This document shows positions 1 to 64,000 of a stretch of 64,000 bases of DNA, piece after piece. The stretch lies in the NCBI GenBank assembly GCA_903851365.1, contig CAINOB010000010.1, positions 1-64,000 on the forward strand. Reading direction: 5' to 3'. Positions within the stretch are counted from its first letter, which is position 1. Each line of letters starts with the position of its first letter. The notes beneath the pieces were generated by a model. That model saw only the letters and a list, made by a program, of their open reading frames with translations, was not told where the DNA came from and did no database searches. The stretch is from an uncultured Bacteroidota bacterium. GTDB lineage: Bacteria > Bacteroidota > Bacteroidia > Bacteroidales > UBA12481. The position numbers and the translations under genes are program-made.

Positions 1-60
1 TGGGACGCATTCTCCGGGCGCTCAAGGTGCTGCAACCTCGCTACGAAGTCCTGGCGGTCT

Positions 61-384
61 TTAATCCGCAGCTCCAGGACAAGCGGCGGCAAGGATCGAA
101 GGGATCAAAAACATTTGCGGAGTCAGCCATTTATTCTCCTGTTCCTCCTGCAGTCCCACATTAAGCATCATAACCACGAAAATAAAGAGAACCATGATTG
201 CTCCTGCGTATACAATAACTTCAAGTGCAGCAATGAATGGAGCTCCCAGCGTATAAAAAATAACCGATATCGACAGGAGCGACAGAATAAGATACAGGAG
301 GGCATGAATCGGATTCTTGTTTGTAATGGCCAGCAGTGAAGAAATGATCGCTACTGCCGCCGTGATATAGAATATTGTATTCAT
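61..384 (-). pseudogene. nuoJ: NADH-quinone oxidoreductase subunit J, C-terminus missing
   Basis: Membrane subunit J of complex I, part of the proton-pumping arm. Residues 1 to about 97 read as a normal NuoJ: three hydrophobic helices with the family motifs NPIHALLYLI and EVIVYAGAIMVLFIFVVMML. After about residue 97 the frame runs into an unrelated tail (CPGAAD) and stops at residue 107, whereas NuoJ is usually about 160-170 residues. The break lies near positions 85-95, where base composition also changes (38 of the first 60 bases are G or C). nuoK-N would be expected next but are not in the window. Either a real deletion or, more likely, a contig-edge or assembly junction. Confidence 0.85.
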
Positions 385-420
385 TCAGATAGATTCTCTT
401 ATTGATTCAGCTATTCATTA

Positions 421-936
421 TCAGTGTATCAGACTTTTCAGGTCGACTGGTTGATTTTCATTTTCACCTCCGCCGGTGGCCTTGACACCCATATTCACTC
501 CGGCTTCCTTATAAAAATTGAAGCCATGATATTTTCCCTGACCGCTGATCAGCAGATGTTCCTTTTCATACACCATATTCTGACGGTTGTAGTCGGCCAT
601 TTCAAAATCGGGAATCAGCTGTATGGCATAGGTAGGACATGCCTCCTCACATAAGCCGCAGTAGATGCATCTCGAAAAATTGATTCTGAAAAACTCAGGA
701 TATCTTCTTCCATCATCGCCTTCCGCAGCTTGCAGGGAAATGCAGTCGACAGGGCAAACTGCCGCGCAAAGGTTGCAGGCCACACATCTTTCCTTACCAT
801 CGGGATCACGGGAAAGGATAATCCTTCCCCTGTATCTCGGTGGGAGGTACGGCATTTTTTCAGGATAATCCTGTGTTTCTCGCTTATGAAAAGCATGCAG
901 GAATGTGTAAAATATGCTTCTTATCAGGCTTAGCAT
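421..936 (-). CDS. nuoI: NADH-quinone oxidoreductase subunit I
   Basis: Ferredoxin-like subunit of complex I that carries electrons in the peripheral arm toward subunit B. The 171-residue protein has two classic 4Fe-4S motifs, [12 protein letters not shown] and [12 protein letters not shown], which ligate the two tetranuclear clusters (N6a and N6b). The N-terminus is an amphipathic, membrane-touching stretch. It lies 12 bases downstream of nuoH and about 36 bases upstream of nuoJ in the same operon. Length and motifs are normal. Confidence 0.97.
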
Positions 937-948
937 TTCCGTTTATTA

Positions 949-1899
949 TCAGGTAGTATGTTTTAAAAGTAATATTGCCCCGGTTGCCAGAATATTAAGC
1001 AGCACCAATGGCAGAAGCACTTTCCAGCCGGCTTCCATCAGCTGGTCGTAGCGGGGCCTCGGCAGCGAAGCACGTATCAGGATAAACAGGCAGATAAATA
1101 TTCCTGTCTTAAAAAAGAACCAGAAGGCAGGTGGGAGAAAGGCCGGACCGAGCCATCCGCCAAAAAACAAGGTGGTGATGAGGGCCGAAATCATGGTGAC
1201 CCCCATATATTCTCCAACAAAGAACATCCCGAATTTCATACCTGAATATTCCGAATGATATCCGGCAACCAGTTCTCCATCAGCCTCGGGAATATCAAAA
1301 GGTGCGCGATGGGTCTCCGCTATGCCGGCGATAAAAAATGTCATAAAACCAAGAAACTGGGGAAATACAAACCAACCATTTTTCTGAACTTCAACAATTT
1401 CGCGCAAGCTGAAACTGTCGGCCATCATCACAACCCCCACCAGGGATAACCCCATGAATACTTCGTAGGTGAGCATCTGGGCCGAGGCCCTGATAGCTCC
1501 GAGCAGTGAATATTTATTATTAGAGGCCCATCCGCCCAGCACCACGCTGTAAACCCCGAGCGATGAGTTTCCCAGAAAGAAAAGCAGTCCGATATTTGAA
1601 TCGAGGACCAGAAACTTGTCGGTAAATGGAATCACCGCGAAAGTCAGGAAAATTGAGGTGATCAGAATTCCGGGGGCCATGATGAATACTGCCTTATCGG
1701 CAAATGGCGGCACCCAGTCCTCCTTGAAAAATATCTTTATCATGTCGGCCACCACCTGAAATACGCCGAAAGGTCCAACCCTGTTCGGGCCACGCCGGTC
1801 CTGAAACAGGGCAAGCAGCCGGCGCTCGACATATATCAGGCCTGCGGCAATGGTGAGCACCACTATCATTACTCCGGCGATAATAAATACGTACTTCAT
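949..1899 (-). CDS. nuoH: NADH-quinone oxidoreductase subunit H
   Basis: Membrane subunit that joins the quinone-binding site of the peripheral arm to the membrane arm of complex I. About eight hydrophobic helices are visible, with family motifs [19 protein letters not shown] near the N-terminus and [20 protein letters not shown] in the quinone-channel region. I start it at the ATG giving MKYVFIIAG, 7 bases after the nuoG stop. The frame stays open further upstream, but that extension only overlaps nuoG and lacks NuoH-like sequence. Product 316 residues, normal for the family. Confidence 0.96.
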
Positions 1900-1906
1900 A
1901 TCAATA

Positions 1907-4126
1907 TCATTCTTTATCAATATCATCAAACAGCCTGACACCCGGATCACCTCCGTTCCGGACATGACCGTCCGGCTCATCGAGGTATTTATTGGTTGCC
2001 TGTACGGAATTCCACCCCGACGACCAATAATAAGGAATCAGCCCGGATGGCGGTGAACCTTTATACCCTTCCATGCTGAAAGCCAATGGAGAATCATTAT
2101 CCTGCGGCGGTTTGGGTTCGCTCACCGATATGTTTGCATTCATTGCAGTGCGACCGCTGGACCGCATGGTTTGCCTGGCTATTTTTTCATTTGAGCACCT
2201 GAAATCCGCATCCGGCATCTGGTTTTTAATGGCAGAAAAAACCGGATAGGCATCGACAAGGGCATTCACTACCTGATCAAGGTTTTCCCATTGATCATTG
2301 CACCAGCTCCAACCCGGTTTCAATTGCCCGGTCAACGGAACAGCACTGTAAAATCGCTGGGCCCGGCCTTCATTATTGACCACCGTACCTGCTGATTCGG
2401 CAAAGGCTGCGGCAGGTAATAATACATCCGCCTGCCTGGCAGTTTCATTCATAAGATGATCAATCACAATGACCTGCCTGCATTTCTTTAGCATTGCATC
2501 GATTCGCTCTTTTGAAGCCCTTTTGTATAAATCATTCTCCAAAATTATTACCGTGTCTATCTTTTCTTCCGCCTTTTGTCTTCCGTCTATCCTCTCTTCT
2601 GTCTCCTCCAGTGTAAGTCCGTCGAGCAGCGCCAACCCAACACTGTTGCATTCCGGAAATACTATGCTGACCGACAATTTTTTCCCCTGCTTTTTCAGGG
2701 CATCGGCAATAGTTGAACATGCGTCGAGAATATCCTCATTACCGCCTGAGATTCCTGTAATAATCAATGGATTTTCGGCTTTGGCGAAAGCCTGACCGGC
2801 CATTTCGACCAGTTCGTGGATTTTTGTGGCAGATGGGGTTACAATAAAATCCGGTCCCTGATGATTCTGATCCAGCTCTCGCACAGCGTAGTCATTCCAT
2901 TCAGGAATTCCCAGCTTTTCTCCCAGTTTGATGGATTCTGACCTGGCTGCCTGCCTTACTGCAAGGGCCATCATTGGTGCGGTTTTGGCAATATCTTCAC
3001 CCAGTACCAATATAGCATCGCTCTTCTCAATCTCTTTGAGCGAAGGGGAATAAACCTTCCTGCTTTGCAACAGCCGGATTGACTGGTTAGTCAATTTATG
3101 TTCAGCTTCGGAAATTCCATGCGAAAAATTCTCTTTTCCTACCAGGTTGAGCAGGGCAAAGTTCGACTCGAGTGAAGCGCCAGGTGAACCAATACCTATT
3201 ACCTTTTTACCCATAAAGTCAGATAGCGTACAACTTTCATCCACCTCCAGCAGCTCACTTGCCTTGGATGCCCTCAGGTGGACCTTTTTTATCCTGTCGG
3301 GACTATTGATAAATTCATGACCGAACCTGCCGCGGTCGCAGATAAAATACCCGTTTACCGATCCGTTATATCGGTTCATCACTCTTCTTATCATTCCATA
3401 GCGTTCACTCACAATGATATTGCAACCGAGGCTGCATTGCTGGCAAACCGATGGAGTATGGGCAAGATCCCATTTACGGGCATAATGTTTATTGAAAATC
3501 TTATCGGTAAACACCCCGGTTGGGCACACCTCCACCAGGTTACCGCTGAATTCACTCTCCAGGGCACCATCTTGCTGGCGGCCAAAATATACGCGGTTAC
3601 CTGATCCGAAAACATTCAGATCCTTGCCTCCTGCATAATTCCGATAGAACCTCACGCATCGGTAGCACTGGATGCACCGGTTCATTTCATGCTTTATGTA
3701 GGGTCCGAGGTATTGATTGTTGTGGGTACGTTTTTTAAAGGTGTAGCGCCGATAATTATGCCCTGTCATCACGGTCATATCCTGCAGATGGCACTCACCC
3801 CCCTCGTCGCATACGGGGCAGTCGTGCGGGTGATTCGCCATCAGGCCCTCGAGAATAGATTCCCTGAATGCCTTAACATCAGGATCATCCGTAGAAATAA
3901 TCATCCCTTCGACCACGGGTTCCATGCACGACATTACGATACGCCCCCTTTTGTCATCGGCATTGGCAAACTTTTTCACTGCACAGAGGCGGCAGGCTCC
4001 TATCGATCCCATGGCCGGATGAAAGCAGAAATAGGGTATGTCAAAACCCAGTGCCAGACAGTTGTCCAGCAGGTTTTTCTCTGATTTCACCTCATAAAAT
4101 GTTCCGTCTATCTGTATTTTGGCCAT
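1907..4126 (-). CDS. nuoG: NADH-quinone oxidoreductase subunit G
   Basis: Large iron-sulfur subunit of the NADH-dehydrogenase module, 739 residues. In order: an N-terminal 2Fe-2S ferredoxin domain ([18 protein letters not shown]); the His/Cys cluster site [15 protein letters not shown]; the 4Fe-4S site CIQCYRCVR with a later CPTGVF; then CQQCSLGC plus a distal FICDRG, which fits the extra N7 cluster found in NuoG of E. coli or Thermus type; then a molybdopterin-oxidoreductase-like fold ([12 protein letters not shown]). The ATG at 4126 is chosen because GGAGG sits 5 bases upstream, inside the last codons and stop of nuoF. A GTG two codons earlier is possible. Confidence 0.96.
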
Positions 4127-4128
4127 AG

Positions 4129-5403
4129 TCACCTCCAGGGGCAGCGTTTTTCATTAATATGCCTGTCAAAATCATCGCGGAAATATTTCAGACCGCTCTG
4201 AAGGGGCTCCATAGCGCCTGGCGCATGGGCACAAAAAGTATTTCCCGGACCCATGTAGCGGGTAAGATGTTCCAGTATTCCGATATCCTCAGGTTGTGCG
4301 GTTCCCTGCTCAAATGATTCCAGGATTTTCTGCGCCCAGGGAAGCCCTTCACGACAGGGCGTACACCATCCGCAGCTCTCATCAGCAAAGAATTTTATCA
4401 GGTTATGCACAAATTTCACGGGACAGGTTTTATCGTCGAGGATAATCATGGTGCCGGTACCCAACCGGCTTCCGGCCGATCTGACAGAGGCATAATCCAT
4501 TGGTATATCCAAATGCGATTCTACCAGAAAATCCGTGGATGCACCACCCGGGATGATACCCCGGAGTTTATATCCATCCTGCATTCCTCCTGCGTAACCT
4601 TCAATTATTTCACGCACCGTGGTGCCCATCGGCAGCTCCCACAACCCAGGGTTTTTCACTCTGCCGCTCACCCCGTAAAGCTTGGTGCCCCCTTCACCTG
4701 TGGCACTGAGGTCAAGGAACCACTGTGGTCCATTCTCGATTATATGACTTATCCAGCTTAGTGTTTCAACGTTATTCACCACCGATGGCTGTCCAAACAG
4801 ACCACTGGTAGCCGGGAAAGGAGGTTTGGCTCGTGGAATACCCCTTTTACCCTCCAGTGAATTTATAAGGGCCGATTCTTCTCCGCAGATGTACCGGCCG
4901 GCACTGCTATGAACATACAGGTCAAGATTAAATCCGGTTCCAAGAATATTTTCCCCCAGATATCCTGCTTCATAAGCTTCAGCAATGGCTTTCCGGAGTA
5001 TCGCTTCTGCTTTTTTATAGGCCCAGCGAATAAAAATGTATGCCTTCTGCGCCTGGATGGCATAAGCAGCAATGATCATCCCGGCGATCAGTTGGTGCGG
5101 GTTTCCTTCCAAAAGATACCTGTCCTTGAAGGTCCCGGGTTCCATCTCATCGGCATTGGCAATCAGATATTTCATTCCTGATCCGGCGGCTTCCTGCGGA
5201 ACCAGGCCCCATTTCACGCCGGTTGGAAAACCGGCACCGCCGCGGCCCATCAGGTTGGATCCTTTAACAGTAAAAATAACATCGGCAGGCTTCATCTCTC
5301 TGAGAGCTTTATGCAAACCCTTAAAGCCTCCGGCATTCTCAAATTCCTTCAGGGATAATGGGCCTCTGCCGGGTTGTATATGTTGTGTTAATGGGGTTTC
5401 CAT
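4129..5403 (-). CDS. nuoF: NADH-quinone oxidoreductase subunit F
   Basis: NADH- and FMN-binding subunit where electrons enter complex I, 424 residues. The glycine-rich nucleotide site GRGGAGFPTGVKWG is near residue 52, the FMN/NADH region ICGEESALINSLEGKRG in the middle, and the N3 4Fe-4S site ESCGWCTPCREG near the C-terminus with a later single cysteine in NTFCAHAPGA. It follows nuoE after 6 bases. Its final codons carry the ribosome-binding site for nuoG, suggesting translational coupling. Confidence 0.97.
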   Translation of the reverse strand: METPLTQHIQPGRGPLSLKEFENAGGFKGLHKALREMKPADVIFTVKGSNLMGRGGAGFPTGVKWGLVPQEAAGSGMKYLIANADEMEPGTFKDRYLLEGNPHQLIAGMIIAAYAIQAQKAYIFIRWAYKKAEAILRKAIAEAYEAGYLGENILGTGFNLDLYVHSSAGRYICGEESALINSLEGKRGIPRAKPPFPATSGLFGQPSVVNNVETLSWISHIIENGPQWFLDLSATGEGGTKLYGVSGRVKNPGLWELPMGTTVREIIEGYAGGMQDGYKLRGIIPGGASTDFLVESHLDIPMDYASVRSAGSRLGTGTMIILDDKTCPVKFVHNLIKFFADESCGWCTPCREGLPWAQKILESFEQGTAQPEDIGILEHLTRYMGPGNTFCAHAPGAMEPLQSGLKYFRDDFDRHINEKRCPWR

Positions 5404-5409
5404 AATCAG

Positions 5410-5874
5410 CTACCGGTATTTTTCGAGTATTTCATCAATATGGCCCAGAGTGAGGTTATTATGCAAATCATCATTGATCATCAGCGCCGGGGCATGGTCG
5501 CAATCCCCCAGACAGGTGATGGGCAAAAGCGTAAAGCGGTCGTCGGCAGAGGTCTCGCCAAAACGGATGGAAAGCTTATCAGAGATATATTGATAAACCG
5601 ATTCGGAGCCCATGATCATGCAGGTCGGGCTGTCGCAAACCAGGATCACATTTCGCCCAACCGGCTTGCGATATATCCTGGTATAAAAAGTGGCTACGCT
5701 ATCCACCTCCGCAGCCGAAAGTTCCAACTCTGCCGCAATATCTTCGATAGCTTCATCAGAGATCCATCCCCGGTGATGCTGAACAATCTTCAACGCATCA
5801 ATGCAGGCTGCGCCCGGATAAGGATAAAGCCTTGTCTCCTCCAATATCTCTTCTCTCTCGTGGTTACTCAGCAT
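5410..5874 (-). CDS. nuoE: NADH-quinone oxidoreductase subunit E
   Basis: Thioredoxin-fold 2Fe-2S subunit (cluster N1a) of the NADH-dehydrogenase module, 154 residues. The ligand pairs are visible as CDSPTC and CLGDCDHAPA. The N-terminal helical part (EETRLYPYPGAACIDALKIVQ) is typical. It lies between nuoCD (11 bases upstream) and nuoF. With nuoF and nuoG it completes the NADH-input module, which many gut Bacteroidales lack. Confidence 0.95.
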   Translation of the reverse strand: MLSNHEREEILEETRLYPYPGAACIDALKIVQHHRGWISDEAIEDIAAELELSAAEVDSVATFYTRIYRKPVGRNVILVCDSPTCMIMGSESVYQYISDKLSIRFGETSADDRFTLLPITCLGDCDHAPALMINDDLHNNLTLGHIDEILEKYR

Positions 5875-5885
5875 AGTTTTTTCTT

Positions 5886-7637
5886 TTATCTGTCCAGATC
5901 TGCAAGAACAAAATCCGTCGCCCCCAGAATCGACATCAGATCGGGAATGGTATAACCCTTGCTAATCATCGGAATCATCTGGATATGTGGGAACGATGGA
6001 GTGCGTATCCGTGAGCGGTACGAAGAAGTGCCGCCATCACTGATCATATAATATGCATTGCATCCTTTTGATGCTTCCACCGGCACCATGGCTTCACCCG
6101 AAGGAATAACCGGACCCCAGGTAACGCCCAGAAAATGGGTGATCAGGGTCTCGATATCCTTCATCGTTCTTTCTTTAAGCGGGGGTGTGGTAAGCGGATG
6201 CAGCGACTTATACGAACCTTCGGGCATATGATCGATGCATTGCTGAATGATCCGCAGGCTCTGCCGCATCTCTTCCATGCGAACGAGCGACCGGTCATAG
6301 CAATCACCATTTTTCCCTACCGGGATATCGAATTCAAAATTTTCGAAACCTGAATAGGGTCTCTGCTTCCGGTAATCCCAGCTAACACCTGTTGAGCGCA
6401 ACCCGGGCCCGGTTATTCCCCATTCGATAGCTTCATTGGCAGTATATACTCCGATCCCAACCGTTCTTTCCTTAAATATCCTGTTGTTGATCGTTACTTT
6501 TTCATATTCCCTGATTCGTTTCGGGAAGAAATTGACAAAATCCTGTGCCATTTTTTTCCAGCCGTCTGGCAGATCGTGAGCCACACCGCCGATCCTGAAC
6601 CAGGAGGGATGCATCCGACCACCTGTCACAGCACCAACGATATCAAGAATTTTCTCTCTGTCATTAAAGGCAAAAAATACCGGCGACATCTGGCCAAGAT
6701 CCTGGGCATAGGTTCCGAACCAAACCAGGTGGCTGGCAATCCTGAAAAACTCGCTCATCATAATCCGGATATAATTGGCCCGGTCGGGAACAACAATGCC
6801 GGCAAGCTTTTCGACTGACAGTAGATAAGGAAGGTTATTCATTACTCCACCCAGATAATCAATCCGGTCGGTATAAGGGATATAGGAGTGCCACGACTGC
6901 CGTTCGCCCATCTTTTCAGCACCACGGTGGTGAAAGCCGATATCAGGAACAATATCCACGATATCTTCGCCATCGAGCTGCAGGATCAACCGCAATAAAC
7001 CATGAGTTCCCGGGTGTTGCGGGCCGAGGTTCAGGAACATGAAATCCGTTTCCTCCGTATGCGTTTCCAGTCCCCACTCTGCCGGATCAAACTTCAGGTC
7101 ATGATCAGCAATTTCCCGCATCTGTTCATCCAGTACAAAAGGACCGGCTTCGGTTGCGCGGGCTGGATATTCTTTCCTCAATGGATGGCCGTTCCAGGAT
7201 TTTGGCAGCAGGATGCGTCTCAAACAGGGATGTCCTGCAAATTTAATCCCAAATAGGTCGAACACTTCACGCTCGTACCAGTTGGCCGATGGCCATATAT
7301 CGGTTATAGTGCCGGTTTCAGGATATTCGCCAATCAGTGGAACTTTTATCCTGATATCCTCATTTCTACCGAAAGAGGTGAGGTGGTAAACGATAGTAAA
7401 GTCGCTGTATGGCTGACCGGGCCTTTTTAACCTCCTGCGCTCATCGATGGCGGTAAGGTCAAAAAGCATCTGGTAGGGTTGAATCAACTCACATTTCAGA
7501 AATATCAGCAGCTCCTTGATATGATTATTGCCGGTCCAGAGGGTGAGCGTTTCGTCGGCCGTGGTTTGCACAGCGAGGATGATTGATTCACCGAATCGGG
7601 CTTTTATTTCTGTTAACGGGGATTGATCGCCATTCAT
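5886..7637 (-). CDS. nuoCD: NADH-quinone oxidoreductase subunit C/D fusion
   Basis: Fused subunits C and D of complex I, 583 residues. The first roughly 180 residues are the C (30 kDa) part, ending in the signature [18 protein letters not shown]. After a short linker the D (49 kDa) part begins at [16 protein letters not shown], with [12 protein letters not shown] and [10 protein letters not shown]. It lines the quinone-binding cavity next to NuoB. Both halves are intact in one frame, so the fusion is genuine. It starts 7 bases after nuoB. Confidence 0.97.
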
Positions 7638-7644
7638 AATTTGT

Positions 7645-8280
7645 TCAGATTGAATTCATGGTTCTGATATCGCCCATCTTCATACGCTCGGCGTTTTTCA
7701 AGTCTCTCACAACAACTTTTTCCTGCTGTGTAATTCCCTGAGGGCCGATCACCCAACTGAGTGGTCTTTCCTCTTTGCCGATGGAATCACGCAGTAGCAG
7801 AAGGCCTTCGAGAAAGGCATCCGGACGCGGCGGGCAACCGGAAACATATACATCGACAGGAAGTATTTTATCGACTCCCTGAACCACGCTGTAGATATCA
7901 AACATTCCGCCCGAATTGGCACAGGAGCCCATGGAGATCACCCATTTTGGAGCCATCATCTGTTCATGAAGCCTTTTAATGATCGGGGCCATTTTTATGA
8001 ATACAGTACCGGCAACGATCATCAGATCAGCTTCTCGCGGAGTTCCCCGGATGACTTCTCCGCCAAACCGTGCAATATCGTATCGGCTGGTAATCGCCGT
8101 TGCCATCTCTACAAAACAGCACGATAATCCAAAAGCGAAAGGCCAGATCGAGTTTTTCCTGCCCCAAGCCACCATATCATCGAGACGGCTGAACAGGACA
8201 GATTTCCTGATAACCTCATCGATGTCGGGCGACAGGGCCATAGATTGCGGATCGGTTGGTTTATGCAGAGTATAGTTCAT
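7645..8280 (-). CDS. nuoB: NADH-quinone oxidoreductase subunit B
   Basis: Subunit holding the terminal 4Fe-4S cluster N2 that passes electrons to quinone. Ligands are visible as LSCCFVEMA (vicinal cysteines), GSCANSGG and SGCPPRPDA. 211 residues, slightly long at the C-terminus. Its start overlaps the nuoA stop by 4 bases (ATGA), which suggests coupled translation. Confidence 0.97.
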
Positions 8281-8702
8281 TTCTTGAGTCTGTTTTTATT
8301 TCGGAGAATACGTTTCCCCTGCGGGCCGAAATCCAGTGCCTTAATACCGATTTCGTATACCAGCACCACAATCAATATCCCAATGAAAACAAGTATTCCC
8401 AGATATCCTGGAACCCCGAGTTCCCTGAAAGATACTGCCCACGACATGATAAATACGGCATCAAGATCGAAGATGACAAAAAATATGGCGATCAGATAAA
8501 AATGTGAGGAGAACCTCAGGCGGGCATTTCCTGTTGGGGGGATTCCTGATTCGTAAGGTTCATCGGTCATCTTTTCCTTATGCCTTTCACCCAGTACCCA
8601 CGAAAGGCCGATCATAATACCCACAAGTACCAGAACGGCTGCGGCATAAATTAGGAAAGGCCAGAATACTATTGGTTTAGCAACAATCAGAATGATGGCC
8701 AT
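8277..8702 (-). CDS. nuoA: NADH-quinone oxidoreductase subunit A
   Basis: Small membrane subunit A of complex I, 141 residues, three predicted helices, with the conserved loop [13 protein letters not shown] and the acidic helix [15 protein letters not shown]. It is the first gene of the operon. The ATG is supported by a TATCTTTG box whose end lies 25 bases upstream. The C-terminal tail is basic ([12 protein letters not shown]). Confidence 0.96.
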
Positions 8703-8727
8703 CTGTTTTAAATTATTACTTGTTGAC

Positions 8728-8735
8728 CAAAGATA
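8728..8735 (-). promoter_or_regulatory. Likely -7 promoter box of the nuo operon
   Basis: TATCTTTG on the minus strand is an exact match to the Bacteroidota -7 consensus TAnnTTTG and lies 25 bases ahead of the nuoA ATG. No clean TTTG is found 19-21 bases further upstream, so the -33 element is weak or absent. Confidence 0.5.
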
Positions 8736-8787
8736 GTTTTTTACGAAAACGAATAGAACATTTTTTGACCAAAATGGTTTTGAAAGC

Positions 8788-9432
8788 CTACCAATTTATG
8801 GAAGCTTCGGGAGCATCCGCCAGGGTTTTGGAAACCCAATCAGCGTGCATGAGCCTATCTGCAGGAAAGCTGGTGGCCAGTGCCAGGCATTTGCAGCCCG
8901 CCGCCCTTGCTGAATCGATGCCGCTGAGGGCATCCTCCACCACCAGGCACTCTTCGGGTTTCAGTCCTAGCCTGCGCGCGGCTTCCAGATAAATATCAGG
9001 GAATGGCTTTTTACGTTCCACCTCGAGCCCGTTAACGGTGAGATCTAATGCATTGTCGGGAAGTGCGAGCGCCTTCAGGTTGATTTCCATTTTCACCTTA
9101 TCGGCACTGGTAGCCACCGCCAGTTTCAAGGATTTATTTTTGCAGCGCCTGATAAAATCGTGAACTCCGGGCAGCGGGACGAGCTTTCCTTTCGTTATTT
9201 CAGCATAGATTTCATAGGCTCTTGCCTTATCAATATCGAGGTTAAATTCACATCCGTATTGTTCTGCGACACCACCGAGGTAGCGGTTTTCGCCCATTCC
9301 GACAAAGGGCTCAAAATCTTTTTTTGTGACTGTCAAACCCTTTTCAGAAAACATGCGGATAGCAGATTCGCACATGAACTCTTCCGAATCCAGCAATACG
9401 CCATCCATATCGAACAATACTCCTTTAATCAT
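8788..9432 (-). CDS. HAD-superfamily hydrolase (beta-phosphoglucomutase-like phosphatase)
   Basis: Cytosolic HAD subfamily IA phosphatase, 214 residues. Motif I is FDMDGVLLDS (nucleophile Asp8, acid/base Asp10), motif II VATSADK, motif III lysine in ERKKPFPD, and motif IV VVEDALSG. The cap begins around residue 17 and matches beta-phosphoglucomutase and sugar-phosphate phosphatases. The substrate cannot be read from sequence. It is separated from nuoA by the nuo promoter region and reads in the same direction, ahead of nuo. It diverges from the PepSY-like gene. Confidence 0.9.
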   Translation of the reverse strand: MIKGVLFDMDGVLLDSEEFMCESAIRMFSEKGLTVTKKDFEPFVGMGENRYLGGVAEQYGCEFNLDIDKARAYEIYAEITKGKLVPLPGVHDFIRRCKNKSLKLAVATSADKVKMEINLKALALPDNALDLTVNGLEVERKKPFPDIYLEAARRLGLKPEECLVVEDALSGIDSARAAGCKCLALATSFPADRLMHADWVSKTLADAPEASINW

Positions 9433-9563
9433 TTTGCATTTTTACAAGGCAATATGCATGCAATTTTAAAATAATACAAGGCGGAATTTCTATTTCTGTC
9501 CCTACAGGATTGCTACAGATTTAGTATAGATATTTGCAAGACAAATTATAAAAGATCACAACC

Positions 9564-10025
9564 ATGAAGAATCTATTTATTTTTTCGATGCTGGTTGCAG
9601 CTGTGAGCGTTGGAGCCAACGGACAGGTTAACGTTCCGGAAGCTGCAAAAACAGCCCTGGCAAAAAAGTTCCCGACCGCACAAACCGTAAAATGGGGAGA
9701 AGAAAAGGAAGGAAAACCTGCAGTTGTAGTATATGAGGCTGAATTCAAATTGAACGGGAAAGATGCCTCCGCTAATTTTAATGCTAAAGGTGAGTGGCAG
9801 GAAACCGAATTAACTCTTGCAAAAACTGATGTCCCGGCCGAAGTTCTGAAAACCATTGAAAGCCAGTTTGCAGGCTACAAAACCGGCGAAATGGTTTCGG
9901 TAGAAACTCCAAAAGGAAAGTCTTTTGAATTTCTGCTTTCGAAGGATAAAGCAAAAATCGAAGTGGTTATTGATCCTCAGGGAAAAGTAATCAAGAAGGC
10001 AGACGTGAAAGAAGAAAAAGAATAA
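9564..10025 (+). CDS. Secreted PepSY-like (DUF2874-type) protein
   Basis: 153-residue exported protein. A signal peptide covers residues 1 to about 20 (MKNLFIFSMLVAAVSVGANG). It is followed by two PepSY-like repeats, each with a V(P)xA(A)KxAL..KFP pattern and a VKWG/FE core strand, as in periplasmic PepSY-like proteins common in Bacteroidota. The role is unknown; relatives are thought to bind or inhibit periplasmic partners. It is lysine/glutamate rich with a charged tail and probably monocistronic, since a strong terminator follows. GATATTTG, one base off the -7 consensus, lies about 30 bases upstream of the ATG. Confidence 0.85.
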   Translation: MKNLFIFSMLVAAVSVGANGQVNVPEAAKTALAKKFPTAQTVKWGEEKEGKPAVVVYEAEFKLNGKDASANFNAKGEWQETELTLAKTDVPAEVLKTIESQFAGYKTGEMVSVETPKGKSFEFLLSKDKAKIEVVIDPQGKVIKKADVKEEKE

Positions 10026-10055
10026 AGTTTCAGGTCAGTCACAAAACCATCAGAC

Positions 10056-10084
10056 CAAAAGAGAGCCCTCGGGCTCTTTTTTGG
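10056..10084 (+). terminator. Rho-independent terminator
   Basis: Stem AGAGCC / GGCTCT closed by a CTCG tetraloop (10062-10077) and followed by a run of T residues, 31 bases after the stop of the PepSY-like gene. This is the clearest intrinsic terminator in the window. Confidence 0.9.
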
Positions 10085-10123
10085 TATTGTTAGTATTGTC
10101 AATAAAAATAAAATAAATCACTA

Positions 10124-12547
10124 ATGATCAGGCACTTATTAATCCTACTGCTATCAGCGGGTTCAATCCTTTCGTTGCAGAGCCAGAGCAATAAAACCGG
10201 TACCGTTTCCGGCAAAATCTTCGACAGCCAGACAAAAATGCCAGTTGAGTCGGCTACCATATCACTCTTGCGAAGTGCGGATGACAAGCTGGTCGACGGA
10301 ACGGTTACTGATGCCAAAGGAAAATTCAGGATTGATAATATTGCTGATGGTGAGTATTATATCAGTTTCAGTTTTATCGGTTATTTAAAAAAATCAAGCC
10401 CCTCCTTTACGATCGATCTACAGCACAAGGCAATTGATCTTGGGGAGCTTACACTTGAAGTATCTGTAAAGGAGTTGAACAGTGTTGAAGTGGTTGGAGA
10501 AAAATCAACTTTCGTGAATTCCATCGATCGAAAAACTTTCAATGTCGGCAAGGATGTTATGACAACTTCCGGATCGGTGAGTGAGTTGATGCAGCATATT
10601 CCCTCACTGCAGGTTGATATAGAAGGTAATGTAAGTTTACGCGGATCGGAGAATGTTCTGATTCTGATAAACGGGCGCCCATCGAGCCTCATGGGAGCCA
10701 ACCGTGCTGCCGTATTACAACAAATGCCGGCAAACACCATTGAGAAAATCGAAATTATCACCAATCCGTCGGCAAAATTCAAGCCCGACGGCACATCCGG
10801 GATCATCAATATCATTCTAAAGAAGAATAAAGACACTGGTTTTAACGGAACTATTATCGCAAATGCAGGAAATAACTGGCGCGAGAATGCCAGCATTACC
10901 ACTAACTATAACACTGGAAAATTCAACTTTTTCGGAAGCTACAGCATCAGGCAGGATGAAAGAGTGCGCCTGACGAACGATTTCCGACAACGCAGGGATA
11001 GTTTGTCTAATATCCTTGGCACCACGAGGCAAATCGATTCCGATACCTCCCGTCCCTTGTCACACATCATCCGTGGCGGGGTTGATTTTAATCTGAATAA
11101 GAAAAACTCATTTGGTGTATCAGGGAGTTTTAATTACCGCAGTTTCATACGTAATGAAATGAATTCCAACCTGATTTCCGATGGCACGGGTGTAACGACG
11201 TCGGATTACAACCGGTTTCGCCGCGACCCTGAATTCGAGGAAGATCGTGAGTATACGGCCACTTATCAGCACGTATTTGCCGAGGACCATGAGCTGAACA
11301 TCGACTTTACCCATTCAAGATCGGATGAGGTGGAGGACAATCATTACACCACTTATTACCGCTTTCCCACTACGATGCAGTCACTCGATAATACCCTGAT
11401 CAAGCAGAGCGGAACAGAATCGCAGCTGACTGTCGAGTATAAAAATCCCATATCTGAAAATACAAAACTTGAAACCGGATACGTACTTGAATCGGCAACG
11501 AGCGACAACAATTTTTACGGTGAATTTTTCAACTCCCTCTCAGGCACCTGGATCAAGGATATCGCGAAATCCAATGAATTCAAGTATATCCAGAATGTTC
11601 ATGCCCTATACGCGACGGTTGAGCATACCATCGGCAAATTCGGATTCGTGGCAGGTTTGCGCGCTGAACAGGCATTTATCACATCGCACCTGATAACCAC
11701 CGATTCCATTATCCCAAACAATTACTTTAAAATCTATCCCACTCTTCATTTATCCTATCATTTAAACGATAAGAGTGAATTTCAGCTTAACTACAGCCAC
11801 CGGGTGAACCGCCCGGAAGGTGATGAGCTGAACCCTTTTCCCGAATATGCCGATCCGCTGAATCTCAGGGCCGGAAACCCGTTACTAAAACCGGAAGATA
11901 TTCATTCCCTGGAGGCAGGTTACAGTTTTAAGCATAGCAAAACGACTTTTATCGCCACTTTGTATGATCGGTACACTTACAACGGAAAGACCCAGATAAC
12001 CCGTTACATTAACGATTCTGTCCTGCTTACCACCCGTGAAAACCTTTCCAAAAGCAATTCAGCAGGTTTGGAGCTCATCCTTTCCTCTGAAATAGGAAAA
12101 AATACCACGGTGAATCTGAGTTCCAATACCTATTACAATAAGATTGATGCTTCGAGTCTGGGTTATTCGAGTGCCCGGTCGAACTTCGTATGGAATGTTG
12201 CACTGAATGGAAACACCAAAATCACGAAAACAACTGTTTTCCAGCTAAATGCAAATTATGTTTCAGCCAGGCTGACCCCACAGGGTAAAATGTTTCCCTC
12301 CTACTTCATGAATATAGGTATCCGCCAGGATCTCTGGAAAAAGAGGGCTTCGCTGATACTCACTGTTTCAGATGTTTTCAATACGCTGCGAAATAATTCC
12401 GAGGTCGATACGCCGCTTCTTTACCAGAAAACCATACGACAGAGAAGTCCACGGATTATTTATCTGGGTTTTGTTTTTAATTTTGGCAAAAATACTGGAA
12501 AACAGAAGGATGACCTGCTTAAATTTGAAACTGAAAAATTGAATTAG
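10124..12547 (+). CDS. TonB-dependent-type outer-membrane beta-barrel receptor
   Basis: 807-residue outer-membrane protein of the family-3 outer-membrane barrel type (PF14905-like). Order: signal peptide (1 to about 22); CarboxypepD-regulatory-like beta-sandwich (about 28-112, GTVSGKIFDSQTKMPVESA); plug-like domain (about 140-235, with SLRGSENVLILINGRPSSLMG and EKIEIITNPSAKF); then a long beta-barrel with alternating strands and aromatic-rich ends. No SusD partner is adjacent, so it is probably not a glycan (SusC) receptor; siderophore, peptide or metal import is possible. It is followed after 3 bases by the DUF1801 gene. Confidence 0.9.
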   Translation: MIRHLLILLLSAGSILSLQSQSNKTGTVSGKIFDSQTKMPVESATISLLRSADDKLVDGTVTDAKGKFRIDNIADGEYYISFSFIGYLKKSSPSFTIDLQHKAIDLGELTLEVSVKELNSVEVVGEKSTFVNSIDRKTFNVGKDVMTTSGSVSELMQHIPSLQVDIEGNVSLRGSENVLILINGRPSSLMGANRAAVLQQMPANTIEKIEIITNPSAKFKPDGTSGIINIILKKNKDTGFNGTIIANAGNNWRENASITTNYNTGKFNFFGSYSIRQDERVRLTNDFRQRRDSLSNILGTTRQIDSDTSRPLSHIIRGGVDFNLNKKNSFGVSGSFNYRSFIRNEMNSNLISDGTGVTTSDYNRFRRDPEFEEDREYTATYQHVFAEDHELNIDFTHSRSDEVEDNHYTTYYRFPTTMQSLDNTLIKQSGTESQLTVEYKNPISENTKLETGYVLESATSDNNFYGEFFNSLSGTWIKDIAKSNEFKYIQNVHALYATVEHTIGKFGFVAGLRAEQAFITSHLITTDSIIPNNYFKIYPTLHLSYHLNDKSEFQLNYSHRVNRPEGDELNPFPEYADPLNLRAGNPLLKPEDIHSLEAGYSFKHSKTTFIATLYDRYTYNGKTQITRYINDSVLLTTRENLSKSNSAGLELILSSEIGKNTTVNLSSNTYYNKIDASSLGYSSARSNFVWNVALNGNTKITKTTVFQLNANYVSARLTPQGKMFPSYFMNIGIRQDLWKKRASLILTVSDVFNTLRNNSEVDTPLLYQKTIRQRSPRIIYLGFVFNFGKNTGKQKDDLLKFETEKLN

Positions 12548-12550
12548 GGT

Positions 12551-12937
12551 ATGCAAACCGGCAGTGCTGTTCCAAAAAACATTGATGAGTATATTGCCTG
12601 CTTTCCTCCGGAGATTCAGGATATTCTGCAAAGGGTAAGATCGGCGATTAGAAAAGCGGCTCCGCAGGCAACCGAAAAAATCAGTTACCAGATGCCCTGT
12701 TTTTACTTGCATGGGAACCTTGTATATTTTGCTGCGTTCAAAAAGCACATCGGCTTTTATCCGGTTTCCTCAGGTATTGCGGCTTTCAAAAATGAGTTAG
12801 ATGGATTAACCAGTGGAAAAGGATCCGTTCAGTTCCCCCTGAACAAACCAATTCCATACGATCTGATAACCCGGATTACTGAATTCAGGGTAGCCGAGAA
12901 CAGTGAAAACGCAAAAGCAAAGTTGAAAAAGGGTTAA
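12551..12937 (+). CDS. DUF1801 (YdhG-like) protein
   Basis: 128-residue cytosolic protein with the DUF1801 signature: IDEYIACFPPEIQDILQRVRSAIRKAAP, then EKISYQMPCFYLHGNLVYFAAFKKHIGFYP. Members resemble YdhG/YdeI and some have been called iron-chaperone-like, but function is not settled. It starts 3 bases after the stop of the outer-membrane receptor, so the two are probably co-transcribed, which would fit a link to metal uptake. Convergent with the DUF3078 gene, with 3 bases between their ends. Confidence 0.88.
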   Translation: MQTGSAVPKNIDEYIACFPPEIQDILQRVRSAIRKAAPQATEKISYQMPCFYLHGNLVYFAAFKKHIGFYPVSSGIAAFKNELDGLTSGKGSVQFPLNKPIPYDLITRITEFRVAENSENAKAKLKKG

Positions 12938-12940
12938 GGT

Positions 12941-13891
12941 TTACTTTTTGAGGGAAAAGGCCAGCCCCAGTCCGAATAGCTCCTTAAATTGAACACGGGG
13001 TTTGAAACTATCAGACGTTCCATCGCCATTTGTATCTTTCCCGATAATAATGTCATGGTCATAAATCAGGAGCGTGTTGATGTTGACTGACAAATACTTA
13101 TTGATTCTCATATTGACCAATACTTCCCAGTTAACATCTATGTATTGCGGATCTTTCAGGTAATTGGAAAAAAGGTCGAGCTTGGTCAACAGGCCAACAT
13201 TCTTCACCACGTCATGTTTCCACATGACCCTGAGATAACCTCCGAGTTCGGTCCGGAATTTTTTGCCTGGCACAACGCCAAATGCCCCAGCATTGGAAAG
13301 ACTGTCATTGAGAACGAAAGTCATTTTTGTAGTTATTGGTGAGGCGAACAGCGTAAAATTTTCACCCTTTTTCAAATCTACCCCAACAGCTCCCAAAAAA
13401 TAGGCCGGTGAAAACAGGTCGCTGATCCTTGTTCCGCCTTCCGGTTTGCTGTATCCGGGAGCAAATTGCGACTTGAAGTCAGCCAGTCCGGCTAAATTGA
13501 AGGATTCAGACATGCGGTAGCCTAATTTTGACATGATTTCAAACCTGTCATCCGTTTTTTGCCAGATCGTTTTACCCTGTTTCAGCAGGCCATATCCCAG
13601 GTCGACCTGATTATCCCACGCCATTCTCTCCTTTTTATAGTTGTAGAATCCATTGAAGCGGCCGTTGACCGACATAGAATTCTGGCCGCCGGCCGACCAG
13701 TTGGTCAGCGATACCTGCGAAAAGGCTATGGTGAGGTTATTTTCGGTTTTCCAACCGGTGGTGCCATCGAGGCTGATATTTCGCAAATGTTTTTCACCTT
13801 CGGTTACTTGAGATTGAACCTGGCTAGTGAGGCAGAATACAGAAATCCCTCCCAAAAGGAATTTACCAAAAAAGCTTGCTCCCGATTTCAT
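12941..13891 (-). CDS. DUF3078 secreted protein (probable outer-membrane barrel)
   Basis: 316 residues. I start at the ATG giving MKSGASFFGKF, which has a signal peptide ending near SQVQSQV. The frame is open 44 codons further upstream, but that part does not look like protein and overlaps the divergent promoter region. The mature part shows the DUF3078 hallmarks (QVSLTNWSAGGQNS, WDNQVDLGYGLLKQG, KLDLFSNYLKDPQYIDVNWE) and alternating strands typical of a small beta-barrel. Common in Bacteroidota, function unknown. Confidence 0.88.
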   Translation of the reverse strand: MKSGASFFGKFLLGGISVFCLTSQVQSQVTEGEKHLRNISLDGTTGWKTENNLTIAFSQVSLTNWSAGGQNSMSVNGRFNGFYNYKKERMAWDNQVDLGYGLLKQGKTIWQKTDDRFEIMSKLGYRMSESFNLAGLADFKSQFAPGYSKPEGGTRISDLFSPAYFLGAVGVDLKKGENFTLFASPITTKMTFVLNDSLSNAGAFGVVPGKKFRTELGGYLRVMWKHDVVKNVGLLTKLDLFSNYLKDPQYIDVNWEVLVNMRINKYLSVNINTLLIYDHDIIIGKDTNGDGTSDSFKPRVQFKELFGLGLAFSLKK

Positions 13892-14003
13892 AATTATAGG
13901 GTTTGAGTTTGCAAACAATGATAACAAAAACCTATTAAAAGCAGAGGAAGAGTTTGATGCAAAGTTTTTGTATCTTTTACACTGCAAATCCTTTAAGGAA
14001 AGA

Positions 14004-16973
14004 ATGAAGTCCAGCAAAATCAAATCACCAGCATTTCCGATAGTTTGCCTTGGTGCGTCGGCTGGTGGTCTAGCCGCTTTTGAAGCATTTTTTATGGGTA
14101 TGGCTGCCTATTCGAGTCCGGGGATGGCCTTCATTCTTGTTCAGCATCTGTCGCCCGACCATAAAAGTATGCTTGCGGAAATAATCCGGAGATTCACAAA
14201 AATGGAGGTTTTTGAGATTGAAGATGGTATGCCTGTTAAGCTTGATTGTATTTATATCATACCACCTGAACGCGATTTATTTCTGACGATGGGTATTCTA
14301 CGGTTAACAGAACCACTTACCAACCGGCATAAGCGCTTGCCGATCGACTTTTTTTTCCGGTCGCTGGCTGAGGATCAGGGGAAAAACGCAGTTGGCATAA
14401 TCCTTTCGGGCACCGGTTCTGATGGAACACAAGGGCTGAGAATTATCAAGGGAGAAGGTGGAATGGTGATTGCCCAATCGCCGGATTCAGCCGAGTATGA
14501 CGGAATGCCTTCAAGTGCAATCGCAACAGGAATGGTTGATTTCATTCTTCCTCCTGCCGACATGCCTGCAAAAATTCATGCCTACGTAAATTCTGCCATC
14601 AAAACCCTTTCGTTGGTTCAAGACGAACCGAATGAATTATCAGATATTATATTTCAGGAGATCTTTGCCCTGCTGCGGGCTCATACTGGTCATGACTTTT
14701 CGCAATACAAACCTGGAACCATAAGCCGCCGGATCGAACGAAGAATGGCAGTTCACCAGATCAGCTCACTCGAAATCTATGTTAAGCATCTGCAAAGGGA
14801 TAAGGGAGAAATATCACTGCTATTCCGAGATCTGCTTATCGGAGTGACCAGTTTCTTCCGCGACCCTGAATTCTTTGACCAGTTATCCCGGAAAGCGATT
14901 CCGGGTCTTTTTGCAGAAAAACCTTTCGGTTCCATGATCAGGGTTTGGGTGCCAGGCTGTTCCACCGGCGAAGAAGCTTATTCCGTTGCTATCCTTTTGC
15001 AGGAATATATGGATGCTTCGAAACTGAACTTTAATTTGCAGGTATTCGCCACGGATATTGATAGCCATGCGATCGCAGTTGCGCGTTCAGGGACCTATCC
15101 GTCGAATATAGTTGCCGATGTTTCTCCGGAACGGTTAAAACGCTTTTTTGTCCCTAGCCATGACAATGGCACTTACCGCATCTGCAAAGCCATACGCGAC
15201 TTGTTGATTTTTTCGGAACAGGACCTGGTTAAGGATCCGCCGTTTTCAAAACTCGATCTGATAAGCTGCCGTAATCTATTAATATATATGAGTAGTGAGT
15301 TGCAGAAGAAACTCATTCCTTTGTTTCACTATGCCTTGAATCCGGACGGAATTCTTTTTCTGGGCAGCTCGGAAACCATCGGTGAATTTGGAGAAATATT
15401 TGTATCGATTGATCGTAAAGCGAAGTTATATCAGCGTAAGGAAGATTTTAAAGGAATCAGTAGAATTACCTCCATACGATTCCAGCCAAACCATATTTTG
15501 AAGAACATTACAGCAATGCCAACCAACCGAAAACAAGCTGTTCAGAAGAAAGTTCCTTTGCGGGAGTTTGCTGAACAAGCTCTACTTCAACATGTCGATA
15601 CTACCGGAATTCTGGTTGATAAAAGAGGCGACATTATATACCTGCACGGACATACAAGCAAGTTCCTCGAACTAAGTCCCGGGGAATCTGGCATCAACAA
15701 TATTCTGAAGATGGCTTTACCCGGTTTAAGAAATGAACTTTCCATTGCCCTTCACAAAGCTGCGGTAACCAACGAAACAGTTAAAAACAATGGCATCCGC
15801 ATTAATAGCGGCGACAGTTCAATCCTGATAAATCTCAAAATTTCACCGGTTCTTAATCCGGAATCAAGCGAGAAGGTTAAAAGTTTGCCTCAACCTACTG
15901 AATCTCACCTTTATCTGGTCCTTCTCGAAGAATCATCTGATTTTAATGCAATAGTTGGAGATCAGCAAGTCATCACACAGAACCTTCCCGCTGATGCCGA
16001 TGCGCATATTAATGCTCTAAAAGAGGAATTACGGGCCAAGAAGGAGTACCTGCAATCTACCAATGAGGAACTCGAAACCTCCAATGAAGAGTTAAAATCC
16101 TCTTATGAGGAAATGCAGTCTATCAATGAGGAATTGCAATCGACTAACGAAGAGCTGGAAACTTCCAAAGAGGAGCTTCAGTCTATCAATGAAGAATTAT
16201 CGACTGTCAATGCAGAATTACAGAACAAGGTATCTGAATTGTCGCAGTCAAATAATGACATGAACAACCTGCTTGCCGGAACCGGAATTGGAACTGTTTT
16301 TATCGATCAACATTTGCGGATCTTAAGATATACCCCTGCTGTCACACACATCATAAACCTTATTCCCGGTGATATAGGAAGGCCGATAGCCCATGTTGTT
16401 TCCAACCTAACCGGATACCACGACATGGCAAAAGATGCAGAAGCAGTTCTGGAGACATTAGTATCAAAAGAGGTTGAAGTTCAGACTTCCGGTGGTACGT
16501 GGTACATCATGCGGATACTCCCTTACCGGACGCTCGAAAATGTTATCGAGGGGGCGGTTATCACTTTTGTTGAAATCACTGAAATCAAGCGGGCATCTGA
16601 AAAGCAGCTAGAGAGCGATACTGACCTCAGGCGGTTGGGAGCGATTATCAAGGATGCCAACGATGCCCTTATGGTATTTGACCTCAGCGGAAGGATTATG
16701 GCCTGGAACCCGGCAGCAATAAGGATTTACGGCTGGAGCGAACAAGAAGCCCTGTTATTGAACCTGACTGACCTGAGCCCGATGGATACCCGGGAAAAAG
16801 AGATCAAACGGTTAAAACACCTCACCCTGGCCCGCTTTCCGGAAACCTATAAAACCGAACGGCTGACCAAGGATGGAAGAATTCTGAAAATCGCCACGAC
16901 ATCCACAGCCCTTCTTGATAAGAATGGACTGGTTTATGCAATAGCGACAACCGAGCGCCCTGAAAATATATAA
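14004..16973 (+). CDS. CheB-CheR-PAS hybrid chemosensory protein
   Basis: 989 residues. I start at the ATG at 14004, preceded by AAGGAAAG; the frame is open upstream but overlaps the DUF3078 start. CheB methylesterase domain about 12-190 with the catalytic triad Ser19 (GASAGG), His48 (VQHLSP) and Asp140 (GTGSDGTQG). CheR methyltransferase about 215-480 with SAM motif VPGCSTGEEAYS and DLISCRNLLIYM. Then a linker/PAS-like region, a long heptad coiled coil (about 680-755), and two PAS domains to the C-terminus. There is no receiver and no kinase domain of its own. No methyl-accepting receptors, CheA or CheW are nearby. The next gene, a kinase, starts 10 bases later and probably supplies the output. 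Confidence 0.95.
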   Translation: MKSSKIKSPAFPIVCLGASAGGLAAFEAFFMGMAAYSSPGMAFILVQHLSPDHKSMLAEIIRRFTKMEVFEIEDGMPVKLDCIYIIPPERDLFLTMGILRLTEPLTNRHKRLPIDFFFRSLAEDQGKNAVGIILSGTGSDGTQGLRIIKGEGGMVIAQSPDSAEYDGMPSSAIATGMVDFILPPADMPAKIHAYVNSAIKTLSLVQDEPNELSDIIFQEIFALLRAHTGHDFSQYKPGTISRRIERRMAVHQISSLEIYVKHLQRDKGEISLLFRDLLIGVTSFFRDPEFFDQLSRKAIPGLFAEKPFGSMIRVWVPGCSTGEEAYSVAILLQEYMDASKLNFNLQVFATDIDSHAIAVARSGTYPSNIVADVSPERLKRFFVPSHDNGTYRICKAIRDLLIFSEQDLVKDPPFSKLDLISCRNLLIYMSSELQKKLIPLFHYALNPDGILFLGSSETIGEFGEIFVSIDRKAKLYQRKEDFKGISRITSIRFQPNHILKNITAMPTNRKQAVQKKVPLREFAEQALLQHVDTTGILVDKRGDIIYLHGHTSKFLELSPGESGINNILKMALPGLRNELSIALHKAAVTNETVKNNGIRINSGDSSILINLKISPVLNPESSEKVKSLPQPTESHLYLVLLEESSDFNAIVGDQQVITQNLPADADAHINALKEELRAKKEYLQSTNEELETSNEELKSSYEEMQSINEELQSTNEELETSKEELQSINEELSTVNAELQNKVSELSQSNNDMNNLLAGTGIGTVFIDQHLRILRYTPAVTHIINLIPGDIGRPIAHVVSNLTGYHDMAKDAEAVLETLVSKEVEVQTSGGTWYIMRILPYRTLENVIEGAVITFVEITEIKRASEKQLESDTDLRRLGAIIKDANDALMVFDLSGRIMAWNPAAIRIYGWSEQEALLLNLTDLSPMDTREKEIKRLKHLTLARFPETYKTERLTKDGRILKIATTSTALLDKNGLVYAIATTERPENI
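16050..16223 (+). repeat. Heptad-repeat coiled coil inside the CheB-CheR protein
   Basis: About eight near-identical seven-residue units of the type STNEELE / SINEELQ, encoded by near-repeated DNA (variants of AATGAGGAA and AATGAAGAG). This is a coding coiled-coil signalling helix between the CheR part and the PAS domains, not an independent element. Confidence 0.9.
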
Positions 16974-16983
16974 TAACCGGTTC

Positions 16984-18657
16984 ATGACGGGAATAGACCA
17001 CAAACTCAGAATCCATGCCGAAAAGGTTGTTGCATTAAGGCATAAGATCATCCTCGATGAAATTAAGCACATGTCGGTTGAGGAAATAAGCGAGGTTTTC
17101 CACGAATTATATGTTCACCAGGTTGAACTGGAAATGCAAAACGATGAGTTGCTTTTAACCCAGTTGAATCTTGATAAATTAAGGGCCCGATACCTGGATC
17201 TTTATGAAATGGCACCTGTAGGATATATCACCGTCACTGAGGAAGGATTGATCACTGAAGCTAATCTCACCGCTGCCAAGATTTTCAGTCGGGATCGTGG
17301 ATCGTTGATTAACAAACCATTAACCGACTTTATTTTCAAGGATGACCAGGACATTTACTACCTGCACCGAAAAAAACTTTTTCAGGCCGGAACTCCTCAG
17401 ACTTGTGAGATCCGGCTGAAAACCATTGAGGAGAAACCCATTTATGTAAGCGTAGATGCAAGCTTGTTTAGGGATGCTGAAGGAACACCGGAATGCCGGG
17501 TCGTGCTCAGTGACATCACCAACCGCAAGCTCACTGAAATCCAGCTTATTGAAAGTTATGAACTACTGAACAACTTGACAGAGCAGGTTCCCGGTGTTGT
17601 TTACCAATATCAGTTATTTCCTGATGGGCACTCGGCATTTCCGATTTCCAGCGCCGGCATGTACGAGATGTTCGAAGTGCTTCCTGAGCACGTTAAGGCG
17701 GATGCATCTCCCATTTTCAAGAGGATCCATCCTGCAGATTTTGATATAGTCGTAAATAAGATCAGTGAATCTGCAAAATCCCAAACTTTGATGGAGATGG
17801 AGTTTCGGGTGTTACTGCCACAGCAGGGATTACGCTGGCGTCATTGTCATGCCCGGCCAACCCTGCTGGATGACGGGAGCAACTTATGGTATGGATTGTT
17901 TAACGATATCACGGACCGCAAGCATGCCGAGCAGGAGCTTCGGGAAGCAAAGGAGCTGGCCGAAGAAAGCAGCATGCTGAAATCAGCCTTCCTGGCCAAT
18001 ATGAGTCATGAAATCCGGACCCCGATGAATGGAATTCTGGGATTTGCAGAACTGCTGAGAGATCCTGAACTAACAGGTGAAGAGCATGACAAGTATCTTA
18101 GAATTATTGAGAAGAGTGGCTCACGAATGCTCAGTATCATTAATGATATAATCAGCATCTCTAAAATTGAATCGGGACAGATGGAGGTCTTCCTGACAGA
18201 AACTAATATAAACGACGAGATTGAATTTCTCTTTAATTTCTTTCTACCCGAAGCTGAGCAGAAAGGATTAATGTTTAGTTACAAAAATTCACTGCCGATC
18301 AGGGCGGCTATCATCATTACCGACAAAGAAAAGGTTGAAGCAGTTCTTACCAATCTGATCAAAAATGCAATAAAATTTGCGGATCAGGGAAATATCGAAT
18401 TCGGGTATGATAAGAAGGATAGATTCCTGGAATTTTATGTAAAAGACACCGGTGCTGGTATCAGTCCCGGAAAATTGGAACTTATTTTTGAAAGATTCAT
18501 GCAGGGAGAAGAACTTCAGGAAAATAGTCAACAGGGTACAGGGCTGGGATTAGCTATATCCAGGGCTTATGTTGATATGCTGGGTGGAAAAATCTGGGTG
18601 GAAAGCGAACATGGTATTGGTTCGACTTTCTTTTTCACGTTACCTTATAATACCTGA
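16984..18657 (+). CDS. PAS-PAS sensor histidine kinase
   Basis: 557 residues, soluble, no membrane helix. N-terminal helix (HELYVHQVELEMQNDEL), PAS 1 about 70-185 (YEMAPVGYITVTEEG), PAS 2 about 190-315 ending at the DIT(N/D)RK linker, dimerisation/phosphoacceptor domain with NMSHEIRTPMNG (His342), then an ATPase domain with N-box LIKNAIKF (about 460) and G-box GTGLGLAIS (about 518). The H-box differs from the AHDLR type of the other kinases here. It starts 10 bases after the CheB-CheR gene, so the two form an operon and likely one signalling unit. No receiver domain follows. Confidence 0.95.
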   Translation: MTGIDHKLRIHAEKVVALRHKIILDEIKHMSVEEISEVFHELYVHQVELEMQNDELLLTQLNLDKLRARYLDLYEMAPVGYITVTEEGLITEANLTAAKIFSRDRGSLINKPLTDFIFKDDQDIYYLHRKKLFQAGTPQTCEIRLKTIEEKPIYVSVDASLFRDAEGTPECRVVLSDITNRKLTEIQLIESYELLNNLTEQVPGVVYQYQLFPDGHSAFPISSAGMYEMFEVLPEHVKADASPIFKRIHPADFDIVVNKISESAKSQTLMEMEFRVLLPQQGLRWRHCHARPTLLDDGSNLWYGLFNDITDRKHAEQELREAKELAEESSMLKSAFLANMSHEIRTPMNGILGFAELLRDPELTGEEHDKYLRIIEKSGSRMLSIINDIISISKIESGQMEVFLTETNINDEIEFLFNFFLPEAEQKGLMFSYKNSLPIRAAIIITDKEKVEAVLTNLIKNAIKFADQGNIEFGYDKKDRFLEFYVKDTGAGISPGKLELIFERFMQGEELQENSQQGTGLGLAISRAYVDMLGGKIWVESEHGIGSTFFFTLPYNT

Positions 18658-18767
18658 ATATTTTAACCCTGTATTTTCATCCGTTTATCAAAGTAAATCA
18701 GCTATTTACAAGCAATTCAAAAAAAGTTAATTAAATTTGATTTATTGACCTCCCAAAATAGGCAGCT

Positions 18768-20345
18768 TTGAAAAATACTTCAATAAAACCGGCTGTTAAA
18801 CTTTCTGATGCCGAAATCCAAAAGCTGCTTTATGATCTCGAGACTCATAAAGCGGAGGTTGATTTACAGAACAAGTCTCTTATCGAGGCAAAGGAATTGG
18901 CAGATATCGCAACCACAAAATTCAAGGAACTCTATGATTTTGCCCCTACGGGATATTTTACACTAACAAAAAAAGGAGAAATAATAGATGTAAATATCTG
19001 TGGAGCTGAAATACTGGGCCAGGAAAGGAATTCATTAACAAAAAAAAGATTTGGAATATTCATTCCTGAAAATGTCCGGCCCATTTTCAATCAATTTCTC
19101 AGCTGTATTTTCGAGGGAAACTTGAAAGAAACCTGCGAACTGAAACTCCAGAGCGAAAACGGTCAAGACAAATACATTCGACTGGATGGCCATTTTAAGG
19201 AGGGTGACGAATATTGTATGGTGTCGGCAATTGACTTTACCCATCAGAAAAATATCAGAGACGCTTTAAGAATAAGTGAAGAACATTTCAGGGAATTAAC
19301 CGAAAGTATTACGGACGTTTTTTTCGAATTGGATCATGATTTAAAATACACTTATTGGAACAGAGCTTCAGAAAAATTCACGGGAATTCGGGCCGAGAAG
19401 GCTTTAGGTAAAACACTGTGGGATCTATTTACAGATACTCCGGACATCAAAAAAGCCGAAGCCATTTACCGAAAGGTCCTTGAAACCAAGGAACCTGAGG
19501 TATTTGAAAGTTTCTATAGAAATGAAGCCGGAACAACCGTTTTTGAAATCAGCGTTTATCCAACTATTCATGGCATTACCGTTTTCACCAAGGATATCAC
19601 CAGTAGAAAACGTTATGATGAAAAGCTTAAGCAAACCAGTGCGGAATTAAGAAAAACCAATATGGAGAAGGATAAATTCTTTTCCATTCTGGCACATGAC
19701 CTGCGCGGCCCATTCAATACTTTTCTGGGTTTTACCGAAATAATGGCGGAGGATCTTCCAACATTATCCAATGATGAAATTCAGCACATGTCGGCGTCGA
19801 TGAGTAAAACGGCAAAGAATCTTTACCTTCTGCTCGAGAACATTTTGCAATGGTCGAGAAACCAGCTGGGGATGACAACTTATGAACCGCAATCATTAAT
19901 GCTGATGCCCTATTTACAGGAACGAATCCAACCTATATTATTATTGGCAGATAAAAAACAGATCATGATCGAATACGACATCCCGGATGATCTACAGGTT
20001 TATGCGGATGCCAATATGATTATATCGACAATCAACAACTTGGTTACCAATGCAATAAAATTCACTCCCAGAGGTGGTAGAATAATTATAAATGGGATTA
20101 AGGAACCTGATTCTGTCAGAATTTCCATTCTTGACAATGGAATTGGCATGAATCGTGAACAGGTTGAAAAGTTGTTCCATCTGCAGGACCAACCCAACCG
20201 TAAAGGGACCGAAGGAGAGCCCAGCACCGGTCTGGGTTTGCTAATCTGCAAGGATTTTGTCGAAAAACACGGGGGACGGATCTGGGTCGAAAGCGAAGAA
20301 GGAGCAGGCTCAACTTTCCATTTCACGCTGCCTCATCGTACCTGA
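18768..20345 (+). CDS. PAS-PAS sensor histidine kinase
   Basis: 525 residues, soluble. PAS 1 (about 50-165, LYDFAPTGYFTLTKKG), PAS 2 (about 170-285, ELTESITDVFFELDHDLKYTYWN), phosphoacceptor SILAHDLRGPF (His310), followed by LLENILQWS and the ATPase domain ending in FHFTLPHRT. The start is a TTG: an in-frame TAG lies 6 bases upstream and there is no ATG before the conserved region. Its last 13 bases overlap the end of the convergent alpha-mannosidase gene. First of six kinases here with this C-terminal core. No response regulator nearby. Confidence 0.93.
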   Translation: MKNTSIKPAVKLSDAEIQKLLYDLETHKAEVDLQNKSLIEAKELADIATTKFKELYDFAPTGYFTLTKKGEIIDVNICGAEILGQERNSLTKKRFGIFIPENVRPIFNQFLSCIFEGNLKETCELKLQSENGQDKYIRLDGHFKEGDEYCMVSAIDFTHQKNIRDALRISEEHFRELTESITDVFFELDHDLKYTYWNRASEKFTGIRAEKALGKTLWDLFTDTPDIKKAEAIYRKVLETKEPEVFESFYRNEAGTTVFEISVYPTIHGITVFTKDITSRKRYDEKLKQTSAELRKTNMEKDKFFSILAHDLRGPFNTFLGFTEIMAEDLPTLSNDEIQHMSASMSKTAKNLYLLLENILQWSRNQLGMTTYEPQSLMLMPYLQERIQPILLLADKKQIMIEYDIPDDLQVYADANMIISTINNLVTNAIKFTPRGGRIIINGIKEPDSVRISILDNGIGMNREQVEKLFHLQDQPNRKGTEGEPSTGLGLLICKDFVEKHGGRIWVESEEGAGSTFHFTLPHRT

Positions 20346-23236
20346 TACAACTCATTCAGCACTACCAATCCGTTAGCCGGAACTACCACTTCCCTGCCCC
20401 CAGGTTTGCCTGGCCTGATCAGCCTGACGGTTTCATCCTTGTCGGACAGTGACCGGAGATGAACGAACATCGATTTACCATCCGGTGCCGGTTTTATAGC
20501 GGTTATGCAGATTGCCGGCGATCCTTCCAATGAAATCAGAGGCTGAGAAATGGCGTTATTGTTGGCAGCCAGCGCTATCAGTGGCTGCGACTGTTCCAGT
20601 CCAAAACGGTTTGCTTCAGCCGCATTGTAAGCGCCATGTGTCAGTATACGGTACCTGAAAGTAACTGGACCATCCTGTGTGAGCGGGAAGTTGGTAAACC
20701 AGTGATTGTTCATCACCCAGGAATAGACCGTTGAAGAGGGTTCCAGTTTCCTGAGCCAGGGTTTTCTTTCCCCCGACCAGGTACCGGTTTGATTGGCTGT
20801 CATGCTGCCGTACTCAAACAGGGCCGCATCCAGTGAACACCAGGTTACCCCTTCCTGTTCGTTTGAGATATCAACCCAACGCTGCATACCCAGGTAGTTC
20901 CTGTTGGCAGCGGGCCATTGGTCGGCCTCTACACGCATTACGCCCCAGGGAATATCCACCCGGGTGATGGCTTTCGGAATATCGAATCCGAATCCGAAAT
21001 GAATACCGTCCTTGGCTGGCAGAGGCAATTTATCGACCACATTTTTAACCCCCACCCAGGGCAGGCCTTGTATCAGCCTTATGGAACGAGTGACCATACG
21101 GCAACCTGCAGCCTTGGAAGTAATTTTCATTTCCGCAACAAGCGGACCCGGTTCAACCACGGCTATATCTATAACGGAGTCGGGCTGAGCATTGTCAGAA
21201 TCTCCCGGCATCCATCGAAATGCGTTAAGTCCGCCATCCGCTTTCAGGTCGACAAAATTTCGGCCGGTTGCCAGATTAATAAGTTGAACCAGGTTCCCTG
21301 TTTTCGGACCAATAGTCACTTTCAGATCATTGCTGATCAGCGAATTTTCCTCGATCCTGCATCCACTTGACCAAGGGTTTTTCCCCGCTATCACTCTATA
21401 AAGCCTGGATCCAAAAGCCGGCACATCCTTAGCCAGGAAAACCAGTTCTCCGGTCGAAAGTCTCTGCGATGGTATAAAAGTTCCGTTAATATCACTTACC
21501 CGATCGCCCTTCTGGCTTTCAGCCACCGTGAGCGTAACCAGTCCGCCATGTGCCCATGAATTAGTATTAAATACCACTACACCGCCATTGGAGGGTCCTT
21601 CAACCGGCCCCAGCGCTCCGGATGACTTATCGGTTGCGGGTGCCAGGGAAGCATCCAACAGCACTTGTGTGCGGTCGTTCGCTTCGCGGAAATAACTCTG
21701 TTTTACTTTCCATATAGCATCCTGAAAATATGGCTCAGTTGGATTCTCGGCACACCAGGTATGCTCGGTTCCCAGGGCGATGTATCTCCAGGCTTCATTA
21801 AACTCGTCGTCCGGCATAGATTGGTTCGGGCGAAGCATGGTCCGCAGAATCTCGGCTTGCACCAACCGTTCCTTGGCATTCCTGTTGATAGCGGTAAGGC
21901 CGGCAGCAGTGCCAAGCCCATCGGTCCAGTATTCGGTAAAATCCCCTTTTACCGAAGGCAGCTGACTGCCATATTTTGTTTCGATCATCTGCATGATCTG
22001 GTCGGCGCCGGCGATTACCAGATGAGGAAAGGCATATTCGCTGTTCCAGGCTTTAACGGCATCCGGCAGGTCAGCATCGATGGGCGTATTATCCCAGAGA
22101 CACCAGGAAACAACATAATAATCATAGGGGTAATCAGGTTTTTCCCTGGCTGACAAGGCTTTCAAAAAATTCACATCTGCCTTGCCGGTTTTTATTACTG
22201 CCGGCACCTTGTCGGGATCGCGCTGTCCGAACCATGGCCTTCCAACTTCTCCTCCTTTGCTCATACTGCCGCTGTTGGCATATCCGCCAGGCTGGAAAAA
22301 CAGAACCTTTGATTTTCCATCGGGCCCGATCCACCAAAAAGGTTTCTCGTCAAGGCTATGAGTATATCCAGCCCGGCAGCTGTTTGGCCACGACATTATA
22401 TATCGTATGCCCATCTGCTGCATTACCGGGATCAGTCCCCACGACATGCCCGGGATATCCATCTGCTGAAAGGTTTTAGATGGCACGCCTGTTAGTTTTT
22501 CCATTTCGCGGCTGAAACTGAAAAGGTGAAATAGCTCCTCATCAGAACAGGCGCTGGTATTGGTATTCAGATAGCTCGCATCGAGGCACAGCCATCCATT
22601 CTGTATGGCTTTAACAACCCGGCTTTTTTGTTCAGCGGTGGCAGTCTGCCAGTAACGTTCAAGCGGCCAGGTTACCTCAGGGTTCCAGCGGTAGCGCGAA
22701 CCTTCGGGGTAATCTTTGGTGGCTTCGGCCAGTTTGATGCCTTCATCGATATTACGTTTATGCAGGATCTCCACATTGGCCTGCGTATTGGTATAGCCAA
22801 TATCCACATGAGAATGCGGATAAACATAAACGGTCCATTGCCGCAAAGCCGGCACGGTGATACTCTTCTTAACCGACCACTTATCCTGGCGTACAATGAT
22901 AACGACTTTAGCTTCCGCCTTTGCTCCAATACCCGAAGGCAGTAAAACGGCACATTCGGCAATGCCTGCCTTATCCGGATTAAAGCCGGTTATTTCTTTA
23001 TGTCCGCTTGCATTTACCTCCACCTGAACCGGGCCAGCAAGTTTGCCATCCGTAAATAGGATTTTGATTTCCCGGCCCGGCTTGCCATCGGCACGAACGC
23101 GATAATAGGGTTGAGGCGCACATTCCATTCCGGTTGGAAAAGAATTTGATTTAGCAGCAATGCCATTGGATTGCCGATTTTGACCGTTGGCCAAAGCAAA
23201 AATAAAGATTACCAGGATTATTGCAATTATTCTCAT
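20333..23236 (-). CDS. Glycoside hydrolase family 38 alpha-mannosidase-like protein, secreted
   Basis: 967 residues from the ATG giving MRIIAIILVIFIFALANG, a signal peptide, so periplasmic or surface. A short beta-domain (about 25-130) precedes the GH38 catalytic domain, with the metal-binding start HSHVDIGYT (near 140) and the probable nucleophile Asp in QQMDIPGMSWG (near 259). The C-terminal half is the beta-sandwich domain of the family. GH38 enzymes release alpha-linked mannose, but the WNPEVTWPLERYWQ variant seen here is typical of less-studied subgroups, so the exact linkage is uncertain. Confidence 0.88.
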   Translation of the reverse strand: MRIIAIILVIFIFALANGQNRQSNGIAAKSNSFPTGMECAPQPYYRVRADGKPGREIKILFTDGKLAGPVQVEVNASGHKEITGFNPDKAGIAECAVLLPSGIGAKAEAKVVIIVRQDKWSVKKSITVPALRQWTVYVYPHSHVDIGYTNTQANVEILHKRNIDEGIKLAEATKDYPEGSRYRWNPEVTWPLERYWQTATAEQKSRVVKAIQNGWLCLDASYLNTNTSACSDEELFHLFSFSREMEKLTGVPSKTFQQMDIPGMSWGLIPVMQQMGIRYIMSWPNSCRAGYTHSLDEKPFWWIGPDGKSKVLFFQPGGYANSGSMSKGGEVGRPWFGQRDPDKVPAVIKTGKADVNFLKALSAREKPDYPYDYYVVSWCLWDNTPIDADLPDAVKAWNSEYAFPHLVIAGADQIMQMIETKYGSQLPSVKGDFTEYWTDGLGTAAGLTAINRNAKERLVQAEILRTMLRPNQSMPDDEFNEAWRYIALGTEHTWCAENPTEPYFQDAIWKVKQSYFREANDRTQVLLDASLAPATDKSSGALGPVEGPSNGGVVVFNTNSWAHGGLVTLTVAESQKGDRVSDINGTFIPSQRLSTGELVFLAKDVPAFGSRLYRVIAGKNPWSSGCRIEENSLISNDLKVTIGPKTGNLVQLINLATGRNFVDLKADGGLNAFRWMPGDSDNAQPDSVIDIAVVEPGPLVAEMKITSKAAGCRMVTRSIRLIQGLPWVGVKNVVDKLPLPAKDGIHFGFGFDIPKAITRVDIPWGVMRVEADQWPAANRNYLGMQRWVDISNEQEGVTWCSLDAALFEYGSMTANQTGTWSGERKPWLRKLEPSSTVYSWVMNNHWFTNFPLTQDGPVTFRYRILTHGAYNAAEANRFGLEQSQPLIALAANNNAISQPLISLEGSPAICITAIKPAPDGKSMFVHLRSLSDKDETVRLIRPGKPGGREVVVPANGLVVLNELYQVR

Positions 23237-23315
23237 TCTGAACAGATCATGGATTACGAGCAAAAAGATGAAGATAGATAATAATCAGTAAGTTTGATCT
23301 AAATAGATATCTGCC

Positions 23316-24479
23316 ATGAAAACACATTTCGCCTCTCCGGAAAGAGCGGATCAGCCCGCAATACTGAAGCAGAATGAAGCCATCCAGACTTCTGAAATTC
23401 TGTCCAAAACCCTGGATAATCTCACCAATGTGGTGGCCATATTAAATGCGAATCGTCAGGCAGTTTTCATTAATAAAGCACTTTTAGAATCATTCGGATT
23501 CGATTCAACCGGATTCCTTTTGGGTCAGCGACCCGGAGAAATCATGAATTGTATCCATGCAAATGAAATGGAGGCCGGCTGCGGCACCAGTCAGGGCTGC
23601 CGATATTGCGGAGCTGGCCAAAGCATTGTTGAAAGCCAGCAAACATTGAAAACGGTAACCAGGGAATGCAGAATAACTGCCACGATAAACGATGAACCCA
23701 TCAGTTTCGACCTGAGCACAACCTCCAGTCCGATGGAAATCCAGGGTGAAAAATTCACACTTTTCGTTGCGAGCGATATTAGTGATGAGAAGCGCCGACA
23801 CGCCATGGAACGAATTTTCTTTCACGATGTGATCAATAAAGCAGGAAGCCTGGACGGATTGTTGCAAATACTTGAAGACTCGAATGATATAAAAGAAATT
23901 AAGGAAGTTTTGAAGTTACTGCAATCCGTTTCAACCGATCTGGTGGAAGAAATCTTAACACAGCGAGATCTTGTCCGTGCCGAAAAAGGTGAAATAAGCG
24001 TAAATGCTGGTTTGGTAGATCCAATCCATTTAATTTATGATATTGCTGCCCAGATGAGGGCACACGTTGTGACTAAAGGGCATGAGATTGAAGTTATGAT
24101 TGCCTGTGATGCAAAGCCGGTTTTAACAGACAGGGTTTTATTAAACCGGATATTGACCAATATGATTAAAAATGCGATTGAGGCGACGATAAATGGTGGA
24201 AAGGTTAAGGTCATTCTGTTGGAAAATGAAAACTACCTTAGCTTTTCAGTTCATAATGACAAGCTTATGCCACTGGAAGTCAGGAATCAGGTTTTTCAGC
24301 GCTCCTTCTCAACAAAAGGGCTGGATCGCGGGCTTGGCACCTACAGCATGAAACTTCTTGGTGAGAAATATTTAAGGGGCCGGGTATATTTCACTTCTGA
24401 AAAATCGACCGGGACTCATTTTTTCATCGATCTTCCAAAACATATAAAGGTTCAGGACTTTGCCGGTAGCGTAAAATAA
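23316..24479 (+). CDS. Sensor histidine kinase with a cysteine-rich PAS domain
   Basis: 387 residues, soluble. The PAS domain (about 28-150) contains a cluster of Cys and His: MNCIHANE, then GCGTSQGCRYCG, then a later Cys in RECRI. This looks like a metal, iron-sulfur or redox site. The phosphoacceptor is FFHDVINKAGSLDG (His170), a Spo0B/HWE-like box rather than the AHDLR type. The ATPase domain has NMIKNAIEA and a short G-region (GLDRGLGTYSMKLL). The last 28 bases overlap the end of the convergent kinase gene. No partner receiver is seen. Confidence 0.92.
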   Translation: MKTHFASPERADQPAILKQNEAIQTSEILSKTLDNLTNVVAILNANRQAVFINKALLESFGFDSTGFLLGQRPGEIMNCIHANEMEAGCGTSQGCRYCGAGQSIVESQQTLKTVTRECRITATINDEPISFDLSTTSSPMEIQGEKFTLFVASDISDEKRRHAMERIFFHDVINKAGSLDGLLQILEDSNDIKEIKEVLKLLQSVSTDLVEEILTQRDLVRAEKGEISVNAGLVDPIHLIYDIAAQMRAHVVTKGHEIEVMIACDAKPVLTDRVLLNRILTNMIKNAIEATINGGKVKVILLENENYLSFSVHNDKLMPLEVRNQVFQRSFSTKGLDRGLGTYSMKLLGEKYLRGRVYFTSEKSTGTHFFIDLPKHIKVQDFAGSVK

Positions 24480-26011
24480 AAAGCACTTCCTTTTCCCTCT
24501 TCGCTTTCTGCCCAGATTTTCCCGTTGTGTTTTTCGACATAATCCTTGCAAAGCAGTAATCCCAGGCCCGTACTCAGCTCGCCTTCTGTTCCCAACCGAC
24601 TGGTTGACTTATGAATGCTGAAAATATTATCGAGAATTGCCGTATTCATGCCGATGCCGGTATCCTTAACGGATATTTGAGTGGCACCTTCGGGTCCGGC
24701 ACCTGCCTGGATCGATATTTTACCCCCTCGGGCGGTAAACTTAACGGCATTGAAAAGCAGATTGCGCAGGAGGCTTTCAAACATTCTGGAATCAGCTTTA
24801 ATCATAATATCAGAAGGAATATTGGCACTGATGCCGATGCTCTTTTTATCGGCTGAAACGCGCACTAATGATAGGCTGGCCGCAATTTTCTCGGCCAAAT
24901 TCAGCTTTTGTGGATTAAAACTGATCAGGTTACGCTGCATCTGCGACCATTCAAGGAGGTTTTCAAGGAGGTTAAAGAGATTACCGGCCGATGTTCGCAG
25001 GCTGACAGCAATCTTCTTAATCTCATCGAGCCCCAGTGTTGGCAGGTCCTCTACCATTATTTCGGTGAACCCAAGAAACGACTGAAAAGGGCTGCGCAGG
25101 TCGTGAGCTATGATAGAAAAGAACTTGTCCTTTTCATCGTTCAGTTTGATAAGCTCCGCATTTTTCTGCTCTATTTCACGTTCGGAATTTTTTCGTTCGG
25201 TGATGTCCCTGTTAATGCCAATGATGCCAGCTACCTGTCCATTACTGTTCATTACCGGGACTTTTGTTGTCAGGTTCCAACGAACATCAGGTGAAGTTTT
25301 ATTTCCGGTGATTTCTTCGTGGTTAATTAATGGGATACCGGAATTCATGATTAATTGCTCATCCTTGAAATATTGTTCCGCGAGGTGATGGGGGAAAAAG
25401 TCAAAATCAGTTTTTCCAATGATTTCCTCTGTGGTTTCTGCTCCACAATTTGCAGCAACCGGACTATTACATAAAATAAACCGGCTCTCCCTGTCTTTTA
25501 TATAGATCTGGTCCGGCATATTTTCAATGATGGCGTTCAGCATCCTTTCCTTCGTTGCCAGGTTATTCTCCGCCCGGTAACGTTCTGTAATATCCAGGAA
25601 TGACCATACCCGGGCATTCGGCAAGCCATCAAGATACATCGGCTTCGAATTGCGCTCAAATATTCGCCCGTCGCGGAGGAAAATCAAATCTTTACTTTGA
25701 GCCAAAGGGTTTTCATACAACTCCATCACTTTTTCATAAAATCCATCAGGGTCGGCAAGCTGATCGAAAATAAATTTCAGCAGGGTTTTGTCATCAGATG
25801 TGTTTAAAATGTTGGATGGGATTTTCCAGATCTCACCGAATTTTCCATTCACCTTAATGACTTTACCTGTTTGATCAACAACAAGGATTCCGTTTTGAGA
25901 TGCATCGATGATGGCTTCGAGGAGGGCATTGGTTTTAACCAATTCGTTTTCTAAAATCCTGCCGGTATCGTGAAATTCATGTTTCTTTTCCGGAGGTATG
26001 GATTGTGGCAT
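24452..26011 (-). CDS. PAS-PAS sensor histidine kinase
   Basis: 519 residues, soluble. PAS 1 about 28-150 (DASQNGILVVDQTGKVIKVN), PAS 2 about 155-275 (IENMPDQIYIKDRESRFILC), then the shared core KDKFFSIIAHDLRSPF (His303), LLENLLEWSQMQR, ATPase domain with LLFNAVKFT and GLGLLLCKDYVEKHNGK. It follows the next upstream kinase (27534-26023) by 11 bases, and the two cores are so alike that a tandem duplication is likely. Confidence 0.94.
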   Translation of the reverse strand: MPQSIPPEKKHEFHDTGRILENELVKTNALLEAIIDASQNGILVVDQTGKVIKVNGKFGEIWKIPSNILNTSDDKTLLKFIFDQLADPDGFYEKVMELYENPLAQSKDLIFLRDGRIFERNSKPMYLDGLPNARVWSFLDITERYRAENNLATKERMLNAIIENMPDQIYIKDRESRFILCNSPVAANCGAETTEEIIGKTDFDFFPHHLAEQYFKDEQLIMNSGIPLINHEEITGNKTSPDVRWNLTTKVPVMNSNGQVAGIIGINRDITERKNSEREIEQKNAELIKLNDEKDKFFSIIAHDLRSPFQSFLGFTEIMVEDLPTLGLDEIKKIAVSLRTSAGNLFNLLENLLEWSQMQRNLISFNPQKLNLAEKIAASLSLVRVSADKKSIGISANIPSDIMIKADSRMFESLLRNLLFNAVKFTARGGKISIQAGAGPEGATQISVKDTGIGMNTAILDNIFSIHKSTSRLGTEGELSTGLGLLLCKDYVEKHNGKIWAESEEGKGSAFYFTLPAKS

Positions 26012-26022
26012 TCAATAAAAAA

Positions 26023-27534
26023 TTAACCAGCCTGCAAGGTAAAATAAAAAGTGCTTCCTTGTCCCTCTTTGCTCTCTGCCCATATTTTACCACCGTGTTT
26101 TTCTACATAATCTTTACAAAGCAAAAGTCCGAGGCCGGTACTCGGTTCGCCTTCCGTGCCCGAACGGCTGGGCAGCATATCGAGGTCGAATAATCTGGCA
26201 AGGATCTCTGCATTCATTCCGATTCCCGTATCCTGAACTGATATTTCAATGAATGAACCAGGCAGTTTCCTTGCTGTAATTGAAACATGACCATCTTTCG
26301 GGGTAAACTTCACAGCGTTAAAAACCAGGTTACGTATCAGGCTGTCGAACATTCCGGTATCCGCAAATACGATGACGTCACCCGGAATATCGGTGCTAAT
26401 GCCGATTCTCTTTTTTAATGCAGCATCGTGGACCGGAGCCATGCTGGCCGAAAGTTCCTTTTTGAGATGTAGCGCCTGAGGGTGGAACCTGATCAAACCG
26501 CGCTGCATCCTCGACCATTCAAGCAGATTGTCGAGCAGTTTGTACAGCCGGTTTGCTGATGTATTAATGCTGTGCACAATTTTTTCAATATCCTCCTTTG
26601 ACAGGTTCTCTAATTGGTCGGCCAGCAAACTGATGAATCCCATGAATGTTTGGAACGGACTGCGCAAATCATGGGCAATAATCGAAATAAATTTGTCTTT
26701 TTGGGCATTTAGCAGGTTCAGCTCCTGATTTTTTCCTTTAATCTCCTCGTCGAATCGTTTTCTGTCGGTAATATCGTGAACCACACCGGTTAAGCGCCTT
26801 GTCCCCTTATTTATACTAGCATTGAGTTCTAATATTTTATCCTGATAGTTAAACTCAAATCCCTGAACATTAGTTCCTTTCATCAGATCTCCCAGTAGGA
26901 CAAGTGCATTTTCAACCGTAGGTTCAGGCAGCATTTCCCGGGCCAGGTTAAGTATGTTTTTACCAACCAGATCTTCTTCAGGAATACCAAGGATTTTTTC
27001 CAGCGAATCATTGATCCCGATTACCTGGCCTGAAAGTGTGGTAAGGGCAATTCCTTCAATAATTGTTTGGAAAATGTCGGTAAAAATCAACTCGCTTTCC
27101 CACAATCCGGTTTTCTTGTTCCTCTGCTCAGTAATATCTCTTGAGATAATTTGGAAGCAGGAAGCTGAGCCGCCTTCATCCATCAATGGCCCCCCATTGG
27201 AGGAGTGCCACCTCCAGGATCCATTGGAATGCCTCATCCTGTATTCAATACCGGATTTCTGTGTCCCCGATTGGATGATCAATTCCAAAAATTCCCTGCA
27301 ACTGTCGACGTCCTCCGGGTGAATGAACTCAATCAGGTTTATACCAATTACCTGGTCAGCCGGATACCCCAGGAGTATAGTCCAGCTTGGAGATACGAAC
27401 GTGAGTATGCCAGGCGGGCAAAACGTAAAGATGATATCGCAGGAATTCTCAATCAGCCGACGATATAATTTATCCTCGTCTGCATGTTTGTGAATCTCAG
27501 CTTGTGATTGAATTATCTTGCCTGATTTTGCCAT
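26023..27534 (-). CDS. PAS-PAS sensor histidine kinase
   Basis: 503 residues, soluble. PAS 1 about 20-140 of the PAS-3 type (WTILLGYPADQVIG, HPEDVDSCREF), PAS 2 about 145-265 (TIIEGIALTTLSGQVIGIN), core KDKFISIIAHDLRSPF (His288), LLDNLLEWSRMQRG, ATPase with LVFNAVKFTPKDGH and GLGLLLCKDYVEKHGGK. First gene of a two-kinase operon. The 97-base region between it and the divergent esterase holds one copy of the GTCAAATAG element. Confidence 0.94.
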   Translation of the reverse strand: MAKSGKIIQSQAEIHKHADEDKLYRRLIENSCDIIFTFCPPGILTFVSPSWTILLGYPADQVIGINLIEFIHPEDVDSCREFLELIIQSGTQKSGIEYRMRHSNGSWRWHSSNGGPLMDEGGSASCFQIISRDITEQRNKKTGLWESELIFTDIFQTIIEGIALTTLSGQVIGINDSLEKILGIPEEDLVGKNILNLAREMLPEPTVENALVLLGDLMKGTNVQGFEFNYQDKILELNASINKGTRRLTGVVHDITDRKRFDEEIKGKNQELNLLNAQKDKFISIIAHDLRSPFQTFMGFISLLADQLENLSKEDIEKIVHSINTSANRLYKLLDNLLEWSRMQRGLIRFHPQALHLKKELSASMAPVHDAALKKRIGISTDIPGDVIVFADTGMFDSLIRNLVFNAVKFTPKDGHVSITARKLPGSFIEISVQDTGIGMNAEILARLFDLDMLPSRSGTEGEPSTGLGLLLCKDYVEKHGGKIWAESKEGQGSTFYFTLQAG

Positions 27535-27612
27535 GAAAAGACCAACTTACATTAACTTAACGAGCGCATTTTTATAAAATTACTAAAACGTGTGATCAAT
27601 TGAATTTCATTG

Positions 27613-27621
27613 GTCAAATAG
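27613..27621 (+). promoter_or_regulatory. GTCAAATAG element between kinase and esterase genes
   Basis: Intergenic copy of a short element that recurs ahead of several kinase genes in this window (also at 48451 and 56499). Here it lies 10 bases before the esterase ATG and 78 bases before the divergent kinase start. Role unknown. Confidence 0.3.
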
Positions 27622-27631
27622 CTTTAAAATC

Positions 27632-28351
27632 ATGAAAACAAGAAATCTGTTGTTAATGCTGGGTTGCTTTTGCCTGATATCCACAGGACAGAATTTTGCT
27701 CAGCCATCAAGATTCAGCTCAAATAAGTTTATTAATGAAAAGGGTGATACCTTAAATTACCGGTTGCTGAGCCCCGATTACAATACCTCGCGAAAATACC
27801 CGCTGGTTATCTTCCTTCATGGCTCGGGCGAAAGGGGAAAAGACAATGACGCCCAGTTAAAATGGGGGGTGATGAACTTTGCTACCGACCAGATGATGGT
27901 TTTGCATCCCGCCATTGTAGTTGCTCCGCAATGCCCGGAAAAGCAGGACTGGACGAAATCCATGGACATATTATATCAACTCATTCAAAAACTTTTGAAA
28001 GATTCGCCGGTTGATGTCTCCCGCATTTATATCACCGGAATATCCATGGGTGGTTTTGGAACTTTTGAAGCTATCTCAAGGTATCCCGATTTGTTTGCCG
28101 CCGCCGTACCCGTTTGCGGTGGAGGCGACCTTAAAAAGGCACCCCTCTTTGCACATATGCCCATGTGGATTTTTGCCGGAGCAGAGGATCCGGCAGTGAA
28201 TCCACAATTATCATTCAGCATGGTCGATGCCATAACCAAGGCAGGCGGACACCCGGGATTTACTCAATATCCCGAGGTCGGGCATTTTTCATGGCTGGCC
28301 GCATACAGCGATCCCCATATGATGGAATGGCTGTTCCGTCAACACAAATAA
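27632..28351 (+). CDS. Secreted alpha/beta-hydrolase (carboxylesterase/phospholipase-like)
   Basis: 239 residues with a signal peptide (to about residue 23, STGQNFAQ). Alpha/beta-hydrolase fold: oxyanion region FLHGSGERGKDND, nucleophile elbow GISMGGFG (Ser near 138), acid in FAGAEDPAVN, and catalytic His in EVGHFSW. It resembles the single-domain esterases related to feruloyl/acetyl-xylan esterases and PHB-depolymerase-like enzymes; substrate unproven. Convergent with the multihaem lipoprotein gene with 3 bases between them. Confidence 0.88.
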   Translation: MKTRNLLLMLGCFCLISTGQNFAQPSRFSSNKFINEKGDTLNYRLLSPDYNTSRKYPLVIFLHGSGERGKDNDAQLKWGVMNFATDQMMVLHPAIVVAPQCPEKQDWTKSMDILYQLIQKLLKDSPVDVSRIYITGISMGGFGTFEAISRYPDLFAAAVPVCGGGDLKKAPLFAHMPMWIFAGAEDPAVNPQLSFSMVDAITKAGGHPGFTQYPEVGHFSWLAAYSDPHMMEWLFRQHK

Positions 28352-28354
28352 TAT

Positions 28355-29236
28355 CTATCTGATCATGCCGGGATAGGCCTTCCAAAATGATTTTGCGGTA
28401 GCTGAGGGCATGTGTACCAGGTGACATTTCATACAACTTTCATTGCCAATGGCTCCCAGCAATTGTCCGATGGCCTTTCCATCAGGCGGCGTTGCTGCAA
28501 CGGCCTTGCCGAGATCGCTGACCATTCCCTGAACATTCTGACTGACAAAGTAAGACCTTGGTGTATCATGACAACCGGAACAATTGGCAGACAGTGAGAT
28601 AAAGCGATCGCTGAAACTTTTAAAATTGGTCCGTACATTTTCGATCTGCCCCTGTCCTAAATCGTTTCCGATCGCTGTAAATGCATTGGCTATCCGCATC
28701 ATGGACTCATGCCAGCTGATATTCTGATTTGTTATCGGATCCGTAAGTGAAAGCGCTTCAAAATCGGGCCAGCTGTATTTTTGCTGAGCCCTGATCTGGT
28801 TAATTACATGACAGGAAGCACATAATCGGCCAATTCTTCCCATTGCGCTGCCAATCATGGCAGGATTACCACTGCCCATTGCCAGGCCGAGAGAATCCAC
28901 GGGCCCGACCGGAAATTTTTCCTTCCATTCAGGTACCATAACCGACATTTTCAAATACTGAGCCCTGAATGCATCAAAATTAGCTTTTGCACCGGGAAGA
29001 TCTTTTTCCTGAAGGTCGATACCAATGCCTTCAAAAGGATTGGAAAGCGAAAACATTTCCATCAGGTAAACTGGGCCCTGCGCTTTTGGTGGAAAATAAT
29101 TATCCAGCGACGAAGGCAGCGGTGCAGTCATCTCCTTGAGAAGGGCGTTTTCTTTTTCGAGCTTGTCAACTCGGGGTTTCAGGTCCTGGCCGCAGGCGGC
29201 CAATCCGACCAACAGGATTAATGCAACCTTTTTCAT
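28355..29236 (-). CDS. Lipoprotein with three c-type haem motifs
   Basis: 293 residues from the ATG giving MKKVALILLVGLAACG, a lipoprotein signal with Cys15. A short coiled coil (KLEKENALLKEM) follows, then a mostly helical body with three CxxCH motifs: CASCH (near 155), CSGCH (near 225) and CMKCH (near 275). It should therefore be a periplasmic or outer-membrane-anchored multihaem electron carrier or sensor. Spacing of the haem sites does not match a named cytochrome family that I recognise. It is divergent from the haem-binding-family gene at 29427. Confidence 0.82.
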   Translation of the reverse strand: MKKVALILLVGLAACGQDLKPRVDKLEKENALLKEMTAPLPSSLDNYFPPKAQGPVYLMEMFSLSNPFEGIGIDLQEKDLPGAKANFDAFRAQYLKMSVMVPEWKEKFPVGPVDSLGLAMGSGNPAMIGSAMGRIGRLCASCHVINQIRAQQKYSWPDFEALSLTDPITNQNISWHESMMRIANAFTAIGNDLGQGQIENVRTNFKSFSDRFISLSANCSGCHDTPRSYFVSQNVQGMVSDLGKAVAATPPDGKAIGQLLGAIGNESCMKCHLVHMPSATAKSFWKAYPGMIR

Positions 29237-29426
29237 GTTTTTGCTATTTAATTTAGGATAAAGAAATGTATGTGCATATCGACATATTGCCATCATATCA
29301 TAAATAACTAATTATCAAATAATTACTTAATTGAGCTGAAATATTTTGTTTATAATGCATACTTATACAACCTGTTACGACAGCACAAATAATTTCACTT
29401 ATTTTGCATCGTGCAATTAATATGCT

Positions 29427-29849
29427 ATGAATCAAACCAGAGCTATACAGACGATTACCCTCGAACTGGCAAATTATCTTGCTGATAAAGCCATCGAAAA
29501 GGCAACTGAAATGAATTTCAGCATTTGCATCTGGATAGTAGATCCATCAGGGAATCCGGTGGTTTTTAAAAGGCAGGACAATTCACCGTTAATCTCCATG
29601 GATGCAGCCCGGAAAAAAGCGATGACTGCCATAGGTTTTGGTATGCCAACCGGTCAGGCCTGGCACGATTTTATTAAGGATGACCCCATTCTCAGCGGAG
29701 GGATACCGCAAATGAAAGATTTTATTCTGCTTGGCGGCGGAGCGCCAGTCCGGGTTAATGGCGAAATGGTTGGAGCCATTGGTATCAGCGGCGGGCACTA
29801 TAAACAGGATGAGGAGTGTTTGAAATTCGCACTTTCTTTCGTTAAATGA
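29427..29849 (+). CDS. GlcG/HbpS-family haem-binding-like protein
   Basis: 140 residues, no signal peptide, so cytosolic. The whole protein is one GlcG/HbpS/PduO-C fold: WIVDPSGNPVVFKRQD, DAARKKAMTAIGFGMPTG, GGGAPVRVNGEMVGAIGISGG. HbpS of Streptomyces binds haem and controls the sensor kinase SenS, but most relatives are uncharacterised. The stop overlaps the start of the hybrid kinase by 4 bases (ATGA), so the two are translationally coupled, which suggests it is a ligand-sensing partner of that kinase. Confidence 0.88.
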   Translation: MNQTRAIQTITLELANYLADKAIEKATEMNFSICIWIVDPSGNPVVFKRQDNSPLISMDAARKKAMTAIGFGMPTGQAWHDFIKDDPILSGGIPQMKDFILLGGGAPVRVNGEMVGAIGISGGHYKQDEECLKFALSFVK

Positions 29850-32071
29850 ACAGTCAGGCCCCCGATATGATCACTAAGCTGGAAAGGTTTGCCTCCAGGC
29901 TCTCCTTCGTAAGGTCGCTGGATGATCTGATACGGACGGTCGAGGAAATTCTTGAAGAAGTTGTTCAGGTTGAATACAATGGTCTCTATCTTTTCGATCC
30001 CACAACCGGAAGGTTAAAATTATATTTTGCCAAAGGGTTCACCGAGGCTGAGCGCATCGAAGCCGAAAGAACCTCCATGGAAAGACATCCGGGATTTGTT
30101 TACCGTACCGGTGAAGCTATTCATGTCCCGGATATGAGGCTGAACAGTAAATCCCAAACCCGCGACAGCCGAAGAAGCTTTCATATCCTGAGCCGTTTGT
30201 TTCTGCCGGTTAAAAGCTACGACCAGACTGTCGGGACATTTGGGCTTGCCAGTACTCAGGCAAACCGGTTCACTGAAGAAGACATCTCGATCTTGTCCTT
30301 TGTATGCAACCTTGCCGGCGTTATCTATGCAAATATTATCTATGCGAAAAAACAGGATGAATCGAGCCGCATCATCAGCCATTACCAGGATCAGCTGAAA
30401 TTTCTGGCCGATACTGCCATGGACCTGATCGGCATTCAGGAAGAGGAGGATCTGTTTCGTTATATTAAGGAGAAGCTTAAAGTATTGCTCCCAGGTAATC
30501 TTGCCATCATCAATCAGGTTAAAAATAATGAGGCATTTCTGAAAGATTTCATTGGGATGCCGGTATCCCGATTTTTAAAACACACCCATAAAATCGGTTG
30601 GGATCCATTCGAGAAACCCTATCCGATTGAACCGCGGTTTCTGGAAATTTTCATGTTGGGGAAAGTGTACCAATTCCCCGGTGGCTTTGCCGATTTTGCC
30701 GGGAACTATATCCCGGAGGAGGGCGGTATCCTGATAAACAAGCTTTTAAAAATTAAGGACATCCTGACAATCGGGATCGCAAAAAGCAATAATCTTTACG
30801 GGCTTATACATATAATTGTGCGGAACAACGATCCAATGCCAGAAATACCGGTACTTGAATCCTTTGTTAATCAATGTGCTGTGGTGATTCAGCAGATACG
30901 CCTTAAGCAGGATCTTGTTCAGGCACGAATGGTCGCGGAAGAGGCGAGCCTTTCCAAGGCAAAATTCCTTTCCATGATGAGTCATGAGATCCGCACCCCG
31001 CTCAATGCGGTCATCGGATTAACTCATATTCTCCTGATGGACGATCCCCGGCCGGATCAGATGGAAAATCTGAAATCAATAAAATTTTCAGCTGACAACT
31101 TATTAATCATCATCAATGATATCCTTGATTACAATAAGATAGAATCCGGCAAGATCAATTTTGAGACGATCGACTTTAAGATTCAGGAGGTATCAAACGG
31201 TATCATACGGACCTTCAAGTCTCTTGCTGATGAAAAAAATCTTGCTCTGGAATTGGAAACCGACCCTTCGCTTCCGATAATGATAACAGGCGATAAAACG
31301 CGGCTTGCTCAAATTCTGATCAATCTTCTCTCGAATGCCATCAAGTTTACTTCCAAAGGATCAGTAACCCTGCGCATGGTTAAATTAGGCATCAGGCAGA
31401 ACCAGGTTCGCATTCGCTTTGAGGTTAGCGATACGGGAATAGGAATTGAACCGGAAGCCATCGACAGGATTTTCGAAGATTTCGTGCAGGCCCGGCAGGA
31501 TACTACCAGGATATACGGAGGCACCGGACTGGGGCTTTCCATCGTTAAGAGGCTGGTTGAAATGCAGGGGGGTAGGATCAGTGTAAAAAGTGTGATTGGC
31601 CGGGGGACTACTTTTACTTTTGAATTGCCGTTCTATTTCTCGGAAACAGATCCAAAATCTTTTAAAGAATCCGATTTTCGGTTTGAGCGTCTGACCGGTC
31701 TCAAAGTCCTTATTGCTGAGGACAATAAAATCAATCAACTGGTTGCCAAACAGTTTCTTACCAGGTGGGGTGTTGAATTTACTGTCGTGGAAAATGGGGT
31801 GCTAGCTGTGGAAGAAGTTATAAAAGAACACTTTAACCTTATCCTGATGGATCTTGAGATGCCTGTGCTGGATGGTTATGAAGCAACCAAACTAATCAGG
31901 AATCTGGCAGATCCCGTAAAATCAAAAATACCTATCATCGCGCTGTCAGCTTCAGCCATGCACGAAATCCGGGATAAAGCAATGAGATGCGGAATGAATT
32001 CTTTTATAACCAAGCCTTTCGAACCCTGCGAACTCTATCTTAATATTAAGGACCTGGCTGTTAAACATTAG
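29846..32071 (+). CDS. GAF-GAF hybrid histidine kinase with receiver domain
   Basis: 741 residues, soluble. GAF 1 about 10-165, GAF 2 about 185-350, a coiled linker, phosphoacceptor SMMSHEIRTPLNA (His380), ATPase with LLSNAIKFTSKG and GGTGLGLSIVKRLVE, then a C-terminal receiver about 612-735 with LIAEDNKINQ and phosphoacceptor Asp669 (LILMDLEMPVLDG), and the conserved lysine in ITKPF. No output domain, so phosphate must pass to another protein. Coupled to the GlcG-like gene immediately upstream. Confidence 0.95.
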   Translation: MNSQAPDMITKLERFASRLSFVRSLDDLIRTVEEILEEVVQVEYNGLYLFDPTTGRLKLYFAKGFTEAERIEAERTSMERHPGFVYRTGEAIHVPDMRLNSKSQTRDSRRSFHILSRLFLPVKSYDQTVGTFGLASTQANRFTEEDISILSFVCNLAGVIYANIIYAKKQDESSRIISHYQDQLKFLADTAMDLIGIQEEEDLFRYIKEKLKVLLPGNLAIINQVKNNEAFLKDFIGMPVSRFLKHTHKIGWDPFEKPYPIEPRFLEIFMLGKVYQFPGGFADFAGNYIPEEGGILINKLLKIKDILTIGIAKSNNLYGLIHIIVRNNDPMPEIPVLESFVNQCAVVIQQIRLKQDLVQARMVAEEASLSKAKFLSMMSHEIRTPLNAVIGLTHILLMDDPRPDQMENLKSIKFSADNLLIIINDILDYNKIESGKINFETIDFKIQEVSNGIIRTFKSLADEKNLALELETDPSLPIMITGDKTRLAQILINLLSNAIKFTSKGSVTLRMVKLGIRQNQVRIRFEVSDTGIGIEPEAIDRIFEDFVQARQDTTRIYGGTGLGLSIVKRLVEMQGGRISVKSVIGRGTTFTFELPFYFSETDPKSFKESDFRFERLTGLKVLIAEDNKINQLVAKQFLTRWGVEFTVVENGVLAVEEVIKEHFNLILMDLEMPVLDGYEATKLIRNLADPVKSKIPIIALSASAMHEIRDKAMRCGMNSFITKPFEPCELYLNIKDLAVKH

Positions 32072-32109
32072 TTAACATTGTTAACATATTGCATTATTCA
32101 CTATTTTTG
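32071..32109 (+). promoter_or_regulatory. Promoter and probable MarR operator of the efflux operon
   Basis: Near-perfect palindrome GTTAACATTGTTAAC (32071-32085) covers a TTG (32078-32080) that lies 21 bases upstream of TATTTTTG (32102-32109), an exact fit to the Bacteroidota -7 box. The ATG of the MarR gene follows 23 bases later. A palindrome over the -33 region is what an autorepressing MarR protein would use. Binding itself is inferred. Confidence 0.55.
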
Positions 32110-32132
32110 GCAGCTTATAAAGCTTATCAAAA

Positions 32133-32579
32133 ATGGTCGATGATTCGAAAAATCTGATCAGGGAACCTATCGGGCGTATCATGGCAAATATCGGCCGTAT
32201 GTTCATGGCCGACCTTCATCGAAGTCTATCACATCTCGATATAGAACGTTCCTACTATCCTTTGCTCCTAATTGAAGCCGGCAACGGAAGCCTGACGCAG
32301 CAGGAACTGGCCGGCAAATTATCATGCGACAAGGTGCAGGTGGTTCGGATAATCGACTATTTATCGTCAAATGGATACGTGGAGCGTGGACAAAATCCTA
32401 ATGATCGAAGAAAAACCAGTCTGCAGATCACTTTAAAAGCAAAAAAATTCCTGCCTGATATCAAAAGGGCAATGAAGGAGACCACTGAACTGGCTTTAAG
32501 CAATGTACCTGAGCATAGCATTGAAGAATTGTATGCTCTGCTAAAAACGATTGAAAAGAATTTTGGAACAAATAAATAG
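32133..32579 (+). CDS. MarR-family transcriptional regulator
   Basis: 148 residues. Winged helix-turn-helix of the MarR type at about 35-105: LLIEAGNGSLTQQELAGKL, DKVQVVRIIDYLSSNGYVERG, and the wing NPNDRRKTSLQIT. Helical dimerisation ends flank it. The next gene starts directly after its stop codon, so it heads the RND efflux operon and probably represses it from the palindrome at 32071, responding to a small toxic compound. Confidence 0.93.
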   Translation: MVDDSKNLIREPIGRIMANIGRMFMADLHRSLSHLDIERSYYPLLLIEAGNGSLTQQELAGKLSCDKVQVVRIIDYLSSNGYVERGQNPNDRRKTSLQITLKAKKFLPDIKRAMKETTELALSNVPEHSIEELYALLKTIEKNFGTNK

Positions 32580-33671
32580 ATGAAAAAAATGAATCGGATA
32601 TTTAAATGGCTGATCGTACCGGTATTACTGATTGCAATAACATTTATCGGTGTGAGTTTAATGAAATCCAAAGATAAGGTAGCCGACAGCCCGAAAAAGG
32701 GAGGAATGCCTCCAAAAGAAAAGCCATTAACCAAAGTGGATATATTCGTGGTGACTCCCACCAAACTTGCCGACAATAGAGAGGTATCTGGCTCACTGCT
32801 GGCTTATGAGGAAGTTGACCTTAAAAATGAAGTCGCCGGAAGGGTGGTCGAGATTAACCTGCCGGAAGGGCAATCTGTAAAAAAAGGTACCCTGCTGGTG
32901 AAACTTTTTGATGATGACTTGCAGGCTGGGTTAAGGAAGCTCCAGATTCAGCTGGCCATCCAGGAGAAAATATATGAAAGGCAGGCTGAATTGGTTAAGG
33001 TAAACGGTATCAGTCAGAATGATTATGAGCAAACCGGGTTGCAGCTAAATTCCCTGCGTGCGGATATCGAGATACAAAAAGTTCTTATTCGTAAAACGAT
33101 GGTTCTTGCTCCATTCGACGGTGTCATCGGCTTGAGGAACATCAGCATCGGAGCCCAGGTAACTCCATCCACCTTGCTGGCCACGATACGTAGTGAAGAC
33201 AGGCTGAAGCTTGATTTCAGCGTTCCGGAAAAATATGGCTCAGAAATAAAACCCGGAATGAAAATCAATTTCACCTTATCGAATAATTCAAAACAATACG
33301 AAGCAACGGTAATGGGCACTGAAGAGGGTATCGAAGCGGCAACGCGAAACCTCAAGGTTAGAGCAGTGGTTGAAAACAAATCGGAGCATCTTCTGCCGGG
33401 AGCTTTTGCGGATGTATTCCTGAAACTGAGGGAGAATAACGATGCCCTGATGATTCCGACGCAGGCCATCATACCTGCAGAACAGAGTAAGAGCGTTATC
33501 ATGGTTCGAAAAGGCAAAGCCCATTTCGTGACGGTAAAAACCGGAACACGCGAAGCATCAACTATTGAAATTACCGAAGGACTTCAGCCCGGCGATACCA
33601 TTGTTACCACCGGGATCCTGTTTTTGAAGGAAGGCGCCAGGTTACTCTATTCCACTGTTAAAGCCCAATAA
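32580..33671 (+). CDS. RND efflux periplasmic adaptor (membrane fusion protein)
   Basis: 363 residues. N-terminal membrane anchor about 8-28, then the adaptor order: beta-barrel/lipoyl half (SGSLLAYEEVDLKNEVAGRVVEINL), helical hairpin about 125-160, lipoyl half (VLAPFDGVIGLRNISIGAQV), beta-barrel, and membrane-proximal domain (EITEGLQPGDTIVTTGILFLKEGA). It bridges the inner-membrane pump and the outer-membrane channel. The MarR stop and this ATG are adjacent; the pump gene follows after 2 bases. Confidence 0.95.
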   Translation: MKKMNRIFKWLIVPVLLIAITFIGVSLMKSKDKVADSPKKGGMPPKEKPLTKVDIFVVTPTKLADNREVSGSLLAYEEVDLKNEVAGRVVEINLPEGQSVKKGTLLVKLFDDDLQAGLRKLQIQLAIQEKIYERQAELVKVNGISQNDYEQTGLQLNSLRADIEIQKVLIRKTMVLAPFDGVIGLRNISIGAQVTPSTLLATIRSEDRLKLDFSVPEKYGSEIKPGMKINFTLSNNSKQYEATVMGTEEGIEAATRNLKVRAVVENKSEHLLPGAFADVFLKLRENNDALMIPTQAIIPAEQSKSVIMVRKGKAHFVTVKTGTREASTIEITEGLQPGDTIVTTGILFLKEGARLLYSTVKAQ

Positions 33672-33673
33672 TT

Positions 33674-36600
33674 ATGCTAATCTCCGACATTGCGCTAAAG
33701 CGTCCGGTTGGGTCAGTCGTTTTAAGCCTCATTATCATTTTACTGGGCGCAGTGGGATACACTTTTTTGGGTGTCCGGCTTTATCCGGCCATTGATCCGC
33801 CGGTAATCACTGTTCAGGCATCCTATACTGGTGCCAACGCTGAAATCATTGAATCACAGATCACTGAACCCCTCGAAAAATCCATTAACGGGATTGAAGG
33901 GGTAAAATCAATCTCATCACAATCAGCTATCGGCAGCAGCTCGATCACGGTTGAATTTAACCTGGGAGCGGATCTTGAAAAGGCGGCCAACGATGTCCGT
34001 GATAAGGTTTCGCAAGCGATACGTTCGCTTCCGCAGGATATGGACTCACCTCCAACGGTAACCAAAGCGGATGCAAACAGCGATCCGATTATCATGCTGG
34101 TTGCGCAGAGCAGCCTGATGGATGCCCTGGAACTCAGCGATTACGCCGAGAATGTTTTAATGGAAAAACTGCAGACCATTCCGGGAGTCAGCTCCGTCAT
34201 GATTTACGGACAGCAGAAGCCCGCTATGCGCCTGTGGCTCGATCCCAAAAAGATGGCAGCTTACAGCCTGACGGCATCAGATGTGAACAATGCGCTGGCC
34301 AAGGAAAATGTGGAGATGCCCGGAGGAAAGATCCGAGGAAGCAATACTGAACTTACAGTAAAAACATTTGGCCGTCTGGAAACCGAAGCGGAATTCAATG
34401 ATCTGATCATCAAGCAATCCGATAATCAAGTTGTTCGATTAAGAGATATCGGGGAAGCGATACTGGGGCCTCAAAATGAAGAAACCGGTGCCAGGATCAA
34501 TGGAATTACCGGGGTTGTGCTGGCCTTGATTCCACTGCCTGGCGCAAACGATATCCAGATTGCTGATGAATTTTACAAACGATTGGATCAGATCAGGGAA
34601 ACCGCACCCAAAGGGATGGAATTGAATATCGGGCGAGACAAATCAATTTTCGTCCGGCAATCGGTCAGCGATGTTGTTGAAACACTGATTATTGCAATCA
34701 GTCTGGTCATCCTCATCATCTTCCTGTTTTTCCGCAATTGGGTAATTGCCATCCGACCACTCATTGATATTCCTGTGTCACTGATCGGTACCTTTTTTAT
34801 CATGTACATCTTCGGGTTCTCCGTTAACATACTTACCCTGATGGGCATCGTTCTCGCAACAGGTTTGGTGGTGGACGACGGGATCGTTGTCACCGAAAAT
34901 ATCTTTAAGCGAATCGAGCGGGGAATGGATAAATGGCAGGCTGCCTTTGAAGGAACCAGGGAGATATTTTTCGCGGTGGTCTCCACTTCACTGACACTGG
35001 CGATCGTATTTATTCCGGTCATCTTTTTACAAGGGTTTACAGGCAGGCTATTCCGGGAATTCGGTATTGTCGTTGCCAGTGCGGTATTGATTTCGGCATT
35101 TGTATCTCTTACCCTGACTCCTGTTTTAAATGTTAAGCTCGGGGGATATGCCTCACAGCATTCCAAGTTCTACACCTCCACCGAGCCCTTTTTTCAGGGC
35201 ATGGAAAGCGGGTACCGGCGGATACTAAGCTTTTTTATAAAACATAAATGGATATCCTTTTCGATTTTAGGAATCTGCGTGATCATGATTGTCACTTTTT
35301 CCAAAAATCTTAAGTCGGAACTGGCTCCCATGGAGGACCACAGTTATATCCGAACTTCCATCACCGCTCCCGAAGGAACTGAATATACGACCACCCAAAA
35401 TCTTATCGATCAGCTGGCAATTATAAATACAGATTCCCTGCCGGAAGCAAAATATGTTTTAGCCCGTTATGGCGGCGGCGGCGGCGGATCGAGCTCCAGC
35501 TCAAATACCGGTTTTGTAATATCGTTCCTGTCGGAGCCTACCCAGAGAAAGGTTACCCAACAGCAGATGTACGATAAGCTTTCGAAAATCTACCGGGGAA
35601 TTCCAAATGCAAGAATTATCGCAAGTCAGGAGCCAACCATCACCACCTCTTCATCGAGAGGCTTACCGGTTCAGTTTGTTCTGCAAAATCTCGATTTTGA
35701 AAAGATTAGGGAGGTATTACCGAAATTTCTTGATGAGGCACAAAACAGTCCGGTGTTCAGTAATATCGATGTTGATCTGAAATTCAATAAACCAGAACTG
35801 AATATTAAAGTCGACCGCCTTAAGGCAACCAGTCTGGGAGTGAATGAAAGAGATATCTCGGATGCCCTGAACTACGCATTCAGTGCTGGGCGCACCGGCT
35901 ATTTCCTCCGAAACAACAAGCAATATTATGTCATTGCCCAGGTAGCGCGCGAAGACCGGAACAGGCCTGCCGACATATCCTCACTTTATGTCCGCACGAA
36001 AGCAGGCGACATGATCCAGCTCGACAATCTCGTGAAAATCGAAGAAAACAGCGCCCCCCCTACTCTATATCACTGGAACCGTTATAAATCAGCAACGGTA
36101 TCGGCTAACCTGGCCAATGGAAAAACCCTGGGTGAAGGTATTGATGAGATGAATAGAATAGCTTCCAAATTACTGGATAAATCCTTTAATACCGCACTGG
36201 CCGGGCCATCTAGGGACTTTGCGGAGAGCAGCTCAAATATTTCATTTGCCCTGCTATTAGCGCTGATGCTGATCTACCTGATTCTTGCCGCACAGTTTGA
36301 AAGCTTCCGCGATCCATTTATCATTATGCTGACTGTGCCAATGGCTGTTGCCGGGGCCATGCTTTCTCTGACCGTTTTTCATCAGACGCTAAATGTCTTC
36401 TCTGAAATCGGTATGATATTGCTGATTGGAATTGTCACCAAGAACGGAATTCTGATTGTGGAGTTTGCCAATCAGAAACAAAAAGCCGGCATGACCAAAT
36501 CAGTCGCGGCTTTTGAATCTGCTGCTGCCCGTTTCCGCCCGATATTGATGACCTCGCTGGCAACCATTTGCGGAGCCCTGCCGATAGCCTTTGCGCTGGG

Positions 36601-36736
36601 CGCCGGTGCACAAAGCCGCATCCCTCTGGGAATTGTGGTTGTTGGCGGCTTGCTATTTTCACTCATACTTACCTTATTCGTGATCCCCGTAACCTATATT
36701 GTTATGTCGGGGAAAAAAGATCAGGTTAAGTCTTAA
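33674..36736 (+). CDS. RND-family multidrug efflux pump (AcrB/HAE1 type)
   Basis: 1020 residues, inner membrane, proton-driven. Two repeats of one plus five helices with large periplasmic porter loops. Proton-relay residues are intact: the Asp pair in GLVVDDGIVVTEN and the Lys in GIVTKNGILIVEF. FILR..FRPILMTSLATICGALP-type helix ends are present. An unusual Gly6-Ser5 tract sits in the second half of the porter region (33-base DNA run at 35471-35503). Third gene of the MarR operon. HAE1-type pumps export drugs, dyes, detergents or lipids; the substrate is unknown. Confidence 0.96.
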   Translation: MLISDIALKRPVGSVVLSLIIILLGAVGYTFLGVRLYPAIDPPVITVQASYTGANAEIIESQITEPLEKSINGIEGVKSISSQSAIGSSSITVEFNLGADLEKAANDVRDKVSQAIRSLPQDMDSPPTVTKADANSDPIIMLVAQSSLMDALELSDYAENVLMEKLQTIPGVSSVMIYGQQKPAMRLWLDPKKMAAYSLTASDVNNALAKENVEMPGGKIRGSNTELTVKTFGRLETEAEFNDLIIKQSDNQVVRLRDIGEAILGPQNEETGARINGITGVVLALIPLPGANDIQIADEFYKRLDQIRETAPKGMELNIGRDKSIFVRQSVSDVVETLIIAISLVILIIFLFFRNWVIAIRPLIDIPVSLIGTFFIMYIFGFSVNILTLMGIVLATGLVVDDGIVVTENIFKRIERGMDKWQAAFEGTREIFFAVVSTSLTLAIVFIPVIFLQGFTGRLFREFGIVVASAVLISAFVSLTLTPVLNVKLGGYASQHSKFYTSTEPFFQGMESGYRRILSFFIKHKWISFSILGICVIMIVTFSKNLKSELAPMEDHSYIRTSITAPEGTEYTTTQNLIDQLAIINTDSLPEAKYVLARYGGGGGGSSSSSNTGFVISFLSEPTQRKVTQQQMYDKLSKIYRGIPNARIIASQEPTITTSSSRGLPVQFVLQNLDFEKIREVLPKFLDEAQNSPVFSNIDVDLKFNKPELNIKVDRLKATSLGVNERDISDALNYAFSAGRTGYFLRNNKQYYVIAQVAREDRNRPADISSLYVRTKAGDMIQLDNLVKIEENSAPPTLYHWNRYKSATVSANLANGKTLGEGIDEMNRIASKLLDKSFNTALAGPSRDFAESSSNISFALLLALMLIYLILAAQFESFRDPFIIMLTVPMAVAGAMLSLTVFHQTLNVFSEIGMILLIGIVTKNGILIVEFANQKQKAGMTKSVAAFESAAARFRPILMTSLATICGALPIAFALGAGAQSRIPLGIVVVGGLLFSLILTLFVIPVTYIVMSGKKDQVKS
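35471..35503 (+). repeat. Gly6-Ser5 coding tract in the RND pump
   Basis: Five GGC codons plus GGA, then five serine codons in mixed usage. In frame inside the periplasmic part of the pump. Simple-sequence DNA of this type can slip in length. Confidence 0.9.
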
Positions 36737-36757
36737 AACACCGTTGCACAAAAACAC

Positions 36758-38056
36758 ATGGTTATGCGAATCCTAGTAATCCTTATCCTATTGGCAGTAT
36801 CCACGTTGGCTAATGGACAGGAAATCCTTACGGTTGATGATGCCGTGAGCATCGCGTTAAAAAACAATTTTGGTATCCTGGTCGCACGGAATGACGCCGA
36901 TATTGCCAAGGCAAATAATACCCCCGGAAATGCAGGAATGTTACCGGTAGTTCAGGCTACAGGTTCAGGAAGCTATGCCCTTAATAATGTTGACCAGCAT
37001 TTGTCGACTGGTACAATAAATAAATACCCCTCCCTCTCGGCTGCGTCTGCCAGTGCCGGCACTCAGCTTTCCTGGAAATTATTTGATGGCGGAAAAATGT
37101 TTGTCACCAAAAACAAGCTGAACGAAATAGAATCCCTCGGGGAGATCCAGTTTAAGGACAATGTTTTGCAGACCTTATACACTGTTATATCTGCCTATTA
37201 CGATGTGGTGCGGCAGAAGCAGCAGTTAAATTCCATTGATGAGGTCATGAATTATAACCAGGAACAGGTTAAGATTGCCCAGGCAGGTTTTACTGCCGGG
37301 TCCCTGTTAAAGACAAATCTCCTGCAGGCCAAAATAGACCTGAATGTTACTATGGAAAATGCAGTAAATCAGCAGTTTATTATTGAAGAAGCGAAACGGC
37401 ACTTATTGGAACTGCTTGGCCAGGGTATCGATAAGAATTTTGACGTTACAGATACCATCCCACTGAATTTTTCGCCGGATAAAAACGAATTAATAAAGAA
37501 GGTGGATTCGGCAAACACAACCCTGCAATCATTTCATAAGCAAATGGATATTGCCAGGCTTGTACTGAAAGAAAACAGCAAGCTATTTTTTCCGGTGTTG
37601 AACTTCACCAGCGGATATTATTTCTCCCAGTCAAACAACTCGAACGGTTCGATTTTGAATAACAGGTCCTTTGGTCCTCAGCTCGGGGGAAGTCTGACGA
37701 TACCGATTTACAGTGCCGGAGAGAATCAGAGGAAGATAAACACGGCAAAAATCCAGCTCAAGACCGCCGAATATGATTTTCAGAATGTTGAATTGCAGGT
37801 AAAGACTGATTTGCAGAATGCCATAAGCGGATTTGAAAATCAGCAGAAGCTATTGAAGATCGAAGTTGAAAATAAGGAACTGACCCGGGAGAATCTTCAA
37901 ATCAGCCTTCAGCGGCTCCGGCTTGGGCAAACAACCTCGCTTGAGGTACATATGGCTCAGGAGAATTACATGCTTTCCTGCACCCGGCTGATCAATTTTG
38001 AGTACAATCTCAAGATTGCTGAAACTAAGCTGAAGCAGCTTATAGCCACTTTATAA
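36758..38056 (+). CDS. TolC-family outer-membrane efflux protein
   Basis: 432 residues with signal peptide (MRILVILILLAVSTLANGQ). The two TolC repeats are visible as long helices and strands: VDDAVSIALKNNFGILVARNDADIAKANNTPGNAGMLP-type start (about 26-65) and QISLQRLRLGQTTSLEVHMAQENY near the C-terminus. It forms the outer-membrane exit duct of the tripartite pump. It starts 21 bases after the pump gene and ends the MarR-adaptor-pump-TolC operon. An ATG two codons later is an equal start candidate. Confidence 0.95.
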   Translation: MVMRILVILILLAVSTLANGQEILTVDDAVSIALKNNFGILVARNDADIAKANNTPGNAGMLPVVQATGSGSYALNNVDQHLSTGTINKYPSLSAASASAGTQLSWKLFDGGKMFVTKNKLNEIESLGEIQFKDNVLQTLYTVISAYYDVVRQKQQLNSIDEVMNYNQEQVKIAQAGFTAGSLLKTNLLQAKIDLNVTMENAVNQQFIIEEAKRHLLELLGQGIDKNFDVTDTIPLNFSPDKNELIKKVDSANTTLQSFHKQMDIARLVLKENSKLFFPVLNFTSGYYFSQSNNSNGSILNNRSFGPQLGGSLTIPIYSAGENQRKINTAKIQLKTAEYDFQNVELQVKTDLQNAISGFENQQKLLKIEVENKELTRENLQISLQRLRLGQTTSLEVHMAQENYMLSCTRLINFEYNLKIAETKLKQLIATL

Positions 38057-38080
38057 TTTCTTTATACTTCTGCCTGCATT

Positions 38081-38098
38081 CCTGACAATTTCCTGACA
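38081..38098 (+). promoter_or_regulatory. CCTGACA direct repeat, candidate KdpE site
   Basis: CCTGACA at 38081 and again at 38092: two 7-base half-sites with a 4-base gap, an 11-base period. This is the layout bound by tandem OmpR/PhoB-family regulators, and KdpE belongs to that family. It lies 34-51 bases ahead of kdpF. Binding is inferred from layout only. Confidence 0.45.
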
Positions 38099-38131
38099 GG
38101 TTTCGCCACAATTTTGTATCAACAAATTTGT

Positions 38132-38218
38132 ATGGCCATGTATATCCTGGGAATTGTGATAGCCCTGTCTTTATTGGGATACCTGATATACTCGCTTGTT
38201 AAACCAGAAAATTTCTGA
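38132..38218 (+). CDS. kdpF: Potassium-transporting ATPase small subunit KdpF
   Basis: A 28-residue single-helix membrane peptide (MAMYILGIVIALSLLGYLIY then SLVKPENF). Length, the hydrophobic core and the Y-L-x-x-x-L-V-x-P-E-x-F ending match KdpF, which stabilises the KdpABC complex. The stop is 2 bases before the kdpA ATG. A second ATG two codons in is an alternative start. Confidence 0.9.
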   Translation: MAMYILGIVIALSLLGYLIYSLVKPENF

Positions 38219-38220
38219 AT

Positions 38221-39912
38221 ATGACAACCGGGGATATCCTTCAAGTGATACTGTTTTTTGTCGTGATCATTGCCATCACGCCCTTTCTAGGAAATTTTAT
38301 GAGCAGGGTTTTCACCGGCAAAAGGCATATTATGATGCCGGCACTCGGCTGGCTGGAAAAGCTGACCTATCGTTTTTCAGGGGTAAATCCGGAGGAGGAA
38401 TCAAACTGGAAAGAATATGCCATTGGTTTATTAATGTTCAATTTGATAGGGTTTGTATTTGTTTTTCTTATCCAGCTCTTTCAAGCTCAATTACCCATGA
38501 ACCCGGCAGTTTTGCCAAATGTATCCTGGCATTCGGCGTTCAATACCGCGGTGAGTTTCATGACAAATACTAATTGGCAGGGATATGCAGGTGAGACCAC
38601 GCTTAGTTTTGCAGTGCAGATGGTTGGTCTTACCGTGCAGAATTTTGTTAGTGCAGCCACCGGGATGGCTGTTTTGCTGGCACTCATCAGAGGCATTTCA
38701 AGAAAAACTACGGATAAACTGGGGAATTTCTGGACCGATATCACGCGTTCCATATTATATGTATTAATTCCATTGTCAATTGTTCTGGCGATATTACTTG
38801 TTGGACAGGGGGTTGTACAAAATTTCAAGGGTCACGAAACCATCGGGACTTTACAGGGTACGCAGCAGATTATCCCCATGGGACCGGCAGCTTCACAGAT
38901 TGCAATCAAGCAGTTAGGCAGCAATGGCGGGGGCTTTTTTAATGCTAACAGCGCCCATCCATTTGAAAACCCGACTCCATTTAGCAATTTTCTCGAGCTC
39001 CTTTCCATATTGATTATTCCGGCTGCGCTGACATTTACTTATGGCAAATTGGTGGGATCCACGCGGCAGGGTTGGATAATTTTTTCCACCATGATGATTT
39101 TGCTGATTGCAGGACTGAGCATTTCGCTCTATTCCGAATATTCCGGAAACCCCGTGTTTGGTCATTTGCCTTTAATGGAAGGAAAAGAAACCCGCTTCGG
39201 CATCACCAACAGTGTTCTCTGGTCGACCGTCACAACCGCAGTTTCCAGCGGATCGGTAAATGCCATGCATGCCAGTCTTTCTCCATTGGCGGGAATGGTA
39301 GCCATGATCAATATTATGCTCGGTGAGGTGGTCTTCGGCGGTGTGGGTGCCGGATTATATGGAATGGTCATTTTTATCATCCTCACCGTATTCATCGCCG
39401 GGCTAATGGTGGGGCGAACCCCTGAGTATCTCGGGAAAAAAATTGAAGCCTTCGAAGTGAAAATGGCGATTTTAAGCGTCCTCGCTCCCAGCTTTGTCAT
39501 TCTGATATTTACTGCATGGGCCTCAGTCAGCCAGGCAGGCTTATCGGGCCTCAACAACAGCGGACCTCATGGATTCTCAGAAATGCTATATGCTTATGCT
39601 TCGGCAGCTGGCAACAATGGCAGTGCCTTCGCCGGATTAAATGCCAATACAGTATTTTACAATCTCACTCTGGGCTTTGGCATGCTGATCGGGCGGTTTG
39701 GTGTGATCATACCGGTATTAGCCATTGCCGGAAATATGGCAGGTAAGAATATCACTCCCGGGTCATCGGGTACTTTCCGCACCGACAACTGGTTATTTAT
39801 CGGCCTGCTGATAGCGGTGATACTGATCGTGGGCGGTCTTACCTTCTTCCCTGCACTTTCATTCGGACCGATTATAGAGCATCTGCTGATGAAGAGTGGA
39901 ATTACTTTTTAG
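38221..39912 (+). CDS. kdpA: Potassium-transporting ATPase subunit A
   Basis: 563-residue inner-membrane channel-like subunit that takes up K+ selectively for the Kdp pump. About ten hydrophobic helices with the four pore loops of the Trk/Ktr/KdpA superfamily; [23 protein letters not shown]-type pore motif is visible near residue 230, and the N-terminal pore [10 protein letters not shown] near 120. Length is normal. Second gene of kdpFABC. Confidence 0.97.
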
Positions 39913-39923
39913 ACTATAACAAA

Positions 39924-42002
39924 ATGAGCTCAAAACAAAATATCAGCCTTTTCAACAGAAGGATTTTACTACAGGCTGCAATAGAGAGCCTTGTTAAATT
40001 AAATCCCACCCTCCTGATTAAAAATCCGGTGATTTTTATTGTCGCTGTCGGATCGGCCCTTACTTCTATCACTGTAATTACAGACCTGGTAGATGGTCGG
40101 TTTTCGATATTCAATTTTCAGATTTGCATCTGGCTTTGGATTACCGTTTTGTTTGCCAATTTTTCCGAAGCCATTGCAGAAGGAAGGGGGAAGGCCCAGG
40201 CGGAGAGCCTTCGCAAAAACCGAACGCAAACGAAAGCACGAAAAATATCGGGACAGCAGGAAATTGAGGTATTGGCTGGTGAGCTAAAAAAAGGGGACAT
40301 TGTAATTTGTGAAGCAGGCGATGTCATTCCTTCGGATGGAGAAGTGATTGATGGCATTGCCAGTGTGGATGAATCGGCCATTACGGGAGAATCAGCTCCG
40401 GTTATCCGAGAGAGCGGTGGCGATCGTTCGGCAGTTACCGGCGGAACAAAGGTAATTAGCGACAGAATGATCGTGCGAATTACCTCTGAACCTGGCAACA
40501 CTTTTATTGATCGGATGATAGCGCTGGTTGAAGGTGCAAAACGTCAAAAAACACCGAATGAAATTGCCCTTTCGATACTTCTTTCAGGCCTCTCAATCAT
40601 ATTTCTCCTCGCAGTTGTAACATTGCCGGCATTCTTCGGATATAGTCTGAAAGCCTCAGGGAAATCTCTTTCGGAAAACCTCACTCTTACGGTGTTGATT
40701 TCCTTATTGGTTTGTTTGATCCCCACCACCATCGGGGGACTGCTGAGCGCCATCGGTATCAGCGGAATGGACAGATTACTGCAGCACAATGTGATTGCAA
40801 CCAGCGGGCGTGCCATTGAAGCTGCGGGAGACGTGGATGTTCTTTTGCTCGATAAAACCGGTACCATCACGCTGGGAAACCGCATGGCTACTGATTTTAT
40901 TCCTGGTGACGATGTTACACCGGAGGAATTAGCTGACGCTTCGCAGCTCTCCTCCTTATCGGATGAAACGCCGGAAGGACGTTCCATTGTTATACTTGCG
41001 AAGGAGCGGTTCAACATTCGAGGAAGGGATATGCAGACCCTTCAGGCTTCCTTTATTCCCTTTACCGCCCAATCGCGCATGAGCGGTCTCGACTTCAGAA
41101 CTCCCGATGGGGCGCTGCATCAGATTCGCAAAGGTTCATCGGAAGCTATCAGGTCATTTGTTCAAAATAATAATGGCTTTTATCCACAGAAAATACAAGA
41201 TATCGTGTCAGACCTGGCTCATCAGGGTGCAACACCATTGGTAGTAGCAGAAGGCAATAAGGTTTTAGGCGTGATTCTTCTGAAGGATATTGTAAAGGGC
41301 GGCATCAGGCAACGATTTTCGGAACTGAGGAAAATGGGGATCAGGACAGTGATGATCACCGGTGATAATGCACTGACAGCTGCCGCTATCGCAGCTGAAG
41401 CTGGGGTGGATGACTTCATGGCCGAAGCCAGGCCGGAGGATAAACTTCGCCGAATACGGGATGAGCAGGCCCGGGGCCACCTCGTTGGCATGATCGGCGA
41501 TGGCACTAACGATGCCCCGGCTTTGGCTCAGGCTGATGTAGGAATAGCCATGAATTCCGGTACCCAAGCAGCCCGTGAGGCAGGAAACATGGTGGATCTC
41601 GACAGCAATCCGACCAAATTGATCGAGGTTGTTGAAGTTGGCAAGCAATTGCTCATGACCCGGGGAGCCCTAACCACTTTCAGCATTGCCAACGATGTTG
41701 CCAAATATTTTGCCATAATACCGGCCATAGCCCTTTCGCTTTATTCAGGGAAATCTGGTGTAGGCCCCCTCTCCGCATTAAATGTCATGAACCTCGGTTC
41801 ACCCCAAAGTGCAATCCTCAGCGCGGTAATCTTTAATGCAATTATTATCATTCTCCTGGTTCCACTAGCCTTGAAAGGCGTTCGGTACAAACCTGTTTCT
41901 GCCAATAATGCACTCATGCGAAACCTGATGATTTTTGGACTTGGCGGATTGGTCGCACCTTTTATAGGAATTAAATTAATTGACATTTTAATTAATTTAT
42001 AA
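39924..42002 (+). CDS. kdpB: Potassium-transporting P-type ATPase subunit B
   Basis: 692-residue ATPase subunit that energises K+ uptake. P-type features: actuator loop [10 protein letters not shown], phosphorylation site [10 protein letters not shown] (Asp310), hinge [18 protein letters not shown], and membrane helices near the N-terminus, around 215-280 and at the C-terminus. Length normal. It starts 11 bases after kdpA and precedes kdpC by 10 bases. Confidence 0.98.
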
Positions 42003-42012
42003 TTCAATTAAA

Positions 42013-42585
42013 ATGAAAACACTGGCAATATCCCTGAAAATATTTTTCTTTTTTACTGTGCTCACCGGTATAATATATCCATTATTTATCACGGGGATAA
42101 CACAATTGGCCTTTCCTTCTAAAGCCAACGGGAGCCTGGTTTACAAGGATAACAAAGTAGTGGGAAGTAAACTTATTGGTCAGCAATTCGACAGCGCCTG
42201 TTACTTCACTTCACGACCTTCGGCTATTTCATTCAATCCACTTCCATCAGGCGGTTCAAATTATGGGTTAACAAATAGCAAGTTAAAAACGATTGTTTCC
42301 GAAAGGAGAAAACAATTTATTGAATTCAACCAATTAGACAGTCTGGCGGAAGTTCCCTCAGAAATGATTTTTGCTTCGGCCAGTGGACTCGATCCGCATA
42401 TTTCGCCCCAGGCAGCATTTCTGCAGGTGGACAGAATCGCCAGAGCCAGGAATTTCAGCAGTGTTCAAAAGCAGCAGCTGATCCGTTGTGTCAATGATTG
42501 CAAGGAAACGCGTCAGTTCTCCTTGTTTGGTAACGAACGCATTAATGTTTTGCTTTTAAATCTGGGAATTGATAAAATCAGGTAA
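42013..42585 (+). CDS. kdpC: Potassium-transporting ATPase subunit C
   Basis: 190-residue subunit with one N-terminal membrane helix (about 8-30, FFFFTVLTGIIYPLFITGI) and a periplasm-facing domain with VGSKLIGQQFDSACYFTSRPSA, SGGSNYGLTNSKL and SASGLDPHISPQAAFLQ. KdpC is needed for assembly and activity of KdpFABC. Normal length and order. Confidence 0.96.
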   Translation: MKTLAISLKIFFFFTVLTGIIYPLFITGITQLAFPSKANGSLVYKDNKVVGSKLIGQQFDSACYFTSRPSAISFNPLPSGGSNYGLTNSKLKTIVSERRKQFIEFNQLDSLAEVPSEMIFASASGLDPHISPQAAFLQVDRIARARNFSSVQKQQLIRCVNDCKETRQFSLFGNERINVLLLNLGIDKIR

Positions 42586-42615
42586 ATAAGGTAACTATCT
42601 TTAATATATAAGGTT

Positions 42616-43509
42616 ATGAAAACTTCAATCCGCACAAAATTCTCCATCGGTATATTATTTTTCTTTGTCATTATATCGGTGCTATCTGTTTTTTCAGCTG
42701 TTTTTCTCAATAGGCTCGCTAATAAAACAGATACTATATTCCGGGAAAATCACAATTCTGTCATTTATGCACGGGATATGTCCGAAGCTCTCCTGAACAT
42801 TAATCAGGAAATCTTCAATTGCTTTTTAAATAGCAAAACACCCGACAGCCTGTTTATTAGTAAAGAAATGAACCTGTTTGCCGGATCATTACAATTGGAA
42901 AAAAAGAATATTACTGAAATAGGGGAAGATAAAATTGCCTCCGGCATCGACACTGATTTTATAAAATACTGCGCTTTGGTAAAGGATTTATTACCAACTC
43001 CGAATGCCCAGGCAAAAATCCTCTCTCTTCAGAAACAGTTCGGTGACATTAACCAACAACTCATTCTCTTATCCCAGATAAACGTTAAGGCAATCGAACA
43101 AAAAACTCATGAAACTAAAATCCTGGCTAAAAGCGCTTTAACCCAAATGACCATTCTTGCAACCCTTTGCTTCCTGATTGCGGTGACTTTCACCTTTAAT
43201 TTTGCCACCTACTTTAGTGAGCGTTTTTTCCAATTATTTAATGGAATCAAGGAAATTGTTGCCAGTAATTATGGCCAAAGGCTTTATTTTGAGGGTCATG
43301 ATGAATTTCACGAACTATCTTTAGTTTTTAATGAGATGGCCGGAAAACTTGAGAAGAGCCAGCAGAATTTAGGGGTGGAATCTCAGGATCATCCGGAAAA
43401 AGATTATAATTTTAATGACGTTCAGGAGGTTAAAAAACTGCTGGCCAGATTGAAAAAAATCGAGGAGCAATCCTTACAGTTAATTACCAGGTTGGAAAAA
43501 AAAGGTTAA
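42616..43509 (+). CDS. Two-helix membrane sensor with HAMP domain, no kinase
   Basis: 297 residues. TM1 about 9-32, a helical periplasmic region about 33-172 (four-helix-bundle, chemoreceptor-like), TM2 about 173-196, a HAMP-like segment about 198-245 (FFQLFNGIKEIVASNYGQRL, then HDEFHELSLVFNEMAGKLEKSQ), and a charged coiled coil to the end. No phosphoacceptor, ATPase or methyl-accepting domain. It starts 30 bases after kdpC and ends 3 bases before kdpD, so it belongs to the kdp operon. I infer an accessory input or modulator for KdpD. TATCTTTA at 42596 could be a weak internal promoter. Confidence 0.8.
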   Translation: MKTSIRTKFSIGILFFFVIISVLSVFSAVFLNRLANKTDTIFRENHNSVIYARDMSEALLNINQEIFNCFLNSKTPDSLFISKEMNLFAGSLQLEKKNITEIGEDKIASGIDTDFIKYCALVKDLLPTPNAQAKILSLQKQFGDINQQLILLSQINVKAIEQKTHETKILAKSALTQMTILATLCFLIAVTFTFNFATYFSERFFQLFNGIKEIVASNYGQRLYFEGHDEFHELSLVFNEMAGKLEKSQQNLGVESQDHPEKDYNFNDVQEVKKLLARLKKIEEQSLQLITRLEKKG

Positions 43510-43512
43510 CAC

Positions 43513-46197
43513 ATGGACTTTCCCGACAACAGACCTGATCCCGATGAACTTTTAGCTTCTCTGATCAACAAGGAAGAAAAAAATAAAAGGGGAAAGTTGA
43601 AGATATTTTTCGGAATGTGTGCGGGAGTGGGTAAAACCTACAGCATGCTTCAAACTGCCAGAGCTGAAAAGGTTAAGAACTGTGATATTATTGTAGGGTA
43701 TGTTGAAACCCATAAGCGCAAAGAGACTTCCGCGCTCGTAGATGGTTTTGAGGTTATTCCACGCAGATCATACCCATATAAAACCACTCAGGTTGAGGAA
43801 ATGGACCTGGATGCGATCCTTGCGCGCCAGCCACGGGTGGTGCTGGTTGATGAACTTGCTCATACCAATGCACCCGGCAGCCGACACGCAAAACGCTATC
43901 AGGATGTTCAGGAGATTCTTGAACTCGGCATTGATGTTTACACGACGCTGAATGTTCAGCATCTTGAGAGCCGATCGGATACCGTTGCGCAGATTACCGG
44001 GATTGTTGTTCGTGAAACCGTACCCGATGACATCTTTGAAAATGCTGATGAAGTGGAGCTGGTTGACCTTACCTCCGAAGAGCTGCTGCAGCGGCTGTCG
44101 GAAGGGAAAGTTTACACCGCTGAAAGATCAAGAGAAGCAATAGAAAACTTTTTCAGGATCGGGAATATCAATGCGCTTCGCGAGATGGCCCTGCGAATTG
44201 TGGCTGACAGGGTCGACAAACAATTGCATGACTATTTGAAAGACAACCGGATACGCGGACCCTGGAAATCCGGTATGCACTTACTGGTAGCCATTGATTA
44301 TCGCCAGCAATCGACCCGTGTTCTGCGGTGGGCCAAAAATTTCTCCTATTCCATGGGAGCCAGTATCCAGGCGATTTATGTTGAGACCTCACATAAATTA
44401 ACAGATACCGAACACCAGCAGCTCGACAAAAACATTAAGCTGGCTAAGCAATTGGGCATAAAATTCAGGATTATTACCAACTATGATATCGTCAAAGCCA
44501 TAGTTTCATTTGCCCAGAAAGAAAATATTACCCATATAATTGTTGGCAAACCACGGGTTCGCAACCTTCTGTCGATGTTCAGAATGGGCAATTTTGTCAA
44601 CAGGCTCATCAGGTATAGCGGTAATATCGATGTATATATTCTGGGATCCGACAGGCATGCCAGGGATCATTTCCGGGAGATGGTTTCCATTCCACCCTTT
44701 ACATCCAATGCCCGACAATACCTGATCCCAACATTATTTGTTTTTCTGACTGCCGTTGTTTGCTTCCTGTTAAAAGAATTTATCGGCTACCAGGTCGTTT
44801 CGCTGATTTTGCTGTTTTTAGTTTCCATGCTGGCAGTATTCTTCGGCACCGGACCCATTTTGCTTGCCGCGGCGCTCAGCGCGCTTATCTGGGACTACTT
44901 TTTCATTCCTCCTGCTTTCACGCTGCACATCGAACAGCCACTTGACGTGCTGATGCTGGTTATGTTTTTCACAATTGCCCTGCTCAATGGGATTTTAACT
45001 TCCAGGGTGCGCCTGCAGGAAAAAAAGATCAGGATTCGGGAGGAGCGCACGCAGGCTCTGTATGAGATTACCAGAGATCTTTCGATGACCTCCGGCATTG
45101 AGGAAGTCGCAAAAGTTGCTGTCCGCTACATTCAGAAATATTTCGGGCTTGATGGTATTCTGATTCTCAAAAACGATTTCAATAAGCTGGAAAATAAGAT
45201 CATAAATGGTACGGGTGATCAATTTTCGGATAACGATTTCAGCATTGCAAACTGGGTTTTCATGCATTCATCAAAGGCGGGTAAATCCACGGATACGCTG
45301 CCTTCCACTGAATACACCTTTTATCCGCTCTCCGGGATGAATGAAAATATTGGAGTCGTAGCAGTTAAGCATGAAAAAGTATTCACGCTGGGTGAGGACC
45401 AATTCTGGGAGGCTTTTATTTCGCAGGTGTCCGGAAAATTCGAAAGGGAGTTTTTACGAAATTCTGCAAAAAAAACCTACCTGTTAAATGAGTCGGAGAA
45501 ACTGTATAAAACGCTTTTCAACTCAATTTCACATGAATTACGCATTCCGGTAGCCACTATCATGGGAGCTTCCGATACGTTGTTAACTCAAAATTATCCG
45601 GATGAAACAAAGCAGAAGTTATATACGGAAATCAATACAGCATCAGTCAGGCTAAACCGGCTGATCGAAAATCTCCTGAATATGTCGCGGCTCGAATCAG
45701 CCAGAATTGCGTTAAGGCAGGATTGGTGTGATGTGCAGGATCTCTCAAACAAGGTGGCTGAAAATTTAAAAGAGGAGCTCGCCGCTTTTAAATTTTCAAT
45801 TGTCATACCAGCGGATATGCCTTTAGTTTATATCGATTTCGGTCTTATGGAACAGGTGCTTCATAACCTGGTTTTAAATGCTACGCAAAACGCACCCGCC
45901 GGAACGAATATCCGGCTTAAATATTTTTACGAAAATGGGTATCTTACCATTCAGGTCATGGACCGCGGCAAGGGATTCCCATTGGATGAACTCTCTTCTG
46001 TTTTCAATAAATTCTATAGGGGCAAAGAATCTGCTGCAGGTGGAACCGGATTAGGATTATCCATTGTAAAAGGTTTTGTGGAAGCGCATCATGGGGTTGT
46101 GATTGCTGAAAACCGACAGAACGGCGGTGCAATTTTCACCATAAAGATTCCGGTAAAAACATCTGAAATCAATGATATTAACAGGGAAAATGAATAG
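43513..46197 (+). CDS. kdpD: Osmosensitive K+ channel histidine kinase KdpD
   Basis: 894 residues. KdpD domain about 22-235 with Walker-A-like GMCAGVGKTYSM and DELAHTNAPGSRH; universal-stress-like domain about 250-375; four short membrane helices about 395-500 (DUF4118); a GAF-like region about 515-650; phosphoacceptor SISHELRIPVAT (His674); ATPase domain with LVLNATQNAP and GGTGLGLSIVKGFVEAHHG. It senses low K+ or osmotic stress and phosphorylates KdpE. Directly followed by kdpE with no gap. Confidence 0.97.
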   Translation: MDFPDNRPDPDELLASLINKEEKNKRGKLKIFFGMCAGVGKTYSMLQTARAEKVKNCDIIVGYVETHKRKETSALVDGFEVIPRRSYPYKTTQVEEMDLDAILARQPRVVLVDELAHTNAPGSRHAKRYQDVQEILELGIDVYTTLNVQHLESRSDTVAQITGIVVRETVPDDIFENADEVELVDLTSEELLQRLSEGKVYTAERSREAIENFFRIGNINALREMALRIVADRVDKQLHDYLKDNRIRGPWKSGMHLLVAIDYRQQSTRVLRWAKNFSYSMGASIQAIYVETSHKLTDTEHQQLDKNIKLAKQLGIKFRIITNYDIVKAIVSFAQKENITHIIVGKPRVRNLLSMFRMGNFVNRLIRYSGNIDVYILGSDRHARDHFREMVSIPPFTSNARQYLIPTLFVFLTAVVCFLLKEFIGYQVVSLILLFLVSMLAVFFGTGPILLAAALSALIWDYFFIPPAFTLHIEQPLDVLMLVMFFTIALLNGILTSRVRLQEKKIRIREERTQALYEITRDLSMTSGIEEVAKVAVRYIQKYFGLDGILILKNDFNKLENKIINGTGDQFSDNDFSIANWVFMHSSKAGKSTDTLPSTEYTFYPLSGMNENIGVVAVKHEKVFTLGEDQFWEAFISQVSGKFEREFLRNSAKKTYLLNESEKLYKTLFNSISHELRIPVATIMGASDTLLTQNYPDETKQKLYTEINTASVRLNRLIENLLNMSRLESARIALRQDWCDVQDLSNKVAENLKEELAAFKFSIVIPADMPLVYIDFGLMEQVLHNLVLNATQNAPAGTNIRLKYFYENGYLTIQVMDRGKGFPLDELSSVFNKFYRGKESAAGGTGLGLSIVKGFVEAHHGVVIAENRQNGGAIFTIKIPVKTSEINDINRENE

Positions 46198-46881
46198 ATG
46201 ACAAACTTCGGCACGATATTGATAATTGATGATGAAGTACAGATCAGGCGGTTGCTTGAGATCACCATAACTGCCAGCGGGTATAAAATTTCCGAAGCCT
46301 CCACCGGAAAGGAAGGACTGGCCCTCGCAGCAACTATTCAACCTATACTCATCATTCTCGACCTGGGCCTGCCTGATGCAGATGGTATTGAAATTTTGAA
46401 ACGACTGAGGGAATGGTATCAGAAGCCTGTCATCATACTTTCGGTCCGGAATTCTGAAGAAGATATTATCAGGGCTCTAGATAACGGAGCAAACGATTAC
46501 CTCACCAAGCCTTTCCGCACCGGTGAGCTTTTGGCTAGAATCCGGGTAGCCATACGCCAAAGTATGAATAATACTGACGAGCCAGTCCTGACCTTTGGCA
46601 ACCTTACCATCGATTTATCGAGTCATACCGTTCACAAGGAAAATGAATTGATTAAACTAACCTCTACTGAATTTTCTCTTTTGGCATTGCTTGCACGAAA
46701 CGAAGGCCGGGTTTTAACCCATCAATATATTCTGAAGGAGATCTGGGGATTCGGGTACATTGAGCAAACACAATACCTGCGTGTGTTTATGGCACAGTTG
46801 CGTAAAAAGATCGAAAATGATCCCGCTAAGCCCATGTTATTGAATACAGAATCGGGGATCGGCTACCGGTTCGGCAGTTGA
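46198..46881 (+). CDS. kdpE: Response regulator KdpE
   Basis: 227 residues. Receiver domain 1 to about 120 with the acidic pocket IIDDEVQ, phosphoacceptor Asp55 (IILDLGLPDADG) and KPF; OmpR/PhoB-type winged helix about 130-225 (LTSTEFSLLALLARNEGRVLTHQYILKEIWG). The start abuts the kdpD stop. It should activate kdpF, plausibly from the CCTGACA direct repeat at 38081. It ends 2 bases before the convergent kinase gene. Confidence 0.97.
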   Translation: MTNFGTILIIDDEVQIRRLLEITITASGYKISEASTGKEGLALAATIQPILIILDLGLPDADGIEILKRLREWYQKPVIILSVRNSEEDIIRALDNGANDYLTKPFRTGELLARIRVAIRQSMNNTDEPVLTFGNLTIDLSSHTVHKENELIKLTSTEFSLLALLARNEGRVLTHQYILKEIWGFGYIEQTQYLRVFMAQLRKKIENDPAKPMLLNTESGIGYRFGS

Positions 46882-46883
46882 TT

Positions 46884-48347
46884 TTATTTCCTCTTTGGTG
46901 GCAGTTCGAAATGAACTGTACTGCCCTTTCCAACTTCACTATCTACCCATATCTTTCCACCATGCATTTCGACAAATTCCTTACAAAGAATCAATCCGAG
47001 ACCGCTGCTGGCCTCTCCCTCGGTTCCGAGTCTTCCAATATTGGAGTCAAGCTGGAATAACTGACCAAGGAGTTTTTGATTAATTCCTATTCCTGTATCG
47101 GTTACAGAGGTTACCACTGAATCATCAATTGTGGAATGAGCCGAAATATTAACATGCCCTCCGAGTCTGGTGAATTTAACAGCATTTGATACAAGATTTC
47201 GAATAATCGACTCAAGCATTCTAATATCTGCGAAAACCTCAAGGTCTGCCGGAACCTCATTAATCACATTAATGTTTTTAGCTCTCGCTGATTCAGAAAG
47301 AACCTGTATAAACTGTGCGACATTGGATCCCAAAGCAATCTGATCGGGTTCGAATTTTGTTAATTTTCTTTGTATGCGCGACCATTCAAGCAGGTTCTCA
47401 AGCATCTCGAAAAGTGTAGTCGAGGACTTACTCATGCTCACCGCAAATTCCCGGATCTTCTCAATACTCATAACCGAAATCTCCTCCGCCAGGATTGTAC
47501 TCAGGTTATGGAAAGCTCCCAAAGGGCCTCGCAGGTCATGGGCCAGGATGGAAAAGAATTTATCCCTGGTGGAGAGGACCTCATTCAATTTCACTGCCAG
47601 TTCTGCCAGCTTCTGATCAGACGCCTTCCGATCGGTGATGTCACGCATTGCGCAAAGAATTACTTCCCTACCTTTCAGTATAAAAACGCTGGCTGAAATA
47701 TCTACTGGAAATACCATTCCATTCTTCTTTTTATGATATCGCAGAGGTATTCTCTCCGGGAGTTCTTTAGCCGCTTTTAAGGTTGCTTGCGGCTCAAAAG
47801 ACAAATCAATGTGCTTCAGTTTCAGCAGCTCCTCAATTGAATATCCATATAACAGGGTTGCCGCTTCATTAACATCCATCATAGCGCCTGATTCTCTCTC
47901 AATCAGGAAAATTGCATCCTTTTCCGCTTTAAAGACCTGCCGGTATTTTTCTTCGCTTTCCTGAATAAATTTCTTGGAGTGCACACAAGAATAGCAATCC
48001 AGCAGGAGGATCTGGCAATTCTCTCCAGTTTTCGAAATCAAACCATTCAAACGCACAAAATTCGGTTCAGCACCACTGACGATCAGGCTGACCTCGCACA
48101 ATTCCTTTGATTGGCCGGCAAAAATCCTTTCAAGAAAATCTTGGAACGTATGTTTGGTTTCAACTGATACTAAACCGGCAAATTGCTTTCCTATTAAATC
48201 CTGGCTTTCCCTATTCAGAATCTTAAGCAAATAGCTGCTGACCTCAAGAATTTCGCCTTTCCGCGACAGAGTGCAATAGCCCATGGACGCTGAATCCAAT
48301 AATTCAAGGTAACCTTCGGCGGCTGAATTATCACCCAAAAATCTCAT
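46884..48347 (-). CDS. PAS-PAS sensor histidine kinase
   Basis: 487 residues, soluble. PAS 1 about 15-125 (LDSASMGYCTLSRKGEILEVS), PAS 2 about 130-245 (IFLIERESGAMMDVNEAATLLYGYS), core RDKFFSILAHDLRGPLGAF (His270), LLENLLEWSRIQRKLTKF, ATPase domain with LVSNAVKFTRLGGH and GLGLILCKEFVEMHGGK. Very like the neighbouring kinase at 48471, probably a tandem duplicate. Upstream 123 bases contain GTCAAATAG and ACTATTTACAAG. Confidence 0.94.
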   Translation of the reverse strand: MRFLGDNSAAEGYLELLDSASMGYCTLSRKGEILEVSSYLLKILNRESQDLIGKQFAGLVSVETKHTFQDFLERIFAGQSKELCEVSLIVSGAEPNFVRLNGLISKTGENCQILLLDCYSCVHSKKFIQESEEKYRQVFKAEKDAIFLIERESGAMMDVNEAATLLYGYSIEELLKLKHIDLSFEPQATLKAAKELPERIPLRYHKKKNGMVFPVDISASVFILKGREVILCAMRDITDRKASDQKLAELAVKLNEVLSTRDKFFSILAHDLRGPLGAFHNLSTILAEEISVMSIEKIREFAVSMSKSSTTLFEMLENLLEWSRIQRKLTKFEPDQIALGSNVAQFIQVLSESARAKNINVINEVPADLEVFADIRMLESIIRNLVSNAVKFTRLGGHVNISAHSTIDDSVVTSVTDTGIGINQKLLGQLFQLDSNIGRLGTEGEASSGLGLILCKEFVEMHGGKIWVDSEVGKGSTVHFELPPKRK

Positions 48348-48450
48348 AGAAAAGCCTCTTAATTCCCTTCGAAAAAAACTATTTACAAGGCGTTAAGATA
48401 GCGTTTACTAAATCCTAAATTATTGTTTTGAATATATTTTTGAATTATTC

Positions 48451-48459
48451 GTCAAATAG
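48451..48459 (+). promoter_or_regulatory. GTCAAATAG element between two kinase genes
   Basis: Second copy of the element also seen at 27613 and 56499, here 104 bases upstream of the kinase start at 48347 and just past the stop of the kinase at 48471. Related ACTATTTACAAG lies at 48378-48389. Role unknown. Confidence 0.3.
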
Positions 48460-48470
48460 TTCAGAATATT

Positions 48471-49982
48471 TCAGGTAGGCAAGGCTTCCGATTTAAGTGG
48501 AAGCTCAAAATAAAAGGTACTGCCCTTATTTTCTTCACTTTCAACCCATATTCTCCCATGGTGCTTTTCGATGAATTCTTTGCAGAGCAACAGGCCCAGA
48601 CCGCTGCTGGATTCACCATCGGTACCTGCCCGACTAACATTAATATCGATCCGGAATAGTTTTTTGACAATTTCCTTATTCATCCCGATGCCAGTATCGG
48701 CAACTGAAATTACAACCGACTCATGATCTGTTTGTGTTGCTGCAATGGTTACCCTACCACCAGATTTTGTAAACTTAATAGCGTTGGAAACCAGGTTACG
48801 AAGAGTGGATTCTATCATGTCGATATCGGCATATACCTCCAGATCTTCCGGCACATCGTAAAAAATAGTGATATTCTTGTTGTTGGCTGAATCAGTCAGG
48901 ACCAAAAGGAATTCGACAATTCTGGTATTCAAAACCAACCTGACAGGTTCAAAAGCTGTTAGCCCTCTTTGCATTCTCGACCATTCCAGCAAATTTTCAA
49001 GCATTTCAAAAATGTTCAGTGCCGATTTGCTCATGATGGTGGCAAACTGCTGAATCTTGCTGAGGCTCATATCATGGATGTCCTCCACCATAATCCTGGT
49101 CAGGTTAAGAAATGCGCCAAACGGGCCCCTGAGGTCGTGCGCAATAATAGAGAAGAATTTATCTTTGGTCGCATTGAGTTCCAGCAGCTCTACAGCTTGC
49201 TTCGCCATCTGCTGCTCTGTTTTTTTTCTTCTGGTGATATCACGGATGTTTCCGCATATCTTTTCCGGGCGGCCATCCGAGTCAAACGCTATTTTCGAGG
49301 AAAGAGCACAAGGTACATTAGAGCCATCCCGGTTTTTCAAGGTCAACTCAAAATCTTCAATAAACCCCTTTTTTATGATCGCTGCCAGAAACATTTCCCT
49401 TTCTTCAGGGATGGTATAGAAATCCTCAAGGTTCTTGCCGATCAGATCATTTCGTGTGTATTGTCCCTTGGTGAGAACTTCCACTGACGGGCTTAATTCC
49501 AATATTTCGCCGGCGAGTGACGCTTCGTAATAGGTATCCTGAACATTTTCAAAAATATTACGATATTTTTCCGCACTCTCCCGTTGCGTCTGCTCAACTT
49601 TTTTCCATTCTGTAATATCCCTGGCAACAGCAAACATTGTATTCTCCTCTCCGACCGTTCTTCCCCTCCATTCCAGCCATTTATAAGAGCCATCCTTAGC
49701 GCGGTAACGATTAATAAAATTCAATGTTGTCTGCCCATGCCCCTGGATATCTGACTGAATATTAGTGGCAACGATATCATCAGGATGGAGGAAATCAGTA
49801 TAGGATTTCCCGATCATTTCATCGATGGAGTATCCAAGCGTGGATTCCCATGCAGGATTCAATTCCATGAAAATTCCATCGCCTGAAGTAATACAGAATA
49901 AATCGGGACTTAAACTAAAAAACAGGTCGGATGAACCGGTTTGCTTAAATATGTCGTTTGCCATTGCACGAATTTGCCGCAT
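48471..49982 (-). CDS. PAS-PAS sensor histidine kinase
   Basis: 503 residues from the ATG at 49982 (an ATG at 49964 is as good; TAACTTTG, an exact -7 match, lies immediately upstream of 49982 and would favour the inner start). PAS 1 about 20-135 (WESTLGYSIDEMIGKSYTDF), PAS 2 about 140-260, core KDKFFSIIAHDLRGPFGAF (His282), LLENLLEWSRMQRG, ATPase with LVSNAIKFTKSGGR and GLGLLLCKEFIEKHHGR. No receiver nearby. Confidence 0.93.
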   Translation of the reverse strand: MRQIRAMANDIFKQTGSSDLFFSLSPDLFCITSGDGIFMELNPAWESTLGYSIDEMIGKSYTDFLHPDDIVATNIQSDIQGHGQTTLNFINRYRAKDGSYKWLEWRGRTVGEENTMFAVARDITEWKKVEQTQRESAEKYRNIFENVQDTYYEASLAGEILELSPSVEVLTKGQYTRNDLIGKNLEDFYTIPEEREMFLAAIIKKGFIEDFELTLKNRDGSNVPCALSSKIAFDSDGRPEKICGNIRDITRRKKTEQQMAKQAVELLELNATKDKFFSIIAHDLRGPFGAFLNLTRIMVEDIHDMSLSKIQQFATIMSKSALNIFEMLENLLEWSRMQRGLTAFEPVRLVLNTRIVEFLLVLTDSANNKNITIFYDVPEDLEVYADIDMIESTLRNLVSNAIKFTKSGGRVTIAATQTDHESVVISVADTGIGMNKEIVKKLFRIDINVSRAGTDGESSSGLGLLLCKEFIEKHHGRIWVESEENKGSTFYFELPLKSEALPT

Positions 49983-50019
49983 CAAAGTTAAGTTTTCATC
50001 AGATGACTTAATGACGAAA

Positions 50020-50032
50020 TCAAATTATTTGA
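50020..50032. promoter_or_regulatory. Perfect 13-base palindrome between divergent kinase and glycosidase genes
   Basis: TCAAATTATTTGA reads identically on both strands apart from the central base. It contains the ATTTGA core shared with the elements near other kinase genes and lies in the 114-base divergent intergenic region. A dimeric regulator could bind it. Confidence 0.4.
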
Positions 50033-50096
50033 CTAACAAGAATTTAAAGTACATAAACGAAATATTTTGTATTTTATGATCGATTTTAACCGAACT

Positions 50097-52100
50097 ATGA
50101 AAACCTACCTTTTGCTTATCGCCCTCTTTCTGGCGTATCCCTTATCAGCGCAGAATAAAACGAAGCTTACACGGGCCGAGTCGTTCTGGGGATTACATTT
50201 CGACAGGCACCTCGGGTTGACCGACAGTCATATCGGCGCCACCCTCACGGAGGGAATGGTCGATTCGCTTTTGAATATGGCCCGTCCCGATTATATCCAG
50301 ATAGACTGCAAAGGACATCCGGGAGTGAGTTCTTATCCCACATCAGTTGGGCAGCAGGCTGCAAGCTATGATAAAGACCCGCTGGCCTTAATCAGAAAAG
50401 TAACGGATGCACATCATGTTGGATTGTATGTGCATTATTCTGGAGTTAAAGATCTTAACTATGTCAGATTGCATCCGGAGCAGGCGCGGGTGCAGCAAAA
50501 CGGAAAGCCTGATCCCGAAAACACAAGTTTGTGGGGCGATTATGCTAACAAGCTGCTCATCCCGCAGTTAAAGGAGATTGCACTGAAATACCATGTCGAC
50601 GGGGCCTGGGTGGATGGCGAGGCATGGGCGGTAGAGCCGGATTTCGGACCGCAGGCGCTTGCTGAATTTCAGAAGGAAACCGGAATCGTCATGACATCGG
50701 CTGAGCCGAAAAAAAGCTCGAATTACAAGCAGTTCCTCGAGTTTAACCGGAAAAAGTTCATCTCTTACCTGAAATATTATACCAATCAAGTTCATAAGGA
50801 AGCACCAAAATTTCAGATTTGCTCCAACTGGGCGTTCAGTGGCATGATGCCGGATCCTGTACCCGGGGATATCGGGCTTGACTTCTTTTCCGGCGATTAT
50901 GATCCGGGCAATTCCGTGAATATCGCCAACTGGCATGCAAGGGCGCTGGCTGGTCAGGGGATTTCTTTTGATTTGATGGCCTGGAGTTTTGTGCATGATT
51001 TCGCAAATGGGGTATCGATCCCTAAAACCTCGCTGCAGCTTTGTCAGGAAGCCGCCCCGGTTATCAGTGTGGGTGGCGGCATTCAGGCATATTTCAGGCA
51101 AAATGCTGATATTTCCTTTCAGCCAGCTGCTTTCCGGATCATGAAAGAGTTGGCTGATTTTGTTATCCCCCGCCGGGAATTCTGCAAAGGAATTTCCATC
51201 ATTCCTCAGGTGGCTCTGCTTTATTCTACAGCGGCCTGGAAAGAGAACGTCGATGTGATTTATAAATCCACCGGTGTAGGCAGAATACAGGGAATACTCA
51301 ATAGTTTGCTCGATGGGCAAAGTTCAGTGGAAGTGCTCATGACCAGCCAGTTTGAGAAGCGTTTGAACCAGTACCCGGTTGTGGTTATCCCTGAGTGGAA
51401 AACAATTGAACCGGAATTAACCGGAATGTTGAAAAAATATGTGGCCGAGGGCGGCAACCTCCTGATCATAGGTGCTTCGGCAACTGCGGGATTTGATGAA
51501 CTTTTGGGAGTCAGGCAAAAGGAGCTGCCAAAAAAAATGGTCAGGAATATTTGCGTCGGCGATCGTTTTGCAGCAGTATCTGAAGAAGTTCGGGAAGTGG
51601 AATGTTTACCCGGGACAACTGGGCTGTTCAAATTGTACACATCGGCCGACCTGAGATTTCCTGCTGAACTGGCAGCAACCGTCAGGTCGTTTGGTAAGGG
51701 GAAGGTGGCAGGTATTTATATTGATTTCGGATCATCCTACCTGATCAACACTTCACCGGTTATCAGGGATTTTACGGCAGGAATCATGAAACAGCTCCTA
51801 CCCCACCCAATTGTTGAAATTGAGGGTTCTCATAAAGTAAATGTAGTGCCAACCACAAAAAACGGCAACCTGCTGATCCAGCTGATCAATACTTCCGGTG
51901 ATCACGCCAATCCCAATGTTAAGGGGATCGATGAAATTCCCGCATTAAATAATTTAGCCCTTTCGGTACTCACGCCCACAAGGCCAAAAAGTGTATTGCT
52001 CCAACCCGAAGGGTTACCTTTAAAATATACTTATCTGAATGGCCGGACTGCTTTGGTTGTTCCGAAATTACCAATTCATTCAATTATCGAAATTAAATAG
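50097..52100 (+). CDS. Secreted putative glycoside hydrolase (GHL6 / GH29-like barrel)
   Basis: 667 residues from the ATG giving MKTYLLLIALFLAYPLSAQ, a signal peptide. A (beta/alpha)8-barrel-like region (about 35-370) has a putative catalytic strand VDGAWVDGEAWAVEP and the start WGLHFDRHLG, similar to hypothetical glycosyl hydrolase 6 and alpha-L-fucosidase-like barrels. A middle domain (about 385-560) resembles the beta-galactosidase trimerisation domain (YPVVVIPEWKTIEPELTGML, GGNLLIIGASA). The substrate is not certain. It precedes the beta-helix protein by 6 bases, forming an operon. Confidence 0.75.
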   Translation: MKTYLLLIALFLAYPLSAQNKTKLTRAESFWGLHFDRHLGLTDSHIGATLTEGMVDSLLNMARPDYIQIDCKGHPGVSSYPTSVGQQAASYDKDPLALIRKVTDAHHVGLYVHYSGVKDLNYVRLHPEQARVQQNGKPDPENTSLWGDYANKLLIPQLKEIALKYHVDGAWVDGEAWAVEPDFGPQALAEFQKETGIVMTSAEPKKSSNYKQFLEFNRKKFISYLKYYTNQVHKEAPKFQICSNWAFSGMMPDPVPGDIGLDFFSGDYDPGNSVNIANWHARALAGQGISFDLMAWSFVHDFANGVSIPKTSLQLCQEAAPVISVGGGIQAYFRQNADISFQPAAFRIMKELADFVIPRREFCKGISIIPQVALLYSTAAWKENVDVIYKSTGVGRIQGILNSLLDGQSSVEVLMTSQFEKRLNQYPVVVIPEWKTIEPELTGMLKKYVAEGGNLLIIGASATAGFDELLGVRQKELPKKMVRNICVGDRFAAVSEEVREVECLPGTTGLFKLYTSADLRFPAELAATVRSFGKGKVAGIYIDFGSSYLINTSPVIRDFTAGIMKQLLPHPIVEIEGSHKVNVVPTTKNGNLLIQLINTSGDHANPNVKGIDEIPALNNLALSVLTPTRPKSVLLQPEGLPLKYTYLNGRTALVVPKLPIHSIIEIK

Positions 52101-52106
52101 CTGCTT

Positions 52107-54266
52107 ATGAGAATTCAATTCCTGAAGCCTATCTGGCTGATCGGGGTGGTTATTTTTAGCTTTTTCGAGGGATTTACTTTACAGGCCGCCCCATTGAATA
52201 TAGGCTTGAAACTGTACGTTTCCACTACTGGTAACGATAATTGGTCGGGAAAACTCAAACAACCGAATAAGGCAAACAGCGACGGCCCATTTGCGACCCT
52301 GGAAGGTGCACGGGATGCGATCCGTAAATTGAAAACAGGAAACAACTTGCCGAAAGGTAATATCCTCGTGGAGATTCAGGGTGGTACCTATGAATTGCAG
52401 AAAACATTTGCGTTGGAAGCGATCGACGGAGGAGCAGATACCCTGTCAAGGATAATCTATACCGGGCAAAAGGGTGCGGAAGTAAGTTTATCAGCCGGAA
52501 AAAATCTGAATAACTGGCGCTTGGTAACAGATAAGGAGGTTCTGGAAAAACTCAGCCCGGCAGTTCGGAATAAAGTTTACCAGACCGATCTAAAGTCGGC
52601 AGGAATCAAAGATTACGGATCACCCGGTGGTGGCGGAATGGAATTGTTTTTCAATGATAAGCCCATGTGGATATCGCGTTATCCGAATATCGGATTCGTT
52701 AAAATAACAGGTCTGCTGAACGAGGAGCCCGTTGATATCAGGGGAACCAAAGGGGATCAGGTGGGTAAGTTCAATTATGGCGATGAGCACCTATCGCTCT
52801 GGAAAGATGAAAAAGATGCCTGGGTGGATGGATATTGGTTCTGGGATTGGAGTGAGCAGCGGCAAAAGATAGCGAAGCTCGATACTGTAAGAAAAATCAT
52901 CGAGGTGGTTCCGCCCTGGCACCATTATGGATATCGACTTGGACAGTGGTTTTATGGATTTAATCTGCTCATGGAAATCGATCAACCGGGGGAATATTAT
53001 ATCGACCGCGAAAAGGGGCTGCTTTATTTTTATCCACCTTCCGATATTCAGAAAGGGCGGACCTATGTTTCGATGAACAAGAATATTATCAGCATGGACA
53101 AGGCAGCCTTTCTGACGGTGGAAGGGATGATCCTGGAGGGTTGCCGCGAGGTTGCAGTAATCATGCAGGATTGCAAAACCAGCCTGGTAGCGGACTGTAC
53201 AATACGAAACTCGGGTGAGTGCGGAGTGACAATCGATGGTGGGACAGGCAATGGTGTAGAGGGTTGCGAGATTTATAATCTAGGGGCAGGTGGAGTCAGA
53301 ATTACAGCCGGGGACCGAAAAACCCTCGTTCCCGGAAATTGTTTTGCCGATAATAATTATATCCACCACACCTCCAGGATCAAGCGGATCTATAATCCCT
53401 GCATATCACTTTATGGCGCAGGCAACAAGGCAACGCATAACGTAATGGCCCATGTTCCGCACATGGCTATTTATTTTGATGGCAATGACCATCTGATGGA
53501 ATACAATGAAATCAATGATGTTTGCTATGAATCGAATGATGCGGGCGCAATTTATGCGGGCCGGAACTGGACCATGCGCGGTAACGTTATCCGGTATAAT
53601 TATCTGCATGATATTTCAGGGTTTGAGGGAAAGGGATGTGTAGGAATTTATCTTGATGATGCCTTTTCATCTGCAGATATTATTGGGAATATTTTTAACA
53701 GGGTTACCCGGGCGATGATGATTGGCGGGGGAAGGGACAATAATGTCATCAATAATATTTTCATTGATTGCGTTCCTTCGCTGCATGTGGATGCGCGGGG
53801 AATGGGATGGATGCAGGACATGACGGATGCCTGGATAGCCGAGACGAATGATAAGGGCACCATTCTGGGCACGGCATACAATCAGCCACCTTACAGCACC
53901 AAGTATCCGAAACTGCCTCACATGATGAATGACGAGCCCAAGGCGCCAAAAGGAAATATTATTTCCAATAATATATGCATGGGTGGCAATTGGGATAAAC
54001 CCTCAGGTTTCTGGGGTATGTCGATCGAGAAAATTGCCCGTCCATTTCTTAAGATGGAAAATAATATTGTCGCTCCAGGTTCCGGCGTGGAGGACAGTTT
54101 ATCAAAAAGTTTCACAATTACCGATCCCATGTTTGCCAACAGTAAGAACCCCGAACGCTCGCATTTTCAGGTAAAACAGAAATCTCCGGCCCTAAAAAAC
54201 GGTTTTAAACAGATTCCCTTTGATAAAATCGGACTTTACAACAATAACAGCCGGACCAAAAACTGA
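52107..54266 (+). CDS. Secreted right-handed beta-helix protein (GH141-like)
   Basis: 719 residues. Signal peptide/TM start (to about 27). The mature start LYVSTTGNDNWSG with GPFATLEGARDAIRKL is typical of parallel beta-helix carbohydrate-active proteins. Repeating rungs at about 340-560 (VIMQDCKTSLVADCTIRNSG, GVEGCEIYNLGAGGVRI, DNNVINNIFIDC). The order and the insert of about 170-330 resemble GH141 family enzymes such as the pectin-degrading alpha-L-fucosidase of Bacteroides, but GH120 and polysaccharide lyases share the fold. Co-transcribed with the barrel protein upstream. Its stop abuts the convergent kinase gene. Confidence 0.75.
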   Translation: MRIQFLKPIWLIGVVIFSFFEGFTLQAAPLNIGLKLYVSTTGNDNWSGKLKQPNKANSDGPFATLEGARDAIRKLKTGNNLPKGNILVEIQGGTYELQKTFALEAIDGGADTLSRIIYTGQKGAEVSLSAGKNLNNWRLVTDKEVLEKLSPAVRNKVYQTDLKSAGIKDYGSPGGGGMELFFNDKPMWISRYPNIGFVKITGLLNEEPVDIRGTKGDQVGKFNYGDEHLSLWKDEKDAWVDGYWFWDWSEQRQKIAKLDTVRKIIEVVPPWHHYGYRLGQWFYGFNLLMEIDQPGEYYIDREKGLLYFYPPSDIQKGRTYVSMNKNIISMDKAAFLTVEGMILEGCREVAVIMQDCKTSLVADCTIRNSGECGVTIDGGTGNGVEGCEIYNLGAGGVRITAGDRKTLVPGNCFADNNYIHHTSRIKRIYNPCISLYGAGNKATHNVMAHVPHMAIYFDGNDHLMEYNEINDVCYESNDAGAIYAGRNWTMRGNVIRYNYLHDISGFEGKGCVGIYLDDAFSSADIIGNIFNRVTRAMMIGGGRDNNVINNIFIDCVPSLHVDARGMGWMQDMTDAWIAETNDKGTILGTAYNQPPYSTKYPKLPHMMNDEPKAPKGNIISNNICMGGNWDKPSGFWGMSIEKIARPFLKMENNIVAPGSGVEDSLSKSFTITDPMFANSKNPERSHFQVKQKSPALKNGFKQIPFDKIGLYNNNSRTKN

Positions 54267-56447
54267 TTATTTCCGAACGGGCAACGGTAAGCTGAAAGTA
54301 AAGGTGCTTCCTATATTTTCCTGACTCTCTATCCATAATTTTCCACCATGCTTTTCGATGAAATCCCTGGAGATAATCAATCCCAGGCCTGTACTTGGTT
54401 CACCCTCAGTACCTTTGCGGGTTAACTGTTCTTCCATAAGGAAGAGCTTATCGACCATTTCCCGACTCATTCCGATGCCGTTATCACTAATTGAAAAATG
54501 TACGGTATTGTCGGACATAGCAATTGCTTTGATGTTTACCTCACCTCCTTTGGGAGTAAACTTTATTGCATTGAAAGCAAAATTACGGATCAGGCTCTCG
54601 AACATTTGCTCATCTGCATAAACCTTCAGGTCATCCGAAACCTCAAGGCCGACTTCAATCATTTTTTTAGCTGCTGTTTCGCGAAGGAGTTCCATGATTC
54701 GGGGAAAAGCATCTGCCGCCAAGAATGAGTAGGGTTTATAAGTAATAACGCCCCTTTGTATTTGTGACCATTCCAGCAAATTTTCAAGCAGATCGTAAAG
54801 CCGGCTGGCCGATTTCCTCATGCCCACAGCTATCTTCTTCACCTTTTCTTCAGGCAGGGACATCAATTCATCTGCAGTCATTGGTGACATTCCCAGCAGC
54901 GTTTGGAACGGGCTGCGGAGGTCATGGGCAATAATAGAGAAATACTTATCCTTTTCGGCATTCAACTTTTTAAGCTCCTGGTTTTTGAGCTGGATTTCCG
55001 ACTCCATCTTCTTCCTTTCGGTTATATCAAGCGTATATCCGGCTAAAAGTTTCTTACTTCCGCTATAAATCGGAAATTTCAAAGTTGAAAATTCCCGACC
55101 ATTCAGATTTTCGCCAAATTCAATCACCTTGTCTTCTGAAAGTACCGTCCAGTCATCGGCGGTCATTGTCGCAGCCAGATCAGGAGGAAACAATTCAAAC
55201 ATGTTTTTACCAATCATTTCAGAACCGGGAATTCCTATCATATCCCGATAGTTTTCGCTGGCCTTTAGCACAATGCTTTTGGTAGGGGTTACCTCTTTAA
55301 CAAAAGCAAAGAATGGGGCGTTATTCATAAAGGCGGAAAGAATCTGGTGACTGTCGTGAAGAAGTTCCTCGTCAGCCTTACGCATAAGAGCTTCGCCGAT
55401 ATGAGAGGCAATTTCTTCGAGATGCTCAATTATTCCGATGGTAAAACATCCCTTTTGACGGTGGTTAAATTGTATCAGGCCAACATTCCTGTTTCTGCTC
55501 CTGATAGGAATGAGGGCCACCGAAGCAAAGCCATGATGGATGCACTGATTGCGAGGGTTTAGCCGGGGATCCTCGTTTGGCGGCAAATCGAGAAATGGCA
55601 GCGAATCGTTGGTCCATATGCTACCACCAGGTGTTAAGAATGGGTTATCCTTATCTGTTTTACCATTAATGACCATTCCACAAGTACAATTCAGACTGAC
55701 TTTCCCATCCGGGTCGCGGCATATTCCACCCTCCCTGGAGCGTCCTAAAATTGAGTTTTCAGTCAGTAAGAATTCCTGTGAAAAGCCATCCTGTGCGTAG
55801 TACGGGTAGTCATCCCCATCTTTCAATCGGATGCCGCATGCGTTGACTCCGGTTTGCGACTTTAAAATATCCAAAATTCTGATGATCGCTTCTTTCAGAC
55901 TTCCAGGCTCATTGAGTATTTCCAGGACTTTCCGGCTTATTTCCCGATAAATCTCAGTTTGTTTTCGTTCACTGATATCAATCGCGATAACTCTGCATTG
56001 CTGCGAATTTTCAGCAACAATGCCAGAAAGGAGAAAATGCGGATGCTGGTTTTCTGGCCTATTCAGAGCAAGTTCGTATGTCTCTTTGCCATTACTGCTG
56101 AAAACTTTTTCAAGAAAGAGATCGTAGCCAGGTAATGATTCCGTGGTGACAAAATAGCCAAATAGCCTGCCGATTAAAAGTGAGCGCTCCTTTCCAAGCA
56201 AATTCGCTCCACTGAAGTTTATCTCCTGGATTTCGCCCTTTCTGGAAAGGGTGAAATAGGCCGTTGGGGCAAAATCGTATAATTCAGTGTATTTATTTGC
56301 TTCAATTTCTGCTTGTTCACGCGCAAGCATCAGCTCCTCGTTCTGCATATGCAATTCAATCTGATGGACTTCCAGCTCTTGAAGAAGTTTAAGGAAATCC
56401 GCTTCCGAACGGGCTTCAGCAGGATTAGAGGGGTGCTTTTTTAACAT
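54267..56447 (-). CDS. PAS-GAF-PAS sensor histidine kinase with cysteine-rich GAF
   Basis: 726 residues, soluble; largest of the kinase set. N-terminal helix (LQELEVHQIELHMQNEEL), PAS about 50-165, GAF about 170-360 with a cysteine pattern (GGICRDPDG, LNCTCGMVI, NQCIHHGFASVALIPI) shared with a widespread cysteine-rich GAF type, second PAS about 375-480, core KDKYFSIIAHDLRSPF (His508), LLENLLEWSQIQRG, ATPase with FAFNAIKFTPKGGE and GLGLIISRDFIEKHGGK. Own promoter upstream (56467-56498). No receiver nearby. Confidence 0.94.
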   Translation of the reverse strand: MLKKHPSNPAEARSEADFLKLLQELEVHQIELHMQNEELMLAREQAEIEANKYTELYDFAPTAYFTLSRKGEIQEINFSGANLLGKERSLLIGRLFGYFVTTESLPGYDLFLEKVFSSNGKETYELALNRPENQHPHFLLSGIVAENSQQCRVIAIDISERKQTEIYREISRKVLEILNEPGSLKEAIIRILDILKSQTGVNACGIRLKDGDDYPYYAQDGFSQEFLLTENSILGRSREGGICRDPDGKVSLNCTCGMVINGKTDKDNPFLTPGGSIWTNDSLPFLDLPPNEDPRLNPRNQCIHHGFASVALIPIRSRNRNVGLIQFNHRQKGCFTIGIIEHLEEIASHIGEALMRKADEELLHDSHQILSAFMNNAPFFAFVKEVTPTKSIVLKASENYRDMIGIPGSEMIGKNMFELFPPDLAATMTADDWTVLSEDKVIEFGENLNGREFSTLKFPIYSGSKKLLAGYTLDITERKKMESEIQLKNQELKKLNAEKDKYFSIIAHDLRSPFQTLLGMSPMTADELMSLPEEKVKKIAVGMRKSASRLYDLLENLLEWSQIQRGVITYKPYSFLAADAFPRIMELLRETAAKKMIEVGLEVSDDLKVYADEQMFESLIRNFAFNAIKFTPKGGEVNIKAIAMSDNTVHFSISDNGIGMSREMVDKLFLMEEQLTRKGTEGEPSTGLGLIISRDFIEKHGGKLWIESQENIGSTFTFSLPLPVRK

Positions 56448-56466
56448 TACAAACGTAAACGTATGT

Positions 56467-56498
56467 AAAAGATAAGGTTATATTCGGTTCCTGCAAAA
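56467..56498 (-). promoter_or_regulatory. Promoter of the PAS-GAF kinase gene
   Basis: On the minus strand TTTTG (56498-56494), a 19-base spacer, then TATCTTTT (56474-56467), one base off the -7 consensus; the ATG is 19 bases further. Spacing and both boxes fit the Bacteroidota primary promoter. The GTCAAATAG element directly abuts the -33 box. Confidence 0.6.
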
Positions 56499-56507
56499 CT
56501 ATTTGAC
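56499..56507 (-). promoter_or_regulatory. GTCAAATAG element next to a kinase promoter
   Basis: Third exact copy of the element (also 27613 and 48451). It touches the upstream edge of the -33 box, the position expected of an activator or overlapping repressor site. Confidence 0.35.
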
Positions 56508-56532
56508 GAAACTCACCACAGCAGTATGGCGG

Positions 56533-57768
56533 CTAATTTCCGATTTTCGCCCGGTATTCCTTCATTTGCCTGGTGGGTTCAATAATGGAATAGCCTTTCC
56601 AGATTGAATCAGAATATGAGGTTATGTTTTCAGGCTTTGCCCCTTTTTCCAAAATTTTTTTGAACTTCTCATCATCGCTCTTTTCGCGAAATACAACCAG
56701 GGTTTCCTGGGTGTCTTCCTGCCTACCCTGAATATTCATCTGCAAGGCTGCTTCATTGATTTTTTTATTCAGGATAGGTCGCTTTTCTTTTCTGATTACT
56801 TCAAATGGCCGGTCGAGTCCATATTTGATGGAAGTACTTTTCATGGAGTATTTTAGAAAGTAACCCGCTTTATCCTTTTCATAGAGAATCAATCCATCAT
56901 CTTTTTCCTGATTATAGCTTATACCCAGGAGGTCAATTCCATTGTCTATTTTACTCTGTTTCAGTGAATATTCAATCCTTAGAATAGCAAAGCTTTCAGC
57001 TGAAATATAGATCATCCCCTGAAAATCGCCCCTGGATTTTCCCGTGAAATGAATGGCATAAGCATCCTCATCGCCGACAGCCATGATGCCTTTCTTCTCG
57101 TATTTATAATGATTGGGGTTTTTAATAAAATCCCAGTCCCAGGCAAGATCTCCATTTAAAAAATAGAGTGTAAAAAGGTTTTTGAGTGCTGCACTATCGG
57201 ATTCGGCTATAGATATTTTAACATGGCTTTCCTTAAATCACAGCAAACCTGTTTTGTATTTCCAAAAAGTATTATCTCCCTTTTTATGAACGAAAAGGTT
57301 GGTAATGATGTTTTTAACGTTATCCAGCCCTCCGCCATTATTTTCCTTTAGCATAACATTTTTAATCCCTTCCACTTTATTTTTTGTTTTTCCGGAATCA
57401 GCAGGAATCGTATAGAGGGTATACAGGTAATCAGAATAGGATCTGGAGTATCGGGGAACACTATCGACCATTTGCCGTATCAGATTTTTATCGAAGTCCG
57501 GGATATCGCTCTTTTTAAGTGAAAGATCGAAAGCATTGATGTAGGATGCTTTATTACTGCGGTTGAACACTTCTCTTTTCTGTGCTACCACCGGATAATT
57601 TTCGGAACGGTTTTCAATGGCTTTTCTGATCAGATCCTCAGCAGTCATTGGGTTGGCAACGATGTCAATCGCCTTCAGGCTAACCCGCTTTTCTCTGATT
57701 TCCAATGTTGCACCATCCTTTAGTTCCTTGCTTTTTATCCTGATGGTTTCATAGCCCAGATCCGCGCC
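56533..57768 (-). pseudogene. Degraded carboxypeptidase-regulatory-like outer-membrane-associated protein
   Basis: One reading frame runs from just after the stop of the small gene at 57769 to 56533, but it has no start codon region or signal peptide. It opens in the middle of a CarboxypepD-regulatory-like domain (ADLGYETIRIKSKEL) and contains an in-frame TGA at 57238-57240 between KYKTGLL and FKESHVKIS. Both sides of the TGA continue the same protein (NGDLAWDWDFIKNPNHYKYE, then GDEDAYAIHFTGKSRGDFQG). It thus has a 5' deletion plus a nonsense mutation. Intact relatives in Bacteroidota are secreted proteins of about 380-450 residues with no known function. Confidence 0.8.
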
Positions 57769-58098
57769 TTATTCATTGGTGACAACGATCACATTTGTTG
57801 CGGAAATACATCGGACCTTCCCATCCATAGCCACCGGATTATTATCATCACTTTTAACGCAGGCAAATAAACGGTCACTCATAGGATCCTTATCAAAATG
57901 GACTTTTACATTGCTTGGATTTGCTATAACGCGAACAATTCCGCTGTCACCAATAGACGGATAGTACGAGACAATGGTTCCTTTAACTTTACTTTTGTCA
58001 GTTAGAGAAGTTGACAAAGAGACCACCAGAATCGCACCAACCACCAGCACAAGTGCACCAGCGATGACAAATTTGCTTTTTATCCACGTGAATTTCAT
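57769..58098 (-). CDS. Small membrane-anchored protein of unknown function
   Basis: 109 residues from the ATG giving MKFTWIKSKF. One N-terminal membrane helix (about 10-32, FVIAGALVLVVGAILVVSL), then a short beta-rich domain (KVKGTIVSYYPSIGDSG, DGKVRCISATNVIVV) that could be a small OB- or SH3-like barrel facing the periplasm. Family not recognised. Its stop codon (TAA) is in the same frame as the degraded gene that follows, so a deletion has joined the two loci. The frame is open 20 codons upstream, but the inner ATG best fits a signal anchor. Confidence 0.65.
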   Translation of the reverse strand: MKFTWIKSKFVIAGALVLVVGAILVVSLSTSLTDKSKVKGTIVSYYPSIGDSGIVRVIANPSNVKVHFDKDPMSDRLFACVKSDDNNPVAMDGKVRCISATNVIVVTNE

Positions 58099-58228
58099 TG
58101 TATCAGTTGTTAGAATAAGCGTATTTATTTCTTCACTCAAAATACGCATTAATCTCAAAAAGTTGGTGAGCCAGGGTTGAAAAACTTCCTTAATTTGTGT
58201 CCCTTAAATAAATAGATAACAGAAACAC

Positions 58229-59275
58229 ATGGTTACTCCTGACTTCACAAACATCAACCTCGATAAATTAGTTACCCACCATATCGGAAATAAGCTGTTG
58301 GAAGAGGGCATTATCCTTTCGGAACAGGTTACGGATATTGACAAGAGTTCCGGAGATTATCTGTTAAAATATTTCCTGAATGCATTCAGGCCGGAGGAGT
58401 TTTACAGCTTCATTCACCCTGCAAATATCAGTATGAATGAGATTTACACAATCGCACAAAGAATTTTTTCGGACAGGAGCAGGTTTATTGATGATTCGCA
58501 GCAGATTGCGCGATTGTTGTATGAATATTCGACCCATCCCAAAATAAAACAGGGGGAGCTTAATATTGCTCTTTTCTCGGAAGCTATCCTTGGTGATGAG
58601 GTGGTAGAAGCCATCGGGATATTCAAATCTGAAAATGATGCTGCGTTTATTAAGATGGAAGAAAGTCCGATAAATTATTCGATCCGTCACGAGTTCGGAT
58701 TTGAATTAAAGGGCATCGATAAAGGCTGTATAATTTTCAATACCTCAGCTGAAAGCGGATATCGAATTCTGATTGTTGATAACACCAACCGATCGGCTGA
58801 AGCGGTGTACTGGAAAGATGATTTTCTGCAAGTGGCGCCCGTCAGTGATGAGTATTATCAGACGAATCAATTCATGGGCATCACAAAGAATTTCGTCGTA
58901 AAGAAATTATCCGAGGATTTCGAAGTCAGCAAGGCCGACAAAATTGATCTTTTGAACCGCTCGGTTGAGTATTTTAAGGAGCATGGCAATTTTGACAAGA
59001 CACAGTTCGAAAACGAAGTATTCCAGCAGGACAACATGATCAATTCATTCCGAAACTATAATGATTCCTGGCTTTCGGAAAATGGGAAGGAACTGCTGGA
59101 AAACTTCGAAATATCGCCCCAGGCAGTAAAAAAACAAGCCCGGGCATTTAAGAGTGTTTTAAAGCTTGACAAAAATTTCCACATCTATATACATGGTGAC
59201 AAGGAACTTATTGAACGGGGAACAGAAGCCGATGGGCGGAAATTTTACAAGATTTACTATACCACGGAATCCTGA
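58229..59275 (+). CDS. Nucleoid-associated protein (NA37/YejK family)
   Basis: 348 residues, cytosolic. Family features: N-terminal LDKLVTHHIGNKLLEEG, a middle GDYLLKYFLNAFRPEEFYSF and the conserved central segment of NA37-like proteins. YejK of E. coli is found on the nucleoid, but its function is poorly known. It diverges from the small membrane-anchored gene, and its stop lies in a hairpin shared with the convergent gene. Confidence 0.82.
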   Translation: MVTPDFTNINLDKLVTHHIGNKLLEEGIILSEQVTDIDKSSGDYLLKYFLNAFRPEEFYSFIHPANISMNEIYTIAQRIFSDRSRFIDDSQQIARLLYEYSTHPKIKQGELNIALFSEAILGDEVVEAIGIFKSENDAAFIKMEESPINYSIRHEFGFELKGIDKGCIIFNTSAESGYRILIVDNTNRSAEAVYWKDDFLQVAPVSDEYYQTNQFMGITKNFVVKKLSEDFEVSKADKIDLLNRSVEYFKEHGNFDKTQFENEVFQQDNMINSFRNYNDSWLSENGKELLENFEISPQAVKKQARAFKSVLKLDKNFHIYIHGDKELIERGTEADGRKFYKIYYTTES

Positions 59276-59295
59276 TCAGGAAACAACCTGATCAG
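59272..59295. terminator. Hairpin shared by two convergent genes
   Basis: Stem CTGATCAGG / CCTGATCAG (9 pairs) with an AAACAA loop. The stop codon of the nucleoid-associated gene lies in the left arm and that of the gene at 59292 in the right arm. Neither side is followed by a clear T run, so it may be an mRNA-end stabiliser or weak bidirectional terminator. Confidence 0.5.
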
Positions 59296-59621
59296 AATAA
59301 GATGACAAGCAAAATGATGATCAGGACCAATCCTCCGGCTGAAATATAAATAACATCTCCATGCATGGTATTCAGGGTACCTTTAATTGACCGGGTTTCA
59401 TGACGCAAATTTCTTTTTTCCACGGAATTCATGTGTGACTGATCCATGATTTTGATTTCGTGAAGGCGGGCAGTTAGTACAGCTGCTTCAGGGGAATCAG
59501 CAGTTTTGGCAGAAACAGTTGTTGGTGTTGTTTTGCCTTTTTCAGTAGCAGCCTGGATGTTGATTGGAGTAAATGCCAATACCATCAATACTGTCATTAA
59601 ACAGAGTGTTAATTTTTTCAT
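59292..59621 (-). CDS. Small exported protein with C-terminal membrane helix
   Basis: 109 residues. Signal peptide to about residue 24 (AFTPINIQA), a Thr/Ser-rich stretch, a charged helix (ARLHEIKIMDQSHMNSVEKRNLRHETRSIKG), and a C-terminal hydrophobic helix (about 88-109, YISAGGLVLIIILLVILF). This layout is common among small Bacteroidota proteins of unknown function. No partner can be inferred from context. Confidence 0.75.
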   Translation of the reverse strand: MKKLTLCLMTVLMVLAFTPINIQAATEKGKTTPTTVSAKTADSPEAAVLTARLHEIKIMDQSHMNSVEKRNLRHETRSIKGTLNTMHGDVIYISAGGLVLIIILLVILF

Positions 59622-59649
59622 TGTAATAGTCTTAAATTGTTAATAATGA

Positions 59650-59684
59650 TTATCCAACAAAGGTCAGCCCTGAGGGTAGGATAA
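59650..59684. repeat. Nested inverted repeat in the intergenic region
   Basis: Outer arms TTATCC / GGATAA (59650-59655 and 59679-59684) enclose a small CCC-TGA-GGG hairpin (59668-59676). It lies between the end of the C10 protease gene and the start of the small exported protein gene, so it could be a transcript-end structure or a leader structure. The rest of 59622-59727 shows nothing recognisable. Confidence 0.35.
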
Positions 59685-59727
59685 CTATTACACAATAACA
59701 ACTAAGACTTACATCATTCACACATGA

Positions 59728-62283
59728 TTATTTAATCAGCACTTTTCGGGTTACGGTTTCCTTTCCAATCATTACCTGAACATAATAGATACCGGTATTA
59801 AGGGTTCCGACAGGGATGGCATGGATCGCATCCGGACCCTCCACCCTCTCAAACCATACTTGTTTGCCGGTGATATCCGACAGACGGATGCTGCTTAGAG
59901 GTAGCTGACCGGATACCTGCTCCACGTAAAGCATATCAGTGGCAGGATTCGGATAAACATTCAGGTTACCAGAAATATCAGCATCCTCGATTCCCGACAA
60001 TGTTGACCGTGTAATATTGAATTCGAGGAGGTAAGTCCCGGTTTCTCCAGGGAAGTATGGCGCTACCTGAACATATATAATTGCAGGAGTTTTAGCCTGA
60101 ACGACAATATTTCCTGTCATCACATCATCATAAGTTGACGACCAGGCAACTCCGTCAGCCGACCAGGAAAAAAGTGCATCAACCGTGTAGGTAAGGCCGT
60201 TACCACTGTTGTATTTATCGTGCAGCCGTGGGGTGATGGTATATTTAAAGCCTGAAGGAAGGGAGAGTTTATAAAAGTCGATGTCGTCGCGGACATGCAG
60301 ATTAGAGCCGCTGGTATTTTTAGTTGCGGTATTTCCTGAAAAAGTCAGTGCCAGGTTATAGGCTTGCTGAACTGTATTATTAGTCTCAAAAATATCTGGC
60401 TGTACGGCGGGGAGCTGGACAATCACTTTAATGGGATTCAGGTAATTTCCCGTTCCCGTGATCTCCCAGCTTGATGAGCTGGTAGATTTATGAATAACCG
60501 CCAGGAGATAAGTCCCGGGGTCGGCGGTAACGCTCGATTTGGTAAAGTTCAGGAATGGCGACACGTAATGGTATCCGGGTGGAAGGCCGTTTCTTTCCTC
60601 CAGCGTGCCAATGGTTTCCACCCAGGTGCCATCAAGCTTGTACAGGTTAACCTGATAGCTTCCGAGGAACGTGGTGGTCCCTGAATTCAGGATATCCAGG
60701 TTGGCAGTAACCGGCTGGCCCTGCATGATCGTCGTGCCCGGCGAAACAGTGATATTAGAATACAATTGAATCACATTATTCTGCACAACCTTGATCTGGA
60801 TAAAATTCGTGTAAGCACCGTTATTGCTTATCTCCACCCAGTTGCCGCCTGTTGGTCGGCAAAACATTCCGATATAATATTGTCCGGGAAGCATTTCGAG
60901 CAGACCGCTATTCTGAAATACGACACTATTGGTATAGGCATAACCGGCTCTCAGGGTATATCCCGTTAAGATCTGAACAAACTGAACAAAATTGGACTGA
61001 CTGTCGAATACGGCAGCGCAATAATCTCCTGCAAAATCACCAGTCCCGAAGTTGGCGAAATTCGTTGTCACGGTGAACGCCTGACCATAATTGAGGGTGG
61101 TAGCCGAAGGTGTTACCGCGCTATACAGGCTCATGCTGTAACTTTGAGTTGCAGCAGGTGGTTCGATTCCTATAATTGCCTGGTGATTGCTGTTATAGCC
61201 ACCGGAACCCCCTCCGGTCCCTGTTCCACCTGGATTCAATGCATTCAGCGCAAAATATCCGTCGTAATAGCCCGACCACCCCCAGTTAAAATGAAATTTA
61301 CCTGTCGCATCCAACCCGTCGCAAACAAAACAATGCCCGCCACCGGAGCCGAATCCGCAATATATGATCGGACGTCCAGCGCTAAGTTCATTCTGGAGCA
61401 AGGCTGTCCATTGGCTTGCAGAGTATGCCGACGAAAGGAGCCCCTGCATGGTTCCTTTATAACCGAAATAAGTTTTAAGTGCAAATTCAGCACAGTTTTC
61501 CACTGTAGTATAAGCGCTGATAACATAAGCGCCACTCACCTCAGGACTGTAATCCATGTTTACTCCAACCCCGCAATGATACATCAGGGTTGCAACAGCA
61601 TTGTTTGGGCCGGCTACGGAATTAGGCATGGAGGCCCAGTCGTAGGTTGTGCTGCCGAAATTTGCCGAGAGGGTACCGTAAGTGTCGTGGTTGTAGGAAT
61701 GAAAACCGGAACCTGTTTGCGGATAATTCCAATACTTCATAACCTGAGCCATAGCCGTTGCCACGCATCCGGTTACCGACCCGCCGGGACACAGTGCGTT
61801 ATAGTTTGGCGACTGGTCCCAGTGCGTGTGAACCAGAGGATTAACGGTGCTATAATCGGCCCTGGAAGGCATTCCATGGCCACTCTGAAAACGATCCCAT
61901 TCAGCAGCAATTTCGGCAGGAGCCTCCAATTGGTTCTCCGACGCATATCTTATCTGATTCTTATATTCATCGAGCCACTTTCTGACATTAACTGGCATAT
62001 TACCCGGATTGAAACCGCTCTCAAACGAATATCCAAGGATCGGCCAGGCAGCATCATCGCCGGAAATGATCACAAATCCAGACGAATCGATATTGAAAAC
62101 ATAATAGTTTTCTTCGAGTACAAGATTCAGGTTTGGGGAGCTCTTAACCCGCATCGGAGCCGAGGGAGATGTTAAAAGAAAACCCTTGGCGATGCGGAGG
62201 GCATAAGAGGAGTCAACTTTTTTTGCAAGAGAAACAGGCCCGGCAAGCAGGACTACCAGTAAAAAAAGAAATATTCTTTTCAT
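59728..62283 (-). CDS. Secreted C10-family cysteine protease with type IX sorting domain
   Basis: 851 residues. Signal peptide to about 20; Spi-like propeptide about 22-140 (GFVIISGDDAAWPILGYS); C10 (streptopain/interpain) protease about 145-385 with catalytic Cys173 (TGCVATAMAQVMKYW) and His317 (GGGHCFVCDG), followed by NWGWSGYYDGYF; two beta-sandwich repeats about 390-640 (CARDB-like); a pre-peptidase-C-like domain; and a C-terminal type A sorting domain about 775-851 (LNVYPNPATDMLYVE, GIYYVQV, KVLIK). It should be exported through the type IX secretion system and fixed to or released from the surface. Confidence 0.92.
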   Translation of the reverse strand: MKRIFLFLLVVLLAGPVSLAKKVDSSYALRIAKGFLLTSPSAPMRVKSSPNLNLVLEENYYVFNIDSSGFVIISGDDAAWPILGYSFESGFNPGNMPVNVRKWLDEYKNQIRYASENQLEAPAEIAAEWDRFQSGHGMPSRADYSTVNPLVHTHWDQSPNYNALCPGGSVTGCVATAMAQVMKYWNYPQTGSGFHSYNHDTYGTLSANFGSTTYDWASMPNSVAGPNNAVATLMYHCGVGVNMDYSPEVSGAYVISAYTTVENCAEFALKTYFGYKGTMQGLLSSAYSASQWTALLQNELSAGRPIIYCGFGSGGGHCFVCDGLDATGKFHFNWGWSGYYDGYFALNALNPGGTGTGGGSGGYNSNHQAIIGIEPPAATQSYSMSLYSAVTPSATTLNYGQAFTVTTNFANFGTGDFAGDYCAAVFDSQSNFVQFVQILTGYTLRAGYAYTNSVVFQNSGLLEMLPGQYYIGMFCRPTGGNWVEISNNGAYTNFIQIKVVQNNVIQLYSNITVSPGTTIMQGQPVTANLDILNSGTTTFLGSYQVNLYKLDGTWVETIGTLEERNGLPPGYHYVSPFLNFTKSSVTADPGTYLLAVIHKSTSSSSWEITGTGNYLNPIKVIVQLPAVQPDIFETNNTVQQAYNLALTFSGNTATKNTSGSNLHVRDDIDFYKLSLPSGFKYTITPRLHDKYNSGNGLTYTVDALFSWSADGVAWSSTYDDVMTGNIVVQAKTPAIIYVQVAPYFPGETGTYLLEFNITRSTLSGIEDADISGNLNVYPNPATDMLYVEQVSGQLPLSSIRLSDITGKQVWFERVEGPDAIHAIPVGTLNTGIYYVQVMIGKETVTRKVLIK

Positions 62284-62356
62284 GACCGAAAGTGTTGATG
62301 CACTGAAAGGTACACAAAAAGAAGGAAAATGTTTACATGATTTTGCTTTTTTTTAT

Positions 62357-63649
62357 CTACCGGCCCCGTGGTTTGTACCAGGTATCAAGCTGTTTCTGAA
62401 CATAGGCTGCGGCAGTTTCGGGAGTATAAATACCGGTCATCATGCCATTCAGCGCAGTATCCATAAGTGTATTTCCTTTGGGATCCTGAGCGCTTAGCCT
62501 TTCGACCATTAAACGGAGGGTGAGGGTAGCAGAAGAAGAGGCATCAAACATCTCCTGAGCCAGTGAATTGGTGAGTGTAAATGATCCCGGTACAAAGGTG
62601 AAAAAGCCTGGAAGCTCAACCATCATGTCCTGCGCAAATCCGGTTTCCGAAAGCCACCTCAGGTACTCAACGGCTTCCACAGGGTGCTTGGTCAGTTTAT
62701 TGATTCCATAACCTCCATCAATCTGAAAACAATACTGGAGCTTATCTCCGGCTTTAAGCACCGGTGGAGCGAACCAACCAATTTTCGAACTGCCTGAACC
62801 CAACCCTTCAAATATGCTGATCTCCCAGGAACCTCCGATAAACATGGCTGCTTTTCCTGTGGCAAAGAGTTCGCGCATGGCAGGGTAATCCAAAGTTTCG
62901 TATCCTGCGGGCAGATATTTCTGCAAAGATTTCACCATTTTGAAAGCCTCTATAAAATTCGGATCCGTGCATTTCATATTACCACTCATGAGTGCTTTCC
63001 TGGCCATTTCGCCCCCATAGAAATTTGCTCCCAAACCACAGAATACATCCTCATACAGGGTCCAGTTGTCGAAGGCTCCCTGAGCGATTACCGTTTCTCC
63101 TGCAGCAAGGAGCTTATCACAGGCTGCAATGAGTTCATCCCAGGTAGCAGGTTCCTGAATATTGTATTTTTCAAAAATAGCTTTCTGATAGTACACGCCC
63201 TGGGTAACGCCAAATGTTGGAACTCCATAAACAGTGCCGCCTTCGGTAGACCAGCCCTTCAGTGGATTGGATGCAAAGTTGGCAAGTTCAGGGATATCAT
63301 TGTTCAAATCGCGGAGATAGCCAGCATCATACAAACCCCTGCCCATATCAAAGGAGCGAAGGAGCATGATATCAGCGCCGGTGCCTGCGGCAAGGCTGCC
63401 CATAAGATAATCATTGTATCCTGATGTTTCCACCGATTCATAACTGATAGTAATATTCGGGTGCGACTCGGTAAACAGTGCATTGATGCGGTTCATCTGC
63501 GCTACATCCTCCACTCTCCAGCTTGCCATGGAAAGCACAACGGGATCAGAACTTTTTTTGCAGGAGGGGAACCCGGCAACGAATAAAAACAAAATGGTGC
63601 ACAAGGAAAGCAACCTGTTCAGGCGCGGGTGAAAAAATAATCTTATCAT
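62357..63649 (-). CDS. Extracellular sugar-type solute-binding lipoprotein
   Basis: 430 residues. Lipoprotein signal with Cys near 30 (AGFPSCKKSS). Solute-binding protein family 1 fold: SMASWRVEDVAQMNRINALFTESHPNITI near the start, then LAAGTGADIMLLRS, VYGVPTFGVTQGVYYQKAIFEKYNI, and the hinge region YGINKLTKHPVEAVEYLRWLSE. In other phyla such proteins feed carbohydrate ABC importers. Membrane permeases would be expected next to it but none are in the window; they may lie beyond 64000. Confidence 0.88.
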   Translation of the reverse strand: MIRLFFHPRLNRLLSLCTILFLFVAGFPSCKKSSDPVVLSMASWRVEDVAQMNRINALFTESHPNITISYESVETSGYNDYLMGSLAAGTGADIMLLRSFDMGRGLYDAGYLRDLNNDIPELANFASNPLKGWSTEGGTVYGVPTFGVTQGVYYQKAIFEKYNIQEPATWDELIAACDKLLAAGETVIAQGAFDNWTLYEDVFCGLGANFYGGEMARKALMSGNMKCTDPNFIEAFKMVKSLQKYLPAGYETLDYPAMRELFATGKAAMFIGGSWEISIFEGLGSGSSKIGWFAPPVLKAGDKLQYCFQIDGGYGINKLTKHPVEAVEYLRWLSETGFAQDMMVELPGFFTFVPGSFTLTNSLAQEMFDASSSATLTLRLMVERLSAQDPKGNTLMDTALNGMMTGIYTPETAAAYVQKQLDTWYKPRGR

Positions 63650-63721
63650 GATCCCTTAAATTTATTCTCCTAAAGTATTCAATAACCCGCACCGGCACAG
63701 TAAAAATTTGATCAACGGCCG

Positions 63722-64000
63722 TTAATCCTTTACGGGTGAAAATGAAACCGGGCGATCCAGTTTAAGCTCAATGATAAGGTCCTTAACACCAGGCATCTTT
63801 GGAGGCAGAACTATGGATATTTTTTTATCTGTCTGGATGAACCTGACTTTACCACCGGACATTTCGGATGCACCCACGATTTTAGCAGGAATAGCGGGTA
63901 GTTCCAAGGTATCACCCAACCTTTTGAGGATATGCAGATAGACTGTTTTATCACGATAAGTCGAAACGCCGTATTCTCCGGGCATCCACGGTCCGCCGCG
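63722..64000 (-). CDS. Probable alpha-L-fucosidase, C-terminal fragment
   Basis: The frame is open through the window end, so the N-terminus and catalytic barrel are outside. The visible 92 residues (from GGPWMPGEYGVST) form a C-terminal beta-sandwich with TVYLHILKR, LELPAIPAKIVGASEMSGGKV and a terminal KDLIIELKLDRPV, which matches the end of GH29 alpha-L-fucosidases. It would complement the fucose-related genes at 50097-54266. Call rests on the C-terminal domain only. Confidence 0.6.
   Translation of the reverse strand, partial: RGGPWMPGEYGVSTYRDKTVYLHILKRLGDTLELPAIPAKIVGASEMSGGKVRFIQTDKKISIVLPPKMPGVKDLIIELKLDRPVSFSPVKD

Follow-up and report, generated by a model that had tools for sequence, protein, structure and literature searches.

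A cytosolic HbpS-like (DUF336) protein paired with GAF-headed soluble signalling proteins: a probable two-protein sensor recurring across bacterial phyla

On the evidence of sequence, the conserved unit at this locus is two genes, one for a cytosolic HbpS-like (DUF336) protein and the other for a soluble signalling protein headed by one subfamily of GAF domain. Because distant bacteria show the same pairing, with changes in the remainder of the kinase and in the neighbouring genes, an undescribed two-protein sensor is suggested. The reading that we favour, and consider probable, is that the DUF336 protein senses a ligand in the cytosol and acts on the N-terminal GAF domain, as a soluble counterpart of HbpS–SenS. 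DUF336/HbpS proteins are widespread yet few are characterized, and a recurrent partner domain outside Actinomycetota offers a direct handle on their function. If true, the proposal would provide a case of a GAF domain taking its input from a separate soluble protein, and would extend the HbpS–SenS idea to other phyla, contrary to the statement of a 2016 paper that clustering with senS/senR is restricted to actinobacterial hbpS-like genes.

Locus and domain architecture

The pair lies within the window, the whole 64-kb stretch of DNA that was analysed (Table 1). The preliminary description had placed a lipoprotein with three CxxCH motifs across a 190-base divergent region (29237–29426) from a GlcG/HbpS-family gene that overlaps the start of a hybrid kinase by 4 bases, and its coordinates for all of these elements are correct; the HbpS-like gene ends at 29849 and the kinase begins at 29846, hence the 4-base overlap, which is identical in the congener (locus L009). 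Its view of the HbpS-like protein as cytosolic and the kinase as soluble also holds: judged by eye and by hydropathy, neither protein shows a signal peptide or a clear membrane helix. The hydropathy maximum of the kinase (19-residue mean of 1.95 at residue 147) falls inside a modelled GAF helix, and the alignment of the HbpS-like protein with PDB 2a2l begins at residue 1. The N-terminal GAF domain is modelled with pLDDT of 84–96 per 10-residue block over residues 11–170, except for 54 at residues 101–110, and matches GAF structures with Z up to 19.9. Among 123 records searched, the sequence of the second domain matches only the window's kinase and that of the congener.

Table 1. Features of the locus, in positions of the window
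Feature	Position	Strand	Basis or remark
Lipoprotein, three CxxCH motifs, weak cytochrome c' match	28355..29236	-	neighbour only, outside the conserved unit
Candidate promoter/operator of the pair	29372..29426	+	43 of 55 bases identical to the congener's; two sequences only
HbpS-like (PF03928/DUF336) cytosolic protein, 140 aa	29427..29849	+	Pfam, E = 2.6e-32
K64, S121, D128 (EfgA K57, S114, D121), H124, C131	29616..29819	+	alignment; C131 marks the GAF-linked group
Soluble hybrid histidine kinase, 741 aa	29846..32071	+	Pfam GAF, HisKA, HATPase_c, Response_reg
N-terminal GAF domain, RHPG subfamily, aa 23–160	29912..30325	+	Pfam; common to HbpS-linked partners
Second domain, probably GAF-like, aa about 200–330	30443..30835	+	low-confidence model; tandem GAF structures among the matches
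HisKA dimerization/phosphoacceptor domain, His380 in MSHE	30956..31150	+	Pfam
HATPase_c catalytic domain	31289..31633	+	Pfam
C-terminal receiver domain, Asp669 in LMDLEMP	31706..32044	+	Pfam

Recurrence of the pair

Related loci were retrieved with the HbpS-like protein as the sole query. One of the 50 retrieved loci, L054, lacked an open reading frame matching the query and was dropped, while L005–L008 were superseded by the longer versions L059–L062; 54 HbpS-family loci were counted. In 23 of these, the next downstream gene on the same strand encodes a GAF protein of the RHPG subfamily, at a distance of −68 to 198 bases (between −11 and 15 in 19 of the 23). The linked loci come from Bacteroidota, Ignavibacteriota, Myxococcota, Planctomycetota, and one deltaproteobacterium, and nearly all are metagenomic, so that the coupling of HbpS-like protein and kinase claimed in the preliminary description now has support beyond the data from which it was drawn. 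Since all 20 linked loci of the main retrieval are metagenome-assembled, some on contigs of 4–8 kb, mis-binning may have put loci under the wrong phylum. The 23 include near-copies (L015/L016/L023, L019/L020, L022/L025, and L010/L011) and the very divergent L060, which has lost most of the HbpS group signature.

No GAF neighbour is found in the 27 relatives from other phyla, among which L038 has 439 bases downstream and L036 only 151, too few for linkage to be judged there. The N-terminal 350 residues of the kinase likewise find no match anywhere in the available DNA of the 31 unlinked loci. In a tree that omits L061 and L062, a single branch with support of 100/99 separates a 25-row group, 23 linked and 2 not, from the 27 unlinked rows. 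The two group members without an adjacent GAF protein are L012, where a tRNA pseudouridine synthase comes next, and L026, which sits behind a TPR histidine kinase and whose genome holds only a weak GAF match (1.1e-12). Behind the GAF domain the architecture varies among linked loci, comprising HisKA with or without a receiver, HisKA_2, HisKA_3, PAS chains, and Hpt, and the surrounding genes change alongside the rest of the kinase.

Genome surveys depict a patchy distribution. The window's own genome contains one match to the HbpS-like protein; HbpS occurs in 2 of the 12 genomes of the family draw, and an HbpS-family match of some kind in 35 of 395 phylum genomes. Only the window's genome and one other (G602) among the 395 match the query with E below 1e-60, the next value being 9e-23, and both have a GAF protein directly downstream of HbpS. 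Of the 21 genomes to which the loci led, 19 have a GAF-profile match beside HbpS, mostly the sole one in the genome, the profile having been built partly from rows of many among those 21 genomes. In the phylum draw, 5 of 395 genomes match the GAF profile (E up to 1e-15), and three of the five (G671, G486, and G587) have no HbpS match; the GAF subfamily can therefore exist without HbpS. Strong extra GAF copies also lie elsewhere in four genomes, with a weak one in a fifth (G705), and the idea that the subfamily is exclusive to HbpS neighbours was rejected.

Relation to characterized DUF336 systems

HbpS of Streptomyces, a DUF336 protein, has its gene next to that of the histidine kinase SenS, whose autophosphorylation it was shown to control; HbpS is secreted, SenS is a membrane kinase, and SenR is a separate response regulator (PMC3754957, PMC4991794). 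The present pair shares with it the DUF336 family (HbpS, PDB 3fpv, is matched at E = 2.6e-10) and the linkage to a histidine kinase gene. Unlike HbpS with its Tat signal, however, the protein here carries no N-terminal signal as judged by eye and hydropathy, and its kinase is soluble, bears a GAF domain, has its receiver fused, and shows no clear membrane helix.

EfgA of Methylorubrum, a formaldehyde sensor said to modulate translation, is likewise cytosolic, and its pocket residues K57, S114, and D121 correspond to K64, S121, and D128; no kinase partner is reported for it in the accessible text, whereas the HbpS-like protein is kinase-linked (PMC8153426). The same source describes these residues as largely conserved across DUF336 homologues, so their presence is not specific to formaldehyde. 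K64, S121, and D128 are present in 25, 24, and 24 of the 25 group members, and in 27, 26, and 27 of the 27 unlinked relatives. H124 is present in all 25 group members. C131 is found in 24 of 25 versus 5 of 27 unlinked relatives, and it belongs to a group signature that also includes R62, K63, G76, PI at 87–88, DF at 98–99, LL at 101–102, and E129. The nearest solved structure by sequence is NahX (PDB 9jth, E = 1e-20), with which the GG...QDExC stretch is shared. We know of no kinase link for NahX. As of 2021, the EfgA paper counted only three biochemically characterized bacterial DUF336/HbpS proteins, HbpS, PduO, and EfgA (PMC8153426). In the open-access literature, surveyed mostly by listing, nothing resembling a description of a DUF336/HbpS-like protein paired with a GAF/histidine kinase was found; PMC12889525 was discarded as a DUF336 paper, its match, in the part available, having come via DUF3365.

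Divergence of the two partners is correlated. HbpS and GAF distances give r = 0.50 over 18 pairs, a value reached in none of 5000 permutations, which do not take out the species history that the two share; L060 and five near-copies were left out of this test and L103 was added. In partial correlations over 13 rows, the HbpS–GAF value is 0.47 given the kinase core, while that between HbpS and the core is 0.06 given the GAF domain.

The divergent lipoprotein and alternative readings

By sequence, the lipoprotein has the features that define a multihaem c-type lipoprotein, several CxxCH motifs (residues 139, 219, and 268) and a lipobox (C15 within LAAC). The start at 29236 is lipobox-like (MKKVALILLVGLAACGQ), the whole open reading frame extending to 29296. 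Three CxxCH motifs were reached in none of 20000 shuffles of its residues, and it is the sole CxxCH open reading frame among the 46 tiled ones of at least 100 aa in the window. It scores barely above the Cytochrom_C_2 cut-off (27.6 bits versus 26.5); no solved structural relative emerged at E up to 1, and a single-sequence model with mean pLDDT of 45 was left unused.

The preliminary description had joined all three genes in a circuit in which the HbpS-like protein and kinase form a haem or redox sensor controlling this lipoprotein. The divergent arrangement over 190 bases, the three motifs, the lipobox, and the family name are consistent with such a circuit, as is a paralogue on contig C128 (58% identical) whose neighbour, too, has a histidine-kinase ATPase domain. 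Adjacency to a kinase is weak evidence, however, because kinase ATPase domains occur in ten proteins of the 64-kb window. Moreover, in overlapping draws of 12 genomes of the family, 295 of the order, and 395 of the phylum, the lipoprotein is lacking in 11, 294, and 394, respectively, and no sampled genome other than the window's own carries it. It is missing from the congener contig L009 although the HbpS–kinase pair is present there: the flanking PAS-kinase fragment and HlyD gene are as in the window, and a Peripla_BP_6 protein fills the interval. Nor was a CxxCH open reading frame seen near 25 related loci, many of them contig ends, with less than 5 kb of upstream DNA in L009, L010, L018, L020, L023, L024, L028, and L059 and downstream flanks sometimes short (about 0.8 kb in L011 and L024). 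Gene order is conserved for the HbpS-like/kinase pair and not for the third gene; the lipoprotein was rejected as a member of the unit and seems to be a lineage-specific neighbour, which makes the three-gene circuit very improbable.

Haem could still enter without the lipoprotein, if the ligand of the HbpS-like protein were haem or a corrinoid, with the kinase reporting haem or iron stress as in HbpS–SenS. The Pfam family is common with the haem-binding HbpS and PduO, and the invariant H124 could be a ligand. The PduO C-terminal domain, of the same fold family, holds haem by His18 from two subunits (PMC4923194), yet the equivalent position here is Asn16, and just one of the 25 group members has His there. 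The HbpS Thr113 position, its numbering inferred from the K108/T113 spacing, aligns with Phe99, a residue that is Phe in 24 of the 25. Genes with CxxCH motifs do not recur next to the loci either, and we regard haem or corrinoid sensing as distinctly unlikely; with the PduO ligand histidine not kept and the EfgA pocket kept, the haem theme appears to rest mainly on the family name. Slightly less doubtful, and still unlikely, is an enzymatic or scavenging role for the HbpS-like protein, which would make or remove the small molecule read by the GAF domain, with no contact between the proteins. A more distant DUF336 gene does lie in an Arcobacter catabolic cluster, between catechol 2,3-dioxygenase and 2-hydroxymuconic semialdehyde dehydrogenase, and others in catabolic clusters are named in the EfgA paper (PMC8153426); correlated divergence, for its part, is no proof of contact. 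Against this, inspection of the linked loci by eye showed no metabolic gene recurring as a neighbour, and the tight GAF pairing with short gaps suggests matched supply of both proteins.

Proposed mechanism

In the favoured two-protein sensor, the HbpS-like protein would bind a small ligand or change redox state in the pocket formed by K64, S121, H124, D128, and C131, and would dock on the N-terminal GAF domain, switching the kinase. Phosphate would then pass from His380 to the kinase's own receiver Asp669 and on to a further partner, the whole working like HbpS–SenS–SenR, but intracellularly. Counted for the pair were the recurrent order, the exchange of domains behind the GAF domain, the group residues, and the correlated HbpS/GAF divergence; counted against it were the GAF domains without HbpS in three genomes, the unpaired L012 and L026, the near-copies, shared history, and patchiness. 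A more tentative extension, possible though not the reading we would lean toward, is that the DUF336 protein is a diffusible co-receptor shared by GAF-headed proteins of different output (hybrid, HisKA_2, and HisKA_3 kinases and a SpoIIE phosphatase), working on the partner encoded next to it and, where extra GAF proteins exist, in trans; the same five residues might then read a small molecule that is reactive or redox-active.

Regulatory region

Searches of the window found no Rfam family at gathering score and no tRNA. Matches to a sigma-70-like promoter (18, versus a shuffle mean of 8.8 with sd 2.6) and to a Bacteroidetes-type pattern (21, versus 27.5 expected, and none inside the divergent gap) were dropped as evidence. 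The candidate promoter/operator contains a short inverted repeat, CTGT-TACG-ACAG.

The genes and their setting

Rechecking of the coordinates in the window showed that the preliminary description had placed all three genes correctly. The PF03928 match covers residues 10–136 of the 140 in the HbpS-like protein (E = 2.6e-32), and the hybrid kinase carries GAF, HisKA, HATPase_c and receiver domains; visual inspection and hydropathy reveal no signal peptide and no clear membrane helix in either protein. The divergent lipoprotein bears three CxxCH motifs, a count unmatched in 20,000 shuffles of its own residues, and it matches cytochrome c′ weakly (27.6 bits against a cut-off of 26.5). Histidine kinases are abundant in the window, where nine ORFs match the core of the pair's kinase and a tenth has the ATPase domain; a kinase neighbour thus counts as weak evidence, whichever gene is concerned. 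The ten ATPase-domain proteins, spread over two stretches of the 64 kb, include two neighbouring PAS kinases and a KdpD.

Coordinates of the features discussed
Sequence	Position	Strand	Feature
Window	28355–29236	−	Lipoprotein
Window	29427–29849	+	HbpS-like gene
Window	29846–32071	+	Hybrid kinase
Window	32133–38056		MarR, HlyD, AcrB-type pump, outer-membrane efflux genes
Window	16984–32071, 43513–56447		Ten histidine-kinase ATPase-domain proteins
Window	23316–24479		Tenth kinase ORF
Window	24452–27534		Two PAS kinases
Window	43513–46197		KdpD
L114 (genome G695)	7235–9340		GAF-PAS-SpoIIE protein
L013	7503–7925	−	BLUF protein
L121 (Arcobacter cloacae plasmid pACLO)	3055–5883		DUF336 gene and flanking genes

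A recurrent HbpS–GAF pair

The pair of HbpS-like and kinase genes proved to be a recurrent unit that crosses phyla. With the HbpS-like protein as query, a single pass over 84,980 species genomes yielded 50 loci; these, less L054 and with the window itself plus four longer order-genome loci added, made up the 54 examined. At 23 of them, the window's own pair included, a GAF protein is encoded next downstream on the same strand, linkage being scored where the start of the downstream protein matches the N-terminal 350 residues of the window's kinase at E ≤3e-32. By record title the linked loci belong to Bacteroidota, Ignavibacteriota, Myxococcota, Planctomycetota and an uncultured deltaproteobacterium, and all 20 from the species-genome scan are metagenome-assembled. 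The partners share an N-terminal stretch of roughly 165 residues, a GAF domain in which E69, T76, R80, P82, G83, V85, D96, R117, P121 and G130 are invariant (19 aligned rows), and behind which the domains vary: HisKA with or without a receiver, HisKA_2/HWE, HisKA_3, PAS chains, Hpt. In the predicted structure, a GAF fold spans kinase residues 5–168, confident apart from about 101–110, and a GAF-like domain occupies residues 200–330 at low model confidence, so modelled tandem GAFs are probable in the window's kinase. The second is matched in the congener only and is therefore dispensable for HbpS pairing.

No published description of the pair was found in the literature searched. The nearest known system is HbpS–SenS–SenR, which one account (PMC4991794) describes as clustered in actinobacteria alone. 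Judged by eye, no upstream gene recurs beyond near-copy loci, and several upstream neighbours of linked loci are themselves kinases or receivers. At linked locus L013, 72 bases separate the HbpS-like gene from a divergently oriented gene for a BLUF blue-light domain protein.

Descent, chance and exceptions

Whether the pairing reflects descent or chance adjacency can be weighed on the HbpS tree. One branch (support 100/99) splits the 25 group rows (23 linked, plus L012 and L026) from 27 unlinked rows, drawn from Actinomycetota, Pseudomonadota and a handful of other taxa; no GAF neighbour occurs in any of these, although L036 ends too early to tell. The linkage label changes twice on the tree, against a shuffle mean of 17.2. 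Among 395 phylum genomes, group HbpS occurs in two, the window's and G602, with a GAF protein directly downstream in both. The GAF profile matches all 21 genomes reached from the loci, beside HbpS in 19; many of these fed the profile, and the informative part is the scarcity of other GAF copies. Group HbpS is single-copy in each of the 21, G701 having one distant extra copy. HbpS distances correlate with GAF distances (r = 0.50, 18 pairs, 0/5000 permutations as high), a value that still includes shared species history.

Exclusive pairing has exceptions on both sides. The RHPG-type GAF subfamily occurs without any HbpS match in genomes G671, G486 and G587, where 17, 16 and 9 of 19 signature positions are kept, respectively. 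At L026, HbpS stands behind a TPR-HisKA kinase in a genome without a strong GAF protein. At L012 the HbpS-like gene is alone, and its genome (G695) encodes a single strong GAF protein, on a different contig: an RHPG-type protein with PAS and SpoIIE phosphatase output, the sole GAF-profile match there (E up to 1e-10) and sister to the HbpS-adjacent GAF of L013 (95/93). In G698, G702 and G703, extra GAF kinases encoded away from HbpS cluster at 100/100 with the HbpS-adjacent kinases of L010 and L011; G707 has one further such kinase, outside the tree. This distribution would be compatible with a single HbpS-like protein that serves several GAF partners.

The lipoprotein and flanking genes

The haem-themed module uniting the lipoprotein with the pair, by contrast, found no support. 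The lipoprotein occurs in 1/12 family, 1/295 order and 1/395 phylum genomes (overlapping draws), always the window's own; no CxxCH ORF lies near the 25 other group loci in the stretches searched, several contigs ending early; and congener contig L009 has a Peripla_BP_6 protein where the window has the lipoprotein and a hydrolase. A second copy in the window's genome (contig C128, L004/L063; 58% identical) is flanked by a histidine-kinase ATPase-domain protein and a thioredoxin/AhpC-TSA protein, and its third CxxCH is broken, the first Cys being gone. On balance the lipoprotein is most plausibly a neighbour specific to this lineage.

On L009 (genome G009), a PAS-kinase fragment, another gene, the HbpS-like gene, the hybrid kinase and HlyD follow one another, with identities to the window of 84% for the HbpS-like protein, 78% for HlyD and 49% for the PAS-kinase fragment. 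In the window, MarR precedes HlyD and the other efflux genes. Because the congener's HlyD directly follows the hybrid kinase, without MarR, the efflux pump could be a target of the pair. Directly upstream of the HbpS-like gene, 43 of 55 bases agree with the congener, and the pair may therefore carry its own promoter.

A putative ligand pocket

Residue equivalences were drawn from alignment with solved relatives and residue numbers in papers. The formaldehyde residues K57, S114 and D121 of EfgA correspond to K64, S121 and D128 of the HbpS-like protein, conserved in 25, 24 and 24 of the 25 group members. The EfgA paper describes these residues as largely conserved across DUF336 homologues (PMC8153426); they therefore indicate a small-ligand pocket and no particular ligand. 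The PduO haem ligand His18 is Asn16 here. H124 is present in 25/25 group members and C131 in 24/25, versus 5/27 unlinked rows. If the stretch is helical, H124, D128 and C131 (i, i+4, i+7) would share one face. Sensing may include a thiol or metal step. We infer a mechanism in which the ligand-bound DUF336 protein would switch the kinase via the kinase's first GAF domain. On the Arcobacter cloacae plasmid, a DUF336 gene has catechol 2,3-dioxygenase on one side and 2-hydroxymuconic semialdehyde dehydrogenase on the other, an arrangement that agrees with an aldehyde-related function for some unlinked relatives.
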